From Oceanipulchritudo coccoides (lineage in GTDB: Bacteria > Verrucomicrobiota > Verrucomicrobiia > Opitutales > Oceanipulchritudinaceae), in the NCBI RefSeq assembly GCF_010500615.1, contig NZ_JAAGNX010000001.1, positions 1,007,531 through 1,071,530 of the forward strand: 64,000 nt of DNA, in the 5' to 3' direction. The notes under the pieces are model-generated. The model saw only the letters and a list, made by a program, of their open reading frames with translations. It was not told the origin of the DNA and ran no database searches. Shown here piece by piece: positions 1-64,000 of the stretch. The position numbers and the translations under genes were made by a program. Each line of letters begins with the position of its first letter. The stretch's first letter is position 1.

Positions 1-1565
1 GTCCAATGGATTGGGAGTACAGCAAGTTTGACCTGACTTCCCCCGCCGCATGGGGTTACACAGGAGCGAATGTTTACAGCCCGACTGTTGATCGACTGGC
101 AGCCGGCGGAATGGTTTTTGACAGGGCCTACGCCTCAACAAGTGTCTGCACGCCTTCCCGTTACACAACCCTGACCGGTCGCTACGCTAGCCGGACAAAG
201 GGTAAGAGGTTCCAACAACTTCATCCGTCTGGATCGCTCACTCGGGTGGAAAACATTGTTGAGCTGGATCCTCCGGATGAACTCAACATGCCGAAGATTC
301 TGCAACAGAACGGCTATAAGACTGGATTTGTTGGCAAGTCGCACATTGTCGACCACGAGATTCTCAATCATCCGGAGCGCTGGTCAAATTACGGCTTGGA
401 GGAATATGACAAGGATGCGGATCCATTGGATCCTGAAACAAACGCAAAAATGCAACACAACCACAAGTGGTGGCGTGAACGCATTGCCCCTTATGGATTT
501 GATTATGTAAATAGTGTCTACTCAGGAAACCTGCGGGAGCTTTTCAACCAAAAGCTCAATGTCCACAACATCGAGTGGACCACCAAGGCCGCTCTGGACT
601 TTATCGAGCAAAGTGAAGACGGGCCATTCTTCCTCTATTACGCACCGACTTTACCTCATGGGCCGGATCCATGGGTTCGGGATGGACAGGGCCGTTTTAA
701 ATTCTCTCTCCACGCCGACGAGAACATGACCGGAGAGGGTTATCTTCCGGCTGATTATCCATTCATGCCCACTCGTGAAGAAATCTTGAAGATTGTCCAT
801 GAGAAGGGATTTCCGGAAAAAACAGCCTATGTGACTTTGATTGATGCTGCTGTGGGCGCTCTTGTCGAGAAACTGGAGGCCTTGGACATGCTCGATAACA
901 CGGTTATTATCCTTACCTCTGACCACGGTGCCTGGCGCTATGGAAAGACCACTTTGTACGAGGGTGGAATACGTGTTCCCCTCGTGGTTCATTGGCCCGA
1001 GAAGGTGAAAGCGGGCTCTAAGTATAGTCATCTGGTGTCTAATATCGACCATGCTCCTACAATTCTTGGTTTTGCTGGTGCAGAGATTCCCACGGATTAT
1101 CAAATGGACGGAGTCGATTTGACCCCGGTTGCCGAGGGCAAGGAAGAAGGCCCAGTGCATGATTCTGTTTTTGGTGAAATCGGTTACAGCCGCGGTGTCC
1201 TGACAGAAGACGGATGGAAGTACATTGCGATCCGCTACCCAAAAGATGTGCAGCGCAAGATCGACAATGGAAAAACATTCCCGACTTTCAGGGGTATGCC
1301 GATGCCCGGGGAACAATGGAAGCAGGTCAAGACTGGGCAGATGCCTCAGCCGTATCTCGTCCGTAACGGTCACCTTGGTTTTAATTCCTCGAAGCATAAT
1401 CCGAATTACTTCCAAATGGATCAACTGTACAATATCAATGAGGATCCGCGGGAAAAGAACAATTTGGCGGAACAGAATCCAGAGAAGCTCGCGGAAATGA
1501 AGAAGTTATTGTCGCGTTACCTGAAGACATTCCCGGACCATCCATTTGGTGAGTTTACTGAATGA
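1..1565 (+). CDS. Sulfatase (formylglycine type), N-terminus cut by window edge
   Basis: This is a secreted-type sulfatase that hydrolyses sulfate esters, probably on glycans. The first visible Met is not the real start: the reading frame is open to base 1, and the N-terminal Asp-Asp metal-binding segment usual just before the Gly-Tyr/TPNxDRL region is missing. The active-site motif CTPSR is present about 48 residues after the first Met; its Cys would be converted to formylglycine by a sulfatase-maturing enzyme, which is not in this window. The second metal/active-site block TSDHGAW and the following EGGIRVPLVVHWP are typical of S1 sulfatases. The C-terminal part has the usual substrate-side segment ending YNINEDPREKNNLA. 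Its stop overlaps the ATG of the next (broken) gene in an ATGA junction, so the two were once translationally coupled. The substrate cannot be told from sequence. Confidence 0.93.
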   Translation, partial: PMDWEYSKFDLTSPAAWGYTGANVYSPTVDRLAAGGMVFDRAYASTSVCTPSRYTTLTGRYASRTKGKRFQQLHPSGSLTRVENIVELDPPDELNMPKILQQNGYKTGFVGKSHIVDHEILNHPERWSNYGLEEYDKDADPLDPETNAKMQHNHKWWRERIAPYGFDYVNSVYSGNLRELFNQKLNVHNIEWTTKAALDFIEQSEDGPFFLYYAPTLPHGPDPWVRDGQGRFKFSLHADENMTGEGYLPADYPFMPTREEILKIVHEKGFPEKTAYVTLIDAAVGALVEKLEALDMLDNTVIILTSDHGAWRYGKTTLYEGGIRVPLVVHWPEKVKAGSKYSHLVSNIDHAPTILGFAGAEIPTDYQMDGVDLTPVAEGKEEGPVHDSVFGEIGYSRGVLTEDGWKYIAIRYPKDVQRKIDNGKTFPTFRGMPMPGEQWKQVKTGQMPQPYLVRNGHLGFNSSKHNPNYFQMDQLYNINEDPREKNNLAEQNPEKLAEMKKLLSRYLKTFPDHPFGEFTE

Positions 1566-2117
1566 GCCGCGCATTCGCGTACATTCTGGCATTTGTAGCC
1601 CTCGCGCATTTATCCATTGCTGATTCGCCTGATTGAGGCGGCTGATGTCGCCAGTCCATGGGCTGCTGGTCGCTATGAGATGGAGACGGTCGACAGATAT
1701 ACCGAGGAGAAGTGGAAACCTGACTTGGCTTGGTGTAGAGAGCGGGGAATCGACTACCTTCCCTGTGTATTTCCAGGCTTCAGTTGGGCGAATATGAAAA
1801 GGGATTCGGGCCTGTCAGATCAGATTTCCCGCCATGGGGGCCGCTTTCTTTGGAAACAGTTCACCAATCTGGTTGGGATTGGGGTCCAGCAGGTTTATGT
1901 CGGGATGTTTGACGAAATTGATGAAGGGACACAGATCCTGAAGGTGGATAACGAACCTCCAGTCAGTGGAAAGGATACATTCTTGAGTTATTATCCACAT
2001 CCTGAAGATCATTATCTCTGGATAACAGGATTAGCCCAGAAGCTCCTGCGCCGGGAAATTCACCTCAGTGAGGAATTCCCGAAACGGCAGGATGATTCCC
2101 GTCCGGAGAAGAAATAA
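1562..2117 (+). pseudogene. Remnant of a GH71/99-like glycoside hydrolase: signal peptide plus C-terminal fragment
   Basis: An ATG overlapping the upstream sulfatase stop opens a reading frame that gives a clean signal peptide (MSRAFAYILAFVALAHLSIA) and then stops after four more codons at 1634. In another frame, from about 1617, about 165 residues follow that resemble the C-terminal part of GH71/99-like xylosidase/arabinosidase-type proteins: an SPWAAGRY block, KPDLAWCRERGIDYLPCVFPGFSW, GGRFLWKQF, then YVGMFDEIDEGT and the YLWITG end. The N-terminal two thirds of the catalytic domain is absent. The hexamer GCTGAT occurs at 1619 and 1641, on either side of the junction, so a deletion between short repeats is plausible. 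The fragment alone could start at a TTG but would lack export and most of the barrel. I call it a pseudogene; the family assignment comes from recall of motifs. Confidence 0.7.
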
Positions 2118-2154
2118 ATATCGAATGGCGGTTCAGTTGCGACCTTGATTGAGA

Positions 2155-3777
2155 TCAGTCCATCTGGTCCAGTTTGCGCACGTATTCGAGCGGACTTTCA
2201 ATCCCGTATCGTGTCATAAGGCGCGACAATTCCTTTTCCATACGGTTGATTTCCTCGGTCAATCCGGAATCCCCCCAGCGGTTGTTGATCTCCTGTGGAT
2301 CCTGTTTGAGGTCGTAGAATTCCTTTTCGCCTGTCTCGGGAAAGTGGATCAATTTGTAGCGATGATCCCGTACGCCATAGTGAAGGGCAACATCGTGGAT
2401 ACCCTGTTCGTAGTAGGTGTAGAGAAGGCTGTCGCGCCATGGGATATCTTTACCCAGCAGAATGGGCTTGAAGGATTCGCCCTGGATCTCTGCGGGAGCG
2501 TTAAGGCCAGCGATATCGAGCAGTGTGGGTGCATAGTCGATGTTTTGAATCAACTCATCGAAACGGGAACCGGGCTTTATCTTGCCAGGCCAACGGATCA
2601 GGAACGGATTACGAAATGATTCCTCATACATCCATCGCTTGTCGTACCATCCGTGCTCACCATTATAGAATCCCTGATCGGAGCTGTACACGACGATGGT
2701 GTTTCCCGCCAGGCCAGATTCTTCAAGATACCTCATCAGCCGCCCGATATTTTCATCCATGGCTTTGATGCAGCGAAGATAATCTTTCATGTAGGCCTGG
2801 TACTTCCACTTCGTCAGTGCCTGACCTTTCAGGTTTTGTTCTAGGAACTTCTCGTTGCGAGCCACGTAGTGGTAATCCCATGCTTGTTTTTGCCGATCAC
2901 TCATGCGGGCAAATTCCCATCGAGTCGATGGATCTTTCGACTTCGTGTTTTCCACACCGCTCCAGAATGCATCCAGATTCTCACTGGTCGCTGGGGCCGT
3001 GACCTTGGTATCATGGGCAATGTTCAGCTCGTTCGCGATCGACATGGTCTGCTCCTTCAAGACAGAACTTCGCCCGGAATAGTCGTCGAAGAGTGTTGGA
3101 GGCTCTGGAATATCCACATTTTCGAGGAAATAGAGATGTCGCTCAGCAGGCATCCATGTCCGATGCGGTGCCTTGTGCCAGCTGCAGAGGAAAAACGGTT
3201 GGTCGCTGTCCTTGTTGGCCTCCAGCCATTCCAATGTTTTCTCCGTTATCACATCACTGACATATCCTTCCTGCCGTGTCAGCTTGCTTGAGCCATTCAC
3301 GAAAAAGTCCGGGTTGTAGTAATACCCCTGCCCTTGAAGGACCCACGACTCATCGAATCCGCGAGGAGCCGTACCAAGGTGCCACTTTCCGAATATGGCT
3401 GTGTTGTAGCCCGCTTCCTGCAAAGCCTGCGGGAAGGTCCACTGGTCAGGATTGAACTGCTGGCTGTTCCGGATAAAGCCATTGTGCTGGCTGTGCTTTC
3501 CGGTCAGGATGGCGGCACGACTTGGTCCACAGATGGAATTTGTGACAAAGCTGTTTTCAAAGACGGCTCCTTGCGCGGCCAGCCGTTCCAGATTTGGGGT
3601 CACTCCCTGCTCGCGTATAAATTTCTGCATGCGCCCCTCGTAGGCGGAAAGGGCTTGCAGGGAATGATCATCCGAGAAAATGAACAGGATGTTGGGGCGC
3701 TCGCTGGCTTGTCCGGTCGTTCCTGCGAATAGACTTATCAGAAGAATCCAACCTTTGAAGGAAGAAGCAATTTTCAT
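2155..3777 (-). CDS. Secreted sulfatase, N-acetylglucosamine-6-sulfatase-like
   Basis: A sulfatase of the alkaline-phosphatase superfamily, exported to the periplasm. I prefer the internal ATG at 3777 because it places a signal peptide (MKIASSFKGWILLISLFAGTTGQA) directly before the core; the frame is open up to 3840. The core starts RPNILFIFSDDH with the metal-binding Asp pair. The formylglycine motif CGPSR sits about 83 residues from this start (NSICGPSRAAILTGK). Later come the GKWHLG block, SSDQGFYNGEHGWYDKRWMYEES with the second metal site, and FLIRWPGK. The long insertion with a Lys/Trp-rich helix and the SDQGFYNGEHG form resemble the GlcNAc-6-sulfatase/heparan-type branch (S1_11-like). 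It converges with the GH71/99 remnant. Confident as a sulfatase, tentative on substrate. Confidence 0.93.
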   Translation of the reverse strand: MKIASSFKGWILLISLFAGTTGQASERPNILFIFSDDHSLQALSAYEGRMQKFIREQGVTPNLERLAAQGAVFENSFVTNSICGPSRAAILTGKHSQHNGFIRNSQQFNPDQWTFPQALQEAGYNTAIFGKWHLGTAPRGFDESWVLQGQGYYYNPDFFVNGSSKLTRQEGYVSDVITEKTLEWLEANKDSDQPFFLCSWHKAPHRTWMPAERHLYFLENVDIPEPPTLFDDYSGRSSVLKEQTMSIANELNIAHDTKVTAPATSENLDAFWSGVENTKSKDPSTRWEFARMSDRQKQAWDYHYVARNEKFLEQNLKGQALTKWKYQAYMKDYLRCIKAMDENIGRLMRYLEESGLAGNTIVVYSSDQGFYNGEHGWYDKRWMYEESFRNPFLIRWPGKIKPGSRFDELIQNIDYAPTLLDIAGLNAPAEIQGESFKPILLGKDIPWRDSLLYTYYEQGIHDVALHYGVRDHRYKLIHFPETGEKEFYDLKQDPQEINNRWGDSGLTEEINRMEKELSRLMTRYGIESPLEYVRKLDQMD

Positions 3778-3867
3778 AAGGGAATGTTTCTGTGTGGAGA
3801 TCATTAGGGCAAAAATTATCAGGTGAATACTGACATTCACGACAGAGCTTTTGCCTGCCCCCCGCTA

Positions 3868-5238
3868 TTACAATTTATAACGGAATTGTTCGAGGAGCTG
3901 CTCCTGAACCTCGCTGGCTTTTTCAATATATAGCTCCACCGGGTAGCCGGTGGCTTCTTGTAAAACCTCCTTCACCAGTTCCTTTCCGGAAACGCGCTTC
4001 TTGAGGTTGTTCAGCTTCTCACGAAAGACCTCAATCAAGCGATCAGGATGGCGCCGGTAGGCATCCAGAAGGATGAACCGGGCACCTTCGGCCTGATTAA
4101 AGTTGACGTTGACTGGACCCTGTTTGGTGGGATCGTAATTCAGGGATCGCTCCTCGCCGGGATTCCAATTAAGAAGATCAAGTCCCTGACCAAGAACATT
4201 CCTGTTAACGGGCACCTTTTGCAGCATCGCCAAATCGTAGATTTCATTTACGCCGCGGTATTTGATCGTGATCACGTCATTGAGGAAGTTGGCCAGTACC
4301 CGATCAAACCATTCCCGGTCGCTGACGCGTATTCGGTTCCTTTGGACAGCTTTAATCAATTGGCCTTGGAATCCTCCACGAAAACGGACATTTCGCCGCA
4401 TCAACCAACTGAAAGGATCGTAGATGCTTGTCAGGTTGGTGAGAAAAGTCGACTTCAGCCGTTGAACTTGGAGGTCCGTAGCCTCCTCGGAATTGAAAAA
4501 GATCGGGTAGGTCAGCTTGACCTCATCGAAAGCCTGTGGTGTCACCCAGAGGTTTAGGGGCTGGTTGATGAAATGATATCCCTTATTGGTGTCCAAGTTT
4601 AAGCCTTGTTCCTTCACCACTGTTCTCCAATCGGTTTCCCCTTGCCGGTAGCCAACTTCCCATCGGGTTGTCACCCGGCGTTCCCAGCGCCCACGGTCGG
4701 GATTGAAGCGGATGTCCTTCGCGTATTCTGATGTCGGATGCCGGCCATCCATTCGCTTCAACTTGTCCAGATCCCAGACAATCAACGCTTCGATGCGGAA
4801 GAAGGGGTCTCGCATCAACCTCTGAAAAATAGCCCTCTCGATCTTCAGGTGCTTCGCTTTATCCCTTTCGAATCCTTCTATCCCAAATGACTCTGCCAGC
4901 TCTTCCAGGTCGGTCGCAAACTCAGTGTCGAGCTTGATCCGCATCTTCATGAATTCCGATTCCGACCGAAGGAGGGTCCAATGATACCCCTCCAGTAATT
5001 GGTTGAATTCCTCCCGGAAGGCCGTGACCACCGGATTGTCCTCGTTGAAGGGCTCCCCCGTGAAACCGTCTATGACGTCAATGGTGCCCGCATAGACAAC
5101 GAAGGCCTCCAGTTCGAAGACGCTCGGGTCGACGTAATCAGGGTCCTTCGCCGCTTGGAGTCCAGCCGTCGCAACGACTAAAAGCACCATCAGTAAGGTG
5201 CGGGAAGGGGAAATAGTTCTTGTAAATGGGTCTTCCAT
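3868..5238 (-). CDS. Secreted protein of unknown function, 456 residues
   Basis: I do not recognise this protein. It begins with a short hydrophilic stretch and a hydrophobic segment (LLMVLLVVATAGLQA), so it is probably exported through Sec. The mature part is charged and mainly helical-looking, rich in Arg, Glu and Phe/Tyr, with no Cys-rich or repeat pattern. Recognisable landmarks are FELEAFVVYAGTIDVIDGFTG near the N-terminus, a segment DPFFRIEALIVWDL, and a C-terminal helix ending EQLLEQFRYKL. The phrase VFELEAFVVYAG recalls the start of several Opitutae exported proteins, including TonB-receptor plug leaders, but no plug or barrel follows. It is divergent from the metallophosphoesterase gene across a 109-bp intergenic region. 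The context suggests an accessory role in glycan uptake or degradation, which is inference only. Confidence 0.8.
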   Translation of the reverse strand: MEDPFTRTISPSRTLLMVLLVVATAGLQAAKDPDYVDPSVFELEAFVVYAGTIDVIDGFTGEPFNEDNPVVTAFREEFNQLLEGYHWTLLRSESEFMKMRIKLDTEFATDLEELAESFGIEGFERDKAKHLKIERAIFQRLMRDPFFRIEALIVWDLDKLKRMDGRHPTSEYAKDIRFNPDRGRWERRVTTRWEVGYRQGETDWRTVVKEQGLNLDTNKGYHFINQPLNLWVTPQAFDEVKLTYPIFFNSEEATDLQVQRLKSTFLTNLTSIYDPFSWLMRRNVRFRGGFQGQLIKAVQRNRIRVSDREWFDRVLANFLNDVITIKYRGVNEIYDLAMLQKVPVNRNVLGQGLDLLNWNPGEERSLNYDPTKQGPVNVNFNQAEGARFILLDAYRRHPDRLIEVFREKLNNLKKRVSGKELVKEVLQEATGYPVELYIEKASEVQEQLLEQFRYKL

Positions 5239-5300
5239 ATGGCCTGTGAGCGGAATTTAGTACTTAGAGGGTTGATCTGATTGTCTTATTCTTGAAAAAC

Positions 5301-5330
5301 TTGACGGCAATACAAGAAAAAACGTTTAAT
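5301..5330 (+). promoter_or_regulatory. Candidate sigma70-type promoter for the metallophosphoesterase gene
   Basis: TTGACG (-35) and TTTAAT (-10) are separated by 18 bp, in an AT-rich stretch 18 bp before the ATG of the downstream gene. A GGTGAG ribosome-binding site lies between the -10 and the start. The distance is short, so the 5' leader would be about ten bases. The assignment rests on matching consensus by eye. Confidence 0.45.
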
Positions 5331-5347
5331 CGCCTTTGGTGAGATAA

Positions 5348-7507
5348 ATGGAACGCAGAAAATTTATTAAAAATTCCACCTTGGTGATAGCGGCTGCTCC
5401 TTTCCTGAAGGGAAAAGTGTATGGGAAGGGATTGGGGTCGCCGAATGTTCTGAAGGGATTTATTGTCTCGGATGCGCACTTTGGGTGGAGAAATGACCAG
5501 CAACCGTCACTAGAAGTGCAGGGCAAGATGATCGCCCGGATACATGAGAGATTTCCGGATCTGGACCTGTTTCTCGATACAGGCGACGCACATCATGGGT
5601 CGCTCGGTCCGATGCTCAATTCTGCGAGGCGTGACTGGTCCGACACAATTGCGAACCAGAGCAATCATGCCCCCTTTTACTACGTCCCGGGCAACCACGA
5701 TATCATCAATCCGGTAGATGGTGATGCGGAGCTGCGCTGCTGTCAGTTGGGGAGCATATCTTACCGCCCATACTACAGCTTTGACATTAAAGGAATCCAC
5801 TTTGTTTCCATTCCCGAGCTCGAGCATCCGGTCTATGTGAACAAGGAAACCCTTGACTGGCTCAGGCTTGACCTGAGCCTGAACCGTGAGAAGAGCATTA
5901 TCCTCCTTTCGCACAACAACCTCAAGGGAACCACCGGCGATGACAATTTCATGCTGGGCTACCGCGGTCTTGCGAACAGCGAAGACATTATCAACCTGAT
6001 CAAGGCCTATCCCAACATTCTCGCATGGATGCACGGTCACAATCATGATTATGTGATAAAGAAGTCACATGGCCGGCTCTTTGTTTCAAACGGGCGTATT
6101 GGGGGATTTAATCCCAGCAGGAATTCCGAAGAAGGGGAGCCGCTTGGGGGGATGTATTTTGAGATTTCCCGAACCGGTCTCAAGGTGCAATCGTACAGTG
6201 CGGAGCATAATGCTTTTCTTGATGAGGACATGGGGCGCCCGGGTCGGTCCCGGACCTTGAGAATAGGGACCACGCTCAGCGACACGGCCCCCATGAGCTA
6301 TGCCTTCGGGCATGGCGGATTTCTGGATGGCCAGAAAGCGGCGGTCTATAATTACCATACTTCCACGGATGATTCCTTTTCCGTAGTTCTGGCCGGAACG
6401 ACTGATTTCCTCATTAACGAGAACAGCGAATTTTTGGATTACACCCACCGCAATGATAATCCATCAAGGCGGCAATGGAATGTTTTTGGCTACGATATCT
6501 CCTCCGGCACATGGCCACAGTACTTTGAGGAGAAAAATGAATTTTGGCGCTGGTTGAGTCCCGGCGTGCTTCTTTACAAGCGGAAGGCCTCTAAAGATAC
6601 CACCTCGCTCCACCTGCCAGCGCAAAAGCATGGCAAGGAGATGTACTTTCGGACGGTTCCCAACCAGAGCTATACCTGCGGGCTGATCCTGCTCTCAGGG
6701 AAGGGCGGCCAGCAACTAGAAATGCTGGCCAGAGCCTACAGTCAGAAGGGCAAGCTGCTCTGGGAGAAACGATTTCCCAGCCGTGATATCAAGCCGGGCG
6801 AAAGCAAGATGGCGTTTCAGGTTGATTTGCCGGATCTTTCCGAAGGTGGAACAATTTACGATAGCGAAAAAGTGGATACAGAAATCCAATTGGCAATGGA
6901 GGCCCGTTTTTCCTGTCTCGATAGCGAGTTGATCATTTCGAGGGCAACTCTAACGCGCAAAGGTGCAAGCGGCACAACGGAGGATCCCAAGCTCATTATT
7001 GGGGGCAAAGTAGTCAGCAAAGAGGGACCTCTTGTTCTGGGTGATCCCTTTGAGAAAAAGTTGAAGAAGCCGAAAGGCTCTCGCTTGGTGATTGAGGGAC
7101 AGTGCGGTGGATCGCGCCGGATGCTCTGGTACTGCCGGCAGGACAACATTGACTGGCAGGTCCGCAATGCGCCGGTCGCGGATCATGGTACCTGGCTCGA
7201 AGTAGACGCACCGACCAATACGTGGTCGACCGGCAAGGAAATTGTCATCGTACCAGCTGCAAATACGCTAGATACCCATTATGTCCACAGGTTGAAAAAT
7301 GTCACTCGTGCGAGGGTCTGGCCCCTGAACAGAGGCAACAAAGAACTTTCCGTGGAGATCCATGCTGCCGATGGTGATTCAGGTGCAGTGGAGATCCGGA
7401 GTGATCAAAAACCAGAGGCGGTCAATGGCCCCGCGCAGTGGGAGTACCGGGACGGCGCCATCTATTTTACGCTATCGACTGGAAAGCGGGCAACAGTGAT
7501 TATTTGA
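5348..7507 (+). CDS. Tat-exported calcineurin-like metallophosphoesterase
   Basis: This is probably an exported phosphoesterase that uses two metal ions to cleave phosphate mono- or diesters. The N-terminus MERRKFIKNSTLVIAAAPFL has the twin-arginine pattern RRKFIK and a hydrophobic stretch, as in Tat substrates that fold before export. The metallophosphatase motifs occur in order: SDAH (D42, H44), TGD (D80), GNHD (N116, H117), SHN (H189) and HGHNHD (H229, H231). The catalytic domain ends near residue 300. About 400 further residues form beta-rich segments with no name I can give, possibly carbohydrate-binding or jelly-roll modules. It lies between sulfatase genes, so it may remove phosphate from a glycan or supply phosphate during glycan use (inference). 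A promoter-like pair and GGTGAG precede the ATG. Confidence 0.9.
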   Translation: MERRKFIKNSTLVIAAAPFLKGKVYGKGLGSPNVLKGFIVSDAHFGWRNDQQPSLEVQGKMIARIHERFPDLDLFLDTGDAHHGSLGPMLNSARRDWSDTIANQSNHAPFYYVPGNHDIINPVDGDAELRCCQLGSISYRPYYSFDIKGIHFVSIPELEHPVYVNKETLDWLRLDLSLNREKSIILLSHNNLKGTTGDDNFMLGYRGLANSEDIINLIKAYPNILAWMHGHNHDYVIKKSHGRLFVSNGRIGGFNPSRNSEEGEPLGGMYFEISRTGLKVQSYSAEHNAFLDEDMGRPGRSRTLRIGTTLSDTAPMSYAFGHGGFLDGQKAAVYNYHTSTDDSFSVVLAGTTDFLINENSEFLDYTHRNDNPSRRQWNVFGYDISSGTWPQYFEEKNEFWRWLSPGVLLYKRKASKDTTSLHLPAQKHGKEMYFRTVPNQSYTCGLILLSGKGGQQLEMLARAYSQKGKLLWEKRFPSRDIKPGESKMAFQVDLPDLSEGGTIYDSEKVDTEIQLAMEARFSCLDSELIISRATLTRKGASGTTEDPKLIIGGKVVSKEGPLVLGDPFEKKLKKPKGSRLVIEGQCGGSRRMLWYCRQDNIDWQVRNAPVADHGTWLEVDAPTNTWSTGKEIVIVPAANTLDTHYVHRLKNVTRARVWPLNRGNKELSVEIHAADGDSGAVEIRSDQKPEAVNGPAQWEYRDGAIYFTLSTGKRATVII

Positions 7508-7559
7508 CCGATTTGAATGATGATTACCAGTTCATCCTGAACCTATTATTTGAATCACG

Positions 7560-10500
7560 ATGAAGATCTTCCATCGTTTCCGAAGGCAAGTTAGCTGCCT
7601 TCTGATAATTTGCTCCCTTCTCCCGGCGGCCCTTGTCGCAGAGTCCGAGCCTGATCCGATTGAACCGCGGGTCCATCCTTTGTTTTCCAATCGAATGGTC
7701 CTGCAGCGGAATCAACCGGTGCCGGTCTGGGGGCACGCTTCACCCGGGACTGAAATGACGGTCGAGTTCGGCGGACAACTGGTCCGGACGCAGACAGGGA
7801 GCGATGGTCGCTGGCTTCTTTTCCTTGAGCCAATGAAGGCATCAGGGGAGGGCCGAACCCTTAAGATCACGGACTCCTCAGGGGAACCTGATATCGAGTT
7901 AGTGGACGTCCTTGTGGGGGATGTCTGGGTATGCGCGGGCCAGTCCAACATGGCGCAAACAATGGACCGGTACTTGATCTGGGACAAGGTCAAGAAGGGT
8001 TTCACTAACCCCAACATACGACTGTTTAAAATCAAGCAGGGTGGGGTTGCCCGTGACGGCCCATCAACAGAGATTGTTTCAGATCCATTTTTCAAGGTCA
8101 GCTGGCAGCCATGTGTTCCTGAATTTGCGGCAAAGTTCTCGGCTGCTGCCAGCTTCTTTGGAATGGAATTGGAGTGCCTGACCGGTGTTCCGCTTGGCCT
8201 GCTTTACGCCAATCGTGGGGCGACTTCCGCCAGCTGCTGGTTGCCGCATGAAGTGCTTGAAGGGAATCCCGCCTACTCCCGGTTTCTAAGTCCGCAGAAC
8301 CCGAATTACACGCCCTCAAAGTTCAATCCAGACGCCATTCTTGCTCCGTCACGGCTTTACAATGGAACGATACATCCCCTTGCCCCGTTCGCCATCCGGG
8401 GGGTGATCTGGTACCAGGGTGAATCGGATTCCCGCTGGTCCTGGTTGTATGCAGATTTATTTTCGGATGTGATCCGGTCATGGCGAAAACTCTGGGGTTA
8501 CGATTTCCCATTCCTTTATGTCCAACTGGCTCCTCATGCCGATGTGAAGTGGGATAATGCCGGAGACGTCCGGGCCCTTATCCGTGAGGCGCAGCAACAA
8601 GTACTCGAAGATGTTCCGGGAACCGCAATGGTTGTTATCACCGATGCAGGCGAAGCGGAGGACATCCATCCGCAGGCAAAAGACATTCCGGGGAAACGGC
8701 TCGCCAGACTTGCCGCTTCACTCGATATTGAAACAATTGATGCGGGCTTTCCATCATTCAAACACCTTAAAGTCCGGGGCAACCGGGCTTCATTGAGATT
8801 TGATCATGTCAGTGGAGGTCTGCAGACGCAGCGTGTCGCAATGAATGTGGAACGTGGCCATTTTCCCGGCGAGGGCCCGGATGCAGTGGTTGCTGAGGCT
8901 GACACCCTTGTTGGTTTCGAGGTTTGCGGACCCGATCGTGTCTTTCATCCAGCCAAGGCAACCATTGTTTTGCCCGATACGGTTGAAGTGTATTCGCCAG
9001 ATGTTCTCGATGTCACGGCAGTCCGTTACGGTTGGGCCAATTTTCCGCTATGTAACCTCTACGGTGGAAACGGAATGCCAGCCTCACCTTTTCGGACTCG
9101 TGTGGCGGAGGTGGCAAACAAGGCAGACCCTGGCCTTGTTGAAGTCTGCGAATCCCTTCCGGTCAGCAAGCCGAACATCCTTCTCATTATCGCGGATGAC
9201 CTGAACACGGCATTGAGCGGTTACGGACATCCTCAGTGCAAGACCCCGAACTTGGACCGCTTGGCTGCAGAGGGAACACGTTTTACACGGGCATACTGTC
9301 AGTATCCGCTATGCGGGCCGTCGCGGGCATCACTCATGTCGGGCCGTTATCCCTTATCCAACGGTGTGACGGATAACAGCGGCGTCCTCAAAGCGGATAT
9401 ACCAACGCTGCCACAACTCTTCAGGGAGTCCGGTTATTGGACCGGGCGGGTCAGCAAAATTTTTCACATGGGCGTACCCGGGCATATCTATACCGGGGAT
9501 GATGGCTTGGACCATCCGGAGTCCTGGACTGAACGCTATAATGTGAGTGTGATGGAAGCTTTGACACCGGGGAAAGCAGAGGATGTGATGCTCGAAGACA
9601 GCACGCCGCATTACAATGAATATCGGGAAAAGTGGCAGGCTGTTGCGGGCAAGGGTGGCAAGCTGTTCATTAATCACGGAAACCACCAGGGGGATGACTT
9701 TGTCATTGTCGAAGCGGATGTGGGTGATGAGCAACTGGCAGACGGAGTTGCGGCGAACAAGACCATTGAGTTATTGAAGGAGCGGGCCAGTGACAAGGAG
9801 CCGTTCTTTCTCGCTGTTGGATTTGTCCGTCCGCATGTTCCATTTGTTGCCCCGAGGCGCTCCTTCGATCGATACCCTGTTGATGAGATGCAGGTTCCTG
9901 AAGTTTCCATGGATGATCTCGACGACGTTCCTGGGTCAGCAAAGAAGCGAACAAACGCAGCCAAGTTCCAACTCTCCGAGGAGGCTCAACGCAAAAGCAT
10001 GCGGGGCTATTATGCCTCCGTGAGCTACATGGATGAGCAGGTGGGTCGACTCATAGACACTCTGGATACCGTTGGATTGCGAGATAGTACAATTGTCGTT
10101 TTTCTTTCTGATCATGGCTACCATCTGGGTGAGCACACCATGTGGCAGAAGCTGAGCCTCTTTGAAGAAAGTATCAGGACACCCCTCATTGTCTCCATTC
10201 CGGGCCAGACATTGGTAAACGGCAAATGCGCCTCGATTGTTGAACTGATCGACATTTATCCGACTATTGCGGAAATTGCAGGCCTTGATGCGCCGGAGGA
10301 AATCCAGGGGCAAAGCTTTGTTCCGCTTCTAAAGGATGCTGACGCAGACCTTGGCCACAAGGATGCACTGATTCAAGTTGGGCTGGATTTTTGCCTACGC
10401 ACGAGCAAGTGGGCCTTCATGCGCTATTCCGCGCGAGGTGATGGGATTAATGAATTCATGCTTTATGACATGCAGGAGGATCCAGAACAATTCACCAACC

Positions 10501-10610
10501 TCGTGGGCAATCGTGATTATTCAGAAATCGAAGGGTTTCTCCGCAAGCGGCTTGAAGAGAGAATTCAATCAGCAAAGACACCTGTCCACTCAATCAAGGA
10601 CCCACAGTAA
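7560..10610 (+). CDS. Fusion: sialate O-acetylesterase-type esterase plus iduronate-2-sulfatase-like sulfatase
   Basis: One 1016-residue exported polypeptide carries two enzymes. After a signal peptide (residues 1-27, LLIICSLLPAALVA) comes an SGNH/SASA esterase domain to about residue 530. It starts with the usual beta-sandwich (HPLFSNRMVLQRNQPVPVWG), the nucleophile motif AGQSNM near residue 128, GVIWYQGESD, and the catalytic DIHP near residue 367. This part should remove acetyl groups from sugars. From about residue 537 a full sulfatase follows: KPNILLIIADDLN, the formylglycine motif CGPSR with Cys at 585, SDHGYHLGEHTMWQKLSLFEE, and a C-terminal block ending DPEQFTNL. This branch is iduronate-2-sulfatase-like. 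No signal peptide or stop lies at the joint, and both active sites look intact. Combined de-acetylation and de-sulfation of one glycan is the natural reading. Confidence 0.92.
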   Translation: MKIFHRFRRQVSCLLIICSLLPAALVAESEPDPIEPRVHPLFSNRMVLQRNQPVPVWGHASPGTEMTVEFGGQLVRTQTGSDGRWLLFLEPMKASGEGRTLKITDSSGEPDIELVDVLVGDVWVCAGQSNMAQTMDRYLIWDKVKKGFTNPNIRLFKIKQGGVARDGPSTEIVSDPFFKVSWQPCVPEFAAKFSAAASFFGMELECLTGVPLGLLYANRGATSASCWLPHEVLEGNPAYSRFLSPQNPNYTPSKFNPDAILAPSRLYNGTIHPLAPFAIRGVIWYQGESDSRWSWLYADLFSDVIRSWRKLWGYDFPFLYVQLAPHADVKWDNAGDVRALIREAQQQVLEDVPGTAMVVITDAGEAEDIHPQAKDIPGKRLARLAASLDIETIDAGFPSFKHLKVRGNRASLRFDHVSGGLQTQRVAMNVERGHFPGEGPDAVVAEADTLVGFEVCGPDRVFHPAKATIVLPDTVEVYSPDVLDVTAVRYGWANFPLCNLYGGNGMPASPFRTRVAEVANKADPGLVEVCESLPVSKPNILLIIADDLNTALSGYGHPQCKTPNLDRLAAEGTRFTRAYCQYPLCGPSRASLMSGRYPLSNGVTDNSGVLKADIPTLPQLFRESGYWTGRVSKIFHMGVPGHIYTGDDGLDHPESWTERYNVSVMEALTPGKAEDVMLEDSTPHYNEYREKWQAVAGKGGKLFINHGNHQGDDFVIVEADVGDEQLADGVAANKTIELLKERASDKEPFFLAVGFVRPHVPFVAPRRSFDRYPVDEMQVPEVSMDDLDDVPGSAKKRTNAAKFQLSEEAQRKSMRGYYASVSYMDEQVGRLIDTLDTVGLRDSTIVVFLSDHGYHLGEHTMWQKLSLFEESIRTPLIVSIPGQTLVNGKCASIVELIDIYPTIAEIAGLDAPEEIQGQSFVPLLKDADADLGHKDALIQVGLDFCLRTSKWAFMRYSARGDGINEFMLYDMQEDPEQFTNLVGNRDYSEIEGFLRKRLEERIQSAKTPVHSIKDPQ

Positions 10611-10829
10611 TCTATCGATACCCCACATTGACTGTTGTGCTCTCAAGATTCTGTTGAATACGGCCAGAACGGACTTCACATCCAGTGGTAGCGTGAAATT
10701 GACTCTTGTGTAGCATCTACCGTCTCCCCCATCATTGCCTTGTGTCCCAATTGCTATGATTTGCTGCACTGGTTAAAGCAAGAGGCGTCTACATGGGAAA
10801 TCCTGAAGAGGCCGGCACCCGACACTTGA

Positions 10830-11471
10830 TCAATCCAGTCCTTGGGGTTTCTCTTTCAGCTCTTTTTCGACAGGCTCAGACTCAGGTGCCTTGGCTGCCT
10901 GAAGCAACTTGACGACCTCTGAATGATTGGCCTTTGCGGCAAATGACTCAGCAGTGTCGCCATCAATATCCTTCAAGGAGGTGTTGGCGTTGCGTTCCAA
11001 GAGAAGTTTCACGACCTCCGCTTGTCCTTCAGCGGCGGCCCACATCAGGGCGGTGAAATGTTCATTGTCATCGATCTCATCAATCTTTGCCCCCTTGTCG
11101 AGGAGGAGGGAGACCGCTTCAACAAAGGGTCCACTCGAGGCAAACATGAGAGCGGTTGAACCAATTTGGTCCTTCTTGTTGATATCGGCTCCTGCCTCGA
11201 TGAGTTTGGCCATCACTTCTGAGTGCCCATTATAAGCGGCATACATGATGGCAGTTCGGTTAGCCTCATCGGTGACGTTTATATCAAAACCGTTTTCCAA
11301 AGCTTCCGCAATCGGTTGCCATTGGCCCTCGAGAGCGGCTGAAAAGACAACTTTCAGATCCGTTGCTTCGTCCAGCGCTTGGGCATGGGAGAGGGTGGGG
11401 ATTAAAACGCAAGCGACGCATGCAAGCATGAAACAGCCCGCGATGGCTTTAAATGAGTGAGCTCTTTGCAT
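10830..11471 (-). CDS. Exported ankyrin-repeat protein
   Basis: A small protein built of ankyrin repeats, which mediate protein-protein binding. A signal peptide (ending near LIPTLSHAQA) precedes about four repeats with the TALMxAA and VxLLLxxGA signatures: one around NRTAIMYAAYNGHSEVMAKL, then GSTALMFASS, FTALMWAAAEGQAEVVKLLL and GDTAESFAAKANHSEVVKLL. A charged tail rich in Glu and Lys ends the protein. I take the ATG at 11471; the frame also has a GTG eight codons upstream, which would extend the leader with hydrophilic residues. The partner cannot be told. It converges with the esterase-sulfatase fusion over a 219-bp gap in which I see no further gene. Confidence 0.88.
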   Translation of the reverse strand: MQRAHSFKAIAGCFMLACVACVLIPTLSHAQALDEATDLKVVFSAALEGQWQPIAEALENGFDINVTDEANRTAIMYAAYNGHSEVMAKLIEAGADINKKDQIGSTALMFASSGPFVEAVSLLLDKGAKIDEIDDNEHFTALMWAAAEGQAEVVKLLLERNANTSLKDIDGDTAESFAAKANHSEVVKLLQAAKAPESEPVEKELKEKPQGLD

Positions 11472-11599
11472 TCGGGATAAGTAAAGCGCCTCCACCTGTC
11501 GTTAACAAGGGCGAAACTTCCTCCATATGAATCCGGAGGTCCGCTTGGTGACCAATCCGGGGGGTGGGATAAGTTTTCTTCACCCAAGCCCGGGAGTCG

Positions 11600-11779
11600 C
11601 TAACTATCCTTCGACTGCTCGTCATCCTGCATGCTTTCATGGACGGAGACCACGGCTTCCGTGACTCGGTGTTTCTCGATGACCGAATCCAACTTCTTCT
11701 TCACTGCGTCCTCGACATACATCTCCTGGGAGAGCCCGACATACAAACCTACTGTGGGAGTCCCTGTCCCGGTCTCGAT
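11600..11779 (-). other. Possible small coding fragment in the ankyrin-tonB intergenic region
   Basis: The 400-bp stretch between the ankyrin and TonB-domain genes holds no clear gene. On the minus strand one frame is open for 60 codons and reads like real protein (TPTVGLYVGLSQEMYVEDAV, then KKKLDSVIEKHRVTEAVVSVH), ending in an acidic tail. An ATG at 11722 would give 40 residues, with AGGAG directly abutting it, which is too close for a good ribosome-binding site. It has no recognisable domain. It may be a small gene or the tail of a decayed one. Confidence 0.25.
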
Positions 11780-11870
11780 TCAAAAAAGAAACTGTAACCC
11801 ATTCATGCTCGTTTCCGTATAAAGGTATGAGAGCACACTATGGCCTCATTAACCTAAACACCTAACGATT

Positions 11871-12203
11871 ATGAAAATCCTGACCCAATCCATTCTCCTG
11901 TCTGTCTTAGCACTCGGCGGGAGTGTTCTAAGCGCTGCTCCTCAAACGATGGAGCTCAAGGCGCCTCAAGCCATTGAAATCATCGAGCCGGAAGTACCGG
12001 TCAATTACATGCGCTGGGGTATCAAGGGGCACGTCGTCGTCACCTTCCAGATCAATGAGGAAGGACAGCCGGAAAACATCCATCTTGTTGACTATGACGA
12101 TCGCGTTTACGCAAAGGTTGTGACGAAGGCCCTCCGCCAATGGCGCTTTGAAAAGCCTGAGGTCGAGGGGATCACCTACCGGTTGCCGATCAACTTCATT
12201 TAA
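11871..12203 (+). CDS. Exported stand-alone TonB C-terminal domain protein
   Basis: A 110-residue protein with a signal peptide (MKILTQSILLSVLALGGSVLSA) and a single TonB C-terminal fold: IKGHVVVTFQINEEGQPENI, then VVTKALRQWRFEKP and a final RLPINFI. A real TonB has an inner-membrane anchor and a long Pro-rich linker to pass energy to outer-membrane receptors. Here the linker is missing and the leader looks cleavable, so it is more likely a periplasmic protein using the fold for binding than an energy transducer. Such single-domain proteins are common in Verrucomicrobiota. An inverted repeat directly after its stop may end transcription. Confidence 0.85.
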   Translation: MKILTQSILLSVLALGGSVLSAAPQTMELKAPQAIEIIEPEVPVNYMRWGIKGHVVVTFQINEEGQPENIHLVDYDDRVYAKVVTKALRQWRFEKPEVEGITYRLPINFI

Positions 12204-12269
12204 GGTATCTGGACTGTATTTTCCCTATCCACGGCAATCACCTCATTTGCCCAGTCTGGACCAGATACC
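12204..12269. terminator. Inverted repeat between convergent genes, possible terminator
   Basis: GGTATCTGG right after the tonB-domain stop is matched by its perfect complement CCAGATACC at 12261-12269. A further ACTG/CAGT pair lies inside. The loop is long (about 48 bp) and the right arm lies inside the end of the convergent gene. There is no U-tract, so a terminator role is only possible. Confidence 0.3.
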
Positions 12270-12953
12270 ATTTTGCAAATCAACGACCCATTGAGTGCTT
12301 GCGGGGTCATACCAATACCAAGCCGACTCAGCAGCCGAAAAGGAATAGGGCCATGTGAAACGGTGCCATTCGTTGTTGGCGGCGAAGGTTTGCCGGAGTC
12401 CGGTATCCACATTGACCCGCCACTGGACACTGGCCCCTGAGGTATCAAGGCGATACCATCTGCCGATATTGTAGGGCCAACTGCCGGGTTCGATATAGGG
12501 CCAACTGCCGGCACTGATATAGGGCCAACTGACATAGACCCAACCCACCGGCCACCAGCGTTCGGTACCCTTTGTCCCTGTCAGCCACGGGAAATCGAAT
12601 TCACCGCTGGTGGAAAAATCGAGCCCACCACCAACGTATTCCCGATATGCATAAGTCCCCGATATTTCAGTCAGAAAGGTCAGCTCAGTTTCCTCCCGAT
12701 AGCTCGCCGGGTTATTGCCGCCATCATCGTAGGTTTGCGTGAGCAGACCCACGTTTTGGGATAGTCGCGTATAGCTCCAATTCCCAGGCTCACCAAACCA
12801 ATCAAAGCGGGTGGCACTCAGGAATTGGGTCCCTCCAATGCTCTGACCCGGAAGGCTGGCCGCGACCGTTCCCTCGCTCGGGGCCAATTGCGCGGCACTC
12901 GAAGCAGCTAAGGCCAAAATTCCAAACAGACTCAATTGCAAGGCTTTCAACAT
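12243..12953 (-). CDS. Secreted Trp/Tyr-rich protein with W-P-Y repeats, unknown function
   Basis: I do not recognise the family. The ATG at 12953 gives a signal peptide (LSLFGILALAASSAAQLA). The 236-residue product is rich in Trp, Tyr, Ser and Gly, typical of exported beta-structured proteins. The first half contains an FDWFGEPGNWSYTRLSQNVG segment and an EETELTFLTEISGTY segment that look like a lipocalin- or beta-barrel-like strand pattern. The middle has three near-copies of an 8-residue unit S-W-P-Y-I-x-x-G. The C-terminus repeats aromatic motifs (WYRLD, WHRFTWPYSF, WYWYDP) and ends QNGIWSRLGK. The frame runs upstream of the ATG without a stop, but that part does not resemble a leader. 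It stands alone on the minus strand. Confidence 0.75.
   Translation of the reverse strand: MLKALQLSLFGILALAASSAAQLAPSEGTVAASLPGQSIGGTQFLSATRFDWFGEPGNWSYTRLSQNVGLLTQTYDDGGNNPASYREETELTFLTEISGTYAYREYVGGGLDFSTSGEFDFPWLTGTKGTERWWPVGWVYVSWPYISAGSWPYIEPGSWPYNIGRWYRLDTSGASVQWRVNVDTGLRQTFAANNEWHRFTWPYSFSAAESAWYWYDPASTQWVVDLQNGIWSRLGK
12472..12543 (-). repeat. 24-bp in-frame tandem repeat encoding S-W-P-Y units
   Basis: Two full 24-bp units (12472-12495 and 12496-12519) share TAGGGCCAACTGCCGG and end in CGATA or TGATA. A third partial copy follows. The period is a multiple of three, so copy-number change would keep the frame of the secreted protein. Confidence 0.8.
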
Positions 12954-13103
12954 AACTAACTCTGTCAGACGGCGAACGAAATTTAAGCGAGAGTATTGTG
13001 GAAACTTATAGCGCAAAACAGCTACCCTTATGGGCGGGAGCCCGGACTATTAGCTTGGGCAGCTCCCTGCAGCTGCTTGATCGCACTTTTTGCCCCGGTG
13101 TGA

Positions 13104-13421
13104 AATTTTTCCGCTTCGGGGATTGAGTGGACGGCCCCCGGGCTATCCAACTTCCTCGAGCTCAACTTAAGGACCTATGTGCATGACCGGTACGGTCGGC
13201 CAGGGGTCTGGTTCTATTCGCTGGATGCCAATCAGGCCATAGCGATCAAGATTGCCCAGACGGTGTTTTCGTTGCTCTATGTGTATGCGGAAATGTCGGC
13301 GCAGACGCGACCCGGCAAACCGATCGAGCTCCACTCCACCCGGAGAGGTCAGCCCCGGCAAAGCTTTGCCTACGCTCCGGGGGCTTCCATCGGCCAAGCA
13401 GCCCGGCATCGCTTCCCGTGA
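13104..13421 (+). pseudogene. DUF2071 (YqjF-like) gene fragment
   Basis: The 570-bp gap before the DUF1611 gene holds a piece of a DUF2071 protein. In one frame it reads LSNFLELNLRTYVHDRYGRP, GVWFYSLDANQAIAIKIAQT, LLYVYAEMS and IELHSTRRG. These match the central conserved blocks of YqjF-like proteins (E-L-N-x-R-T-Y-V, P-G-V-x-F-x-S-L-D-A, A-E-M, RRG). The N-terminal third and the C-terminal block with the conserved ERY region are absent, there is no good start codon or ribosome-binding site before the conserved part, and the frame ends early. Bases 13017-13103 and 13422-13570 show nothing else I can name, apart from the AGGAG site of the next gene. Confidence 0.75.
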
Positions 13422-13586
13422 GCATCTGGGGGACTTTGAAGATAAGCCTTTCCTCGCGATCGTTTTTCGGTAGGGTGGAGGATTGTAAGTTTATCTTGGT
13501 GGGGACCTCTCGCTGACTGTCGGCCACTTCTGGTCGGTCCGATTCCGTCGCCTCCTCTGAGCCTAGCTCAAAATTGAGGAGTATTT

Positions 13587-14747
13587 ATGTTTAAAAATCC
13601 ACCATTCCCCGCGCAGGCGAGGCAAGCACTTGCTACGCCATCACCTATCAACGAACTCAACCGGTCCTTAACGGCGATCGTCTATTGTGAGGCCAATTTC
13701 GGCGGTATTGACGGAAAGACGGCCAACGGCCTGGTCCGCCATTCCGAGAAATACGAGATTCTCTCAATTATCGATAGTGAGAAGGCTGGTCAGGATGCCG
13801 GTACGGTTCTCGACGACGAGCCCAACGGGATTCCCATCTTTCGCGACCTGACCGATGCCTTGGCGCACGCCGGTAAGGTCCCGGACTACTTCATCTTCGG
13901 AATTGCCCCAGCGACCGGGATGCTCTCACCGGCTGAGCGCAGACTGGTACTGAAAGCCATCGATCTGGGGATGAACATCGTCAACGGGCTCCATGAGTTC
14001 CTGAACGAAGATCCAGAATTTGTAGCAGCGTGTTTACGATCAAACGTGGTGATTCGCGACGTCCGGCGGCCTCGCGAGAAAAAAGATTTACGCGTTTTCA
14101 GTGGGCGCATCGCGGAGGTCACCTGCCCGCGTATTGCTGTTCTGGGGACTGACTGCGCCATTGGTAAGCGGACCACCGCCACCGTTTTGACAAAGGCCCT
14201 CAGGGATCTCGGCATCAAGGCCGTGATGATCGGAACGGGTCAGACCGGCTTAATTCAAGGAGCACGTTACGGGATGGCTCTTGATGCGGTGCCCTCACAG
14301 TTTTGCGCGGGAGAATTGGAGGCCACGATTCTCGAAGCGTTCGCAGGCGAGGATCCCGATGTTATTTTCATCGAAGGGCAGGGCTCCCTCAGCCATCCCG
14401 CGTATTCCACCTCCAGCTTCATTCTGCGCGGCAGCTGCCCGGATGGCGTTGTGTTGCAGCATGCCCCGGGACGGGAGCACCGGTGCGACTTCCCCCAGAT
14501 GCCCATGCCGACTCCAGCCTCCGAGATAAATCTTATTGAGACCTTCGCGGAAACCAAGGTGATTGGCCTCACGCTCAACCACGAGAACATGACGGACGCG
14601 GAAATTTCCTCAGCAATCATCCTCTATGAACTTGAGTTGGGTATCCCCGTCACCGATGCATTGACCCGGCCCACTGAGCGTTTGGTGGAAATGGTCCTCG
14701 CCGCGTTTCCGCAGATTGGAGAAAAGCTATCAACCGTCGTAGCATAA
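13587..14747 (+). CDS. DUF1611 P-loop protein (DgcN-like)
   Basis: A cytoplasmic protein of the DUF1611 family: an N-terminal Rossmann-like domain (residues 28-160, AIVYCEANFGGIDGKTANGL) followed by a P-loop NTPase-like domain with the Walker-A-type sequence GTDCAIGKRTTA at 187-198 and the IEGQGSLSHPAYS block characteristic of the family. A member, DgcN, has been reported in D-glutamate catabolism as an N-acyl-transferring enzyme, and other members sit beside dipeptide epimerases. Here the next genes are a PLP-barrel racemase-like protein and, convergent, an M19 dipeptidase, so a role in D-amino acids or mixed-chirality dipeptides fits. GAGGAG five bases before the ATG supports the start. Family assignment is strong; the reaction is inferred. 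Confidence 0.88.
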   Translation: MFKNPPFPAQARQALATPSPINELNRSLTAIVYCEANFGGIDGKTANGLVRHSEKYEILSIIDSEKAGQDAGTVLDDEPNGIPIFRDLTDALAHAGKVPDYFIFGIAPATGMLSPAERRLVLKAIDLGMNIVNGLHEFLNEDPEFVAACLRSNVVIRDVRRPREKKDLRVFSGRIAEVTCPRIAVLGTDCAIGKRTTATVLTKALRDLGIKAVMIGTGQTGLIQGARYGMALDAVPSQFCAGELEATILEAFAGEDPDVIFIEGQGSLSHPAYSTSSFILRGSCPDGVVLQHAPGREHRCDFPQMPMPTPASEINLIETFAETKVIGLTLNHENMTDAEISSAIILYELELGIPVTDALTRPTERLVEMVLAAFPQIGEKLSTVVA

Positions 14748-14758
14748 CCGCGCCACGA

Positions 14759-15859
14759 TTGCAGATCGATCTCAACAAGATATATCACAACGCAGAGACA
14801 CTTGTCGCCCGGCTGAGCAAACGAGGTATTTCGGTCACTGGTGTCACCAAGGCCAGCATGGGATTGCCGGAGATCGCGAACGTTTGGCTTCAGGCAGGCG
14901 TCAGCGGGCTGGGGGATTCCCGTATCCAGAATTTAGATACGCTAAGGCGCGCGAGTATCGTGGCACCGATGGTGTTGGTTCGCTCACCGATGCTGAGTCA
15001 AGTGGATCAAGTGGTCGCGCTCACCGACGTCAGTTTAAATTCGGAAGTCGAAGTCATCCGGAAACTTTCTGCCGCTGCAAATACCATAAACCGAATCCAC
15101 GGAATCGTGCTTATGGTCGAACTGGGAGACCTGCGCGAAGGCATCATGCCTGAGCTTCTGGAGGCCACGGTAGCGGAAGTGCTTCGTCTTCCCAGCCTTG
15201 TGTTGGAAGGCATCGGGACAAATCTCGCCTGCCGATGCGGCGTATCACCCGACGACCGGAACATGGCCGAATTATCATCCCTTGCGGATTCGCTTGAAGC
15301 CACTTTTGGGATAAGTATCAACACCGTATCCGGTGGCAACTCGGCCAATCTCGATTGGGCTCTTAACTGCGCGGACACCGGACGGATCAACAACCTTCGC
15401 TTGGGCGAAGCGCTCCTTCTGGGATGTGAGCCCCTTCATCGCCAAGCGATCAAAGGCCTGCATACCGATGCCGTTACACTTTTTGCAGAAGTAATCGAAT
15501 CGAAGGAAAAACCTTCCAAGCCATGGGGCGAGATTGCGCAATCGGCCTTTGGGGCGGTCCCTCAAAGCAACGATACCGGAAGCATCAAGCAATCCATTCT
15601 CGCGATTGGGCGGCAGGACATTGATCCATGCGGCCTCACTCCGCCATCCGGGATTGTGATTCTCGGGGCGAGCAGCGATCACCTTGTCGTTGATTCCGGC
15701 AACTATTCCCATCAGCTGGCGGTTGGTGCTGAAATTCCGTTTCAGCTCAATTACAGCGCGTTGCTCCGCGCCATGACCTCACCCTACGTCACCAAGGACA
15801 TCATGCGAACGCCTATGACAAGGCATCTTGCAGAAAACGCACAAAGTTCCTGTGCATGA
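14759..15859 (+). CDS. YhfX-like PLP-dependent alanine/ornithine racemase family protein
   Basis: A fold-type III PLP enzyme of the alanine-racemase N-terminal-domain group. The PLP-lysine block is GVTKASMGLPEIA, followed by AGVSGLGDSRIQNLDTLRR, MVELGDLREGI, GIGTNLACRCG and SGGNSANL, which fit the YhfX/ornithine-racemase subgroup. The start is uncertain: only a TTG is available at 14759, yet the family's conserved beginning (A-P-R-L-x-I-D-L-x-K-I) extends upstream of it. In-frame codons upstream contain no ATG, GTG or TTG near the GGAGAA at 14718-14723; an ATC at 14729 lies seven bases after the GGAG. Translation may start there, coupled to the end of the DUF1611 gene. The last 47 bp overlap the end of the convergent M19 gene. 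The substrate is unknown; a D-amino acid is likely. Confidence 0.85.
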   Translation: MQIDLNKIYHNAETLVARLSKRGISVTGVTKASMGLPEIANVWLQAGVSGLGDSRIQNLDTLRRASIVAPMVLVRSPMLSQVDQVVALTDVSLNSEVEVIRKLSAAANTINRIHGIVLMVELGDLREGIMPELLEATVAEVLRLPSLVLEGIGTNLACRCGVSPDDRNMAELSSLADSLEATFGISINTVSGGNSANLDWALNCADTGRINNLRLGEALLLGCEPLHRQAIKGLHTDAVTLFAEVIESKEKPSKPWGEIAQSAFGAVPQSNDTGSIKQSILAIGRQDIDPCGLTPPSGIVILGASSDHLVVDSGNYSHQLAVGAEIPFQLNYSALLRAMTSPYVTKDIMRTPMTRHLAENAQSSCA

Positions 15860-16880
15860 CATTTGCCACGTCCTCGTCGCTGTAGCCGCGTGATTTGAGA
15901 ATTGCAGGCAACCGCTGCACATCGGCAATCGAGTCCAGATCCATCGGTGATTCCTCAAGTCCGAATCCGCCGTCCAGATCCGAACCGATGCCCGCGTGTA
16001 GCGAGTTCCCCGCGAGCTGGCAGACATGGTCGATGTGATCGACAATATGTTCCAGCTTCACGCCCGTCTCCGCCGGCTTGGTCTTCCCAAGAATCCAGCC
16101 CGGAACCAGCATCCATGCATCCAGTGACGCCCCGATGACAGCCCCGCGGGTGATCAGTTCCTGCAACTGCTCAGAGGTGAATTGGCGCTCGTGTTGAACA
16201 AGCTTCCGGCAATTGGAATGGCTCGCCCAGACTTTACCTTGGAACACATCCATGGCCTCGCGGAAGGATTCGTCACACAGGTGGGAAACGTCGAGAATGA
16301 TCCCCAGGCGATCCATCTCCTTGAGCAGCTCCGCTCCCTTGGCTCCGATACCGCCTCTTGCGTTCGTGCCCTGTGCGTAAATTCCCGGGCCGAAATTTGC
16401 GGGTCCGATGGCGCGCAGACCCTGCGCGTAAGCGCGTTCGACGTGCCCGATGGTCACCATGGAATCAGCGCCTTCAAGGCTCAGTAGGTAGGAAATGGGA
16501 GCGCTGACCGGAGGGTCCTGTGTCCACAGTTCCACCGCGGCGTCCAACTGAGCAACCGTCGTAATTTGCGACAACTCACCCTTCTCCTCCATGGCACGGT
16601 ACCAGGCCAGCTGCCCCTGTGTCTGTGCCCAAGCCTGCTCGGGAGAATGCCACCCGCGAAGGCGATTGGACGGCTTAATATAACGACCGATTAACGTGGC
16701 CACGCAGATACCCGTCTGGCCTTTGCGCATTTCCGGAAAACAGACCGTTCCCTTCCCGCGATCGGGCCGGTCCGTCATCTCTCGCTCCCGCTCACGGATC
16801 TCATGCAAGGGTCGCGTGTAGTCACGGTTCCACTCAAGGGCGTTCATGCCCAAATCAAGGTGGGCATCAAAGATTAACAT
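15813..16880 (-). CDS. Membrane dipeptidase family protein (peptidase M19)
   Basis: A zinc dipeptidase of the renal-dipeptidase family, which cleaves dipeptides, often with a D-residue at the C-terminal side. Zinc ligands are visible in order: H7 and D9 (FDAHLDL), the bridging Glu in SLEGAD (E136), H200 in ILDVSH, H221 in WASHSNCR, and GIGSDLDGGFG near the end. There is no signal peptide, so it is likely cytoplasmic, unlike the anchored mammalian enzyme. It begins MLIFDAHLDL, so the start is fixed by the metal motif. Its 3' end overlaps the end of the YhfX-like gene tail to tail. With the DUF1611 and PLP proteins it would make a route for D-amino-acid dipeptides, for example from peptidoglycan (inference). 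Confidence 0.92.
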   Translation of the reverse strand: MLIFDAHLDLGMNALEWNRDYTRPLHEIREREREMTDRPDRGKGTVCFPEMRKGQTGICVATLIGRYIKPSNRLRGWHSPEQAWAQTQGQLAWYRAMEEKGELSQITTVAQLDAAVELWTQDPPVSAPISYLLSLEGADSMVTIGHVERAYAQGLRAIGPANFGPGIYAQGTNARGGIGAKGAELLKEMDRLGIILDVSHLCDESFREAMDVFQGKVWASHSNCRKLVQHERQFTSEQLQELITRGAVIGASLDAWMLVPGWILGKTKPAETGVKLEHIVDHIDHVCQLAGNSLHAGIGSDLDGGFGLEESPMDLDSIADVQRLPAILKSRGYSDEDVANVMHRNFVRFLQDALS

Positions 16881-17059
16881 GGCTAAAGATCTGGAGGGTG
16901 GCTGACAGGGCGCCGAGACTTTACCATCGGTTCAGCTTGGCAAGACTGTATTTGGCAGAGCGTGAAACTGGCACGTGCTGGGTGAGGGGACCGCGCTGGA
17001 GCCAGCCTCAAATGGGTCATTTTTAAAACTTACCGCGGGTATTTGTTTCTTGGTTCCCG

Positions 17060-17707
17060 CTACAAGTTGCTCTGATTGAGCGTTTGCTGAAGCGCCTTGT
17101 AATTGATGTAGACAAAGTAGGCCATGAAGGCGGGCATGACCCATGTGCCCAGTTTCCAGAAGAGGAGAATGCCGATGGCGCTGGCGCAGACCATGCCAGT
17201 GATATGAATCAATCTTGAGCGCTTGTGGCCGACAACCGCGGCCAGCATCTGACCACCGTCCAGCGGGTAGATTGGGAGGCAATTGAAGATCGACCAGACA
17301 ATGCTGATCCAAACCAGATCGAACAGCATGATTAGTAAAAGCGAATTTTCCGGAATGGGGAAATTCCGGATTACCGCAATCGCCAGCAGTCCGAGCAGGA
17401 GTTGGATGCCCGGACCCGCGGCTGTTACGAGAAAGGATTGCCGTCGGCTCAGGACCCCGGCCGGAAAACTGGCGGTGCCCCCGAAGGCGGTCAGCGTTAT
17501 GATCGTCGGCAGGCCAAATTTGCGAATGGTCAGGGCATGTCCCAATTCATGCACAAAGATCGAGAGGAACCCGGCTAAGACAAACAGGGCTACGTTAATG
17601 ATGTCCTGTCGGTCGGCCATGTGCACTCCGCCTCCCAGAAAGACCATCGTGATCCAGAACCACGGTGCAATTCGAACGGGTATGCCTGCAAAATTAAATG
17701 TTATCAT
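17060..17707 (-). CDS. Site-2-protease family membrane metalloprotease (M50)
   Basis: A small integral-membrane zinc protease of the M50 family, which cuts transmembrane segments of regulatory proteins. I use the ATG at 17707 (MITFNFAGIPVRI) with GAAGAA upstream; the longer frame adds a basic, non-conserved leader. The zinc motif HELGH is at H53-E54-x-x-H57 in a hydrophobic helix, and the third ligand is D149 in NCLPIYPLDGGQ. About five or six membrane helices are predicted by eye. There is no PDZ or CBS domain, as in the short branch of the family. It is monocistronic here, so the substrate cannot be guessed. Confidence 0.9.
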   Translation of the reverse strand: MITFNFAGIPVRIAPWFWITMVFLGGGVHMADRQDIINVALFVLAGFLSIFVHELGHALTIRKFGLPTIITLTAFGGTASFPAGVLSRRQSFLVTAAGPGIQLLLGLLAIAVIRNFPIPENSLLLIMLFDLVWISIVWSIFNCLPIYPLDGGQMLAAVVGHKRSRLIHITGMVCASAIGILLFWKLGTWVMPAFMAYFVYINYKALQQTLNQSNL

Positions 17708-17772
17708 AGTTTTCTTCGGGTTAGGCAAAGACCTCCGGCTCCCTCTGCAACGGTTAATTGCTGGCAAACCCA

Positions 17773-17943
17773 CCCAGGCATCCGTCCCCGCGTTGCGGGT
17801 CTGTCAACTTGGGCTAGGTATGTCAGCCCTTTGGGCTTTGATGACAAGTTTGGGCATCTTGTGGCGCGGCTTTGGAAAATACCGAAGGGTCGGAAGATGT
17901 AGCCCAGGTTGAGGGTTCCGCAACGCGGAGCCCGACGCCTGGG
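17773..17943. repeat. 44-bp imperfect inverted repeat with 83-bp spacer
   Basis: The 351-bp gap between the M50 and SDR genes holds a palindromic element. The left arm 17773-17816 starts CCCAGGC and ends GGGCTA; the right arm 17900-17943 is its reverse complement with 9 mismatches in 44. Both contain CCGCGTTGCGG in their centre. The spacer contains no ORF of note. The size and structure resemble REP/BIME-like or MITE-like elements; there is no second copy in this window. Downstream of it, AGAGGA lies before the SDR start. Confidence 0.7.
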
Positions 17944-18058
17944 TATTCTTATAGCATACATTAGAATCTTGTATCCCAAGAGGGAGGCCGTACTGTGATC
18001 AACGACCTCGGAACGATACCGAGGGAGCGTTTAATAACCAAAAAAGAGGAATTCAGGA

Positions 18059-18814
18059 ATGAGCACACTTACAGGAAAAGTCGCCTTGGTAACGGGCGGG
18101 ACATCCGGCATTGGCCGGGCGACGGCCGAGCTGCTGACGAAGAACGGCGCGACGGTGGTGATCACCGGGCGCCGCGAGGCCGAGGGCAAGGAAACGGTCC
18201 GGCTGGTTGAGGAAGCCGGTGGCAAGTGCGTTTTCATCCAGGGCGACATGTCGCTCGAGGCGGATATCGAGAAGGCCGTCTCGGAGACCGTGTCGCAGTT
18301 CGGCAAACTGGACATTGCGGTGAACAACGCGGGCGTCGAGGTGGCGGGAATGGTGCCTGAAATCGACAAGGAAAGCTTCGACAAGGTCTTCGGTGTCAAC
18401 GTCTGGGGCGTCCTTGCCTCAATGAAGCATGAGATACCGGTGATGCTGAAGAACGGGGGCGGATCGATCATCAACATGTCGAGCATCGCCGGACACATCG
18501 GTGCACCCGGCTTGTCAATTTACATCGCCAGCAAGCACGCGGTTGAGGGTCTGACCAAGGTGGCCGCCCTCGAGACCGCCCAGCAGGGCATCCGTATCAA
18601 CGCGGTGGCCCCGGCGGTGATTGAAACGGCCATGGCTGAGCGCCTGTTTGGTGGCGACGAGGAGACCCGCACGGGCATGATCGCCCGTCATCCCATCGGC
18701 CGCTTTGGCGTCTCCAAGGAAGTTGCGGAAGCAGTCCTTTGGCTGGCCAGCGATGCCTCCAGCTACACGACCGGACACAGCCTGCCAGTTGATGGCGGCT
18801 TCCTGGCAACTTGA
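18059..18814 (+). CDS. Short-chain dehydrogenase/reductase (glucose 1-dehydrogenase-like)
   Basis: A classical SDR of normal length, a cytoplasmic NAD(P)-dependent oxidoreductase. The cofactor motif is TGGTSGIG at 12-19, with Arg38-Arg39 (TGRRE) after strand 2 favouring NADP. NNAG is at 89-92, and the catalytic Ser141/142, Tyr155 and Lys159 (YIASK) are all present. The C-terminal PVDGGFLAT is typical of the glucose-dehydrogenase/3-oxoacyl-reductase branch. It stands alone, converging with the Hcp-like gene 24 bp away, with AGAGGAATTCAGG before the ATG. It is visibly richer in G+C at third positions than its neighbours. The substrate is not predictable from sequence. Confidence 0.92.
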   Translation: MSTLTGKVALVTGGTSGIGRATAELLTKNGATVVITGRREAEGKETVRLVEEAGGKCVFIQGDMSLEADIEKAVSETVSQFGKLDIAVNNAGVEVAGMVPEIDKESFDKVFGVNVWGVLASMKHEIPVMLKNGGGSIINMSSIAGHIGAPGLSIYIASKHAVEGLTKVAALETAQQGIRINAVAPAVIETAMAERLFGGDEETRTGMIARHPIGRFGVSKEVAEAVLWLASDASSYTTGHSLPVDGGFLAT

Positions 18815-18837
18815 ATCCGACGATATCCCCTGAATCC

Positions 18838-20562
18838 CTAAAGCTTGATCACCTTAAGGCGCGCGAGGGTGGCGGGACCGGCGAGGGGACTGGTCACTTC
18901 AAAAGAAACCGTCTCAATCTCCGCATTGACGGCCGCGGGAATGCCAATGGGGGAAGTGGCTGCGCTGCCGTCCACCCACGTTTCCGTGACGGTGTTGTAG
19001 ATTTCGAGCGTGTAGGACAGTCCGCCGGGTTGGATGCGCCGGTTGTAGGTCAGGTTGAGAAAGGTGTCTCCCCCGGATTCAGTCAGGTAATAATTAACCG
19101 CCCTTAACTCAGCGGGATTGGTTGGGTCGAGACCCGTGGCAAACTCAACCAGGTTGAGGGTGCCGTCCAGGTCGTAGTCGTCCAGTTCCCCGGTGGCGAG
19201 GCCACCTATTATTTCCGCTTCGGTAAAGTAACGGGTCTGCCAGGAATTGAAGGGATCGGTAAAGACCGTGATCGGGATGACCTTGTTGTCCGTTTCCGGA
19301 AGGGACGGATCGTTGTCGGACAGATCGATGGTCAAATCTGTGTCCGTATTGGTTCCGGCTGTGTAAAGGAGTCCGTAGGGATCGCTCAGGGTCGTGTTGA
19401 TCTCCGTCTTGCTGGCATTGATAGTCAGGGAGGTTGATCCATTACCCGAGACCTGGGCGACCTGCACGCCACCGGGTATGTCCGTGGACAGGGACAACTG
19501 CCCGTGGGTGACGCCAAGGATCAATTGAAAACCGCTCTCCGTGTCCGGATCAGAGATACCAAGCCCGTTCAAGGGTTCGGCGAATCCGTTGGCCGCCGCG
19601 AGGGAGGTGGGCCCCTCAATTGTGGGCGGGGCATTGGGATCAACCACGTAGATCGTGACGTTGCGAATGGTCGTCTGTACGCCATCGGAGACCGACAACT
19701 GAATGGCGGCCGTGCCCGTGGCATCGGCTGTGGTGAACTGGACGGTCCGCGATCCTCCTGAACCGGTCACGACAATGGAAGCATCCGGGATCAGGCTTTC
19801 CGAAAGCGAGACCGCATCCGCCGTGAGGCTGTTCACATCGGTATCCGCATCCGAGAAACTGAAGCTGAAGGAGAGGCCCGTGGAATTGCGGACAACCGTC
19901 TGGGCAGGAACGCTGTTGATGCTGGGGGCAATGGAACCATCTGAAGGGAAGGATTCCAATCCGTAATTACCCGTGTTGGTTTGCAGATCGTAAAAGGCCA
20001 GGTACCCGCTCTCGGTATTCCATGTTCCGTTCGAGCTCTGAAGGCGGGTCTGGAAAGAGGCCGACTTGAAGGCACAGGATACAGACTCATCCGGGGCACC
20101 GCCGTTTTTGCTTCCCGACCAGCTCAGGCTCTCAACAAAAACATTGTTATAGATAAGCCGGGTCTGGGTGATAACGCCGCCACCGTAGAGGACATCGTAA
20201 TCAATCTCCAACTTATCGAATGCGGATCCCTGTGTGAGGGCCTTGAATAGTGAAGGTGACAGCGAATCGACAGGTTTAGTAAAACTGACCGAGTACAGGT
20301 CAGGATTGGAGGTGCTCGCTGTTCCGCCGCTTCCGAAACTGACGACGTTGAAAGCACCAGCGAAGAAACTCTGTATGTCCGTCCAACCATTTCGCCCGGC
20401 AGCAGTGCTCTCACCGGGTGGGGGATTCACACCTCCCGTGAACCGGGCATAGATGTCGGCTTGGGCGTGTCCAGTTTGCCAGGTTCCAATCAATGCAAGG
20501 AGCAAGAAACACGCTTCAACGCGCCTGCAGGCAAAAGCAGTCAGTTGATTCATTCCTCGCAT
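18838..20562 (-). CDS. Secreted Hcp-fold protein with cadherin-like region and C-terminal tail domain
   Basis: A 574-residue exported protein. After the signal peptide (CFLLLALIGTWQTGHAQA) residues 35-200 resemble the Hcp/T6SS-tube fold: ADIYARFTGG, PGEST, GWTDIQSFFAG, then VFVESLSWSG. Hcp proteins normally lack a signal peptide. Residues 215-445 form Ig/cadherin-like repeats (PSINSVPAQTVVRN, NAPPTIEGPTSL, and a calcium-type DTDLTIDLSDNDP). The end carries a tail domain: FNSWQTRYFTEAEIIGGLA, DYDLDGTLNLVEFATGLDP, then a beta-sandwich ending LARLKVIKL. The same tail type occurs on two other exported proteins in this window. It is the third gene in a minus-strand row, 13 bp after the shorter Hcp-like gene. 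It is a surface or extracellular protein, role unknown. Confidence 0.85.
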   Translation of the reverse strand: MRGMNQLTAFACRRVEACFLLLALIGTWQTGHAQADIYARFTGGVNPPPGESTAAGRNGWTDIQSFFAGAFNVVSFGSGGTASTSNPDLYSVSFTKPVDSLSPSLFKALTQGSAFDKLEIDYDVLYGGGVITQTRLIYNNVFVESLSWSGSKNGGAPDESVSCAFKSASFQTRLQSSNGTWNTESGYLAFYDLQTNTGNYGLESFPSDGSIAPSINSVPAQTVVRNSTGLSFSFSFSDADTDVNSLTADAVSLSESLIPDASIVVTGSGGSRTVQFTTADATGTAAIQLSVSDGVQTTIRNVTIYVVDPNAPPTIEGPTSLAAANGFAEPLNGLGISDPDTESGFQLILGVTHGQLSLSTDIPGGVQVAQVSGNGSTSLTINASKTEINTTLSDPYGLLYTAGTNTDTDLTIDLSDNDPSLPETDNKVIPITVFTDPFNSWQTRYFTEAEIIGGLATGELDDYDLDGTLNLVEFATGLDPTNPAELRAVNYYLTESGGDTFLNLTYNRRIQPGGLSYTLEIYNTVTETWVDGSAATSPIGIPAAVNAEIETVSFEVTSPLAGPATLARLKVIKL

Positions 20563-20575
20563 GGGAGGTCCTGGC

Positions 20576-21175
20576 TTATTTGGTGGGATAGGTAGCCGTG
20601 TTTGACGCTAAATCCCATTCAGCCGAGAAAGTGTCAATTTCAGCGTTCGTTTTGATATCAAAGGTCACATACTCCACCTTGACGGCTTGATAGGCCAGAC
20701 TCATACTCTGAAAGGGTTTATCATCCCCCCCCGCGACTCCCGACCAGGACATGGACTCCACAAAGACGTTTTTCATGTAAATCCGCATAAATTCAGTCGA
20801 TGAATTCGGGGTCCTCATGAAGAGCTTGATTTCAGCCACAAATTTGCCAGTCGTCAGGTTGTTGAAAAATCCCGGACTGGTCTGCCCGACGGGCATTGTC
20901 ACGTTCATTGAAGTAAGCGAGACCTTGCCGTCTCCCCCTCCGCCGCCGATGGAGCCGATGGCAAAAGGTGCACTGCCTCCCACACTGAAGGAATCGATCT
21001 CGATCCAGCCCTTGTATTCCGGGAAGGAGCCCCCATCGGATTCCCCGTCAGGAATGCCGGAGCCATCCGTCTTCATGAAGATGTCGAAGGCCCCGTTGAT
21101 GGTTGCAAGGGGGATGGAATACAGGGCAAGGCAGGCAATACCGGCGAGGATTTTTTGTGTGCGGCTGAGTTTCAT
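20576..21175 (-). CDS. Secreted Hcp-like protein (type VI tube-protein fold)
   Basis: A 199-residue protein with a signal peptide (KILAGIACLALYSIPLATINGA) followed directly by an Hcp-like domain: FDIFMKTDGSGIPDGES, YKGWIEIDSFSVGG, then NVFVESMSWSG and an even beta-strand pattern. Hcp makes the hexameric tube of type VI secretion, but it is cytoplasmic there. The Sec leader argues that this protein is exported and does not serve a T6SS; no other T6SS gene is present. I place the start at 21175, where AAGAAAGG lies seven bases upstream; the upstream open frame is not protein-like. It pairs with the larger Hcp-fold gene downstream. Function unknown. Confidence 0.85.
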   Translation of the reverse strand: MKLSRTQKILAGIACLALYSIPLATINGAFDIFMKTDGSGIPDGESDGGSFPEYKGWIEIDSFSVGGSAPFAIGSIGGGGGDGKVSLTSMNVTMPVGQTSPGFFNNLTTGKFVAEIKLFMRTPNSSTEFMRIYMKNVFVESMSWSGVAGGDDKPFQSMSLAYQAVKVEYVTFDIKTNAEIDTFSAEWDLASNTATYPTK

Positions 21176-21227
21176 GGAAAAACCTTTCTTATAAAAGCTA
21201 TGAATTGAGCTAATGCCCTCGTCAAGC

Positions 21228-23537
21228 CTAGCGTAGGAATTTCCAAAGGTTACTGAAATCGTCAGTCCAGATGACTTCTTCGTACGGGCGAATATCGGCA
21301 GCGGCCGAACGGATTGGCTCCTTTCCGAGAATGGCCCTGCCCATGAGGATCCAGTCCGAAGGGATCGGTACTGGGGGCTGGCCGCTGCACTTGATGCGGA
21401 CGGCCTCCATGCCCAGTTCCCGGGCAATAGAGACAACCGGCACGCTGATATCGAGGATGCGATTTGAAATATTCACCGCGATGACGGAATCCTCATCCCG
21501 GAGGTGCATAAGGTACATCTGGAAAGCCTCGCGGGTAAGCAGGTGAACCGGTATGGAATCGCTGGAGAAGGCATCGAGTACAAGAATGTCGAATTTCCCC
21601 GGCCGACCTTCCTGAAGCTCCTTTTCAAGGGAGAGGCGGGCATCGCCGAGGCTCAGTTCGACCGTGCCCATGCACTTTTGAAGGTATGTGAAATCCGCCT
21701 CCGGCCCATAGGCATGATCGATCACGAGGGGATTGATCTCGTAGAAGCGGATCAGGTCACCCGGTTCGGTGTAGGCGGCAATGGCTCCTGCGCCAAGGCC
21801 GGTGACCCCGATCCGGATGGGCTGGCCCATTTTCCGGCGAGGATGCTGTAGGATTCCCAAGCCGACCCCGCTATCCCTGACGTAATAGGAATTCGGGACC
21901 ATTTCCAGATCTCCCCGAAGGTACTGGAACCCGTGCAGGATCTTTCCGTGGACGAGGTTGCGGATCGTGAGGGGATACGGATCGAAGATCTTTCCTTCAT
22001 TGATCTTCACGACGCCGAAGAAATTCCGGTCCACCTCCTGGGCGGCCACGCCGGTGCTGCGGACATTAAAGACCGTGAAGCACTCGAAGACAAAGATCAG
22101 CATGGCGATGAGAATCCTTGGCCAGAGGGGCCATGAGATGAAGGCGGCTTTCCGGAATGGAAGGTAGAGGGCAAGGGCGATCGCAAGGGCAATCCCGAGG
22201 TTGGCCAGCTCGCGGTGGGCCTGGATCCCGGGAAGGGAATAGCCTCCGGTCAGGGCAAGCGTGTAGTGGGTGATGATGTAGGCAGTGAGCAGGAGCAGGG
22301 CAATGGCATGCCAGCGGTCGCCGGTGTTCAGGAAGGATTTCTTGTCCTTCCAGAACAGGTAGGTGAGGAGGATCCAGCTGGTGAAGACAGTCAGATGGAA
22401 TTCCCAGTAGCCGGTGAAGAGGGTCGGGGCAAGGATACCAACCGTGATCCCCCCAATGACCCCACCAAGGGCAACCATGAGGTAGAAAGAGGTGAGTTTC
22501 TCAACCCTTGGCCGAATCCGGAAGAGCTCACCATGGCAGAGCATCGAGAAGACAAAGAGGAAGAATCCGTAGGAGAGTACATGCCCGATCATTCCGAGAT
22601 CAAATCCTTTCAAATTGGTGATCAGGACCACCATCGAGGCAAGGTAGGTCAGGAGGACAAAGGCACGGCGCGAGTACCAGCGTGGATGGTCGAAGCAGAT
22701 GATGAAACTCAGGAGGTAAATCGCCAGTGGGAGGACCCAGATGAACGGCGTTACCGCGACCTCCTGGGAGAGGTCGTTGGTGATTGCCAGCATCATCGCC
22801 GCCGGGCAGGCCGAAAGGATCAGCCAGAACGACCAGTGGCCCTGACCTTCACTCTCCGTGGGTGCCTCGGGTGCAATGGTTTCCGTCACCTTGATGGATT
22901 CCCCTGAAAGGCCGGCCTTGCGCGCCGCGAGGGCGCTGGCGATGGTCGCCACGATAAAGATAAAATACAGGCCCGCCCAGATTTTCGCCTGCAGGGAAAG
23001 CGGCAGGTAGGGTTCGATAAAGATTGGATAGGAGAGGAGGGCCAGCAGCGACCCGGCGTTGGAAAGGGCGTAGAGCCGGTAAGGGCGGTTGGTCCCGGCA
23101 CCGATCCCGTACCAGCGCTGGATGAGGGGGCTGTTTGCGGCTAGGAGGGTGTAGCTGAGGGCGATCGCCGCCATGAGGATCATGAGTAGCTGCGGGATGG
23201 GATTACCCGATCCCGATACGGGTTTCCATCCATCACCGGGAAGGACCGGTGATCCCCATCTGAGCCAGGCCAGGCCGAGGCTGGCCATGGCCAGTATGAG
23301 GAGCAGGCTGTGCAGCTTGACTTGGGCGGGCAGGCTCAACTTCCGGTCGATGAAGAAGGCGTAGGCATAGCCTGCCAGAAGGAAAGATTGAAAAAACAGG
23401 ATGCAGGTTGTCCAGACAGCGGGCGCCCCGCCAAACCACGGCAGGAGGAATTTGCCGAGAATCAGCTGGATCTGGAAAAGCAGGAAGGCTGAAAGGAAAA
23501 TGGAACAGGCAAACCGCATGAGATTGTCGAACGGCAA
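21228..23537 (-). CDS. Membrane protein fused to spermidine-synthase-like methyltransferase fold
   Basis: A 769-residue membrane protein. The first 500 residues hold about 12-14 hydrophobic helices, beginning with the motif FLLFQIQLILGKFLLPWFGG that is typical of the fused MFS/spermidine synthase family. The C-terminal 250 residues form a soluble Rossmann methyltransferase/spermidine-synthase domain: GVTGLGAGAIAAY, FYEINPLVIDHA, LGDARLSLE and ILVLDAFSSDSIPVHLLT. Family members are annotated as fused MFS/spermidine synthase, but polyamine synthesis has seldom been shown, so the true reaction is open. It precedes the two secreted Hcp-like genes on the same strand by 52 bp, and could be cotranscribed with them. 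Confidence 0.9.
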   Translation of the reverse strand: MPFDNLMRFACSIFLSAFLLFQIQLILGKFLLPWFGGAPAVWTTCILFFQSFLLAGYAYAFFIDRKLSLPAQVKLHSLLLILAMASLGLAWLRWGSPVLPGDGWKPVSGSGNPIPQLLMILMAAIALSYTLLAANSPLIQRWYGIGAGTNRPYRLYALSNAGSLLALLSYPIFIEPYLPLSLQAKIWAGLYFIFIVATIASALAARKAGLSGESIKVTETIAPEAPTESEGQGHWSFWLILSACPAAMMLAITNDLSQEVAVTPFIWVLPLAIYLLSFIICFDHPRWYSRRAFVLLTYLASMVVLITNLKGFDLGMIGHVLSYGFFLFVFSMLCHGELFRIRPRVEKLTSFYLMVALGGVIGGITVGILAPTLFTGYWEFHLTVFTSWILLTYLFWKDKKSFLNTGDRWHAIALLLLTAYIITHYTLALTGGYSLPGIQAHRELANLGIALAIALALYLPFRKAAFISWPLWPRILIAMLIFVFECFTVFNVRSTGVAAQEVDRNFFGVVKINEGKIFDPYPLTIRNLVHGKILHGFQYLRGDLEMVPNSYYVRDSGVGLGILQHPRRKMGQPIRIGVTGLGAGAIAAYTEPGDLIRFYEINPLVIDHAYGPEADFTYLQKCMGTVELSLGDARLSLEKELQEGRPGKFDILVLDAFSSDSIPVHLLTREAFQMYLMHLRDEDSVIAVNISNRILDISVPVVSIARELGMEAVRIKCSGQPPVPIPSDWILMGRAILGKEPIRSAAADIRPYEEVIWTDDFSNLWKFLR

Positions 23538-23719
23538 TTAACGCCCCCTGTCAAAGCGAATGTCGGGGGCGGCCATGGTGTAAATCAAGCTTCAGGCAGG
23601 GTTTGCTGGTGACGCGCGGAATCCGTGCGACGATCTGGTTGAATAGGAATGGCGATTCTTGGGACCGCTGTTTTTGATTGCCCGAACGGGTGATTCCGGC
23701 AGATTTGGCGTGAGCCCCC

Positions 23720-25597
23720 ATGCAATACCCCATCACACATTCCTCCTTTCTACGTATCATTTCCATTGCCTGTCTGGCAGCGCTTGCCTCGCCCGTGCTG
23801 GCCCTTGACGGCGGCAATGACGTCTTCATTACCGTGCCGACCGGAACCAGCACCGGGTGGAAGACTTTCGAAATCCTGACCGGGGATGACACCCTCGGCA
23901 GCCTTGCCCAGGAAGGCTTCATTTGGACGCTGTCACACGATGACTGGGACGGAGTGGGGGCCTACCTGTTGGACAGCTCGACGCTGCGCGTTTTCATCAA
24001 CCACGAGGCGGGCGCGGGATCCACTTTCAGCCGGGTGGATATCGACCTCACAAATCTGCAGAACTGGATTGTTGCGGGTATCCCGAACAACACGAACAAC
24101 GACCAGGTCGCTGCCCCTGGCCAGATCGTCAAGGCGGTCAGCCTTGGCTGGACCAGTGTCGGCGCGGGTACCGGAGCACTCAATAATCCTTGTTCGGCGA
24201 ATGTCTGGCCAGCGGACACCTTTGGCTTTGCCCGTGGCTTTGCGGATACCCTTTACCTTCTGGGAGAGGAAAGTACCGGGGGACATTTCTGGGTCATGGA
24301 TGTGACCACGCGCACGCTTTATGAAGCACCGGATCTTGGCACCAGCCGCTGGGAAAATGCGACCATTGTGGATACAGGAAGAACCGATACGGTTGCCTTG
24401 ATTCTCGGGGCAGATGTGGGAAGCAGCAGCACCGGCACCGCGCCGCTTCAGCTATATGTCGGATTAAAGAATCCGTCTGGCAGCTTCCTCGAACGGAATG
24501 GATTGGTTGGAGGGAAAGTCTACAACTGGGATCCGGAAGGCAGCAGTACCAACGGCACCCTCAGCGGGATTTTTTCAGGAGGAAACGGTACTTCCGTCAA
24601 CGGGACATGGGTCCTTGACGGAACCAACGCAGCCCTGTTTTCCAAGCTTGAAGATGTCCACACCAACCTCTCTCCGGGCTCATCCGGATATGGGGTTGAA
24701 GTCGCCGTAGCCTCACAGGCAGAGGCAGTTTTCACCGTTGACTTGTCGGGCGTGGACTTTGTTGCCGGTGACCTTGGGGTGAATCGCGACTCTCCGGTAT
24801 TGGTCCTTTTCGCGTCGAATTCCCAAGACGTTTCGGTCGGCAATGGTTTTGCCGGAATGGATAATCTCGTCTGGTCGGCAAACGGAAAGATCTATGTCAA
24901 CGAGGACGATGGGGAAGGGGACATCTGGCAGATTGACGTTGATTCCCTGAAGGCCTCCTACACGCTCGGCGACTTCACTCCTGATGCCTCACAGGTCTTT
25001 GATATCCTCGACGCGGATTTCGCCAACGAGAGCTCAGGGATCATCGATATCTCCCGCGACCTTGGCTATCAGGCGGGCAGTATCTTTCTCACCGTAGGGC
25101 AGAGCGGCGTCCTCACAAACAACCAGCTCGCGATGGCTGTTTCGCCAACCGCCGCACTAATCCCCGATCCCATCACCTACGCAACCTGGATTGCCGGCTT
25201 TCCCTCTCTCACGGGCTCCAACGCCCTCGCTACGGGGGATCCGGAAAAGGACGGGATCGTCAATCTGCTTGAGTACGCCTTTAATTTGAACCCGACTGTT
25301 CCCGATGCAGCAGCTCTTGAGATTAACGGAGCTTCGGGGCTGCCCCGCATGGAATTAACGACAGATGGATCGGAAAGTCATCTGATCCTCGAATTTGTTC
25401 GCCGCACCAATTCCTCCGACCTCATTGAGGCTTCCGAGTTCAGCCCCGCAATGGATTCCTGGGGTGCTGGTTCCTTGATCACCACAACTCCCATCAGCTC
25501 CGAATTTGAGCGCGTCCTTGTGCAAGACCCGACTGGGCTCTCCGCAGGGACGAGCCGCTTTGGCAGGATTCGTGTTGAGCTGGAAACAGGCCCGTAG
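23720..25597 (+). CDS. Secreted PhoX-like (DUF839) protein with C-terminal tail domain
   Basis: A 625-residue exported protein (signal peptide RIISIACLAALASPVLA). The main part resembles the PhoX/DUF839 beta-propeller phosphatase family: WTLSHDDWDGVGAYLLD, VFINHEAGAG, the long propeller with GEESTGGHFWVMD, then LVWSANGKIYVNEDDGEGDIW near residue 400. PhoX enzymes use calcium and iron to release phosphate. Not all ligand residues can be checked by eye, so activity is uncertain. From residue about 485 a tail follows: YATWIAGFPSLTG, DPEKDGIVNLLEYAFNLNP and a beta-sandwich ending RFGRIRVELETGP. It is divergent from the spermidine-synthase-like gene across 182 bp. Confidence 0.82.
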   Translation: MQYPITHSSFLRIISIACLAALASPVLALDGGNDVFITVPTGTSTGWKTFEILTGDDTLGSLAQEGFIWTLSHDDWDGVGAYLLDSSTLRVFINHEAGAGSTFSRVDIDLTNLQNWIVAGIPNNTNNDQVAAPGQIVKAVSLGWTSVGAGTGALNNPCSANVWPADTFGFARGFADTLYLLGEESTGGHFWVMDVTTRTLYEAPDLGTSRWENATIVDTGRTDTVALILGADVGSSSTGTAPLQLYVGLKNPSGSFLERNGLVGGKVYNWDPEGSSTNGTLSGIFSGGNGTSVNGTWVLDGTNAALFSKLEDVHTNLSPGSSGYGVEVAVASQAEAVFTVDLSGVDFVAGDLGVNRDSPVLVLFASNSQDVSVGNGFAGMDNLVWSANGKIYVNEDDGEGDIWQIDVDSLKASYTLGDFTPDASQVFDILDADFANESSGIIDISRDLGYQAGSIFLTVGQSGVLTNNQLAMAVSPTAALIPDPITYATWIAGFPSLTGSNALATGDPEKDGIVNLLEYAFNLNPTVPDAAALEINGASGLPRMELTTDGSESHLILEFVRRTNSSDLIEASEFSPAMDSWGAGSLITTTPISSEFERVLVQDPTGLSAGTSRFGRIRVELETGP

Positions 25598-25858
25598 ATT
25601 TCCGAAAAACCTTGCCGTTTCTACGCAGTGCTGATTGGCTGATCCATCGGCTTAGGGTAAAGCCATGAACAACGCAGCACGAATTGGGGCAGTGCCCCGG
25701 ACAACGATGCTTTTTCCGCCTCGGCGGGTCGTGGACATGATCGTTCACGGGCAGTGGGGCGGCTTGGATACTGTATATCTCGAGGGTTTTTTAAATCCAT
25801 TTGGGTCAACTTGAAACGTATAATGCGGCCTCAAGTTGGCCGCTGGAGGGAAGTTTAA

Positions 25859-28501
25859 ATGAAACCGCGTACAAAGCGCTCGCTGGTGCCGCTGATGGCC
25901 GCCGCGTGCTTGTTTACTATTGTCGTGATGGTTCCAAGAGCGGAAGCCATCATCGCGGGCAGCAACTGGGATATCCACATGGATATCGAGGGTGTTGTCG
26001 CCAATGATTATCATATTGAGGGAGTCATCTATTCCGGGATTCCGGGAGAGAACTGGTCTTATCCGCCAACGCTGGTGGATCATATCGACGGGAATTTTCC
26101 CAATTTCAGTTATTCCATGGTTCCGGACCTCTCGGATCCAGACCAATTCGCCTATATATTCCAGGCAGACTGGACAGGGGCTGATTACGAATTTTGCCAG
26201 GACCTACACCTCGGCCTGTTTTTCGACCTCGAGTGCCATAACCTGATGATTGATTTGAAGGGGTGGTGGACCAAGGATGGCGAGCCGGTTGGAATGACCC
26301 TCTTGCCTGGATTTGAGGCTGAGGATGAATTCGGGCCCACAACGCCCCATTTGCGCCTGCGCAACGATTCCCAGATACCGGGAGAGATCGTTGCCCTTCG
26401 CCTTACCGGTTTGAGCCCGGAGGAAGTCGAGGGACTCTTCGGGACGGCGCAGGACATGTTTCCCGAGCTGGCGCCCGGTGGATTACTCGATCCGGAAAAC
26501 CCGCAATCACCGGTTCCCTGGAGTGAGGGGAAGGAAATGGACCCCACCGGCCAGTTGATTCCGATGGGACCCAAGGATTTTCCCGCCGAGAGCTTCTTCG
26601 ACGTTTTCTACGAAATCGAAATTGATACTGAGCCCGGCGATATTGTTGCCGATCCTCCGTTGGCCATGGAGGCGGGCAACATCCTTGTCGCCGCGGAACT
26701 TGTCAGATATATCAATGAATCCGGGGTGGAGGAATTCAACTGGACCTGGGAACTGCATGAATCGCATGGTATTGATTTCGGGGATGCCCCGGACCAGAGC
26801 TACCAGACCCTGCTCGCCAGTGACGGCGCCCGCCACATTGCCCAAGGCGTCTACCTTGGACAAGTGCGCGATACTGAGTTGGATGGCCAACCAACCGCGC
26901 TGGCTGACGGGGATGACAATAATCCAGCCGGTGGTCCGGATGATGAAGATGGCGTGACTTTCACCGGTTCATTTGTTCCCGGCTCCGCTGTTGGCCTCAA
27001 TGTCCAAGTGAATGGGACGGGCTTCCTGAACATCTGGGCTGACTGGAACCGCGATGGAATGTGGGATCCCTCTGAACAAGTACTGACGCCCGATATTCCC
27101 GTATCCACGGGGACTTTTGTCGGTGCGATCGTTGTTCCTCCTGCACCGCCGACCGGCTTTGGTCCGACCTACATGCGTTTCCGCGTCAGCTCGCAACCGG
27201 GACTTCAATGGTTCGGCTTGGCAGTGGATGGTGAAGTGGAGGACTACCGGATTGATATCCTGGACAGTAATGACGATGTTTATGACTGGGGAGATGCCCC
27301 GGACGCTGCGGCAGGGCCGGCCTATCCGACTTGGGCCAGTAGCAACGGTGCGCGGCATTTACTCTCTTCACAACTTTGGCTTGGTGGTGGCGTCGATCCG
27401 GAACCGGATGGCCAACCAACCATTCCAGCTGACGGAGATGACATAAGCGGTTTCCCCGACGACGAGGATGGGGTCGCTTTACCGATCTCCCTGATGCAGG
27501 GCATTACAGCCACTGTGAACGTGTTCGCCTCTGGGTCGGGCCTTCTCAACGCATGGGTGGACTTCGACCAGAATTCATCCTGGCTCGATGCCTTCGAACA
27601 CGTGATTGTTGATGCGCCAGTTGTCGGGGGTCCAAACAGCCTGAGCTTCCTGGTTCCGGCAGTGGCCTTGCCGGGCAACACCTACATGCGGTTCCGCCTC
27701 AGCACGCAAGCTGGGTTGACACCGAGCGGACCGGCACCGGACGGTGAGGTGGAGGATTACCTGGTCTTGATTGAAGAGTCCGCCGCCCAGGGATTTGACT
27801 GGGGCGACGCTCCGGACTTCCCGCAAGTGCCGGGCTATCCAACCTTGTCGATCCACAATGGTGCCCACCATTTTCTTGGGGGCGTCTATCTGGGGAATGT
27901 GGTCGATCCTGAACCCGATGGGCAGCCAACCATTCCGGCAGACGGGGACGATCTCGCTGCGCTTCCGGATGAAGATGGGGTCACCTTCCTCATGCACTTG
28001 GTAAAAGGAAAAACTTCCCAGATTCAGGTTTGGGCCTCAGCTGTAGGTTTCCTGAATGCGTGGATGGATTACAATCAGAACACCTCATGGGCCGATCCGG
28101 GAGAGCACGTTTTCATCGATACCCCGCTGGTCGCTGGTCCCAACAACCTGACCCTGACCCTTCCCGCCTCGGCGGTATTCGGAAATACATACTTCCGGTT
28201 CCGCTTCAGTTCTGCTCCGGGCTTGTCCTTTGACGGCTTTGCCTCGGACGGGGAAGTGGAGGATTACCGGGTCGAGGTCTGCGAGTTGGCTGATACCGTC
28301 ATTACAACCACGGCGAGCAATGATGTTGTTTTGAACTGGACACCAGTGACCGGTGCCACGTCCTACGCCATCTATTCAGCAAACCACCTTGGCTCCTTCT
28401 ACTTGTGGAACTACATGGGGCCGGCCGCTGGGCCGCCGTGGACCCATACCGCTCCCGGATGGATGCCACTCAGCTTCTATTACGTGGTTGCCGAGCCATA
28501 A
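25859..28501 (+). CDS. Secreted GEVED-domain surface protein
   Basis: An 880-residue exported protein with signal peptide (LVPLMAAACLFTIVVMVPRAEA). Residues 28-300 are an N-terminal domain of unknown fold with an acidic composition. Residues about 305-808 are three tandem copies of the GEVED domain, each starting D(W/F)GDAPD and ending DGEVEDY; GEVED domains are found in bacterial surface proteins and proposed to bind ligands or calcium. A short fibronectin-III-like domain ends the protein (VVLNWTPVTGATSYAIYS to YYVVAEP). GGAGGG lies about seven bases before the ATG. A strong terminator follows 37 bp after the stop, so the gene ends its transcription unit. Function likely adhesive or structural. 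Confidence 0.88.
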   Translation: MKPRTKRSLVPLMAAACLFTIVVMVPRAEAIIAGSNWDIHMDIEGVVANDYHIEGVIYSGIPGENWSYPPTLVDHIDGNFPNFSYSMVPDLSDPDQFAYIFQADWTGADYEFCQDLHLGLFFDLECHNLMIDLKGWWTKDGEPVGMTLLPGFEAEDEFGPTTPHLRLRNDSQIPGEIVALRLTGLSPEEVEGLFGTAQDMFPELAPGGLLDPENPQSPVPWSEGKEMDPTGQLIPMGPKDFPAESFFDVFYEIEIDTEPGDIVADPPLAMEAGNILVAAELVRYINESGVEEFNWTWELHESHGIDFGDAPDQSYQTLLASDGARHIAQGVYLGQVRDTELDGQPTALADGDDNNPAGGPDDEDGVTFTGSFVPGSAVGLNVQVNGTGFLNIWADWNRDGMWDPSEQVLTPDIPVSTGTFVGAIVVPPAPPTGFGPTYMRFRVSSQPGLQWFGLAVDGEVEDYRIDILDSNDDVYDWGDAPDAAAGPAYPTWASSNGARHLLSSQLWLGGGVDPEPDGQPTIPADGDDISGFPDDEDGVALPISLMQGITATVNVFASGSGLLNAWVDFDQNSSWLDAFEHVIVDAPVVGGPNSLSFLVPAVALPGNTYMRFRLSTQAGLTPSGPAPDGEVEDYLVLIEESAAQGFDWGDAPDFPQVPGYPTLSIHNGAHHFLGGVYLGNVVDPEPDGQPTIPADGDDLAALPDEDGVTFLMHLVKGKTSQIQVWASAVGFLNAWMDYNQNTSWADPGEHVFIDTPLVAGPNNLTLTLPASAVFGNTYFRFRFSSAPGLSFDGFASDGEVEDYRVEVCELADTVITTTASNDVVLNWTPVTGATSYAIYSANHLGSFYLWNYMGPAAGPPWTHTAPGWMPLSFYYVVAEP
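26771..28290 (+). repeat. Three direct repeats of about 510 bp (GEVED modules)
   Basis: The coding repeats start at about 26771, 27281 and 27793 with D-F/W-G-D-A-P-D and each end with D-G-E-V-E-D-Y. The conserved PDGQPT(I)PADGD core recurs in the second and third copies. Spacing is regular, so recombination between copies could change the number. Confidence 0.8.
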
Positions 28502-28537
28502 ATCCCACCTGGTCCCCCTTCTTTTTCTTAATGGCAT

Positions 28538-28570
28538 CAGCCAGGACTGGAAACGGTCCTGGCTGGTTTT
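28538..28570 (+). terminator. Rho-independent terminator after the GEVED gene
   Basis: CAGCCAGGAC and GTCCTGGCTG form a perfect 10-bp stem around an 8-base loop (TGGAAACG), followed by GTTTTC. It lies 37 bp after the GEVED stop and 40 bp before the next ATG. This separates the two genes transcriptionally. Confidence 0.85.
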
Positions 28571-28609
28571 CTTGCCAGAGTGTGGTTGGTAGGGAAGACT
28601 GATTTCCGG

Positions 28610-29404
28610 ATGATGGAGATTATTGATTTTTGGAACGGCAACAAATCAGAGTCGAGACAGGGCTATGAGCTGGAGCTTCTTGAGGCCTGCCTTTGCGCGT
28701 CGGAAGTAAACGGATCGTATGAGCTCCGGATCGACAACACGGATTACCCCTTGGCCGAGGACGAGGGGAACATTTTCCGCAACGGCGCGGACATCCTGGT
28801 GACTGTTGCTGGCAACGTGAAATTCAGAAACCGCGAGAAGATTGTCATATCCCGTCCCCTGGCAAAGGGCCTGCTGGGTTACCGTTTGCTCATCGTGCGC
28901 AGTGAGGACGCGGATCGTTTCAAAGGGATCAAGGAGATGCGCGAGCTGCAGGAACTTTCCATTGGCATACCGGAAACATGGGCCGATGCAGACCTGTTTC
29001 GCAGCAACCAATTCTCCGTTGTCGAGAAGGGGAGCTTTGAGGAGTTGTTCCATCGCCTGAAGGGTCGTGAATTTGACTACACGGCCTTGGGGGCCAATGA
29101 AATTGAATCAGCCTTCAACGAGCATGCTCAACCCCTTGGCGGCCTGCAGATTGAGCCGTCCCTGATGATATATTATTCCTTCCCGCTGGTCTTCTATGTT
29201 CATCCCGACAAACGCCAGCTGGCCGAACGAGTCGAAAGCGGGCTACAGGCCCTCATTGACTCGGGAGAATTCGATGACCTGTTCGCGAAATATCATGGGG
29301 ATATTGTCGAGCGGCTGAATTTGAAAAACCGACGCACCTTTACCCTGCAGAACCCCGTCCTGCCTGAAGAGATGATGGATTTTCGCTCGGCCCTGTTGGA
29401 TTAA
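28610..29404 (+). CDS. Solute-binding-protein-like protein without signal peptide
   Basis: A type II periplasmic-binding-protein fold: FRNGADILVTVAGNVKFRNR, then KGLLGYRLLIVRSEDADRFK and VEKGSFEELFHRLKGREFDY, with the C-terminal VESGLQALIDSGEFDDLFAK that closes ABC-transporter family 3 binding proteins. No ABC permease or ATPase lies beside it, and I see no signal peptide, so it may act in the cytoplasm, be a sensor half, or have lost its leader. ATG at 28610 (or the next ATG) follows GGGAAG at 12 bases; a GTG at 28580 is also possible but lies close to the terminator. It stands alone between the terminator and the sulfatase gene. Confidence 0.7.
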   Translation: MMEIIDFWNGNKSESRQGYELELLEACLCASEVNGSYELRIDNTDYPLAEDEGNIFRNGADILVTVAGNVKFRNREKIVISRPLAKGLLGYRLLIVRSEDADRFKGIKEMRELQELSIGIPETWADADLFRSNQFSVVEKGSFEELFHRLKGREFDYTALGANEIESAFNEHAQPLGGLQIEPSLMIYYSFPLVFYVHPDKRQLAERVESGLQALIDSGEFDDLFAKYHGDIVERLNLKNRRTFTLQNPVLPEEMMDFRSALLD

Positions 29405-29583
29405 GCGCTTTCCATATGGAACCAGCGCGCGCGGCCTTGTTTGTCGATCCTGTATTTCTTGTGCGTCAGTTGGTATTTCTATGCAATTTATATTGGAGAC
29501 AAACTGCCTCAAAGTGCATATAGCTCCAAGGAACAGTTTGATTTTATATCTATTTCAACCCCCTCCCAATAACAAAGGCACCC

Positions 29584-30972
29584 ATGAACATGACTCCTTA
29601 CATCCGCGGCATCGGCCTTCTCTGTGTCGGCTTAATGAGCTTCAACCCACTGATTGCGAAAGCCCCGAACCTGGTGGTTATCCTGACTGACGACCAAGGC
29701 TATCAGGATGTCGGTTTTAATGGGTGTGAGGATATTCCGACGCCGAATATTGATTCCATCGCCTCCAACGGGATTCGTTTCACGAACGGGTATGTCAGTT
29801 ATCCGGTTTGTGGCCCAAGCCGGGCGGGGCTCTTGACCGGGCGTTATCAGGGTCGCTTTGGATTTACGACCAACCCGACCATTGATCCGGCGGTTCCCCA
29901 CGCCGGCATTCCCCTCGAGGAGAAGAACATCGCCGAAGTGCTTTCCCCGGTCGGCTACCGCAGCATGATTATCGGCAAGTGGCACATGGGATCACACCCG
30001 CAGAACCACCCGCTCAACCGCGGCTTCGATGAGTTTTTCGGGTTTCTATCGGGCGGGCACAACTACTTCCCTGAGAATTATACCTTGAACGACCTTTCCG
30101 AAGTTAAAAAGAAATGGGACTGGTACCGGACCAAGCTCATCCACAACCGGGAGCGCGTGGACATCGAGCAATACCTGACAGATGAATTGAGCGACCGGGC
30201 GGTGGCGTTCGTCGAGCGCCAAGCCTGCTCCGATTCGCCTTTCTTCCTGTACCTGGCCTACAACGCCCCGCACACCCCGCTTCAGGCGACTGAGAAGTAC
30301 CTGAGCCGCTTTACGCATATAAAGGACAAGAAGCGCCGGACTTACGCCGCCATGGTGAGCTCAGTGGACGATGGAGTTGGGGCCCTGCTGTCGGCGATTG
30401 AAGAGAAAGGCCTGACCGAGGAGACCATTATCCTCTTTCTTTCCGACAATGGGGGAGCGACCAACAATGCTTCGCGTAATCTTCCCCTTCGTGGCAATAA
30501 GGGAACCATGTGGGAAGGGGGCGTGCGCGTTCCCTTTGCCATGCAATGGAAGGGGCAGATTCCCGAAGGTATCGATTACGATGAGCCCGTCATCTCGCTG
30601 GATATCCTTCCCACGATTGCCGCCTTGTCCAATGCCCCTCTTTCGGAAGAACGACCGTTGGACGGCGTCAACCTCATCCCTTATCTCAGGGGAGAAAAAG
30701 ACGGTGCGCCGCATGCACAACTCACATGGCGGGACTTCAGGAGCGGAGGTTTTGCCATTCGGCAGGGTGACCTAAAACTTGTCCGGGAAAAACCCCGCAC
30801 GAACGAACCCAAGCTCTACGATCTTGAGAAGGATATCTCCGAGAAAAGGGACTTACGCGGGAAATACGCGAACAAGGCGGACTCCATGCAGGCTGCATGG
30901 GATGAATGGGAGTCCCAACTCAAGCCGCTTGCTTTCCCAACGCTGGGCGATGTCTGGTGGGAGAAGAATTAA
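29584..30972 (+). CDS. Secreted arylsulfatase-type sulfatase
   Basis: A 462-residue sulfatase with signal peptide (IRGIGLLCVGLMSFNPLIAKA). The N-terminal metal site is VVILTDDQGYQDVGFNG, the formylglycine motif CGPSR has its Cys at 76, GKWHMGSHPQNHPLNRGFDE holds the usual catalytic Lys/His, and the second metal site is LFLSDNGG near residue 290. The GNKGTMWEGGVRVPF block and the final RDLRGKYAN segment fit the arylsulfatase/galactose-type branch. It is followed after 30 bp by a GH2 beta-galactosidase, so the pair would desulfate and then cleave a sulfated galactan or galactose-capped glycan (inference). GTG and ATG candidates are close; the ATG gives the best leader. Confidence 0.93.
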   Translation: MNMTPYIRGIGLLCVGLMSFNPLIAKAPNLVVILTDDQGYQDVGFNGCEDIPTPNIDSIASNGIRFTNGYVSYPVCGPSRAGLLTGRYQGRFGFTTNPTIDPAVPHAGIPLEEKNIAEVLSPVGYRSMIIGKWHMGSHPQNHPLNRGFDEFFGFLSGGHNYFPENYTLNDLSEVKKKWDWYRTKLIHNRERVDIEQYLTDELSDRAVAFVERQACSDSPFFLYLAYNAPHTPLQATEKYLSRFTHIKDKKRRTYAAMVSSVDDGVGALLSAIEEKGLTEETIILFLSDNGGATNNASRNLPLRGNKGTMWEGGVRVPFAMQWKGQIPEGIDYDEPVISLDILPTIAALSNAPLSEERPLDGVNLIPYLRGEKDGAPHAQLTWRDFRSGGFAIRQGDLKLVREKPRTNEPKLYDLEKDISEKRDLRGKYANKADSMQAAWDEWESQLKPLAFPTLGDVWWEKN

Positions 30973-34176
<3,204 letters not shown>

Positions 34177-34369
34177 TGTGTGGCTTTGACGGTCTGGAGT
34201 GGAGGTGATCTCCATTTCTGTGCGACTCGGGTCCTGCCGGGCCCTCCCATATGGATGCCCGCTCCCAAAGCGTTTCTCCGTCCTCATTCCTGCCACCTCC
34301 CTGATAAATCCCGAAATTTTGACGCCTTCCCCCGTTTTTTCGCGTTGACACCCGCTTTCTGGTATTGAG

Positions 34370-34400
34370 ACTCAGTCCCAATATGAAAATGAGACTGAGT
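34370..34400 (+). promoter_or_regulatory. Hairpin around the porin start codon
   Basis: ACTCAGTC (34370-34377) is matched by its perfect complement GACTGAGT (34393-34400), with a 15-base loop that contains both candidate ATG codons. The region before it (34177-34369) shows only a TTGACA at 34346 with no convincing -10. The hairpin could be an operator or block ribosome access. It may also be chance. Confidence 0.35.
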
Positions 34401-35645
34401 GGGATTCAGGTCAAACGCATCCTTGCCGGGCTGGTGCTGTCGGCGGGATTCTATCTGCCGGTACTGGGCGAGACGCCGAGTGCGGAGGAGATGTGGCGGA
34501 TCATCCAGGAGCAGCAGGCGGAGATTGAGCGACTGCGTGGACTGGTTGAGGAGAGCCGTGGGGAGACGCAAGTGGTGCGTGCGGAGACGCGCGAGACGCG
34601 TGCGCAAGTGGAGGCGACAGCGCTGGCGATTGAGGAGCTGTCGGAGGAGAGCAGTGGCGGAAGTGGCGGAGGCTGGTGGGAGCGGACCTCGATTGGTGGC
34701 TATGGTGAGCTGCATGCGAACTTTTTCGAGGATGCCTCCAACGAGATTGATTTCCATCGCTTCGTGCTGTTCGTGAATCACGAATTCAATGATTGGATCA
34801 CGCTGTACACCGAGCTGGAAGTGGAGCACTCGGTGGCGGGCGAGGGGAAGAACGGCGAAGTGGAGCTGGAGCAGGCCTTTGTGCGGATGGACTTCACGGA
34901 CACCTTCAGCCTGGATGCGGGGCTGTTCTTGATGCCCGTCGGTCTTTTGAATGAGATCCACGAGCCAAACACCTTTTACGGGGTTGAGCGCAACAACATT
35001 GAGGCGCGGTTGATTCCCACGACCTGGTGGGAAGCCGGCGTGAAGGGGAACTGGCGTTTTGAGAACGGCCTTTCGATCGAGGCCGGCATTACCTCCGGTC
35101 TGGATGTGGATCCAAGCGGGGTGATTCGCAGCGGCCGGCAAAAGGTATCCGAGGCAATCAACGAGAGCGCGGGCTACGTTGCTCGAGTCAAGTACACGGG
35201 TGTTCCTGGACTGGAACTGGGGGCCTCGCTCTTCTATCAGGACGATCTTGCCCAGAGCTATGTCGAGGAGATTGAAGGCCTCCTGAGCACCGCGCATGTT
35301 GACTACCGCAAGGGCGGGTTCCGCTTGCGCGCGCTCTATGCCCGCTGGGATCTGAACGGGACGACCAGTTCCGAGGCGGAGGAGCAGCACGGGTATTACA
35401 TTGAGCCCTCCTACCGGTGGACCGTGGATGACTTTTATGGCGACCTTGGGGTGTATTTCCGGATCAGTGACTACGAGTATTTCAGTGGCAGCCTGAAGGA
35501 GAACGAGATCTACGAAATCGGGATCAACTACTGGCCGGTGGAGTATGTCGTCTTCAAGGCGGACATCCAGGACATTTCCGAATCGGACCAGTACAATTCG
35601 AAAGGCGACATCGCCTACAACCTCGGAGTGGGGTACCAGTTCTAG
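34383..35645 (+). CDS. Outer-membrane porin-like beta-barrel with coiled-coil N-terminus
   Basis: A 420-residue outer-membrane protein. The signal peptide (ILAGLVLSAGFYLPVLG) is followed by a charged coiled coil (residues about 28-85, QQAEIERLRGLVEESRGET) and a Ser/Gly linker. The rest alternates short beta-strands (ISIGGYGELHANFFE, FHRFVLFVNHEF, GVGYQF at the end), and the terminal Phe fits outer-membrane insertion. It resembles phosphate-selective or general porins, which form trimers. It starts a probable operon with an FMN-binding protein six bases downstream and a PepSY protein. The start has two neighbouring ATGs; a leaderless TTG at 34365 is less likely. Confidence 0.85.
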   Translation: MKMRLSGIQVKRILAGLVLSAGFYLPVLGETPSAEEMWRIIQEQQAEIERLRGLVEESRGETQVVRAETRETRAQVEATALAIEELSEESSGGSGGGWWERTSIGGYGELHANFFEDASNEIDFHRFVLFVNHEFNDWITLYTELEVEHSVAGEGKNGEVELEQAFVRMDFTDTFSLDAGLFLMPVGLLNEIHEPNTFYGVERNNIEARLIPTTWWEAGVKGNWRFENGLSIEAGITSGLDVDPSGVIRSGRQKVSEAINESAGYVARVKYTGVPGLELGASLFYQDDLAQSYVEEIEGLLSTAHVDYRKGGFRLRALYARWDLNGTTSSEAEEQHGYYIEPSYRWTVDDFYGDLGVYFRISDYEYFSGSLKENEIYEIGINYWPVEYVVFKADIQDISESDQYNSKGDIAYNLGVGYQF

Positions 35646-35651
35646 ACTTGA

Positions 35652-36176
35652 ATGGCGGCCAAGCGGAAAATTTATTTCCTGATAACGCTGGTCTCCGTCC
35701 TTGTGGGCGGGGGCCAGCTCTTTGCTGAAGACGTCTACCTTGAGCCGGAGGCCTTCATCGAGCAGAGCTTTGAGGCCGAACCGGAGGCCAAGGTCCTCTG
35801 GTTGGACCGCGAGACCAAGGCCTCCATGAAAGACATCCTTGGTCACCGTTACAAAGGGCTGCGCATTCGTTATTGGGCGGAAGGGGACAGGACCGCTTGG
35901 ATCCTTGAGGAGATTGGAAAAGTTGAGCTCATCACGGCTGGTTTTGTTGTGGAGAACAATGTCCTGCAGGGAATGGATGTCCTGATTTACCGGGAGAGCC
36001 ACGGCTGGGAAGTGAAGTATCCCTTCTTCACAAGCCAGTTCAAGGGCCGGACGCTGGGTGAGGATACCGAGCTTGACCAGCGAATTGACGGGATCAGCGG
36101 GGCAACCTTGTCGGTTAATGCCTTGACCCGGCTGAGTCGCCTGGCGCTCTTCCTGCATACAAAGGCCACCGAATGA
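35652..36176 (+). CDS. Exported FMN-binding domain protein (covalent flavin)
   Basis: A 174-residue protein with signal peptide (IYFLITLVSVLVGGGQLFA) and an FMN-binding domain. The motif DGISGATLS (Thr152 likely the residue to which FMN is linked) resembles the S-G-A-T motif of RnfG/NqrC-type subunits, where ApbE adds the flavin. The rest (ILEEIGKVELITAGFVVENN, LIYRESHGWEVKYPFFTSQF) is the usual domain core. No ApbE gene is in this window. It overlaps the PepSY gene by the ATGA junction, so the two are coupled and likely work together in extracytoplasmic electron transfer. Confidence 0.9.
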   Translation: MAAKRKIYFLITLVSVLVGGGQLFAEDVYLEPEAFIEQSFEAEPEAKVLWLDRETKASMKDILGHRYKGLRIRYWAEGDRTAWILEEIGKVELITAGFVVENNVLQGMDVLIYRESHGWEVKYPFFTSQFKGRTLGEDTELDQRIDGISGATLSVNALTRLSRLALFLHTKATE

Positions 36177-36934
36177 AAAAGTGGTTTCCGCGCAAGCGAC
36201 TGATCCTCGCATTCCATAAGTGGCTCGGGATTCTGTCCGCGGTGTTTCTGGTCATTCTCTCCCTGACCGGACTGGCTCTCAATCACACCGAGCGGCTTGG
36301 GCTGAATAATGTCACGATTGACAATGCCTTTATTCTTAAGCGCTACGGGATGCAGTCCGGATCCGATATCCAGACATATCGTATTCATGAAACCGCTACA
36401 CTTTCTCATCTCGAAAACCAGTTGTTCTACAATGGCGAACCGCTTGCCAATGCGGGCCCTCCGGTGGGCATTCTTGAGGGCAGTCCGTTCACGGTCATAG
36501 CGACCCCTGACCAGCTCGTTTACCTCACGGAATCCGGTGAGTTGATTGAACAGATCCGGCCGGAGGAGCTTCCCTATGACCAACTGCTCCATCTCGGGCG
36601 CGACGCCACCGGGAATCCTGTCCTGGTTGCCGCCAGTGGCCAATGGCAACCGGATCCCGATTGGCTCGAATTCCTCGAATTCAAGGGGCCTTTTTCGGTC
36701 AATCCACTCTCCGAATCAAACCTGGACCCTGACGTCCGGGCGGCCATCCTCGCCAATTACCAAGGCAGGGGACCAACCCTTTACCGCGTCATTCTGGACC
36801 TCCACGCGGGTCGCCTCTTCGGCTGGGGCGGACGGACCCTGATGGACCTCTCCGCCATTGCGATTCTACTGCTTGTCTCTTCCGGTATTTCCGGTTGGCT
36901 GCGCCGATCCAGTTGGTCTTACCGGACGAAATAG
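36173..36934 (+). CDS. PepSY-associated membrane protein
   Basis: A 253-residue inner-membrane protein. One helix lies near residues 15-35 (LGILSAVFLVILSLTGLALN), followed by a periplasmic region of about 180 residues, and a second helix near the end (LMDLSAIAILLLVSSGISGWL). The HKWLGILSAVFLVILSLTG start and the LDLHAGRLFGWGGR block are typical of PepSY_TM proteins linked with ferric or flavin reductase systems. It overlaps the FMN-binding gene by four bases. With the porin, it suggests a system that moves electrons or reduces an imported ligand such as iron; this is inference. Confidence 0.88.
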   Translation: MKKWFPRKRLILAFHKWLGILSAVFLVILSLTGLALNHTERLGLNNVTIDNAFILKRYGMQSGSDIQTYRIHETATLSHLENQLFYNGEPLANAGPPVGILEGSPFTVIATPDQLVYLTESGELIEQIRPEELPYDQLLHLGRDATGNPVLVAASGQWQPDPDWLEFLEFKGPFSVNPLSESNLDPDVRAAILANYQGRGPTLYRVILDLHAGRLFGWGGRTLMDLSAIAILLLVSSGISGWLRRSSWSYRTK

Positions 36935-37064
36935 CTGCGCGACAGGCCAGTTTTCGGGCAGCTCCAAGTTTATTCCATTGGTAATCAACAACTAGGGGGT
37001 TTCGTTTATTTATGGTTGACAAATGGAGCGGTTTAGGTCTAGGAGTTACCTAGTTGGTTAGGGG

Positions 37065-40000
37065 ATGAGTAGCAGCAGCAAAGTGAGAGGTCGTTTGGAT
37101 CTCGAGGCCATGGAGCCCCGTCTGTTGTTGTCAGGAGACTCACTGGGAGTGCTTTTGACCTTGGAAACGGAGACTTTCGAAGAACCCCCGGACGCCATAA
37201 TTGTCCAGTTTGAGAATGAAATTTCCGCGGAAACGGACGGGCAAAACGGGACGGATATCTTTAGTGATATTGAGGACGAAGCGATTCTCAATGCTGCCCC
37301 AAGTGGCAGCCAAGTGGTGGAAACTGATTCCCGGAATTGTGATGTTTTTGAGTTGGAAGACTTAAAGGGGACAGTGTCCACCACACATTTTAGTGCGCCT
37401 GTCAGCGCTGTCATGATCCATGGAAATGGATCGGGTAATGACGCAGTCATGACAGAACAAATTGTCACGACCTTGCACGCGGCAAACGGCCCGCCTGCGG
37501 GTGAAGCAGTTGCTAACCAACTGGTTGAAGACATTGCTGCAAACAAAATCCAATCCGCCACCTTCCTTGCAAATGACGGAGCGTGGGAGAACGTAATCAA
37601 TGAAGCCCGGCAAAACTGGGCTCTTTTTGTATATTCAGAGGAGCTTCTGGGGCGGCTTGACGCGATCTCGGTGAGTGTGGCCGATCTGCCGGGTGGCATC
37701 CTTGGCGAGGCCCGCGGACTGGATATCACACTGGACATCGATGCGGCTGGGCGTGGCTGGTATGTTGATCCCACACCTGGCGACCATAGCGAATTTGTCC
37801 TGCAGAGTGACGGCAGTTATATTGGTGGCAACGGCGTGGATCTCCTCACCGTAGTCATGCACGAGATGGGCCACGTGCTCGGACTTGAAGATGGAGGGTA
37901 TAACGGATCGGCCGATCTGATGGATGGTGTTGTGAGCGAAGGGATTCGTTTGCTTCCGGACAGTGGCTTCGAATTATCATCATCCCTTCAACCTGTTGAG
38001 CTTGGCTACGCAGTGGCAGATGCGATTGTTGCCGGCCTGAGTACCAGTACCGAGGAAGGGTTGACGGCCATCACTGCGGCCCTGCAGGATTTGTTCGAAT
38101 CCAATTCTGCTTTCGGGAATGTTGTTCCGGGAGTCCTCGAGACCCAGGGAACAGGTGAGGACGTCGTCGAGTCAGCACCCACCGTCTTGCAGATCCTCGA
38201 TATGCCAACCGATATCGCGGAGAACTTCAGTCCCTCTGCCAATCCTGGATTCTACTACTCAGGGCCCGATACCCTTCAGGACCGGTATGAGTGGATAAAG
38301 AGCCTTGAACTGCAGATTTTCTACCCGCCCGACATCGCCAAGGATGAAGGTGCCCTCTATGCGATGGATCTGGATGGGGATGACAAGGTGACTTGGGAAG
38401 AAGCCTTCAACGTCCTCGTGGTCGGACAAATCATTTCCTATCTCAACACGGCGACGATTCTGGAATTCGATGGAGATCCGGGAATTGATGACGATGACGT
38501 CACCCTAAACCTGAACTATTTCTTCAACGGTGGCATTGCGGTTCTTATTCCGGGCTTTGAATTGCCTGATTTCCTGACAGATCGCTTCAACCTGAGCATT
38601 TCTTCGAGTATTGAGTCAATCGGGACGGACATGAAGTTTGATCTGGACCTGACCCTGTCCTTCAAACACGACAACACGCTTTATCTCGGGTATGAATCGG
38701 AGCAACTCGGAATTGTCACAGACCCGACCCTTCCTGGCTCAACCGCCAGCCCGACCCTTCTTGATGTCGATGCGGGAGTTCACTTCAAGGGTCTCATGAT
38801 CGGGTTCCTCAATGTGGGCGGTAGCGTCAGTGCCTCCGACTTTGTCTTTGCCGTACAGGACAAACCCTCCGATCCGAATGACGGCATGGTCGTGAGCGTG
38901 GAAATGGATCAGTCGGGAACCATTGATGCCGACGGATCTCCGCTTGCACGGACTTTCAATATTAACGTGGGATTCCTCGGGGCATCGGTCACCAATGGTG
39001 AAATCAAGCTTGATATGGATCAGGAAGGCGGCGCTTCTGATCCAAGTAATCCGGATGCCCTTGGATTTACCCTGGATCAGCAAGGGGTTCCTTATTCGAG
39101 CGGGGTGATCCTGGCCGACGCGGTTCCTGAGCCGGTTGATTATGTCCTCCCGAATGAAATTATTTTCACACTGACTGTTGGAACCAACACCTACAGCCCG
39201 ACAACCGAAGTGACGGTTCCGTTCCCGGACACAAATTCTCCGGCACCCAACACTTCCATTGCTGATCTCGTCGGGGATGTTGACGCCGCTCTTCCCGGTA
39301 GCCTTTCCAGCCTGATCGGTGTGGGCCACACGGGTGGTAAGATCCAGCTCAGCCTGCCGAACGTGACCACTTACAAAATTGGATTTGCCAATGAGGCCTC
39401 CGGAAGCAATTCCATCACCGGAACTTCCGCTGCGTCAGTCATCGGCAGCACCAACCCGGGAGTTGTCAGATTCCTCCTGTCCCTTGACGGCTCTCTTCCG
39501 AAATTAATCAGCTTCACACCCACAGTGGTGGATCATGACGCTGACGCAAATACGCCTGATGAAGTAACAGTCTTTACCCTCGGACTGGGATTGAATATCT
39601 CCCTTGTTCTCGAAGGTCTTGGCAGTGTGACCGCTTCGATTGACGGTGCGGGCAAAGTGACCTTCACCGCGGGGGCTGGGCACACCTTGGAAATTACCCA
39701 TACCTTGACGATTGATACCGTTTCGGAAATCACCCTTGCCGAGCTCGCAAGTGGTCAACTCTTCGATGTAGATCCCGTAGCACCCGGTGAATTCCTGCTG
39801 AATCTATCCGTGGTCACCTTGCCGGGACTGGAAAAGCCCGACAGCACGGTATGGGAACCCGTCGGAACGATTGATTTCACGCTCGATCCGTGGGACAGCA
39901 ACGTGATTGATGCAGTCATTGTCGATGTCAACCCTGTCACCGGTGATAACGTCCTCCGTTCGCGTTATGCCCTGAAAGATACCGGCGGGAATTTGCTTGC

Positions 40001-43000
40001 CGACCCCAATTCCGGATCGGACATGCACGAGTTGCTAGACTTCAATGTCATCACAACGACGGAGATCCTTGGCTTGATCAATCAGTTGGGCAACTGGTTC
40101 GGTCGCCTTAACGCAAGTGAGCTTTTCAATGAGTTTGATATTCTCTTCGCGGATCTTGCTTTGGGGAAATTGCTGGACTTCCCGGATCTCATCACCGACA
40201 CGCTGCTGATCGATGATGCCGATGACGGGGTGAAGGCAGCCACCAATGATATCAATCGTCTTTTGAATTGGGTCAAAATCAACGACCAGGATCAGCTCTC
40301 ACCCTTATTCCTGACTGCCCAGCAGTTGGAGGTTGAGTTGGCTGGAATCCTTTACGACATTGACGATGAACTTTCACTTGGGCGCTTTGCGGACCTGAAT
40401 GCCGCGAAGGATTATGTCGATGCCACCTATGACCCAATTAATGACCGCCTGACCTACGAACTTATTCTGGATCATGAATTGATCCCGCAAGAGGTTGACC
40501 TTGATTTCGATATGGATCTGGGCGACCTGGGCAGCTGGGATAGCGACACCCTCACCCAGACCGGCATCGAAGTGGAAGGGAAAGTGAAGCTACTCGCCAC
40601 CGGTCAGCTTGGCTTTACCGTTGGTCTTAAAATGGGCAACGCGGTGGAGGCTCTCATTGATTCTGCAAACTTGGCAGACCTCAATGCCGGCGCCGGGATC
40701 ACCATCAATGACCACTTGGCCCTGACCACGCTCGATGTCATCACGCCGGTTTATGGGCGCCTTAGTGCGGATGCGGAATTCAAGCTCACGGTGATCCGGT
40801 CAACGCCGAGTGTCTCTGTCCACACGATTGAAATCCTGAAGAGTGTCACAGACAACAATGACAGCCTGGACGATCTCAAGGGTGACCTGAACTGGGAGCT
40901 TATCGGCACGGGAATCACAGCTGAGATTGAAGCCGGCTACATTGTCCTGAAGGCGACCGATCCGACCATTATCCAATTCCAGATCCAGTCAAACTCCGGT
41001 AATACCGCCTTCACTGAGTTTGGACTGCAGCCCGAGGCCGCTGCAACGGTCAACTTAATCGCTCCTGCTCCGATCGACCGGGATCTTGAGGTGGCGAACA
41101 TCATTTTTGATGGGGTGGATCCCGGGTGGGATTTGCCATTTATACTGACGATTTACCGGCCCGGTGGACCCGATGTCTTCAATTTGAATGTCACTACGGC
41201 AATGACGACCGGTAACTCGACTTACAATGACCTCGTTACCGATTTCAATACCGTCATCTCAGCCGCCCTTGAACTCGAGTACGGGCTCAATGGAGCAAGT
41301 GACGTGGTCGTTAGCCAGGCTCTTGGTTACCTTGTCTTCAGCGCCACCCATGAGGATATTGTCGCCCTTAAAGTCACGCCCAATGGTGTAGTGGCGAATG
41401 AGAATCGTTCCCTTCGGGCAACCGGTCTGGACTTTTATACGCTTCAAAGAAACCTTGAGGAGATAGGGGTCGCCAGTGATGTGGATCCAACCTCCCTTGT
41501 GGCTTCGGTCGTTTACCGCGGGCCGACCATCCCGACGGATGATGCCGCGAGCGGTTCCACTTTCGGACGCCTGTCACAAGACGCGAATTTCACGATAAAC
41601 GGGGTTGCCATTTCAATTGATGAGGATGCGACAAACAAGACCAACAGTTCCATCGATGACCTTGTTTTCGACTTCAATCAGGCAATCAATGCAACATCCC
41701 TGAAGGGCAAGGTCATTGTCGAGAACATCGCTGGCTACATTCAACTGCGCTCGATTGATACCGGGATAAACTCGCTCACCATAGCTGGATTGAATTCGAC
41801 CGAAGCCCGCGAACTGGGGCTTGAGGAAACAACAAAGTCCCTTGAGCTCTCCCTGACGGCAAACAAGCTCGCACCGATTTCATACGGGGTCACAAGCGAT
41901 GCCACCTTTGAACTTGTTGTCACTGGCGGGGCCAATGCCGGCACTTTCACGGTGACGATCGACGACAATAACACAATCCGCAACCGGACCATCTACGACC
42001 TTGCAGGGACCATCAACAGCGCGATCAATGCAGCTTACATCGATTACAACGAGGCCAACACGACTGAGTTGGTGAATCCGCTGGCAGTCATTGTCCAAGC
42101 AGGAAAGATTGTCATTGGTCCGAAGATCGGTGACGGGAGCGGCGCGGCCCTCTATAATCCCTATGACGGATTAAAGAATAACCCGGCAACCTCCGCGGCG
42201 GGCATAACCGCCTTCAGTATCGAACCCACCAGCACTTCAGCAGCTGATCAGCTCAAGTTGGCGAGCGGCGTGAATGTGGTGAACAATGCGAACCTGGCTG
42301 ATCTGCTCATCTATACTCGTGATGGAAGTATGTATTCCGTTTCCCTGGACAGTTTGCGGGATCCTGCTCCAAACAGCGTGCCCAAGCTGGTCGGAACGCT
42401 GGGTGCTCTCAAGACGCTGATCAGTACGGAGACTTCAGGCAAAGTGGAATTGGCGGTGGCGAACGACGGTGTGAGCCTGCTCCTGATTGATAAATCCTTG
42501 CCGGGTGATACGGATTTCACAGATGACCCGGGTGTCTTGCGCGTGGCCATTTTCAACGGATCACCAGCGGCCATCCAGCTGGGCATTTTCGGATCGGATA
42601 CCAGTCCGCTCAATTCCGGCAGCTATATTTTCAATCCGAACTTCGGGAATCCGGACGGTATCATTGAAGGTGCCCGCGTTGCGACTGTTGATCCAGTTGA
42701 CCGGTTCTTCATCCGCGATGTCATCGCAAGTGCGAGCCTGACGGTCTCCACTGTTGATGAGGATGATTCGGGCACAACACCCGATGCGACCGCAGAGGCT
42801 AACTTTGGCTTTGTCGGGGTAAAACTCGAGACAACAAGCCAGAATCAGGAGCTCTTCACGGCAAATGTGACCGTTCCGTTTATTAAGACCGAGATGACCC
42901 TCGGCCAGCTATACGATGGATTGGTGGATACAGAAACCGTTCTCACTTTTATCGGATATCCCACCTTGAAGACGCATGAAAATCCGGATCCGCCAGCTTC

Positions 43001-46000
43001 CTTCACGTTAAAGGCATCCATTTTCCCGTCGCTCCCGTCAGGTCTTCTGACCCTTGGCGCTTCCCCGGAATTACAATTCACGATCAACAATCCCGGGTAC
43101 CTCCATCCCGACCTTGGTGACCCAAGCAATGTTGTTGAGTTTGAACTGCCGGACATCTCCGTAACGGGTGTGGATATCGGCGACCTTGCTGACTTTACAG
43201 CCCTCGAGTTTGATGGAGTGCTTGCGGCATTGAAGCAAATTTCAGCCTTTCTGGATACCTTTGCCGACTACACATTCCTCGGGGAGGAGATCCCCCTCAT
43301 CGGGGTGAGTGTCAATGACCTGCTCGAAGTGGCGGAAAAATTTGGTGATGCCGTGGAAGCAGTTGAATTGAATCCGGCCGGTGGCTTGCAATTGCTGGAT
43401 CAGAAGATCCGTGAAGCCTTCACGCTTCCTGAATTTGCCAATCCGAGCGCCCTCAATGACTACTTTGCCAATCTGGGAATTCCGGACCCGACAGACCTGA
43501 TCACTTTTGCCTTGGAAAACCTCACCGGTGGCGACTTCCTTCGCTTCGATCTTCGCTTGCCGATTGGCTTCAGTGAAGGCCGATCCATTGATCTGGATCT
43601 TGGCGAAGCCCTTGGCGTCGATCTGGGTCCTGTCGATATACAGGGTGGGGCAGGCTTTAACCTGACCGGTTACCTCGATGCCCGTCTGTCATTTGGCATC
43701 GACCTGAACGATCCCACAAAGATCCATCTCTTCACCAACGCCAGTGGTGTCTTCGGAAAACTCTCAGCAAAGGCCAGTAACCTCGCCTTTAATGCAGCCC
43801 TTGGTCCGCTTGGTGTCTTTATCAAGGACGGCAACATTGATGTGTCGATCACCTTTGAGCTGGATAACGGAGCATTCGCTGCAGGCTCGGATGTGCACAC
43901 AGAAATCAGCTCTGCAAGTGACCTTGCGGGATTGTTCCTTGGTGATGATGTCGATGACTTTTCGCCCAGCCTGACCGGGTCGATTGCAGCAACCTTGCCG
44001 GTCTATGTTCCGACCGATTCCGATTTCCTTGGGGATATCAAGCTCGACCTGACGGGAACAAATGCCATCTCCATAGCGCAGCTGTCACCGGATTACGGAC
44101 TGGTCATTCCGAATTTCAGCGACCCTGGAATTCTTACCATACCGGACTTCAGCGGCATTGATCTCTCCTCCATCAATCCCTTCAACAGCATCCCGCTGAT
44201 GCTGGATTCCCTCGATTTCTTCCTCTTGGGATTGCAGGATATTGTCGATGGTGAGGTCTTTGGGTTTGAGCTGCCATTGATTGGCGACCAGCTTTCCAGC
44301 GCCGCCGGCTTCATAGATGACCTCCGCAAGGACGTGATCAAACCGATCCGGCAATTTGTCGAACAAGCACCCGAGCTCGGACAGGAATTGATCCAGAAGC
44401 TGATCTTCTCACTTCTTGGCCCAGGTAGTGATGATGTGACCTTTGGAGGCGACTCCCTCCATGGCTTCCTTGGCCTTTCGAGCCCGATTCCCGGTCTTGA
44501 TTTACTTGTCAATTACCTGACCGGAGCTGACCTGCCCGGAACCATTACCCAAGCTGTCATCGACTCGGCTGTTGTCGCCAGCAACCCTGCGGAAAATGAC
44601 TTCCGCTGGCTGTTCCGCTTGCGTGACGAATTTACTCCGCCTGTCGATTTTGATTTTGACCTGGGCTGGGATGCGCTCGGCCTGGACATGGACGTGGGGC
44701 TTGATGTCACCATGTCGTGGGATCTCGCTCTTGGCCTTGGAATCAGCCTGACCGATGGAGCGTACCTCTACGTTGGCGACCATGGCCGGACGGATGGGGA
44801 TGCGGATACGGAAGAACTAGTCCTGAATCTTGAGGTCGAGCTTGAGGATGGTTCCGATCTTGATGGTCGACTGGCCTTCCTTCAGCTGATTGCAGAGGAG
44901 TCAACAGTCCCTGATCCCGACCTCGAAGGCGAAAACACTTACTTTGAGGCGACCTTCAAGGTCGACTTGATCGAGAAAAACCCGACGGACGTGAACGACG
45001 GAAATATCCTCACCTTCTCTGAACTGGGGAGCCTGGATGCAGTCGTTTCCATGGATGCTGAAGCGGAAGTGAACCTCTTCCTGCGGCTCCAGTTCAATGA
45101 AGACCTGCTGCCCGAGGCTGTCACCGCGCTTCTTCCTGCAGTGGAGGCACGATTTGTCCTTGATTGGGAAACGGGGGATATCTTTGCCGATAACTTCAGC
45201 CTTGGCGGAAGCCTCAAGCTCCTTGCCTTCAAGGAAGTCACTTTTGATCTTGGTTCCTTCCTGAATGATTTCCTAGGTCCGGTACTTGGCAAGATTCAGG
45301 AAATCACCGGTCCCTTGCAGCCGATTATTGATGTCGTGACATTCCCGATACCGGTGATCTCACAACTGGCTGGACAGCCAGTGACGCTTGTCGATATTGC
45401 CGGCCTCACGGGGTATGTCGAACCTGCGATGATCTATGCGATTGCCGACATCATCGAGTTGATCAACAAGATTGACGCCAGTTCCGACTCCTTGACCGTG
45501 ACATTGGGAGACTTTGCCCTGATTGACACGGCAGGCGGGGTGGGCGATGCCAGCCTTGCTGAAAGCCTTTCCCTTCCAACCTTCGATCTGTCGAATGACA
45601 CCGTCTTTGACCTGAATGGTGCCTTGACCGACAGTGGCCTCGGAAGCTTTATCGACAATATCGGGGCTTTCAAGGATCTCCTTTCCGGAGAGACTGGCAG
45701 CACTGCTGACCTGACCAAGGACCTCATCAGCGACTCGGAAGCTGGGAGTAGCGGCTTCAAGTTCCCCATCTACGAAAATCCTGCCTCTATCTTTGGACTT
45801 CTTCTTGGGAGAAATGTTGATTTGGTAACTTACGACCTTGCACCCTTCGGGATGGACTTCACCTACACCCAGAAGTTCCCGATTTGGGACGGACTCTTCG
45901 CACGCATTACCGGAAGTGCCGGACTGACCATTGACCTGGCCTTTGGCTATGACACTCAGGGCGTCCGGGAATTTGCCGATGGCGGATTCAGCAACCCGCT

Positions 46001-49000
46001 TGATCTGCTCGCTGGCTTCTTTGTCAGTGATACAAACCTTGGCCCGACCGATGTGCCCGAGCTGGTCCTTCGTGGTGAGCTCTTTGCCGGGGCCGAGCTC
46101 AACCTGGGTATTGCCAGTGCCGGTGCTGAAGGCGGAATAATCCTGACGGTCAACTTCGACCTTTTCGATCCGGACCGCGACGGTAAAGTCCGTGTGGATG
46201 AATTGCTGGGTAACTTCCTGTACGAATTCCAATACGGCAATCCGCTGCTGGCCCCCGTCGCCATCTTTGATGTCTTCGGTGATGTCGTTGCACAATTGCG
46301 GCTCTTTGTTGAATCCGCCTTCTTCAAATTCACTTTCAATATCACACCGCCGATCACCCTCTTTGAATTCAGTATTCCATTTGAACGTGAGCCCTTCCTG
46401 GCCACCGAACGGGGTGACGGGACCGTCCTGCTCAATATTGGTCCGAATTCAATCCAGCGCCTGAACGGCGATACCCGGGACATTGCCGAAAAGATTTATG
46501 TCCGCAGCCTTGATTCCAACACCATTGAAGTCTGGGGAGAAGATCTCGGTGTGAAGGAAAGTGCTGCCCAGAAATACGATCTTGGTGAAAATAAGATCAT
46601 CGTCGGATATGGCGGAGAAGGGAATGATTTGATCGACCTTTCGGGTGTCACGCATGATGGCATTTCCTACATCATTGAAGGTGGTGCTGGGGATGACACC
46701 CTTATCGGGGCACAGGCCGGCGGCATCATTAGAGGCGACGAAGGGAATGACACACTCACAGGTGGAGACGGAACTGACCTGATAATCGGTGGTGAAGGAA
46801 GCGACACTATTCATGGTGGTGGAAGTCGCGACTACATCTTCGGGGATACGGGAAGACTTTCTGTTAGTGATCAGGGAACTGACACACCCCTGGATGACAT
46901 AGCCCTCCGTATCCGTGCGCTTTCAGGTGAGCGGGACGGGGTGGATACCATCTTCGGCGATGGGGGTGACGATATCATCTTCGGAGGAGGAAATATTGAT
47001 ACGATCAATGGTGACGCAGGTGATGACCTGATCTTCGGTGACGGTGGATATTTTGAATTTGTCAGTGGTGATATTCCGATGAACGGCGGCTTTATCGATC
47101 TGGATGAGCTCAGTTTCCGCGGCCCGGGAGCCAAGGACATCATCTACGGTAATGCGGACAAGGATACCATCCTTGCAGGTGCTGGTGACGACTTTGTTGA
47201 CGGTGGTGCACAGAATGACGTCATCCTCGGTGGATACGGGTTTGATACACTCTATGGTGGAACAGGCGCCGACTACATTTACGGTAACGAAAATGACGAT
47301 ATTATCTTCGGGTTGCGCGATCCTTATCCGCCAAGCGCCTTCACACCGGATGCCGCGGATAATGTAGACGACGACTTGGGTGACTATGTCGAGGGTGGAG
47401 ATGGAAATGACTACATCCGTGGTCAAGCGAACGACGATACCCTACATGGCAACCGTGGCGCTGATATCATCTTCGGCGGCACCGAGGAAGATACCATCGG
47501 CGCCGGTGTCCTGATGGAACCCTGGAATCCAAGCCCCGTTTATCCTGTCTACGACAATGAAGCCGGTGGCGACATTATCTTTGGTGGAGCAGACGACGAC
47601 ACAATCGACGCGGGTGAAGGTTCTGATATCGTCTTCGGTGATGATGGGCTCGTCGCCTATCTCGACTTTGATGATACAACCGGATTGCTCCCAGTTGGAC
47701 AGACCGGATCACGGATCCGCACTGATTCGGGCGGCACCCACAAGCTGATTGGCGATGATGATGCTTCCCTCATCGGCACTTATGGCACAATTGATGACAC
47801 TGATACTCTCAGCCTCGACTTGATCGTGACTGCACCGGTCGCCACAGACGGCTCGGACTACATAGTCGGCGGAAACGGCAAGGATATCATCTTTGGTGGC
47901 GGTAGTGATGCTGGTGTCCTGCCCACAGGCCCGCAAAGGGATACGATTTTTGGAGACTTTGACCCGAGTGTCGAACTGATCGGACCGCGTCCATCCGGTC
48001 AGGATTTGATCATTGGTGACGGGGGCCGGATTGAACTCTTCGGCCGGCGGTATGCCAAGGCAAAGGCCATTTCCGACTCGAACGACGGAGTGGACTACAT
48101 TTCCGGCAACGACAACGGTGACTACATCTTTGGTGGTGGCGATGAAGACAGGATTTATGGATTCGAGGATCCCGTAAGCTTCTCAAATTCGCTGCTCGAG
48201 GGAGTCAGTGATAATGATGTCATTCTCGGTGACAACGGGGAAATCCACTACAATGCGAATGAGTTGGAGAATCGCATCAAGAAGATCTACACCACCTACA
48301 CAGCCGGTGACTCAGGTCGCTCCGATTACATCTTGGGGAATGAAGGCAACGATGTCATTCTGGGTGGACTCAACAGCAGCGAGGATATCCTGAACGGGAA
48401 TCTTGGTTCCGATGTGATCATCGGTGACCAGGGTGAGCTCATCTTTGATGCAGACGCTGACCTCGATACTCTGGACAGCATCAGCTCGTACGACAACAAC
48501 CTGGGTGGATCGGATATTATTTCCGGGCATCAGGGTGATGATGTCCTGATCGGTGGAACAGCTGGTGATACGATGTACGGCGACGATGCCACGGCCTCAA
48601 ACGGAGCGGATGACGGCGAAGACATCATGCTCGGTGACAATGGGGATATTTTCCTCATTGGTCTTACCGGACGCCTCCTTGTCCAAGTCGCGGCAATGCC
48701 CGCAGGGACCGCAGTGGACCTGATCGAGACAAAGGATTCGGCTGAATCAACCGGTGGTCCCGATATCATGTCAGGCAATGCCAAGGCAGACATCATGCTC
48801 GGTGGCGTGAATAATGCCGGAGTGGACACGATGTTCGGGGACATCGACTCAACGACCCCGGCGACAATTGCTGACGACGGCAATGACATCCTCCTTGGCG
48901 ACAACGGCCTGCTCGACTTTACCTATCTCACAGACACCGATCGCAACACGCTCGACCTGATCCAGTCAGCTGAGGACACTTTTGGAGGGACTGACATCAT

Positions 49001-52000
49001 CTCCGGCAACAAGGGTCTTGACGTGGCAATCGGCGGGACCGGAGGCGACACCATATACGGTGATGACGCCACTGCATCCGCAGCCGATGCTGATCTTGAA
49101 GACCTGCTCATCGGCGACAATGCTGACATCTTCCTGGTGGCCGTAAACGGGGCGACGGGGCCGGACCTGAAGGTTGTCCTCGACACGGCCGTCAAGACCA
49201 TCACCACGACAGATACGATTGATTGGAGCAATACCGGTGGAGTGGATACAATTTCCGGTAATGCGAAGGGCGACATCATCGCTGGTGGTGTTTTCGGTGA
49301 CTTGATTTACGGTGACCGGGAAGTTCCGAATCCGACGACAACGGGCGATGATGGGGACGACCTCATCCTGGGGGACAACGGCTCCTTCGAATGGTTGTCC
49401 ACCGGGCGCCTTTCGGAAGTCCTCGGAATCGATGTATTTGCGAATAACTACGACTTGTACAACTGGTTCGATGTTGGAACCGATACGGACCTTGGTACCC
49501 TCGACCTCGTGACAACCGAGCAACCGACATTCGGTGGCCGGGACATGATCTATGGGGACGAGGGCAATGACGTTGTCTTTGGCGGAACTGATACCGACAT
49601 TATTTATGGTGATGACGGGGATGAAGTCGGGACGACCACCAACAACGACGTCCTCTTTGGTGACCATGGTCGCCTCTATCCGCAGTTTGCCCGCTTCGAG
49701 CTTCCGAACAGCACGGTTCTGGTCCCTGCTGATTATCCTTCGCGCAACTTCTTCGCCATTGACACGGGCGATACCCATGGCGGTGCCGGCGATGTCATGC
49801 ATGGGGAAGAGGGCGATGACCTGATGGTTGGACAGCAGGGTGATGACCGTATGTGGGGCGGCAGTGAAGACGACGATATGATCGGCGGGCACAACGTTGC
49901 CGAGGGATATGATGAGCTGGGAACGCCCGTGATCGATGCGCTCCTGAATCCTCCGGATAATCTGGCCATGAACGACCTCATGGACGGCGGCACTGGCAAT
50001 GACGCCATGGCAGGCGACAATGCCATCATCTGGCGTCGTGGGGACGACATTACACCGCGCTTCCGGGAAGTGATGGGTGACGTGATCTACACCACCGGTC
50101 CGGACCAGGTTGACACCATCATCACGAACGTCGGTTCCGTCTACCAGAGCGATCCGGATGATGCCGCAGGGCGTGATGTTCAACTCCTCAACCACTCAGA
50201 TGCTGTTCAGGCCAATCCGCTTGGGCGCTATGGAGCAGATGTCATGGCCGGTGGGGCCGACTCAGATGTGATGTATGGCCAGTTGGGTGATGACCTTATG
50301 CAAGGCGACGGATCGATTGAATCAGTTGCCGTGGGTAATCCCTACATCAGCCATCAACTGGATGTGAGCGACTCCGGTAACAATCCGGACACGGATGAAA
50401 CACTTTACTTCAATATTCCTGAAGCCGTCACGGACGGGAATGATTACATGGAAGGCAATGGCGGTAACGATCTCATGTATGGCGGTCTTGGCCAGGACGA
50501 TATCATTGGCGGCAGCTCGGCGCTTTTCGGGTTGGATGCGGCAAATGCCCTGATCCTCGGAGTCGAGGAGGAAGCCCTGCGACCGGACGGATCTGACATT
50601 ATCTTTGGCGGGGCAGGAATTGATATTGCAAGAAATGACATTGGCGATGCCACCGAAGACGGAGTAACGCACGTCATCACAACCGATCCCACAGGCCACT
50701 CCCGTGACGCGGATTACATCATGGGCGACAATGCCAATGTCTATCGCCTCGTGGATGCTGCTGAGGATGCATTCCTCGTCTTCAATTACGACCTGACCAC
50801 GGAATTTGAAAACCGGGGAACTTCAGCTGACAAGATTATCCCGCGTGCCATGGAGCAGCTTGACTACACGCTCGGTGGTGCGGATTACGCCGGTGGCACT
50901 TACACCCCGGATGGCGTTGCTGACATTTTGAATGGTCTCGTTGATAACGGATTGCCTGATGTGATTCATGGTGAATCCGGTGATGATATCATCTTCGGCA
51001 TGACCGGTAGCGACGTCCTCTACGGGGAAGGCCAGGATGACGACATTGTCGGCGGCTACGGCAATGACTGGATCTCTGGTGGTACCGGGCAGGACGGCGT
51101 GCTCGGGGACGACGGGTTGATTCTCACCAGTCGCAACAGCACGATCGGCGAACCGCTTTATGGAATTGATGGGCTGCTTGCCTCCGATACGACCCGCAAG
51201 TATTCCAATGGAGACGCCCTTGATGAAACCATTTCCACACCCGGTGACATCCAGATCGCGATCATTAACGTGACGGGTGCCCTGAAGAAGACAATTGATC
51301 TGGTCCCGTTCAGCTATGATCCGCTTTGGATAGGAATGGATGACGAGTTCCCGGATAACGATACAAACATCCCATTTGCCGATGATATTATCTTTGGCGG
51401 CCTTGGGAGCGACTTCCTGCACGGTGCTTCCGGCGATGATGCCATCTCCGGCGCGGAAGCCCTTCCGCATGCCTATGTTCCGGTCTTCAATCTTCTTGGT
51501 GAAGCTGTCGGCATCCTCGATCTTGGATACGATGCCTTCACGATTACAAATCCCATCAATCCGGGAGATGTCCCTGACCTGACACTGAATCCGGGAGATG
51601 TCCTGGCCTTCAATCCAATTGATCTGGATGGACAGCATTTGAACAACCGCTTCCGTGCTGGGGAATTCTTCCTCTATGATGAATATGACCCGCTCAGGAA
51701 GATCCTTCTCGATTCGGATGGGAACCTTTGGAAGTCCGACTTGCAGGGTGTAGCTTATGAATTCCTGCTGAACTTTGACGAGTCCGAAGGCGTTGTGCGC
51801 GAGGCCGGATTGGTCCCGAAGCCAACCGGGCAGCAGACCGAAGATTATCCGCAGGTCAATGATGACGGCAAGGACGCCCTCTTCGGTGATAATGGCAACG
51901 ACTGGCTCGTTGGTGGTACCGGTCGCGATAATTCCTATGGAGGGTGGGGCAACGATCTTCTCAATGCGGATGATGACCACGACGGCCATGATGATAGTAG

Positions 52001-53621
52001 CGACTTGAACAATACACCAGACACACATCCGACTTATGAAGACCGTGCCTACGGTGGTGCCGGGCGTGATGTCCTGATCGCTAATACGGGTGGTGACCGT
52101 CTCATTGACTGGGTTGGTGAATACAATAGCTACCTTGTGCCGTATGCCCCGTTTGGCATGGCGTCGGTCAGCCGGACTATGCAGCCGTTCCTGCCGGAAT
52201 TCCTTTATGCTCTGTCTTCAGGTGATGGTGCTGATCCGACACGCTATGAAGATGCAATCAGCACCAATGTTCCTGAACCAACTCGCAATAATCCAAACCC
52301 ATCCCGCAATGGTGAACCGTTTGGCGAGCTGGGCCTCGTCCTGCAAAAGGATTATGCATGGCAGGCGCAGACCGGTGCTCCCGCTGACCCGCAGGCCGGT
52401 AATATTCCCGGAGGCCCGCGTGATGTCCTTCGCACCTCCAGTTTCAATGACGGATATTCCGACGGCTTCTTCGCTGATAGCGGATTGTGGGCGGTTGAGG
52501 CCGGTGCATTCAGCGTGGCACCAGCAGTGCCCGGCGGGGATGCCCTGAGCGTGTATTATGTTGATCAATACATTCCGCAATACTTTGAAATGATGGCGAC
52601 CTTGAATCCGGAAAAGCCGACAGGGGGAATCAAGAGCAATGCCTACATTATCTTCGATTACCAGACCGAGACTGATTTCAAGTTTGCCGGGATCAATGTC
52701 TCCAGCAACAAACTTGAAATCGGGCATCGTACGGATGACGCTTGGGTAGTGGATGTCCAGTCACCTGTTTCCGGATCCCTCAAGTCCGGGATCAACTACA
52801 ACATCTTCCTGGCCATTAACGGAAGCAATGTAACACTCGTGGTCGACAATACTTACACCCTGACCCACACCTTTGAGCTGCGTGTCGATGAGCAAGGTTA
52901 CACCTACGGCCTCAGTAAGGGCATGGTTGGCTTGGGCGCCAATAACTCCGTTGCGACAATTGATAATGTAGTTGTGCAAAAGCTCGCCCCGGAAGTGACT
53001 TTCACGGAATCCTCGGACTTTGTATCACCCACGCGAATGGGGTTTGACGTCCAGACTGCCGGATGGGCCTGTTCCGACGGTTGGTACACCGGGTCAGCTG
53101 ACGGTGGTCTGCCAGCTGTCAATCTGATCACCAGCGCGGTTTCCCCGGCTGCCTTGATCATCCTTTCCACAACGCTCAACACGACAGGCGAGGGGGGCTT
53201 TGTCTTCGATTATTATGGACCGGATGATTACAAGTTTGTCACCCTTTCACAGGCAACAAATGAGATCCTGATCGGGCACCAGACCTCCAAGGGACTCGTC
53301 ACCGATGCCGCATTCTCGGATTCTTCCCTGGGATCCGGAGACCATGACCTCCAGATGACCCTCAAGGGAAGCACGCTGAGTGTGGTCTGGAATGGCCAAT
53401 TGGTTCTCAGTCATGCCTTCAATGCGATTGTCACCGATGGGGCCTTTGGAATTCTCAGTAACTCAGGTGCGACATCCTTCGATCAGGTCACTTTCCAGAC
53501 CGACGATCCGGCCTACAGCAGTGATGGTTATCCGGATGTATATTTTGTAAAGGACCAGTCGAGCTACTACTGGGAAGACTACGATTACGTGGATGATGAC
53601 TGGATTGAACCTACCCCGTAA
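37065..53621 (+). CDS. Giant LEPR-XLL protein with metzincin site, flagellin-IN-like, RTX and LamG-like modules
   Basis: A single open frame of 5518 codons. Residues 1-24 are a LEPR-XLL leader (LEAMEPRLLLSGD), a short N-terminal motif of unknown role found on giant proteins of Verrucomicrobia and Planctomycetes. A metzincin-like site HEMGHVLGLED is at about 266-276 with a downstream DLMDG turn. EF-hand-like loops occur near 434 (DLDGDDKVTWEE) and 3034 (FDPDRDGKVRVDEL). The region 700-1700 contains five flagellin-IN-like motifs. Residues about 1900-3150 form long barrel-like or beta-helix-like segments with no name. From 3180 to 5015 there are dense RTX calcium-binding repeats, followed by a conserved linker (GELGLVLQKDYAWQAQTG) and two LamG-like domains to the end. 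A TTGACA lies 44 bp upstream without a good -10, and AGGGG precedes the ATG closely. It is likely a secreted or surface-attached adhesin, possibly a protease. Confidence 0.93.
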   Translation: MSSSSKVRGRLDLEAMEPRLLLSGDSLGVLLTLETETFEEPPDAIIVQFENEISAETDGQNGTDIFSDIEDEAILNAAPSGSQVVETDSRNCDVFELEDLKGTVSTTHFSAPVSAVMIHGNGSGNDAVMTEQIVTTLHAANGPPAGEAVANQLVEDIAANKIQSATFLANDGAWENVINEARQNWALFVYSEELLGRLDAISVSVADLPGGILGEARGLDITLDIDAAGRGWYVDPTPGDHSEFVLQSDGSYIGGNGVDLLTVVMHEMGHVLGLEDGGYNGSADLMDGVVSEGIRLLPDSGFELSSSLQPVELGYAVADAIVAGLSTSTEEGLTAITAALQDLFESNSAFGNVVPGVLETQGTGEDVVESAPTVLQILDMPTDIAENFSPSANPGFYYSGPDTLQDRYEWIKSLELQIFYPPDIAKDEGALYAMDLDGDDKVTWEEAFNVLVVGQIISYLNTATILEFDGDPGIDDDDVTLNLNYFFNGGIAVLIPGFELPDFLTDRFNLSISSSIESIGTDMKFDLDLTLSFKHDNTLYLGYESEQLGIVTDPTLPGSTASPTLLDVDAGVHFKGLMIGFLNVGGSVSASDFVFAVQDKPSDPNDGMVVSVEMDQSGTIDADGSPLARTFNINVGFLGASVTNGEIKLDMDQEGGASDPSNPDALGFTLDQQGVPYSSGVILADAVPEPVDYVLPNEIIFTLTVGTNTYSPTTEVTVPFPDTNSPAPNTSIADLVGDVDAALPGSLSSLIGVGHTGGKIQLSLPNVTTYKIGFANEASGSNSITGTSAASVIGSTNPGVVRFLLSLDGSLPKLISFTPTVVDHDADANTPDEVTVFTLGLGLNISLVLEGLGSVTASIDGAGKVTFTAGAGHTLEITHTLTIDTVSEITLAELASGQLFDVDPVAPGEFLLNLSVVTLPGLEKPDSTVWEPVGTIDFTLDPWDSNVIDAVIVDVNPVTGDNVLRSRYALKDTGGNLLADPNSGSDMHELLDFNVITTTEILGLINQLGNWFGRLNASELFNEFDILFADLALGKLLDFPDLITDTLLIDDADDGVKAATNDINRLLNWVKINDQDQLSPLFLTAQQLEVELAGILYDIDDELSLGRFADLNAAKDYVDATYDPINDRLTYELILDHELIPQEVDLDFDMDLGDLGSWDSDTLTQTGIEVEGKVKLLATGQLGFTVGLKMGNAVEALIDSANLADLNAGAGITINDHLALTTLDVITPVYGRLSADAEFKLTVIRSTPSVSVHTIEILKSVTDNNDSLDDLKGDLNWELIGTGITAEIEAGYIVLKATDPTIIQFQIQSNSGNTAFTEFGLQPEAAATVNLIAPAPIDRDLEVANIIFDGVDPGWDLPFILTIYRPGGPDVFNLNVTTAMTTGNSTYNDLVTDFNTVISAALELEYGLNGASDVVVSQALGYLVFSATHEDIVALKVTPNGVVANENRSLRATGLDFYTLQRNLEEIGVASDVDPTSLVASVVYRGPTIPTDDAASGSTFGRLSQDANFTINGVAISIDEDATNKTNSSIDDLVFDFNQAINATSLKGKVIVENIAGYIQLRSIDTGINSLTIAGLNSTEARELGLEETTKSLELSLTANKLAPISYGVTSDATFELVVTGGANAGTFTVTIDDNNTIRNRTIYDLAGTINSAINAAYIDYNEANTTELVNPLAVIVQAGKIVIGPKIGDGSGAALYNPYDGLKNNPATSAAGITAFSIEPTSTSAADQLKLASGVNVVNNANLADLLIYTRDGSMYSVSLDSLRDPAPNSVPKLVGTLGALKTLISTETSGKVELAVANDGVSLLLIDKSLPGDTDFTDDPGVLRVAIFNGSPAAIQLGIFGSDTSPLNSGSYIFNPNFGNPDGIIEGARVATVDPVDRFFIRDVIASASLTVSTVDEDDSGTTPDATAEANFGFVGVKLETTSQNQELFTANVTVPFIKTEMTLGQLYDGLVDTETVLTFIGYPTLKTHENPDPPASFTLKASIFPSLPSGLLTLGASPELQFTINNPGYLHPDLGDPSNVVEFELPDISVTGVDIGDLADFTALEFDGVLAALKQISAFLDTFADYTFLGEEIPLIGVSVNDLLEVAEKFGDAVEAVELNPAGGLQLLDQKIREAFTLPEFANPSALNDYFANLGIPDPTDLITFALENLTGGDFLRFDLRLPIGFSEGRSIDLDLGEALGVDLGPVDIQGGAGFNLTGYLDARLSFGIDLNDPTKIHLFTNASGVFGKLSAKASNLAFNAALGPLGVFIKDGNIDVSITFELDNGAFAAGSDVHTEISSASDLAGLFLGDDVDDFSPSLTGSIAATLPVYVPTDSDFLGDIKLDLTGTNAISIAQLSPDYGLVIPNFSDPGILTIPDFSGIDLSSINPFNSIPLMLDSLDFFLLGLQDIVDGEVFGFELPLIGDQLSSAAGFIDDLRKDVIKPIRQFVEQAPELGQELIQKLIFSLLGPGSDDVTFGGDSLHGFLGLSSPIPGLDLLVNYLTGADLPGTITQAVIDSAVVASNPAENDFRWLFRLRDEFTPPVDFDFDLGWDALGLDMDVGLDVTMSWDLALGLGISLTDGAYLYVGDHGRTDGDADTEELVLNLEVELEDGSDLDGRLAFLQLIAEESTVPDPDLEGENTYFEATFKVDLIEKNPTDVNDGNILTFSELGSLDAVVSMDAEAEVNLFLRLQFNEDLLPEAVTALLPAVEARFVLDWETGDIFADNFSLGGSLKLLAFKEVTFDLGSFLNDFLGPVLGKIQEITGPLQPIIDVVTFPIPVISQLAGQPVTLVDIAGLTGYVEPAMIYAIADIIELINKIDASSDSLTVTLGDFALIDTAGGVGDASLAESLSLPTFDLSNDTVFDLNGALTDSGLGSFIDNIGAFKDLLSGETGSTADLTKDLISDSEAGSSGFKFPIYENPASIFGLLLGRNVDLVTYDLAPFGMDFTYTQKFPIWDGLFARITGSAGLTIDLAFGYDTQGVREFADGGFSNPLDLLAGFFVSDTNLGPTDVPELVLRGELFAGAELNLGIASAGAEGGIILTVNFDLFDPDRDGKVRVDELLGNFLYEFQYGNPLLAPVAIFDVFGDVVAQLRLFVESAFFKFTFNITPPITLFEFSIPFEREPFLATERGDGTVLLNIGPNSIQRLNGDTRDIAEKIYVRSLDSNTIEVWGEDLGVKESAAQKYDLGENKIIVGYGGEGNDLIDLSGVTHDGISYIIEGGAGDDTLIGAQAGGIIRGDEGNDTLTGGDGTDLIIGGEGSDTIHGGGSRDYIFGDTGRLSVSDQGTDTPLDDIALRIRALSGERDGVDTIFGDGGDDIIFGGGNIDTINGDAGDDLIFGDGGYFEFVSGDIPMNGGFIDLDELSFRGPGAKDIIYGNADKDTILAGAGDDFVDGGAQNDVILGGYGFDTLYGGTGADYIYGNENDDIIFGLRDPYPPSAFTPDAADNVDDDLGDYVEGGDGNDYIRGQANDDTLHGNRGADIIFGGTEEDTIGAGVLMEPWNPSPVYPVYDNEAGGDIIFGGADDDTIDAGEGSDIVFGDDGLVAYLDFDDTTGLLPVGQTGSRIRTDSGGTHKLIGDDDASLIGTYGTIDDTDTLSLDLIVTAPVATDGSDYIVGGNGKDIIFGGGSDAGVLPTGPQRDTIFGDFDPSVELIGPRPSGQDLIIGDGGRIELFGRRYAKAKAISDSNDGVDYISGNDNGDYIFGGGDEDRIYGFEDPVSFSNSLLEGVSDNDVILGDNGEIHYNANELENRIKKIYTTYTAGDSGRSDYILGNEGNDVILGGLNSSEDILNGNLGSDVIIGDQGELIFDADADLDTLDSISSYDNNLGGSDIISGHQGDDVLIGGTAGDTMYGDDATASNGADDGEDIMLGDNGDIFLIGLTGRLLVQVAAMPAGTAVDLIETKDSAESTGGPDIMSGNAKADIMLGGVNNAGVDTMFGDIDSTTPATIADDGNDILLGDNGLLDFTYLTDTDRNTLDLIQSAEDTFGGTDIISGNKGLDVAIGGTGGDTIYGDDATASAADADLEDLLIGDNADIFLVAVNGATGPDLKVVLDTAVKTITTTDTIDWSNTGGVDTISGNAKGDIIAGGVFGDLIYGDREVPNPTTTGDDGDDLILGDNGSFEWLSTGRLSEVLGIDVFANNYDLYNWFDVGTDTDLGTLDLVTTEQPTFGGRDMIYGDEGNDVVFGGTDTDIIYGDDGDEVGTTTNNDVLFGDHGRLYPQFARFELPNSTVLVPADYPSRNFFAIDTGDTHGGAGDVMHGEEGDDLMVGQQGDDRMWGGSEDDDMIGGHNVAEGYDELGTPVIDALLNPPDNLAMNDLMDGGTGNDAMAGDNAIIWRRGDDITPRFREVMGDVIYTTGPDQVDTIITNVGSVYQSDPDDAAGRDVQLLNHSDAVQANPLGRYGADVMAGGADSDVMYGQLGDDLMQGDGSIESVAVGNPYISHQLDVSDSGNNPDTDETLYFNIPEAVTDGNDYMEGNGGNDLMYGGLGQDDIIGGSSALFGLDAANALILGVEEEALRPDGSDIIFGGAGIDIARNDIGDATEDGVTHVITTDPTGHSRDADYIMGDNANVYRLVDAAEDAFLVFNYDLTTEFENRGTSADKIIPRAMEQLDYTLGGADYAGGTYTPDGVADILNGLVDNGLPDVIHGESGDDIIFGMTGSDVLYGEGQDDDIVGGYGNDWISGGTGQDGVLGDDGLILTSRNSTIGEPLYGIDGLLASDTTRKYSNGDALDETISTPGDIQIAIINVTGALKKTIDLVPFSYDPLWIGMDDEFPDNDTNIPFADDIIFGGLGSDFLHGASGDDAISGAEALPHAYVPVFNLLGEAVGILDLGYDAFTITNPINPGDVPDLTLNPGDVLAFNPIDLDGQHLNNRFRAGEFFLYDEYDPLRKILLDSDGNLWKSDLQGVAYEFLLNFDESEGVVREAGLVPKPTGQQTEDYPQVNDDGKDALFGDNGNDWLVGGTGRDNSYGGWGNDLLNADDDHDGHDDSSDLNNTPDTHPTYEDRAYGGAGRDVLIANTGGDRLIDWVGEYNSYLVPYAPFGMASVSRTMQPFLPEFLYALSSGDGADPTRYEDAISTNVPEPTRNNPNPSRNGEPFGELGLVLQKDYAWQAQTGAPADPQAGNIPGGPRDVLRTSSFNDGYSDGFFADSGLWAVEAGAFSVAPAVPGGDALSVYYVDQYIPQYFEMMATLNPEKPTGGIKSNAYIIFDYQTETDFKFAGINVSSNKLEIGHRTDDAWVVDVQSPVSGSLKSGINYNIFLAINGSNVTLVVDNTYTLTHTFELRVDEQGYTYGLSKGMVGLGANNSVATIDNVVVQKLAPEVTFTESSDFVSPTRMGFDVQTAGWACSDGWYTGSADGGLPAVNLITSAVSPAALIILSTTLNTTGEGGFVFDYYGPDDYKFVTLSQATNEILIGHQTSKGLVTDAAFSDSSLGSGDHDLQMTLKGSTLSVVWNGQLVLSHAFNAIVTDGAFGILSNSGATSFDQVTFQTDDPAYSSDGYPDVYFVKDQSSYYWEDYDYVDDDWIEPTP
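39160..42120 (+). repeat. Flagellin-IN-like motif repeats in the giant protein
   Basis: Five copies of a motif N-S/T-x-x-x-DL-x-x-D/T-F/V/L-N/D-x-x-I/L occur, for example NTSIADLVGDV, NDSLDDLKGDL, NSTYNDLVTDF, NSSIDDLVFDF and NRTIYDLAGTI. Each sits after a strand pair ending in T-L/F-x-V or T-I-N-G and before a short strand, as in flagellin hook-IN domains. The domain boundaries are by eye. Confidence 0.5.
46605..52112 (+). repeat. RTX (hemolysin-type) calcium-binding repeat region
   Basis: Dozens of G-G-x-G-x-D-type nonapeptides, for example GGAGDDTLIGGEGSDTIHGG and GDGGDDIIFGGGNIDTINGD. Between about 48500 and 49560 the array is organised in super-units of roughly 80 residues: RTX strands (DIISGNxGxDVxIGGTxGDTxYGDD), an acidic stretch, then LxGDNGxIFL and a variable segment. 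RTX arrays bind calcium and form beta-rolls outside the cell. The classical type I secretion apparatus is not in this window. Confidence 0.9.
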
Positions 53622-53656
53622 AAAGAGGGTTGTCCTCGGCTAGTGACTTTAGCAAT

Positions 53657-56600
53657 ATGGGTTCTATGATAGCCCGTCGTTTCGTCTTTATCCTGCTCAT
53701 ACTGAGCGTTTCCGTAGCCCTGTTTTTCGCGTGGGATATAGCGCAATCCGCCGCGAATCCCCATCAGGATAAAAAAATTTCAACAGCTGCCTCCTTTGAG
53801 GAGTGGTCTGTTGAGACAGCCTGGACGGCTGATCCCACTTTGCTTTCCCGCGGAATTGAGCTGGCAAAGGTCCGGCGTGAAGACCTGAAGGACCTGATCC
53901 GCCGCGATCCGGCAGCCGCCTTGAATGAGGTGATCTCGCTTTCGGAATATGCCGCCCTTCCAGAAGAAATCCGCGCCTATGTTGAGCGACCGGTCAGTGC
54001 CTTTGGGAATATTGATCTTCTCTGGGCCACCCGGTTTGATGAGGCGGGCAACCGCATCTGTCTGCCGGAAAACCGTCTTTACTTGGATGGAAGCAGCTAC
54101 GAGCTGCACGGACCCGGTCGTCGCGATGAGCAGCGTCCGGCATTCGGTGTGCCGGTCGTCGCTTATCTGGTCGATGACGTCGCCCTGATTCAGGAATCGC
54201 CGGTTTTGCCAGTGAGTGGTCCGGAGCTCGCTGCCGCTGAATTCCTTTTTGACCAATTGGAGGGTCAGGAATCGGATCCGCTGACCGGCATGCCCGTTGA
54301 TGAGGAAACAGCCGCTGTCATTGGCGGGACGGTTTATCGCTTCACCGCTCCGGCGATGATTGAACAAGTGGAGTACGAGCTCACGCTCGCGGAAATGCAG
54401 GCCGCTGAGGACCGCTCCTACACGGTTGAAATGCCCTTTGCCTGGCTGGAGGCCAAGGATGGCAGGGCCACTACCTCTGGAATAACCGAGGCCAGCTATT
54501 TCGCGGATGACAATATTTCGGTCCTCGCGATTCGTTGTGATTTCTCCGATATTCCGGGAGCTCCCGTCAGCCAACTGGATCTGGAAACGGATCTGGCCGC
54601 GATCAGCGGACACCTCAATACGATGTCCTATGGGACTGCTTCGCTGACTTACTCTGTGACCTCGACACTGTACCAGCCGTCAGGCACTGGCACATCCTAT
54701 GCCCAGGCCGGTGACAATGACGGACTCTATACAGACGTTCTGGCGGACTATGACGCTTCGCCTGATTACCTTGCCAGTTCCTCGTATGATGTGGTGATGA
54801 TCTATTTCCCAAGCCTGTCAGGTGTCACGGACTCGCTGATCACTTACGGAGGCCTGGCCTCGGTGGGCGGAAGCCGACACTGGATCAACGGGCTCTCCAC
54901 CAGCACATCCCGCATAGAGGTGATCACGCACGAATTCGGGCACAACTACGGCCTGTTTCACTCGAATTACTACCATCCTGAAAAGGGTATCAGTGGCTCC
55001 TACTACGGGGACAGCCTCGAGTATGGCGATATCTTTGATTTGATGGGCCAAGGGGACATCACCGATCCCTTGAACCCGGCGCACTTCAACATGTACCAGA
55101 AGAACGCCATCGACTGGCTTCCGGAAGTAAACATCGCCGACATAACCCTCGACGGGACTTATCGGGTTTATCGCTTTGATGACATCAATGCCCTCGACAA
55201 TCCGGTCCTTGCCCTGCGCATTCCAATGGGGGGCGGCGTCACCTACTGGGTCGGCTACCGGCAATTGTACACCTCGGTTCCCAACTTTGTGAATGGCATC
55301 TATGTTGTCGCTGACGGCCTTGAACCGGTGCGTCCCGAACGGCCCACCTTGGTCGACATGACACCGGGTTCTTCAAGTCCTGAAACGGCGGACCGTCTTG
55401 ACGCAGGCTTGGCTGTTGGAAATTTCCTCTACGACTCCACAAGCGGTGTCACCTTCACGCCGGTTGCCACCGGAACCGACGGGACCGGGGATGAATGGAT
55501 CGATGTGACGATTGCCTTTGATCCGCGCGTTGGCTTTGCCGCCACCGACTTTGAATTTGACGAGGCGAGGGGAGTGGCTTCGGTAACGGTTCGTCGGTCA
55601 TTCGGTGGCACCGGGGCTTTGACACTCGATTACGCAACCGCTGATGGATCGGCAGTTGCCGGTAGTGACTACAGCGCTGCCAGCGGATCGTTGAGCTGGG
55701 CTGATGGCGATACGAGTGACAAAATCATTACGATCGCCATTCTTCCGGATGCCCTCAGCGAAGGTATCGAGGATTTCTCGGTGACAATCAGTAATCCCTC
55801 GATCGGGACGATTCCCGCAGGCGAAGGAACCGCCACGGTCTCCATTCTTGATGCCGGTCAGCGCTTTGCTTCCTTTACGCCGGGCTTTTTCAACAACTCC
55901 GTCTATGCAATTGATTTCCAGAGCGATGGCCGCCCCATCATCGGGGGGACGATTGGTCATACCAGCGGGGAATTCGAAGGGGCCGGCAATATTGCCCGCC
56001 TGTCCCTGACGGGATCCGTTGATACCTCGTTCAATAACTCGGGGACAGGATTCAATAATCGCGTTCGTTGCATTGTCGTCCAGGATGATGACAAGATTCT
56101 CGTTGGAGGAGATTTCACGACATACAATGGGACACCCGCCAACCGGTTGATCCGGCTAAACAGTAATGGCTCCATCGATACAACTTTCTTGTCCAATATC
56201 GGAACAGGCTTTGATAACTCCATTCACACAATCGCCATCCAGCAGGACGGGGAAATCCTTGTTGGCGGGGACTTCGGGGATTTTAATGGAGTCCTGACCA
56301 GCAACCTCGGCTTGGTTCGCCTAGCCTCGGACGGAAACCCGGGTGCGGGGCTTGCGCTCCCCTTTGACACGGGCTTTGGTGCGAGAATCAAGGAGATCAT
56401 TGTTGAGCCAAACGGGGATATCCTGGTGATCGGAAGTTTTTATATCGGCTGGACTGGCTCGGGTTTCCGCTCGGGTATTGCACGCCTGAATATCGATGGG
56501 TCCAGGGATGTTGGATTTGATCCGGACGGTGGATTGCATGCGGATACGGTCGTTTCAAGTTTGCGGACAGGATATGCGATGGGGATCAGTCCGGACGGTG

Positions 56601-57403
56601 ATATCATCGTTGGGGGATCCTTCTCAGCGTATGATGAAAATTCCGCTGAAAATTTTGCCCGCGTAAATACCAACGGGACCTTTGACAGCACCTTGGCCTC
56701 ACCCTTGAACAGTCTGATCCGGACGGTTCTGGTCGAACCCTTTGGCGGGGTGTTATTCGGTGGGGAATTCAACTCCCCGGATTCGAGGCTCATGCGGGTT
56801 GATTCCAGTTTGAGCCACGATACGGCCTTTACTTCCTCTGGCGGGCCTTCAAGCCGCGTCTACACATTGGTCCATGGCCCCGACGGCTCCCTTTGGGTTG
56901 GCGGGAACTTCTTCGGATACAACGGGACAAGCTCCCGTCCGATTGTCCGGCTGGCGAGTGGGGTCTCCCCTTATGAATTCTGGGCAGGTGAGACCTTCAC
57001 CAGGGCGCAGATTGCTGCGGGCTTGGCTGACCCGGATTTCGATCTGGATGGTGACGGCTTTGACAATATCACCGAGCTGGCTCTTGGGACAGATCCCAAG
57101 TTTGCCGACGCTTATTTGGTCTATGCAAACAACCTGATGGGTAGCTTTGAGCCGATTGATTCGGGTGGGTCGGACTATCTCCAGATCAGTGTGGACAAGG
57201 CCTCTGCTGAAGGCGGCCTCTGGTATGTGGCCCAGGTCTCATCTGATCTGGTGAACTGGAGTCCCAACCCGGCTGTGCCGGGGAATCATCCCGCGCTGGA
57301 GATTCTGGAGGATACCGCTGATCGACTGACCGTGCGTGACGCGACACCTCTGCTTCCCGGAGCACCGCGCTTTATTCGTCTGGTCTTCAAAAAGCCCGAA
57401 TAG
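53657..57403 (+). CDS. M11-type metalloprotease with Calx-beta, delta-60 repeats and C-terminal tail domain
   Basis: An exported or membrane-anchored protein; a hydrophobic segment (FVFILLILSVSVALFFAWDI) follows the ATG. Residues up to about 620 hold a peptidase domain with HEFGHNYGLFHSN near 425, the HExxHxxGxxH zinc signature of gametolysin (M11) and related metzincins. A Calx-beta domain follows (SVTVRRSFGGTGALTLDYAT to GEGTATVSI). The region of about 740-1090 holds delta-60 propeller-like repeats (DIIVGGSFSAY, ILVGGDFTTYNG and so on). The end has a tail domain: ETFTRAQIAAGLADPDFDLD, NITELALGTDP, ending RFIRLVFKKPE. The longer frame begins with TTG at 53630; I choose the ATG at 53657 for the leader. 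It is 35 bp after the giant gene and probably cotranscribed. Confidence 0.9.
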   Translation: MGSMIARRFVFILLILSVSVALFFAWDIAQSAANPHQDKKISTAASFEEWSVETAWTADPTLLSRGIELAKVRREDLKDLIRRDPAAALNEVISLSEYAALPEEIRAYVERPVSAFGNIDLLWATRFDEAGNRICLPENRLYLDGSSYELHGPGRRDEQRPAFGVPVVAYLVDDVALIQESPVLPVSGPELAAAEFLFDQLEGQESDPLTGMPVDEETAAVIGGTVYRFTAPAMIEQVEYELTLAEMQAAEDRSYTVEMPFAWLEAKDGRATTSGITEASYFADDNISVLAIRCDFSDIPGAPVSQLDLETDLAAISGHLNTMSYGTASLTYSVTSTLYQPSGTGTSYAQAGDNDGLYTDVLADYDASPDYLASSSYDVVMIYFPSLSGVTDSLITYGGLASVGGSRHWINGLSTSTSRIEVITHEFGHNYGLFHSNYYHPEKGISGSYYGDSLEYGDIFDLMGQGDITDPLNPAHFNMYQKNAIDWLPEVNIADITLDGTYRVYRFDDINALDNPVLALRIPMGGGVTYWVGYRQLYTSVPNFVNGIYVVADGLEPVRPERPTLVDMTPGSSSPETADRLDAGLAVGNFLYDSTSGVTFTPVATGTDGTGDEWIDVTIAFDPRVGFAATDFEFDEARGVASVTVRRSFGGTGALTLDYATADGSAVAGSDYSAASGSLSWADGDTSDKIITIAILPDALSEGIEDFSVTISNPSIGTIPAGEGTATVSILDAGQRFASFTPGFFNNSVYAIDFQSDGRPIIGGTIGHTSGEFEGAGNIARLSLTGSVDTSFNNSGTGFNNRVRCIVVQDDDKILVGGDFTTYNGTPANRLIRLNSNGSIDTTFLSNIGTGFDNSIHTIAIQQDGEILVGGDFGDFNGVLTSNLGLVRLASDGNPGAGLALPFDTGFGARIKEIIVEPNGDILVIGSFYIGWTGSGFRSGIARLNIDGSRDVGFDPDGGLHADTVVSSLRTGYAMGISPDGDIIVGGSFSAYDENSAENFARVNTNGTFDSTLASPLNSLIRTVLVEPFGGVLFGGEFNSPDSRLMRVDSSLSHDTAFTSSGGPSSRVYTLVHGPDGSLWVGGNFFGYNGTSSRPIVRLASGVSPYEFWAGETFTRAQIAAGLADPDFDLDGDGFDNITELALGTDPKFADAYLVYANNLMGSFEPIDSGGSDYLQISVDKASAEGGLWYVAQVSSDLVNWSPNPAVPGNHPALEILEDTADRLTVRDATPLLPGAPRFIRLVFKKPE

Positions 57404-57405
57404 GC

Positions 57406-57678
57406 CTAGTAACGGCCCACGCCCTCGGCTGGTCGCAAGTCAAGGATGTGCATCATTCCATAGCCTACGCCGAAGAAAACCACACAGAGGAGCAAGGCCA
57501 CGAAATAGCCTGAGAAGAAATCGGAAATACCAAGCTTGGCATTCCGGCGCATGATGTGCCCAAAGAGGATCCCGAAGGCGGCCACCGGGAAAATGGCCAG
57601 ATTAAGAAAGAAAATATAGCCGAGATAGCCCATCAGGCCTGCGGTAGCGAGCTGTATAAGAAATCCGAGTGTTTTCAT
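57406..57678 (-). CDS. Small membrane protein, unknown function
   Basis: A 90-residue protein with about three hydrophobic segments: FLIQLATAGLMGYLGYIFFL, FPVAAFGILFGHIM and FSGYFVALLLCVVFFGVGYG. The ATG at 57678 has AGGA six bases upstream. The end is convergent with the M11 protease gene with two bases between stops. No family is recognised. Confidence 0.7.
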   Translation of the reverse strand: MKTLGFLIQLATAGLMGYLGYIFFLNLAIFPVAAFGILFGHIMRRNAKLGISDFFSGYFVALLLCVVFFGVGYGMMHILDLRPAEGVGRY

Positions 57679-57832
57679 GATGATCCTTTTCTGTTCATGC
57701 AAATGCCCCTTCCGATTGGACATGGGGAGATCTAGGTAATTCCAACCACGCTGTCAAGGTGGGTGGGATTGCCCATTGACCAGATTGATGAGCCAACTTA
57801 AGTTGCCGGTTTAATTATTCCCCTTTGATTTC

Positions 57833-58351
57833 ATGTCCAACACAGATAACCTGATTTCCGGCAAGCCGCTTCGCATATTGATCAACCCATATTCGGATGT
57901 GAGCCACGCGCGGGCCATTTTCGAACTCCTGAACCTGTACGCTCAGGATCCAATGGGCGGGGCCAAGCCACTCCCAGAGACTACCCGTCGTGACTTGGTG
58001 CCGGAGCTGCGCCGGCGCCCCTGGGTGGTCACGCTGCTGGCCTTGATTGGAGACCAGCCTGTTGGCCTTCTAATCGCGATGGAGGGCTTTTCCACCTTTG
58101 CCGCGCGCCCGTTGATGAATATCCACGATGTGGCTGTGCATCCGGATTACCGGAGCCAGGGAATCGGCTCGGCGCTGTTCCGTGAAGTTGAGAAGGTCTC
58201 CCTCAAGCGGGATTGTTGTAAATTAACCCTTGAAGTGCTCGAAGGGAATGAAAGAGCCAAGGCCCTTTACCAGCGCTGGGGCTTCCAGCCATACGAGTTG
58301 GACCCGGAAACCGGGGCGGCCCAGTTCTGGGAGAAACCGATTCAGCATTGA
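57833..58351 (+). CDS. GNAT-family N-acetyltransferase
   Basis: A 172-residue acetyltransferase of the GNAT fold. The acetyl-CoA-binding motif A is DVAVHPDYRSQGIGSALF at 99-116, followed by LTLEVLEGNERAKALYQRWG (motif B). The substrate is unknown: GNAT members act on amines of proteins or small molecules. It lies 31 bp before the EpsI-like gene on the same strand, so it could be the first gene of that operon, though it has no obvious role in it. Confidence 0.9.
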   Translation: MSNTDNLISGKPLRILINPYSDVSHARAIFELLNLYAQDPMGGAKPLPETTRRDLVPELRRRPWVVTLLALIGDQPVGLLIAMEGFSTFAARPLMNIHDVAVHPDYRSQGIGSALFREVEKVSLKRDCCKLTLEVLEGNERAKALYQRWGFQPYELDPETGAAQFWEKPIQH

Positions 58352-58382
58352 AATGCGCTGAAAACCTCTTTCTTTAAGTATC

Positions 58383-59114
58383 ATGATATCTTGGTTCAAG
58401 CGATGGGGGATTCCTTCTCTTGCTGCGGTTGTCCTGCTCGGGGCAATCGGCATTCAATTGGTGGCTGGCATGAAGCCTGTTCCGGAGGGGAGCCTTGAGG
58501 CCCCGCTCGCGGATTCCATTCCTGCTGAATTGTCCGGCTGGAATGTCGAGGATCTTGACCTTGGACCAACCGAGTCGGTCACCCAGCGTTCGTATAATCT
58601 TTTGAAGCTCGATGACTTCATACACCGGCAGTACACGCGGGGAGACAAGTCCTTCTCCGTCTATGTCGCCTACTGGAAGCCCGGCAAGATGCCTGTGCGC
58701 CTTGTGAACCAGCATTCGCCGGACCGCTGCTGGACGGAAGTCGGGTTTACCTGCATTGACCGGGACTGGAATGTCCTGCGAAGCGTAGAGGGGGAGAATC
58801 TTCAACCCGCACAGTGGGGCGTCTATGAATTGGGTGACAGCAAGAATTACACGTACTTTTGGCATATTGTCGGCGAAGAGGCTCACTGGTACGGAGGCGA
58901 GCGGATCAATACAAGATCCTCGCTTTCCTCCATCTGGGAAGATTTCCGCAAATTCGGCCTGAATGTTCATCGTGAGCAATTCTTTGTCCGGGTGGTCAGT
59001 GCCCAACCGATGGATGCACTTTGGGAGATGCCCGGTTTCCAGACCGTGATGGCTGATCTGGCCGATCTCTGCCTGTCCGAACCCGAGCCTACGACCGAAG
59101 TGGCGGCAAAATGA
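58383..59114 (+). CDS. EpsI-type exosortase-associated protein
   Basis: A 243-residue protein with one N-terminal membrane anchor (LAAVVLLGAIGIQLVAG) and an EpsI domain: HSPDRCWTEVGFTC (H111-C116) matches the family's His-Ser-Pro-x-x-Cys block, followed by LGDSKNYTYFWHIV. EpsI proteins accompany exosortases in exopolysaccharide loci and may be exosortase partners. No exosortase gene or PEP-CTERM tail is visible here. The gene overlaps the next one by ATGA, so it is cotranscribed with the acyl-building genes, which ties that pathway to the cell surface. Confidence 0.85.
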   Translation: MISWFKRWGIPSLAAVVLLGAIGIQLVAGMKPVPEGSLEAPLADSIPAELSGWNVEDLDLGPTESVTQRSYNLLKLDDFIHRQYTRGDKSFSVYVAYWKPGKMPVRLVNQHSPDRCWTEVGFTCIDRDWNVLRSVEGENLQPAQWGVYELGDSKNYTYFWHIVGEEAHWYGGERINTRSSLSSIWEDFRKFGLNVHREQFFVRVVSAQPMDALWEMPGFQTVMADLADLCLSEPEPTTEVAAK

Positions 59115-59755
59115 AACAACTCATCATCATCGGGGCCGGCGGATTTGGCCGTGAAGTCCTAGAGTGGGCTAAACAATCGCCTGCTTACCGGCGCGAGTGG
59201 GAAATTGCCGGTTTTCTGGACGACCGGGCGGATTGTCTCGAGCGCTTTTCCGGCCTGGAGCTTCCACTTCTTGGCAACACGCACGACTACGAGCCCCGGA
59301 AAGATGATGTTTTCCTGTGTGCCATCGGCGTACCGCAGTTACGGATGGAAATGCGCAAGCGCTTTGAGGCCAAAGGAGCAGTCTTTACTCGATTGATTCA
59401 CGAAAGCTGTGTTGTCGGGAGTCGAGTCGAGCTGGGGACAGGTGTGATCCTGTGCCCGCGCGTGGTCCTGACATGCGATATTTCCATCGGGGCCAACACG
59501 GCCATGAATGTCAGCACGGCGATGGGCCATGATGCCTCCATTGGCACGGATTGTCAGATTAGCAGCTTTTGTGATATTACCGGCTATGTGAAAATCGGGA
59601 ATGAAGTATTTCTTGGAAGCCGCGCGTCAATTATTCCGGGCAAGCAAGTCGGTGACCGGTCAGTAATTGGTGCGGGTTCGGTCGTGGTGGCTGATGTCCC
59701 GGAAAAGGTGACCGTCTTTGGAAACCCGGCACGTTTGTTGTCCCGGCATGATTGA
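59111..59755 (+). CDS. NeuD/PglD-type sugar O- or N-acyltransferase (left-handed beta-helix)
   Basis: An N-terminal Rossmann-like domain (GAGGFGREVLEWA, residues 8-20) is followed by hexapeptide repeats of the left-handed beta-helix fold: HESCVVGSRVELGTGVILC, ISIGANTAMNVSTAMGHDAS and VGDRSVIGAGSVVVADVP. These enzymes acylate amino sugars or sialic-acid-like sugars, using acetyl-CoA or, in some, other acyl donors. Together with the acyl-ligase and carrier proteins that follow, it may take the acyl group from an ACP or CoA. The gene overlaps both neighbours. Confidence 0.9.
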   Translation: MKQLIIIGAGGFGREVLEWAKQSPAYRREWEIAGFLDDRADCLERFSGLELPLLGNTHDYEPRKDDVFLCAIGVPQLRMEMRKRFEAKGAVFTRLIHESCVVGSRVELGTGVILCPRVVLTCDISIGANTAMNVSTAMGHDASIGTDCQISSFCDITGYVKIGNEVFLGSRASIIPGKQVGDRSVIGAGSVVVADVPEKVTVFGNPARLLSRHD

Positions 59756-60989
59756 CCTGCAGAAGATTGTTGCTGCCTACGGGGACCGGTGCCTTTTTGC
59801 CGGCCCGCGACAATCAATTGATTACCGCACCTTCCTTGAACTGGTGGAAGCCAGATCAAAGGCACTTTCGGATTCATCCAGCCAGCCGATTCACTTTCAC
59901 AGACTCGAATGGCGTGCCGATTCATTTGCCGATTTGCTGGCGCGATTTCTCGCTGGCCAATCAGTTGTACTGGGCAACTCCAGCACGCTATCCGGGTTTG
60001 AGCTTTTTGCGGCATCTGCACCACTCCTGATTTTGAAAACGGGAGGAACCACCGGCGAGCCGCGACATGTTGTCCACTCGGTCAATACACTTCTCACACC
60101 CTATGCGCTTGAGGAGCGCCCGCAGAACCGGCTTCTTGTCCTGTATGCCGCTGACCACATCGCCGGTATTGATGCCTTTTTCCAGGCCCTTCATCGGGGA
60201 AGCACGCTGGTCATCCCTTCCAGCATGAATGCGAAAGCCCTTGCCTCGTGCATTGAAGAGCAATCCGTGCAGGTCTTGCCAGCCACGCCGACCTTCCTCC
60301 AGTTCCTGCTTCTCAGCGGTGAGCTTGAGGGTCGCGACCTCAGCAGCGTGACAACCATTCCCCACGGAGCGGAACCCATGCCAGCAGCCCTGCGCCAGCG
60401 GATCAGCGCACATTTTCCGAATGCCCGCTTATTGCAACGGTTTGGAATGACCGAGCTGGGCGCGCTACCGGTGCGCGCTGACCCGGAATATCCCGATGCC
60501 ATGTTTCTCGATGAACCCGGATACGACTGGAAAGTTGAGGACGGGGAGCTCCTGATCAAAAGCCCGACGCGAATGCTGGGAACGCTCGAAGAGGGACTTG
60601 CCGATCCGGAAAGTGTTTGGCACCGGACCGGGGATCTGGCGGAAAAAACGCCGAATGGCTCAATCCGCGTTTTGGGTCGTCGCGAAGCCTTGATCAATAT
60701 CGGCGGGACGAAAGTCGTGCCGGAAGTGGTGGAGGCGATGATTCTTGAGCAGCCCGGGGTACGGGATGCAGCCGTTTCGGCAATCCCCAATCCGCTCACC
60801 GGTCAGGCCCTTTGTGCAAAGGTGATTTTTGCGGGCGAACCTGATGTGCAAGGCCTGATGAAAGCGCTGAGACAGGCCTCGCGTGAGAAGGCACTCTCTC
60901 TTGCGCATGTCCCAACCCGGATTGAAGCCGTGACAGAGCTTGCCAAGACTGCTGTCGGTAAACGCCTCCGCCAGCAGGGAAAGGCTTGA
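59748..60989 (+). CDS. AMP-binding acyl-ligase (adenylate-forming)
   Basis: A 413-residue member of the ANL superfamily. Motifs: phosphate loop KTGGTTGEPRHV near residues 97-108, FGMTELGALP, HRTGDLAEKTPNG, GRREALINIGGTKVVPEVVE, and the catalytic Lys region ELAKTAVGKRLR at the end. It activates a carboxylic acid as AMP ester and passes it to CoA or to an ACP. The protein is shorter than usual because the N-terminal region is reduced. I use the ATG at 59748, which overlaps the end of the NeuD gene by eight bases; the longer frame starts in mid-gene. The ACP genes are downstream. Confidence 0.88.
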   Translation: MIDLQKIVAAYGDRCLFAGPRQSIDYRTFLELVEARSKALSDSSSQPIHFHRLEWRADSFADLLARFLAGQSVVLGNSSTLSGFELFAASAPLLILKTGGTTGEPRHVVHSVNTLLTPYALEERPQNRLLVLYAADHIAGIDAFFQALHRGSTLVIPSSMNAKALASCIEEQSVQVLPATPTFLQFLLLSGELEGRDLSSVTTIPHGAEPMPAALRQRISAHFPNARLLQRFGMTELGALPVRADPEYPDAMFLDEPGYDWKVEDGELLIKSPTRMLGTLEEGLADPESVWHRTGDLAEKTPNGSIRVLGRREALINIGGTKVVPEVVEAMILEQPGVRDAAVSAIPNPLTGQALCAKVIFAGEPDVQGLMKALRQASREKALSLAHVPTRIEAVTELAKTAVGKRLRQQGKA

Positions 60990-61025
60990 TTTTCCACGTC
61001 GTTGGCCGTTTGCTGAAGCATCATT

Positions 61026-61259
61026 ATGCAAGATTTCTTGAAGAACCTGGCGGAGGCCATCAACCAGCCCGGGGCTGAATTTTCTCCCGATAATAAACTG
61101 CAGGATTTGCCCAACTGGGATTCCCTGGCAATCCTGACGACGCTCTCGATGTTGGATCAGGAATACAATGTTGTCCTCAGCGGGGCCGATCTACAAGCCT
61201 GCGACACGGTTTCCGACCTCTACGCGAAAGTACAGGCGTCCAAGGCACAAAATTCATGA
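61026..61259 (+). CDS. Acyl carrier protein (first)
   Basis: A 77-residue ACP. The phosphopantetheine attachment serine is S33 in PNWDSLAILTTL. The helix pattern is normal (LQDLPNWDSLAIL, MLDQEYNVVLSG, TVSDLYAKVQA). It sits 36 bp after the acyl-ligase and its stop overlaps the ATG of a second ACP. The 4'-phosphopantetheinyl transferase is not in this window. Confidence 0.9.
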   Translation: MQDFLKNLAEAINQPGAEFSPDNKLQDLPNWDSLAILTTLSMLDQEYNVVLSGADLQACDTVSDLYAKVQASKAQNS

Positions 61260-61558
61260 GCCCCGAAAGCAAAGAGGTGGAAAGTCTTATCGCAGCCAGC
61301 CTGGTGCAGCTGCGTCAGGACCTCGCCCTTCCCGAGTTGGGTCAGATTTCGGGCACGACCCCGATTCTCGGAGGAGATTCCGATCTGGACAGCATGGCGG
61401 TGGTTCACCTGATCGTGGACTTGGAAGGCCGCCTTGAGGAAGCCTTTGGCAAAAACTGGATTCTCGCCGATGAGCGTGCCCTGAGCCGGAAACGCTCGCC
61501 ATTCCGCAGCGTGGCCGACCTGAGTGAATTTGTTATCGAAACCACCCCGCAATCATGA
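61256..61558 (+). CDS. Acyl carrier protein (second, longer)
   Basis: A 100-residue ACP-like protein. The attachment motif GGDSDLDSMAVVHLI carries the likely serine S46. It has an N-terminal extension and a different loop from the first ACP, so it likely serves another partner in the pathway. Overlaps of four bases with the first ACP and with the SDR gene show tight coupling. Confidence 0.85.
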   Translation: MSPESKEVESLIAASLVQLRQDLALPELGQISGTTPILGGDSDLDSMAVVHLIVDLEGRLEEAFGKNWILADERALSRKRSPFRSVADLSEFVIETTPQS

Positions 61559-62265
61559 GCACCCATCGTCGAGTTATCATCATCACCGGCACGAGCAAGG
61601 GCATCGGGGCCAAATTGGCCGAGTATTATCTGGAAAGCGGATGGAAAGTTGCCGGATGCAGCCGAGGGGAATCGACCATTGACCACCCGGCATACCACCA
61701 CACCTGCTTGGATGTGGGAGATGAAAAGGCTGTCACGGCAATGGTTCGCGAGTGCGGGAAAAAGTACGGACAGATCGATGCCCTTCTGAACAATGCCGGC
61801 ATCGCTTCCATGAATTCAGCCTTGCTGACCCCCGGAAGCACAATGGAAAAGGTCTTCCGGACAAATTGTTTCGGCGCCTTCTATTTTGCCCGCGAGTCGG
61901 CCAAGCTCATGCTTAAGCAGAAGACGGGGCGCATTGTTTTCTTCACCACTGTGGCGCGCCCGCTCCGCCTTGAAGGAGAACTGGCTTATGCCGCCAGCAA
62001 GGCGGCTGTGGAAAGCCTTACCCAGATCATGTCGCGTGAGCTGGCGCCGAACGGGATCACCGTCAACGCAGTTGGCCCGACGCCCGTGAAGACCGACCTG
62101 ATCCGCGGGGTTTCCGACGCGGCGATTGAGCGGCTTCTTGAGCGTCAGGCAATTCACCGCCTTGGGGAGTTCGACGATGTCATCAACGTGGTTGATTTTT
62201 TCCTCCTTCCAAAAAGTGACTTTGTAACCGGCCAGGTGATTTACCTTGGTGGCGTGGAAGGCTGA
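61555..62265 (+). CDS. 3-oxoacyl-ACP reductase-like SDR
   Basis: A 236-residue SDR with cofactor motif TGTSKGIG (11-18), LLNNAG (77-82) and YAASK with Tyr145 and Lys149. The catalytic Ser position appears to be Thr (RIVFFTTVA), which is uncommon but can support activity. Likely reduces the 3-oxoacyl group made by the KAS III below. It overlaps the second ACP gene by four bases and is three bases before the KAS III ATG. Confidence 0.88.
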   Translation: MSTHRRVIIITGTSKGIGAKLAEYYLESGWKVAGCSRGESTIDHPAYHHTCLDVGDEKAVTAMVRECGKKYGQIDALLNNAGIASMNSALLTPGSTMEKVFRTNCFGAFYFARESAKLMLKQKTGRIVFFTTVARPLRLEGELAYAASKAAVESLTQIMSRELAPNGITVNAVGPTPVKTDLIRGVSDAAIERLLERQAIHRLGEFDDVINVVDFFLLPKSDFVTGQVIYLGGVEG

Positions 62266-62268
62266 TCG

Positions 62269-63336
62269 ATGGGCTTGTTGCGGATCAGTGGCGTGCGTAT
62301 TGGCGGATTGGTGACAGTCGTGCCAAAAAACGAGGTCAGCCTGAGCGACGAGGCTTATCTTTTTGACAACAACCACGCCCAGATCGACCGCCTCAAGGCA
62401 ACCATCGGACTGGACAAGCGCAGGGTCGCACCCCCGGGGATGACGGCCAACGACATGGCGGAAGCCGCGGTGAGGAAACTCCTTGAGGAAACCGAAACAG
62501 ATCCCGAATCAATTGACGGCATCTTCATGGTCACGCAGACGCCCGATTATCTTCAGCCGGGGAATGCCGTTCTCCTGCAGGGACGTATTGGTCTGCCCAC
62601 TACATGCGCTGCGATGGATTTTAATCTTGGCTGCTCGGGATATGTCTACGGACTATGGGCGGCCCATAGTTTTATCGCGGGTGGCGGTTTGAAGCGCGTC
62701 ATTCTTGTTGTTGGCGACACCATCAGCCAGATTGTTTCAAAAGACGACCGCGCCCTGCGGCCGCTTTTTGGCGATGCGGCCTGTGCGACTCTTCTGGAGG
62801 CGGACCCGTCAGCACCTGAAGCCCTGTTTGATCTGCAATCCGACGGAACAGGCTACGAGTCGCTCTGGCAACCCGGAGGAGCCTTCCGTGAACCGTGGTC
62901 AGTTGAGAGCGCGGAAGTGAAGACGCTGGGTGAAGGTATCCAGCGCAGCCGTTGTAACCTTCACATGGATGGGGCGGAGATTTTCAATTTTTCCCTGAAA
63001 GTTGAACCGAAGGCGATCAGTGACATGTTCGCTGCTACCGCTTGGGAACCCGAGTCCGTTGAGGGAGTTGTCTTCCATCAGGCAAATCGCTACATCATCG
63101 ACAACATCCGTCGGCGCTTGAAACTGCCTCCGGAGCAGGTGCCTTCCGGGACGGTTGAAAGATTTGGCAACCAGAGCAGTGCCAGCATACCGGCAACGCT
63201 GACCGATCATTACGGGGATAAACTGACCAAGGCCTCCCACCGGTTTTTCCTTTCCGGATTCGGGGTGGGGCTGTCATGGGCCACCTGTGCCGTTGAGTTG
63301 CCCCCGCTTGCCTGCAATTCCCTGCTGGAGATTTAG
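62269..63336 (+). CDS. 3-oxoacyl-ACP synthase III (KAS III/FabH-like)
   Basis: A thiolase-fold condensing enzyme, 355 residues. The triad is visible: Cys122 in [10 protein letters not shown], His270 in [10 protein letters not shown] and Asn301 in [16 protein letters not shown] elongates an acyl-CoA or acyl-AMP starter with malonyl-ACP. With the ligase, two ACPs and the reductase it can build a short hydroxyacyl chain on ACP. The stop overlaps the stop of the convergent RND gene. Confidence 0.9.
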
Positions 63337-64000
63337 GAATTTTTCGATTCTGACATGAAGTAAAGGACGGGCACGGCCATCCGGCTGATCAGGAGCGAGG
63401 CAATTTCCCCGAACATCAGGCTGATCGCAAGGCCTTGGAAAATCGGGTCGGCAAGGATGACGCTGGCTCCCACGACCACGGCCAAGGCGGTGAGGAGCAT
63501 TGGACGAAAGCGGACCGCACCGGCCTCAACGACTGCATCGCGAAGGGAGAGTCCCTGTTCCCGCCGCAGCTCAATAAAGTCAACGAGGATAATGGAGTTC
63601 CGCACCACAATGCCAGCGCCGGCCATGAATCCGATCATGGAGGTGGCGGTGAAAAATGCCCCCATGGCCCAGTGGGCGGGAAGAATCCCGACAAGGGAAA
63701 ACGGAATGGCCGCCATCACGACAAGCGGGGTCTTGTAACTGTGAAACCAGCCAACCATGAGCATGGCGATCAGGACAAGAACGGCGGCAAAGGCAATTCC
63801 CAGATCCCTGAAGACCTCGAGCGTGATGTGCCATTCGCCATCCCACTTCATTGCCGGTTCTTCATCATCAAAGGGCAGGTTCAGATTGTAGATGGGAAGA
63901 CTTTCGCTGTTTCCTCCAAAGTCCGCAGGATTCAGATCGGCCAACTTTTTGTTCATCTTGAACAGCGCGTAAGCCGGGCTTTCAATCGCCCCGGCCACGT
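63333..64000 (-). CDS. RND-family efflux transporter, C-terminal fragment at the window edge
   Basis: A partial inner-membrane RND permease (AcrB/CzcA-like). The visible part has [24 protein letters not shown], typical of the helix and cytoplasmic loop after TM10, and [25 protein letters not shown] near the end. These pumps export drugs or metals with a membrane-fusion protein and an outer-membrane channel. It is cut by the right edge; the GTG at 63998 is not the start. It ends tail to tail with the KAS III gene. Confidence 0.9.

What the first reader, a model, noticed from the sequence alone, without database searches (positions are those of the whole stretch)
18838..21175. Two adjacent Hcp-fold proteins with Sec signal peptides
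Hcp forms the T6SS tube in the cytoplasm. These two have cleavable leaders, one also has cadherin-like repeats and a tail domain, and no other T6SS gene is present. This points to an exported, tube- or ring-forming protein family with a different role.
Basis: partly seen in the sequence, partly recalled or inferred. Interest (0 to 1): 0.55.

Follow-up and report, generated by a model that had tools for sequence, protein, structure and literature searches.

The report
Exported Hcp-fold protein pair, no T6SS
Two neighbouring genes encode proteins with the ring-and-tube fold of a bacterial injection machine, but they carry export signals and sit in a genome where no sign of that machine was found, and many relatives keep the same two-gene arrangement, so the tube part seems to have been reused outside the cell interior.

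Summary
HcpS (20576-21175, -) and HcpL (18838-20562, -) both pass the Pfam T6SS_HCP cut-off. A predicted HcpL model superposes on Pseudomonas Hcp1 at Z 19.2, the match beginning where the leader ends. The genome (99% complete) shows no TssC, TssK, VgrG-type or phage-type sheath match. The pair recurs: 26 adjacent same-strand pairs in 24 genomes, second gene longer in 26 of 26. Leaders go with absence of the T6SS sheath gene TssC: in Verrucomicrobiota 0 of 16 Hcps from TssC-positive genomes against 62 of 65 from TssC-negative ones; in Gemmatimonadota 0 of 16 against 2 of 2. HcpL ends in a module that matches 15 other places in the genome, 12 near a C-terminus, 13 in leader-bearing proteins. Best reading: a Sec-exported, T6SS-independent two-gene Hcp cassette whose Hcp domains probably form rings in the periplasm or on the surface, with HcpL's tail sorting or anchoring. 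Export and independence from T6SS are well supported by sequence; ring or tube assembly is inferred from the fold and untested.

The parts
20576..21175 (-). HcpS gene: short leader-bearing Hcp-fold protein, 199 aa
21092..21175 (-). HcpS N-terminal leader, about residues 1-28 (end estimated from homologues)
   Evidence: cleavage point uncertain; leaders found in 62 of 65 Hcps of TssC-negative genomes
20669..21079 (-). HcpS Hcp domain (Pfam T6SS_HCP, residues 33-169)
18838..20562 (-). HcpL gene: long leader-bearing Hcp-fold protein, 574 aa, 13 bases downstream of HcpS
20458..20562 (-). HcpL Sec leader, residues 1-35, AQA cleavage motif
   Evidence: helix 5-26 in the model
19966..20463 (-). HcpL Hcp domain (model residues 34-199 align to Hcp1 residues 2-162)
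19258..19929 (-). HcpL middle region, Ig/cadherin-like by eye (no Pfam match in this protein)
   Evidence: relatives G139 and G384 carry Big_9 or Cadherin after the Hcp domain; model confidence low
18841..19245 (-). HcpL C-terminal module (acidic DxDxDG-type stretch plus beta-rich tail), residues 440-574
   Evidence: 15 other matches in the same genome at E<=1e-3; 12 of 15 end within 45 residues of the protein's C-terminus, 13 of 15 proteins have a leader by the heuristic

Best explanation
HcpS and HcpL are a probably co-transcribed pair of Sec-exported Hcp-fold proteins that work without a type VI secretion system. Shown by sequence: Hcp fold, N-terminal leaders directly before the Hcp domain, no match to four contractile-machine marker families in the genome, and a conserved short-then-long gene order over many families. 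Inferred: after Sec export the Hcp domains assemble into six-membered rings (HcpS alone, or mixed HcpS/HcpL) in the periplasm or on the cell surface; HcpL, with its Ig/cadherin-like and C-terminal modules, anchors the assembly or displays several copies of an adhesive or sorting tail, while HcpS makes the rest of the ring or a short tube.
For: Fold. No TssC, TssK, VgrG-type or phage-sheath match in own genome. Gemmatimonadota 0 of 16 v 2 of 2. By genome 33:1 v 0:29 (species are related and the window and G523 were seeds, so the printed Fisher p of 4e-17 overstates). Pair: 26 pairs in 24 TssC-negative genomes of 9 family labels, second gene longer in 26 of 26, gaps -28 to 63 bases. Purifying selection: dN/dS 0.24-0.28 in three gene comparisons; in a fourth dS was saturated. 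Tail module shared with leader-bearing proteins. Precedent for two different Hcps in one ring: B. fragilis Hcp2-Hcp3 heterohexamer entries 9vne and 9vnd, titles only.
Against: No test of oligomerisation or location. HcpS has a weak cleavage motif and could stay membrane-bound. The tree does not recover HcpS and HcpL as two clades (15 and 14 label changes, poorly resolved; some partners group with each other: G391, G312, G461), so a heteromer kept since one duplication is not shown. 13 of 65 Hcp ORFs of TssC-negative genomes are not in a pair, and the Hcp domain lies inside large proteins in G099 and G064, which fits a general extracellular module as well as a ring. Contractile genes are not absent from every relative: of 33 TssC-negative Hcp genomes searched, 5 (G433, G072, G391, G021, G139) have a phage-type sheath and 2 (G336, G021) a VgrG-type gpD match, four of them pair-bearing (G072, G391, G021, G139); their context was not examined.
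Confidence: 0.5

Rival explanations
1. The Hcp domain is used as a plain extracellular beta-barrel module (adhesin or ligand-binding domain), monomeric or loosely oligomeric, with no ring or tube; HcpL is an ordinary modular surface protein and HcpS its soluble partner.
For: Hcp domain lies inside larger proteins with leader-like starts (by eye) in G099 and G064, the latter frame broken by a stop, and carries an inserted repeat in G111; Big_9, Cadherin or TSP3 stretches follow it in relatives; HcpL's tail is a general module.
Against: Pair order is strongly conserved (26 of 26), which a generic module would not need; the fold is the Hcp fold over the whole domain, Z 19.2.
Confidence: 0.35
2. 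Relic or orphan T6SS Hcp (or an evolved Hcp with a C-terminal effector) that once served, or is borrowed by, a T6SS.
For: Pfam family is T6SS_HCP; Hcps with C-terminal extensions are known in T6SS (recalled; PMC8262886 seen only as listing and start of abstract).
Against: No leader in 32 of 32 Hcps of TssC-positive genomes (16, 16), leaders in 64 of 67 of TssC-negative ones; purifying selection; window proteins score 25.6 and 16.1 bits against a TssD cut-off of 58.9; no TssC, TssK or VgrG-type match in the genome.
Confidence: 0.07
3. The leaders are uncleaved membrane anchors, so one or both proteins hang in the periplasm from the inner membrane.
For: HcpS cleavage motif is weak.
Against: HcpL has a good AQA site; several homologues have clean A-x-A sites.
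Confidence: 0.08

Closest known systems
Hcp / TssD, the T6SS inner-tube protein (Pfam PF05638, NCBIfam TIGR03344)
   Same: Same fold over the whole domain (HcpL Z 19.2 to 1y12); Pfam cut-off passed by both
   Different: Sec leader; no T6SS marker found in the genome; scores 25.6 and 16.1 against the TssD cut-off 58.9. In one search five leaderless Hcps pass it (four from TssC-positive genomes, one, L059, from a genome not tested), and of five other leader-bearing ones one is just over (59.5), one equal as printed (58.9) and three under
Hcps with C-terminal extension domains in T6SS ('evolved' Hcp; recalled)
   Same: Hcp domain followed by extra domains
   Different: The extension here ends in a module common to other leader-bearing proteins of the genome, no toxin domain was matched, a leader is present and no T6SS marker was found
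Bacteroides fragilis Hcp2-Hcp3 heterohexamer (9vne, 9vnd; titles)
   Same: Two different Hcps from one organism in one ring, a model for HcpS/HcpL
   Different: Belongs to a T6SS by its title
Phage, pyocin and eCIS tail-tube proteins (pyocin tube Z 11; PVC/AFP Z 8-10; lambda tube Z 9)
   Same: Related tube fold
   Different: Part of tailed or contractile particles; no sheath match in this genome

Membership tests
Hcp fold superfamily (Pfam T6SS_HCP) | Score over curated cut-off | tested here: met
   69.4 and 51.1 bits against 23.5
Hcp fold superfamily (Pfam T6SS_HCP) | Hcp three-dimensional fold | tested here: met
   HcpL residues 31-200: pLDDT block means 72-96, Z 19.2 to 1y12. HcpS only by sequence; its single-sequence model was too poor to judge
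T6SS tube protein TssD | Score over NCBIfam TIGR03344 cut-off | tested here: not met
   25.6 and 16.1 bits against 58.9; comparison set
T6SS tube protein TssD | T6SS genes (sheath, baseplate, spike) in the genome | tested here: not met
   No TssC, TssK or VgrG-type match in G000, 99.4% complete; other T6SS genes not searched
T6SS tube protein TssD | Cytoplasmic, no Sec leader | tested here: not met
   Leaders in both by heuristic; none in 32 of 32 Hcps of TssC-positive genomes
T6SS tube protein TssD | Hexameric ring | not testable with these tools
   No complex modelling available
Sec-exported protein | n-, h- and c-region of a signal peptide | tested here: met
   n- and h-region in both by own heuristic, no SignalP; c-region good in HcpL, weak in HcpS
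Contractile injection system / contractile phage tail | Tail sheath gene in the genome | tested here: not met
   No PF04984 match in G000

The most novel reading that the evidence does not exclude
Verrucomicrobiota, and sporadically Gemmatimonadota, have turned the tail-tube protein of injection machines into a Sec-exported extracellular or periplasmic ring/tube appendage (two-subunit in most Verrucomicrobiota seen), assembled with no sheath, baseplate or spike, with HcpL as its anchor.
Probability: 0.33. Interest if true: 0.8.

Novelty: new variant of a known kind. Interest (0 to 1): 0.6.

Why it matters
Hcp is often taken as a marker of T6SS (recalled). A leader-bearing Hcp family in genomes without TssC means that such calls would be wrong for part of Verrucomicrobiota (one such protein is just over the TssD cut-off and one equals it), and it offers a directly testable case of a phage-like tube fold reused outside the cytoplasm.

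Tried and rejected
Conserved neighbour genes: all-against-all comparison of ORFs around 14 loci plus the window (the later loci L130-L164 were not included) found nothing shared broadly except the Hcps. One oxidoreductase-like ORF group occurs in 4 loci at varying distance; other shared genes were confined to close relatives (the three single-Hcp genomes G083, G104, G117 share a 500-aa neighbour; the one scanned, in L044, had no Pfam match).

Two-clade history of HcpS and HcpL: not supported, tree weak (91 rows, quick method; one short ORF of G091 left out; the row L061 was put under the label T6prot although it bears a leader and its genome lacks TssC).

Structure of HcpS: the single-sequence job gave pLDDT 37.5 and is discarded. 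No fold conclusion for HcpL beyond about residue 210: apart from two short stretches, residues 216-574 have pLDDT under 50.

Literature: ten answered searches (one search found no paper) listed no title that reports Sec-exported Hcps in Verrucomicrobia. Only PMC4793230 was opened, passages only; it mentions small TssI-associated clusters in some genomes lacking T6SS, not leaders. PMC3482391, the one paper with all terms, was not opened. The library lacks most subscription papers and preprints, so this is weak evidence of novelty.

Rows left out: 7 of 23 order-level Hcp-positive genomes (G032, G048, G064, G078, G099, G111, G167) are not in the counts because their matches were broken, partial or embedded; looked at: G111 has a leader by eye, G032 and G078 have leader-bearing first pieces, G099 and G064 embed the domain in larger proteins (the G064 frame has a stop), G048 and G167 are uninformative pieces. 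The leader test is my own heuristic, allows ATG/GTG/TTG starts and so leans towards finding leaders; starts of rows without a leader are approximate. Proteobacterial Hcps were judged by eye only; L058 (Rhodoferax, TssC-positive) has an in-frame hydrophobic stretch upstream of its likely ATG that a TTG start would include, so it is ambiguous.

Full report
What is there. The two ORFs are at the stated place: HcpS 20576-21175 (-), HcpL 18838-20562 (-), HcpS upstream, 13 bases apart, same strand. Both hit Pfam T6SS_HCP over its cut-off and solved Hcps by sequence (HcpS best 5xeu, 7fcf, 1y12; HcpL best 4w64, 3eaa). HcpL was modelled with a 26-row alignment: residues 31-200 have block means of pLDDT 72-96, the rest is mostly under 50. 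Nearly all of the 50 Foldseek rows listed are titled as Hcp or T6SS entries; the others are two fusion entries that contain Hcp1 and an uncharacterised Burkholderia protein. The re-alignment gives Z 19.2, rmsd 2.8 over 158 residues to Hcp1 of P. aeruginosa. The alignment starts at HcpL residue 34 and Hcp1 residue 2: the leader stands where an ordinary Hcp has its start methionine.

Which organism. So the window is from Verrucomicrobiota, in the order of these Opitutia MAGs (inference).

No T6SS. Whole-genome searches found no TssC, TssK, VgrG-type gpD or phage-type sheath in G000. Among the 23 Hcp-positive genomes of the order, TssC over its cut-off and TssK occur only in G091. Over 33 TssC-negative Hcp-positive genomes searched, 5 have a phage-type sheath and 2 a gpD match; these were not followed up.

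A natural experiment. In the phylum sample 33 of 387 genomes have Hcp. TssC was found in 12 of the 29 not searched before, plus G091. I translated 81 Hcp ORFs from 45 genomes and looked for leaders: 0 of 16 in 13 TssC-positive genomes, 62 of 65 in 32 TssC-negative ones. Of the three exceptions, one (G264) has an evident leader behind an ATT codon; the other two are a pair in G378. In Gemmatimonadota 18 of 150 genomes have Hcp; 16 have TssC and their Hcp no leader, 2 lack TssC and both have a leader; one of these two, G523, was the seed of that search. Of the 44 loci, 23 were translated: the 18 proteobacterial ones look leaderless by eye (L058 ambiguous); two of their genomes were tested and have TssC. 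Genomes are related, so counts are not independent events, but the pattern recurs in two phyla and within one genus label (g95: G398 TssC-positive and leaderless, G387 TssC-negative with a leader-bearing pair).

A conserved cassette. In TssC-negative genomes 26 adjacent same-strand pairs occur in 24 of 32 genomes, with 9 family labels; the second gene is the longer in 26 of 26; gaps are -28 to 63 bases. One of the 26 is the leaderless, nearly equal-length pair of G378. The TssC-positive G091 also has adjacent Hcps (four in a row, leaderless). Neighbouring genes are not conserved broadly. dN/dS is 0.24-0.28 in three comparisons and not measurable in the fourth. The tree is weakly resolved; T6SS Hcps tend to group together, S and L labels each need many changes, and a few partners are each other's nearest relatives, so repeated tandem duplication or conversion is possible.

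The tail. The last 135 residues of HcpL match 15 other places in the genome at E<=1e-3, in open frames of 468-1444 aa. In 12 of 15 the match ends within 45 residues of the C-terminus, and 13 of 15 proteins have a leader by the heuristic; of the other two, one was cut by the end of the fetched stretch and one has a hydrophobic start without a charged residue before it. One of the 15 is the window's own ORF 53630-57403. Relatives' HcpLs have Big_9, Cadherin or TSP3_bac matches. So HcpL is built like other exported proteins of this genome.

How it probably works. Shown by sequence: fold, leaders, gene order, lack of contractile markers. Inferred: Sec export, cleavage (clear for HcpL, less for HcpS), assembly into rings because the Hcp fold forms rings in known cases (recalled; Hcp1 has been fused to other proteins in structural work, as chain names show), and a display or anchoring role of HcpL's tail. 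The chief rival is a plain extracellular module without rings; speaks for it.

Known or new. No listed paper title describes it (searches under Tried and rejected). Automatic naming may hide it: the Pfam family is called T6SS effector Hcp, and of five other leader-bearing HcpS proteins scanned with TssD (cut-off 58.9 bits) the scores are 59.5, 58.9, 56.6, 40.0 and 39.5, the window's two 25.6 and 16.1, while five leaderless Hcps score 66.7-129.8 (four of the five from genomes shown to have TssC). I rate it a new variant of a known kind.

Noticed in passing
window 37065-53621 (+): Giant ORF of 5518 aa; its first 2000 residues have no Pfam match at E<=1e-3.
   Followed up: partly
window 53630-57403 (+): 1257-aa protein with Calx-beta, DUF5122 propeller and a metallopeptidase-like stretch, ending in the same C-terminal module as HcpL.
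   Followed up: partly
L020, L018, L047 (genomes G111, G078, G032): Leader-bearing Hcp-like proteins with repeated GLATGKRDAAS-type insertions in the Hcp domain; in G078 and G032 split over frames.
   Followed up: partly
L016 and L051 (G099, G064): Hcp domain deep inside larger open frames (836 and 636 aa, stop to stop) with leader-like starts; the G064 match contains a stop.
   Followed up: no
L044, L048, L050: Single leader-bearing Hcp next to a shared, leader-bearing (by eye) protein of about 500 aa, perhaps a substitute for HcpL; the L044 copy has no Pfam match.
   Followed up: partly
L151 (G378) 1065-2042: Leaderless Hcp-like pair in a genome without TssC; neighbours do not look like T6SS genes by eye.
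   Followed up: no
G433, G072, G391, G021, G139: Phage-type sheath matches in five TssC-negative Hcp genomes, possibly prophage or injection particles; not examined.
   Followed up: no
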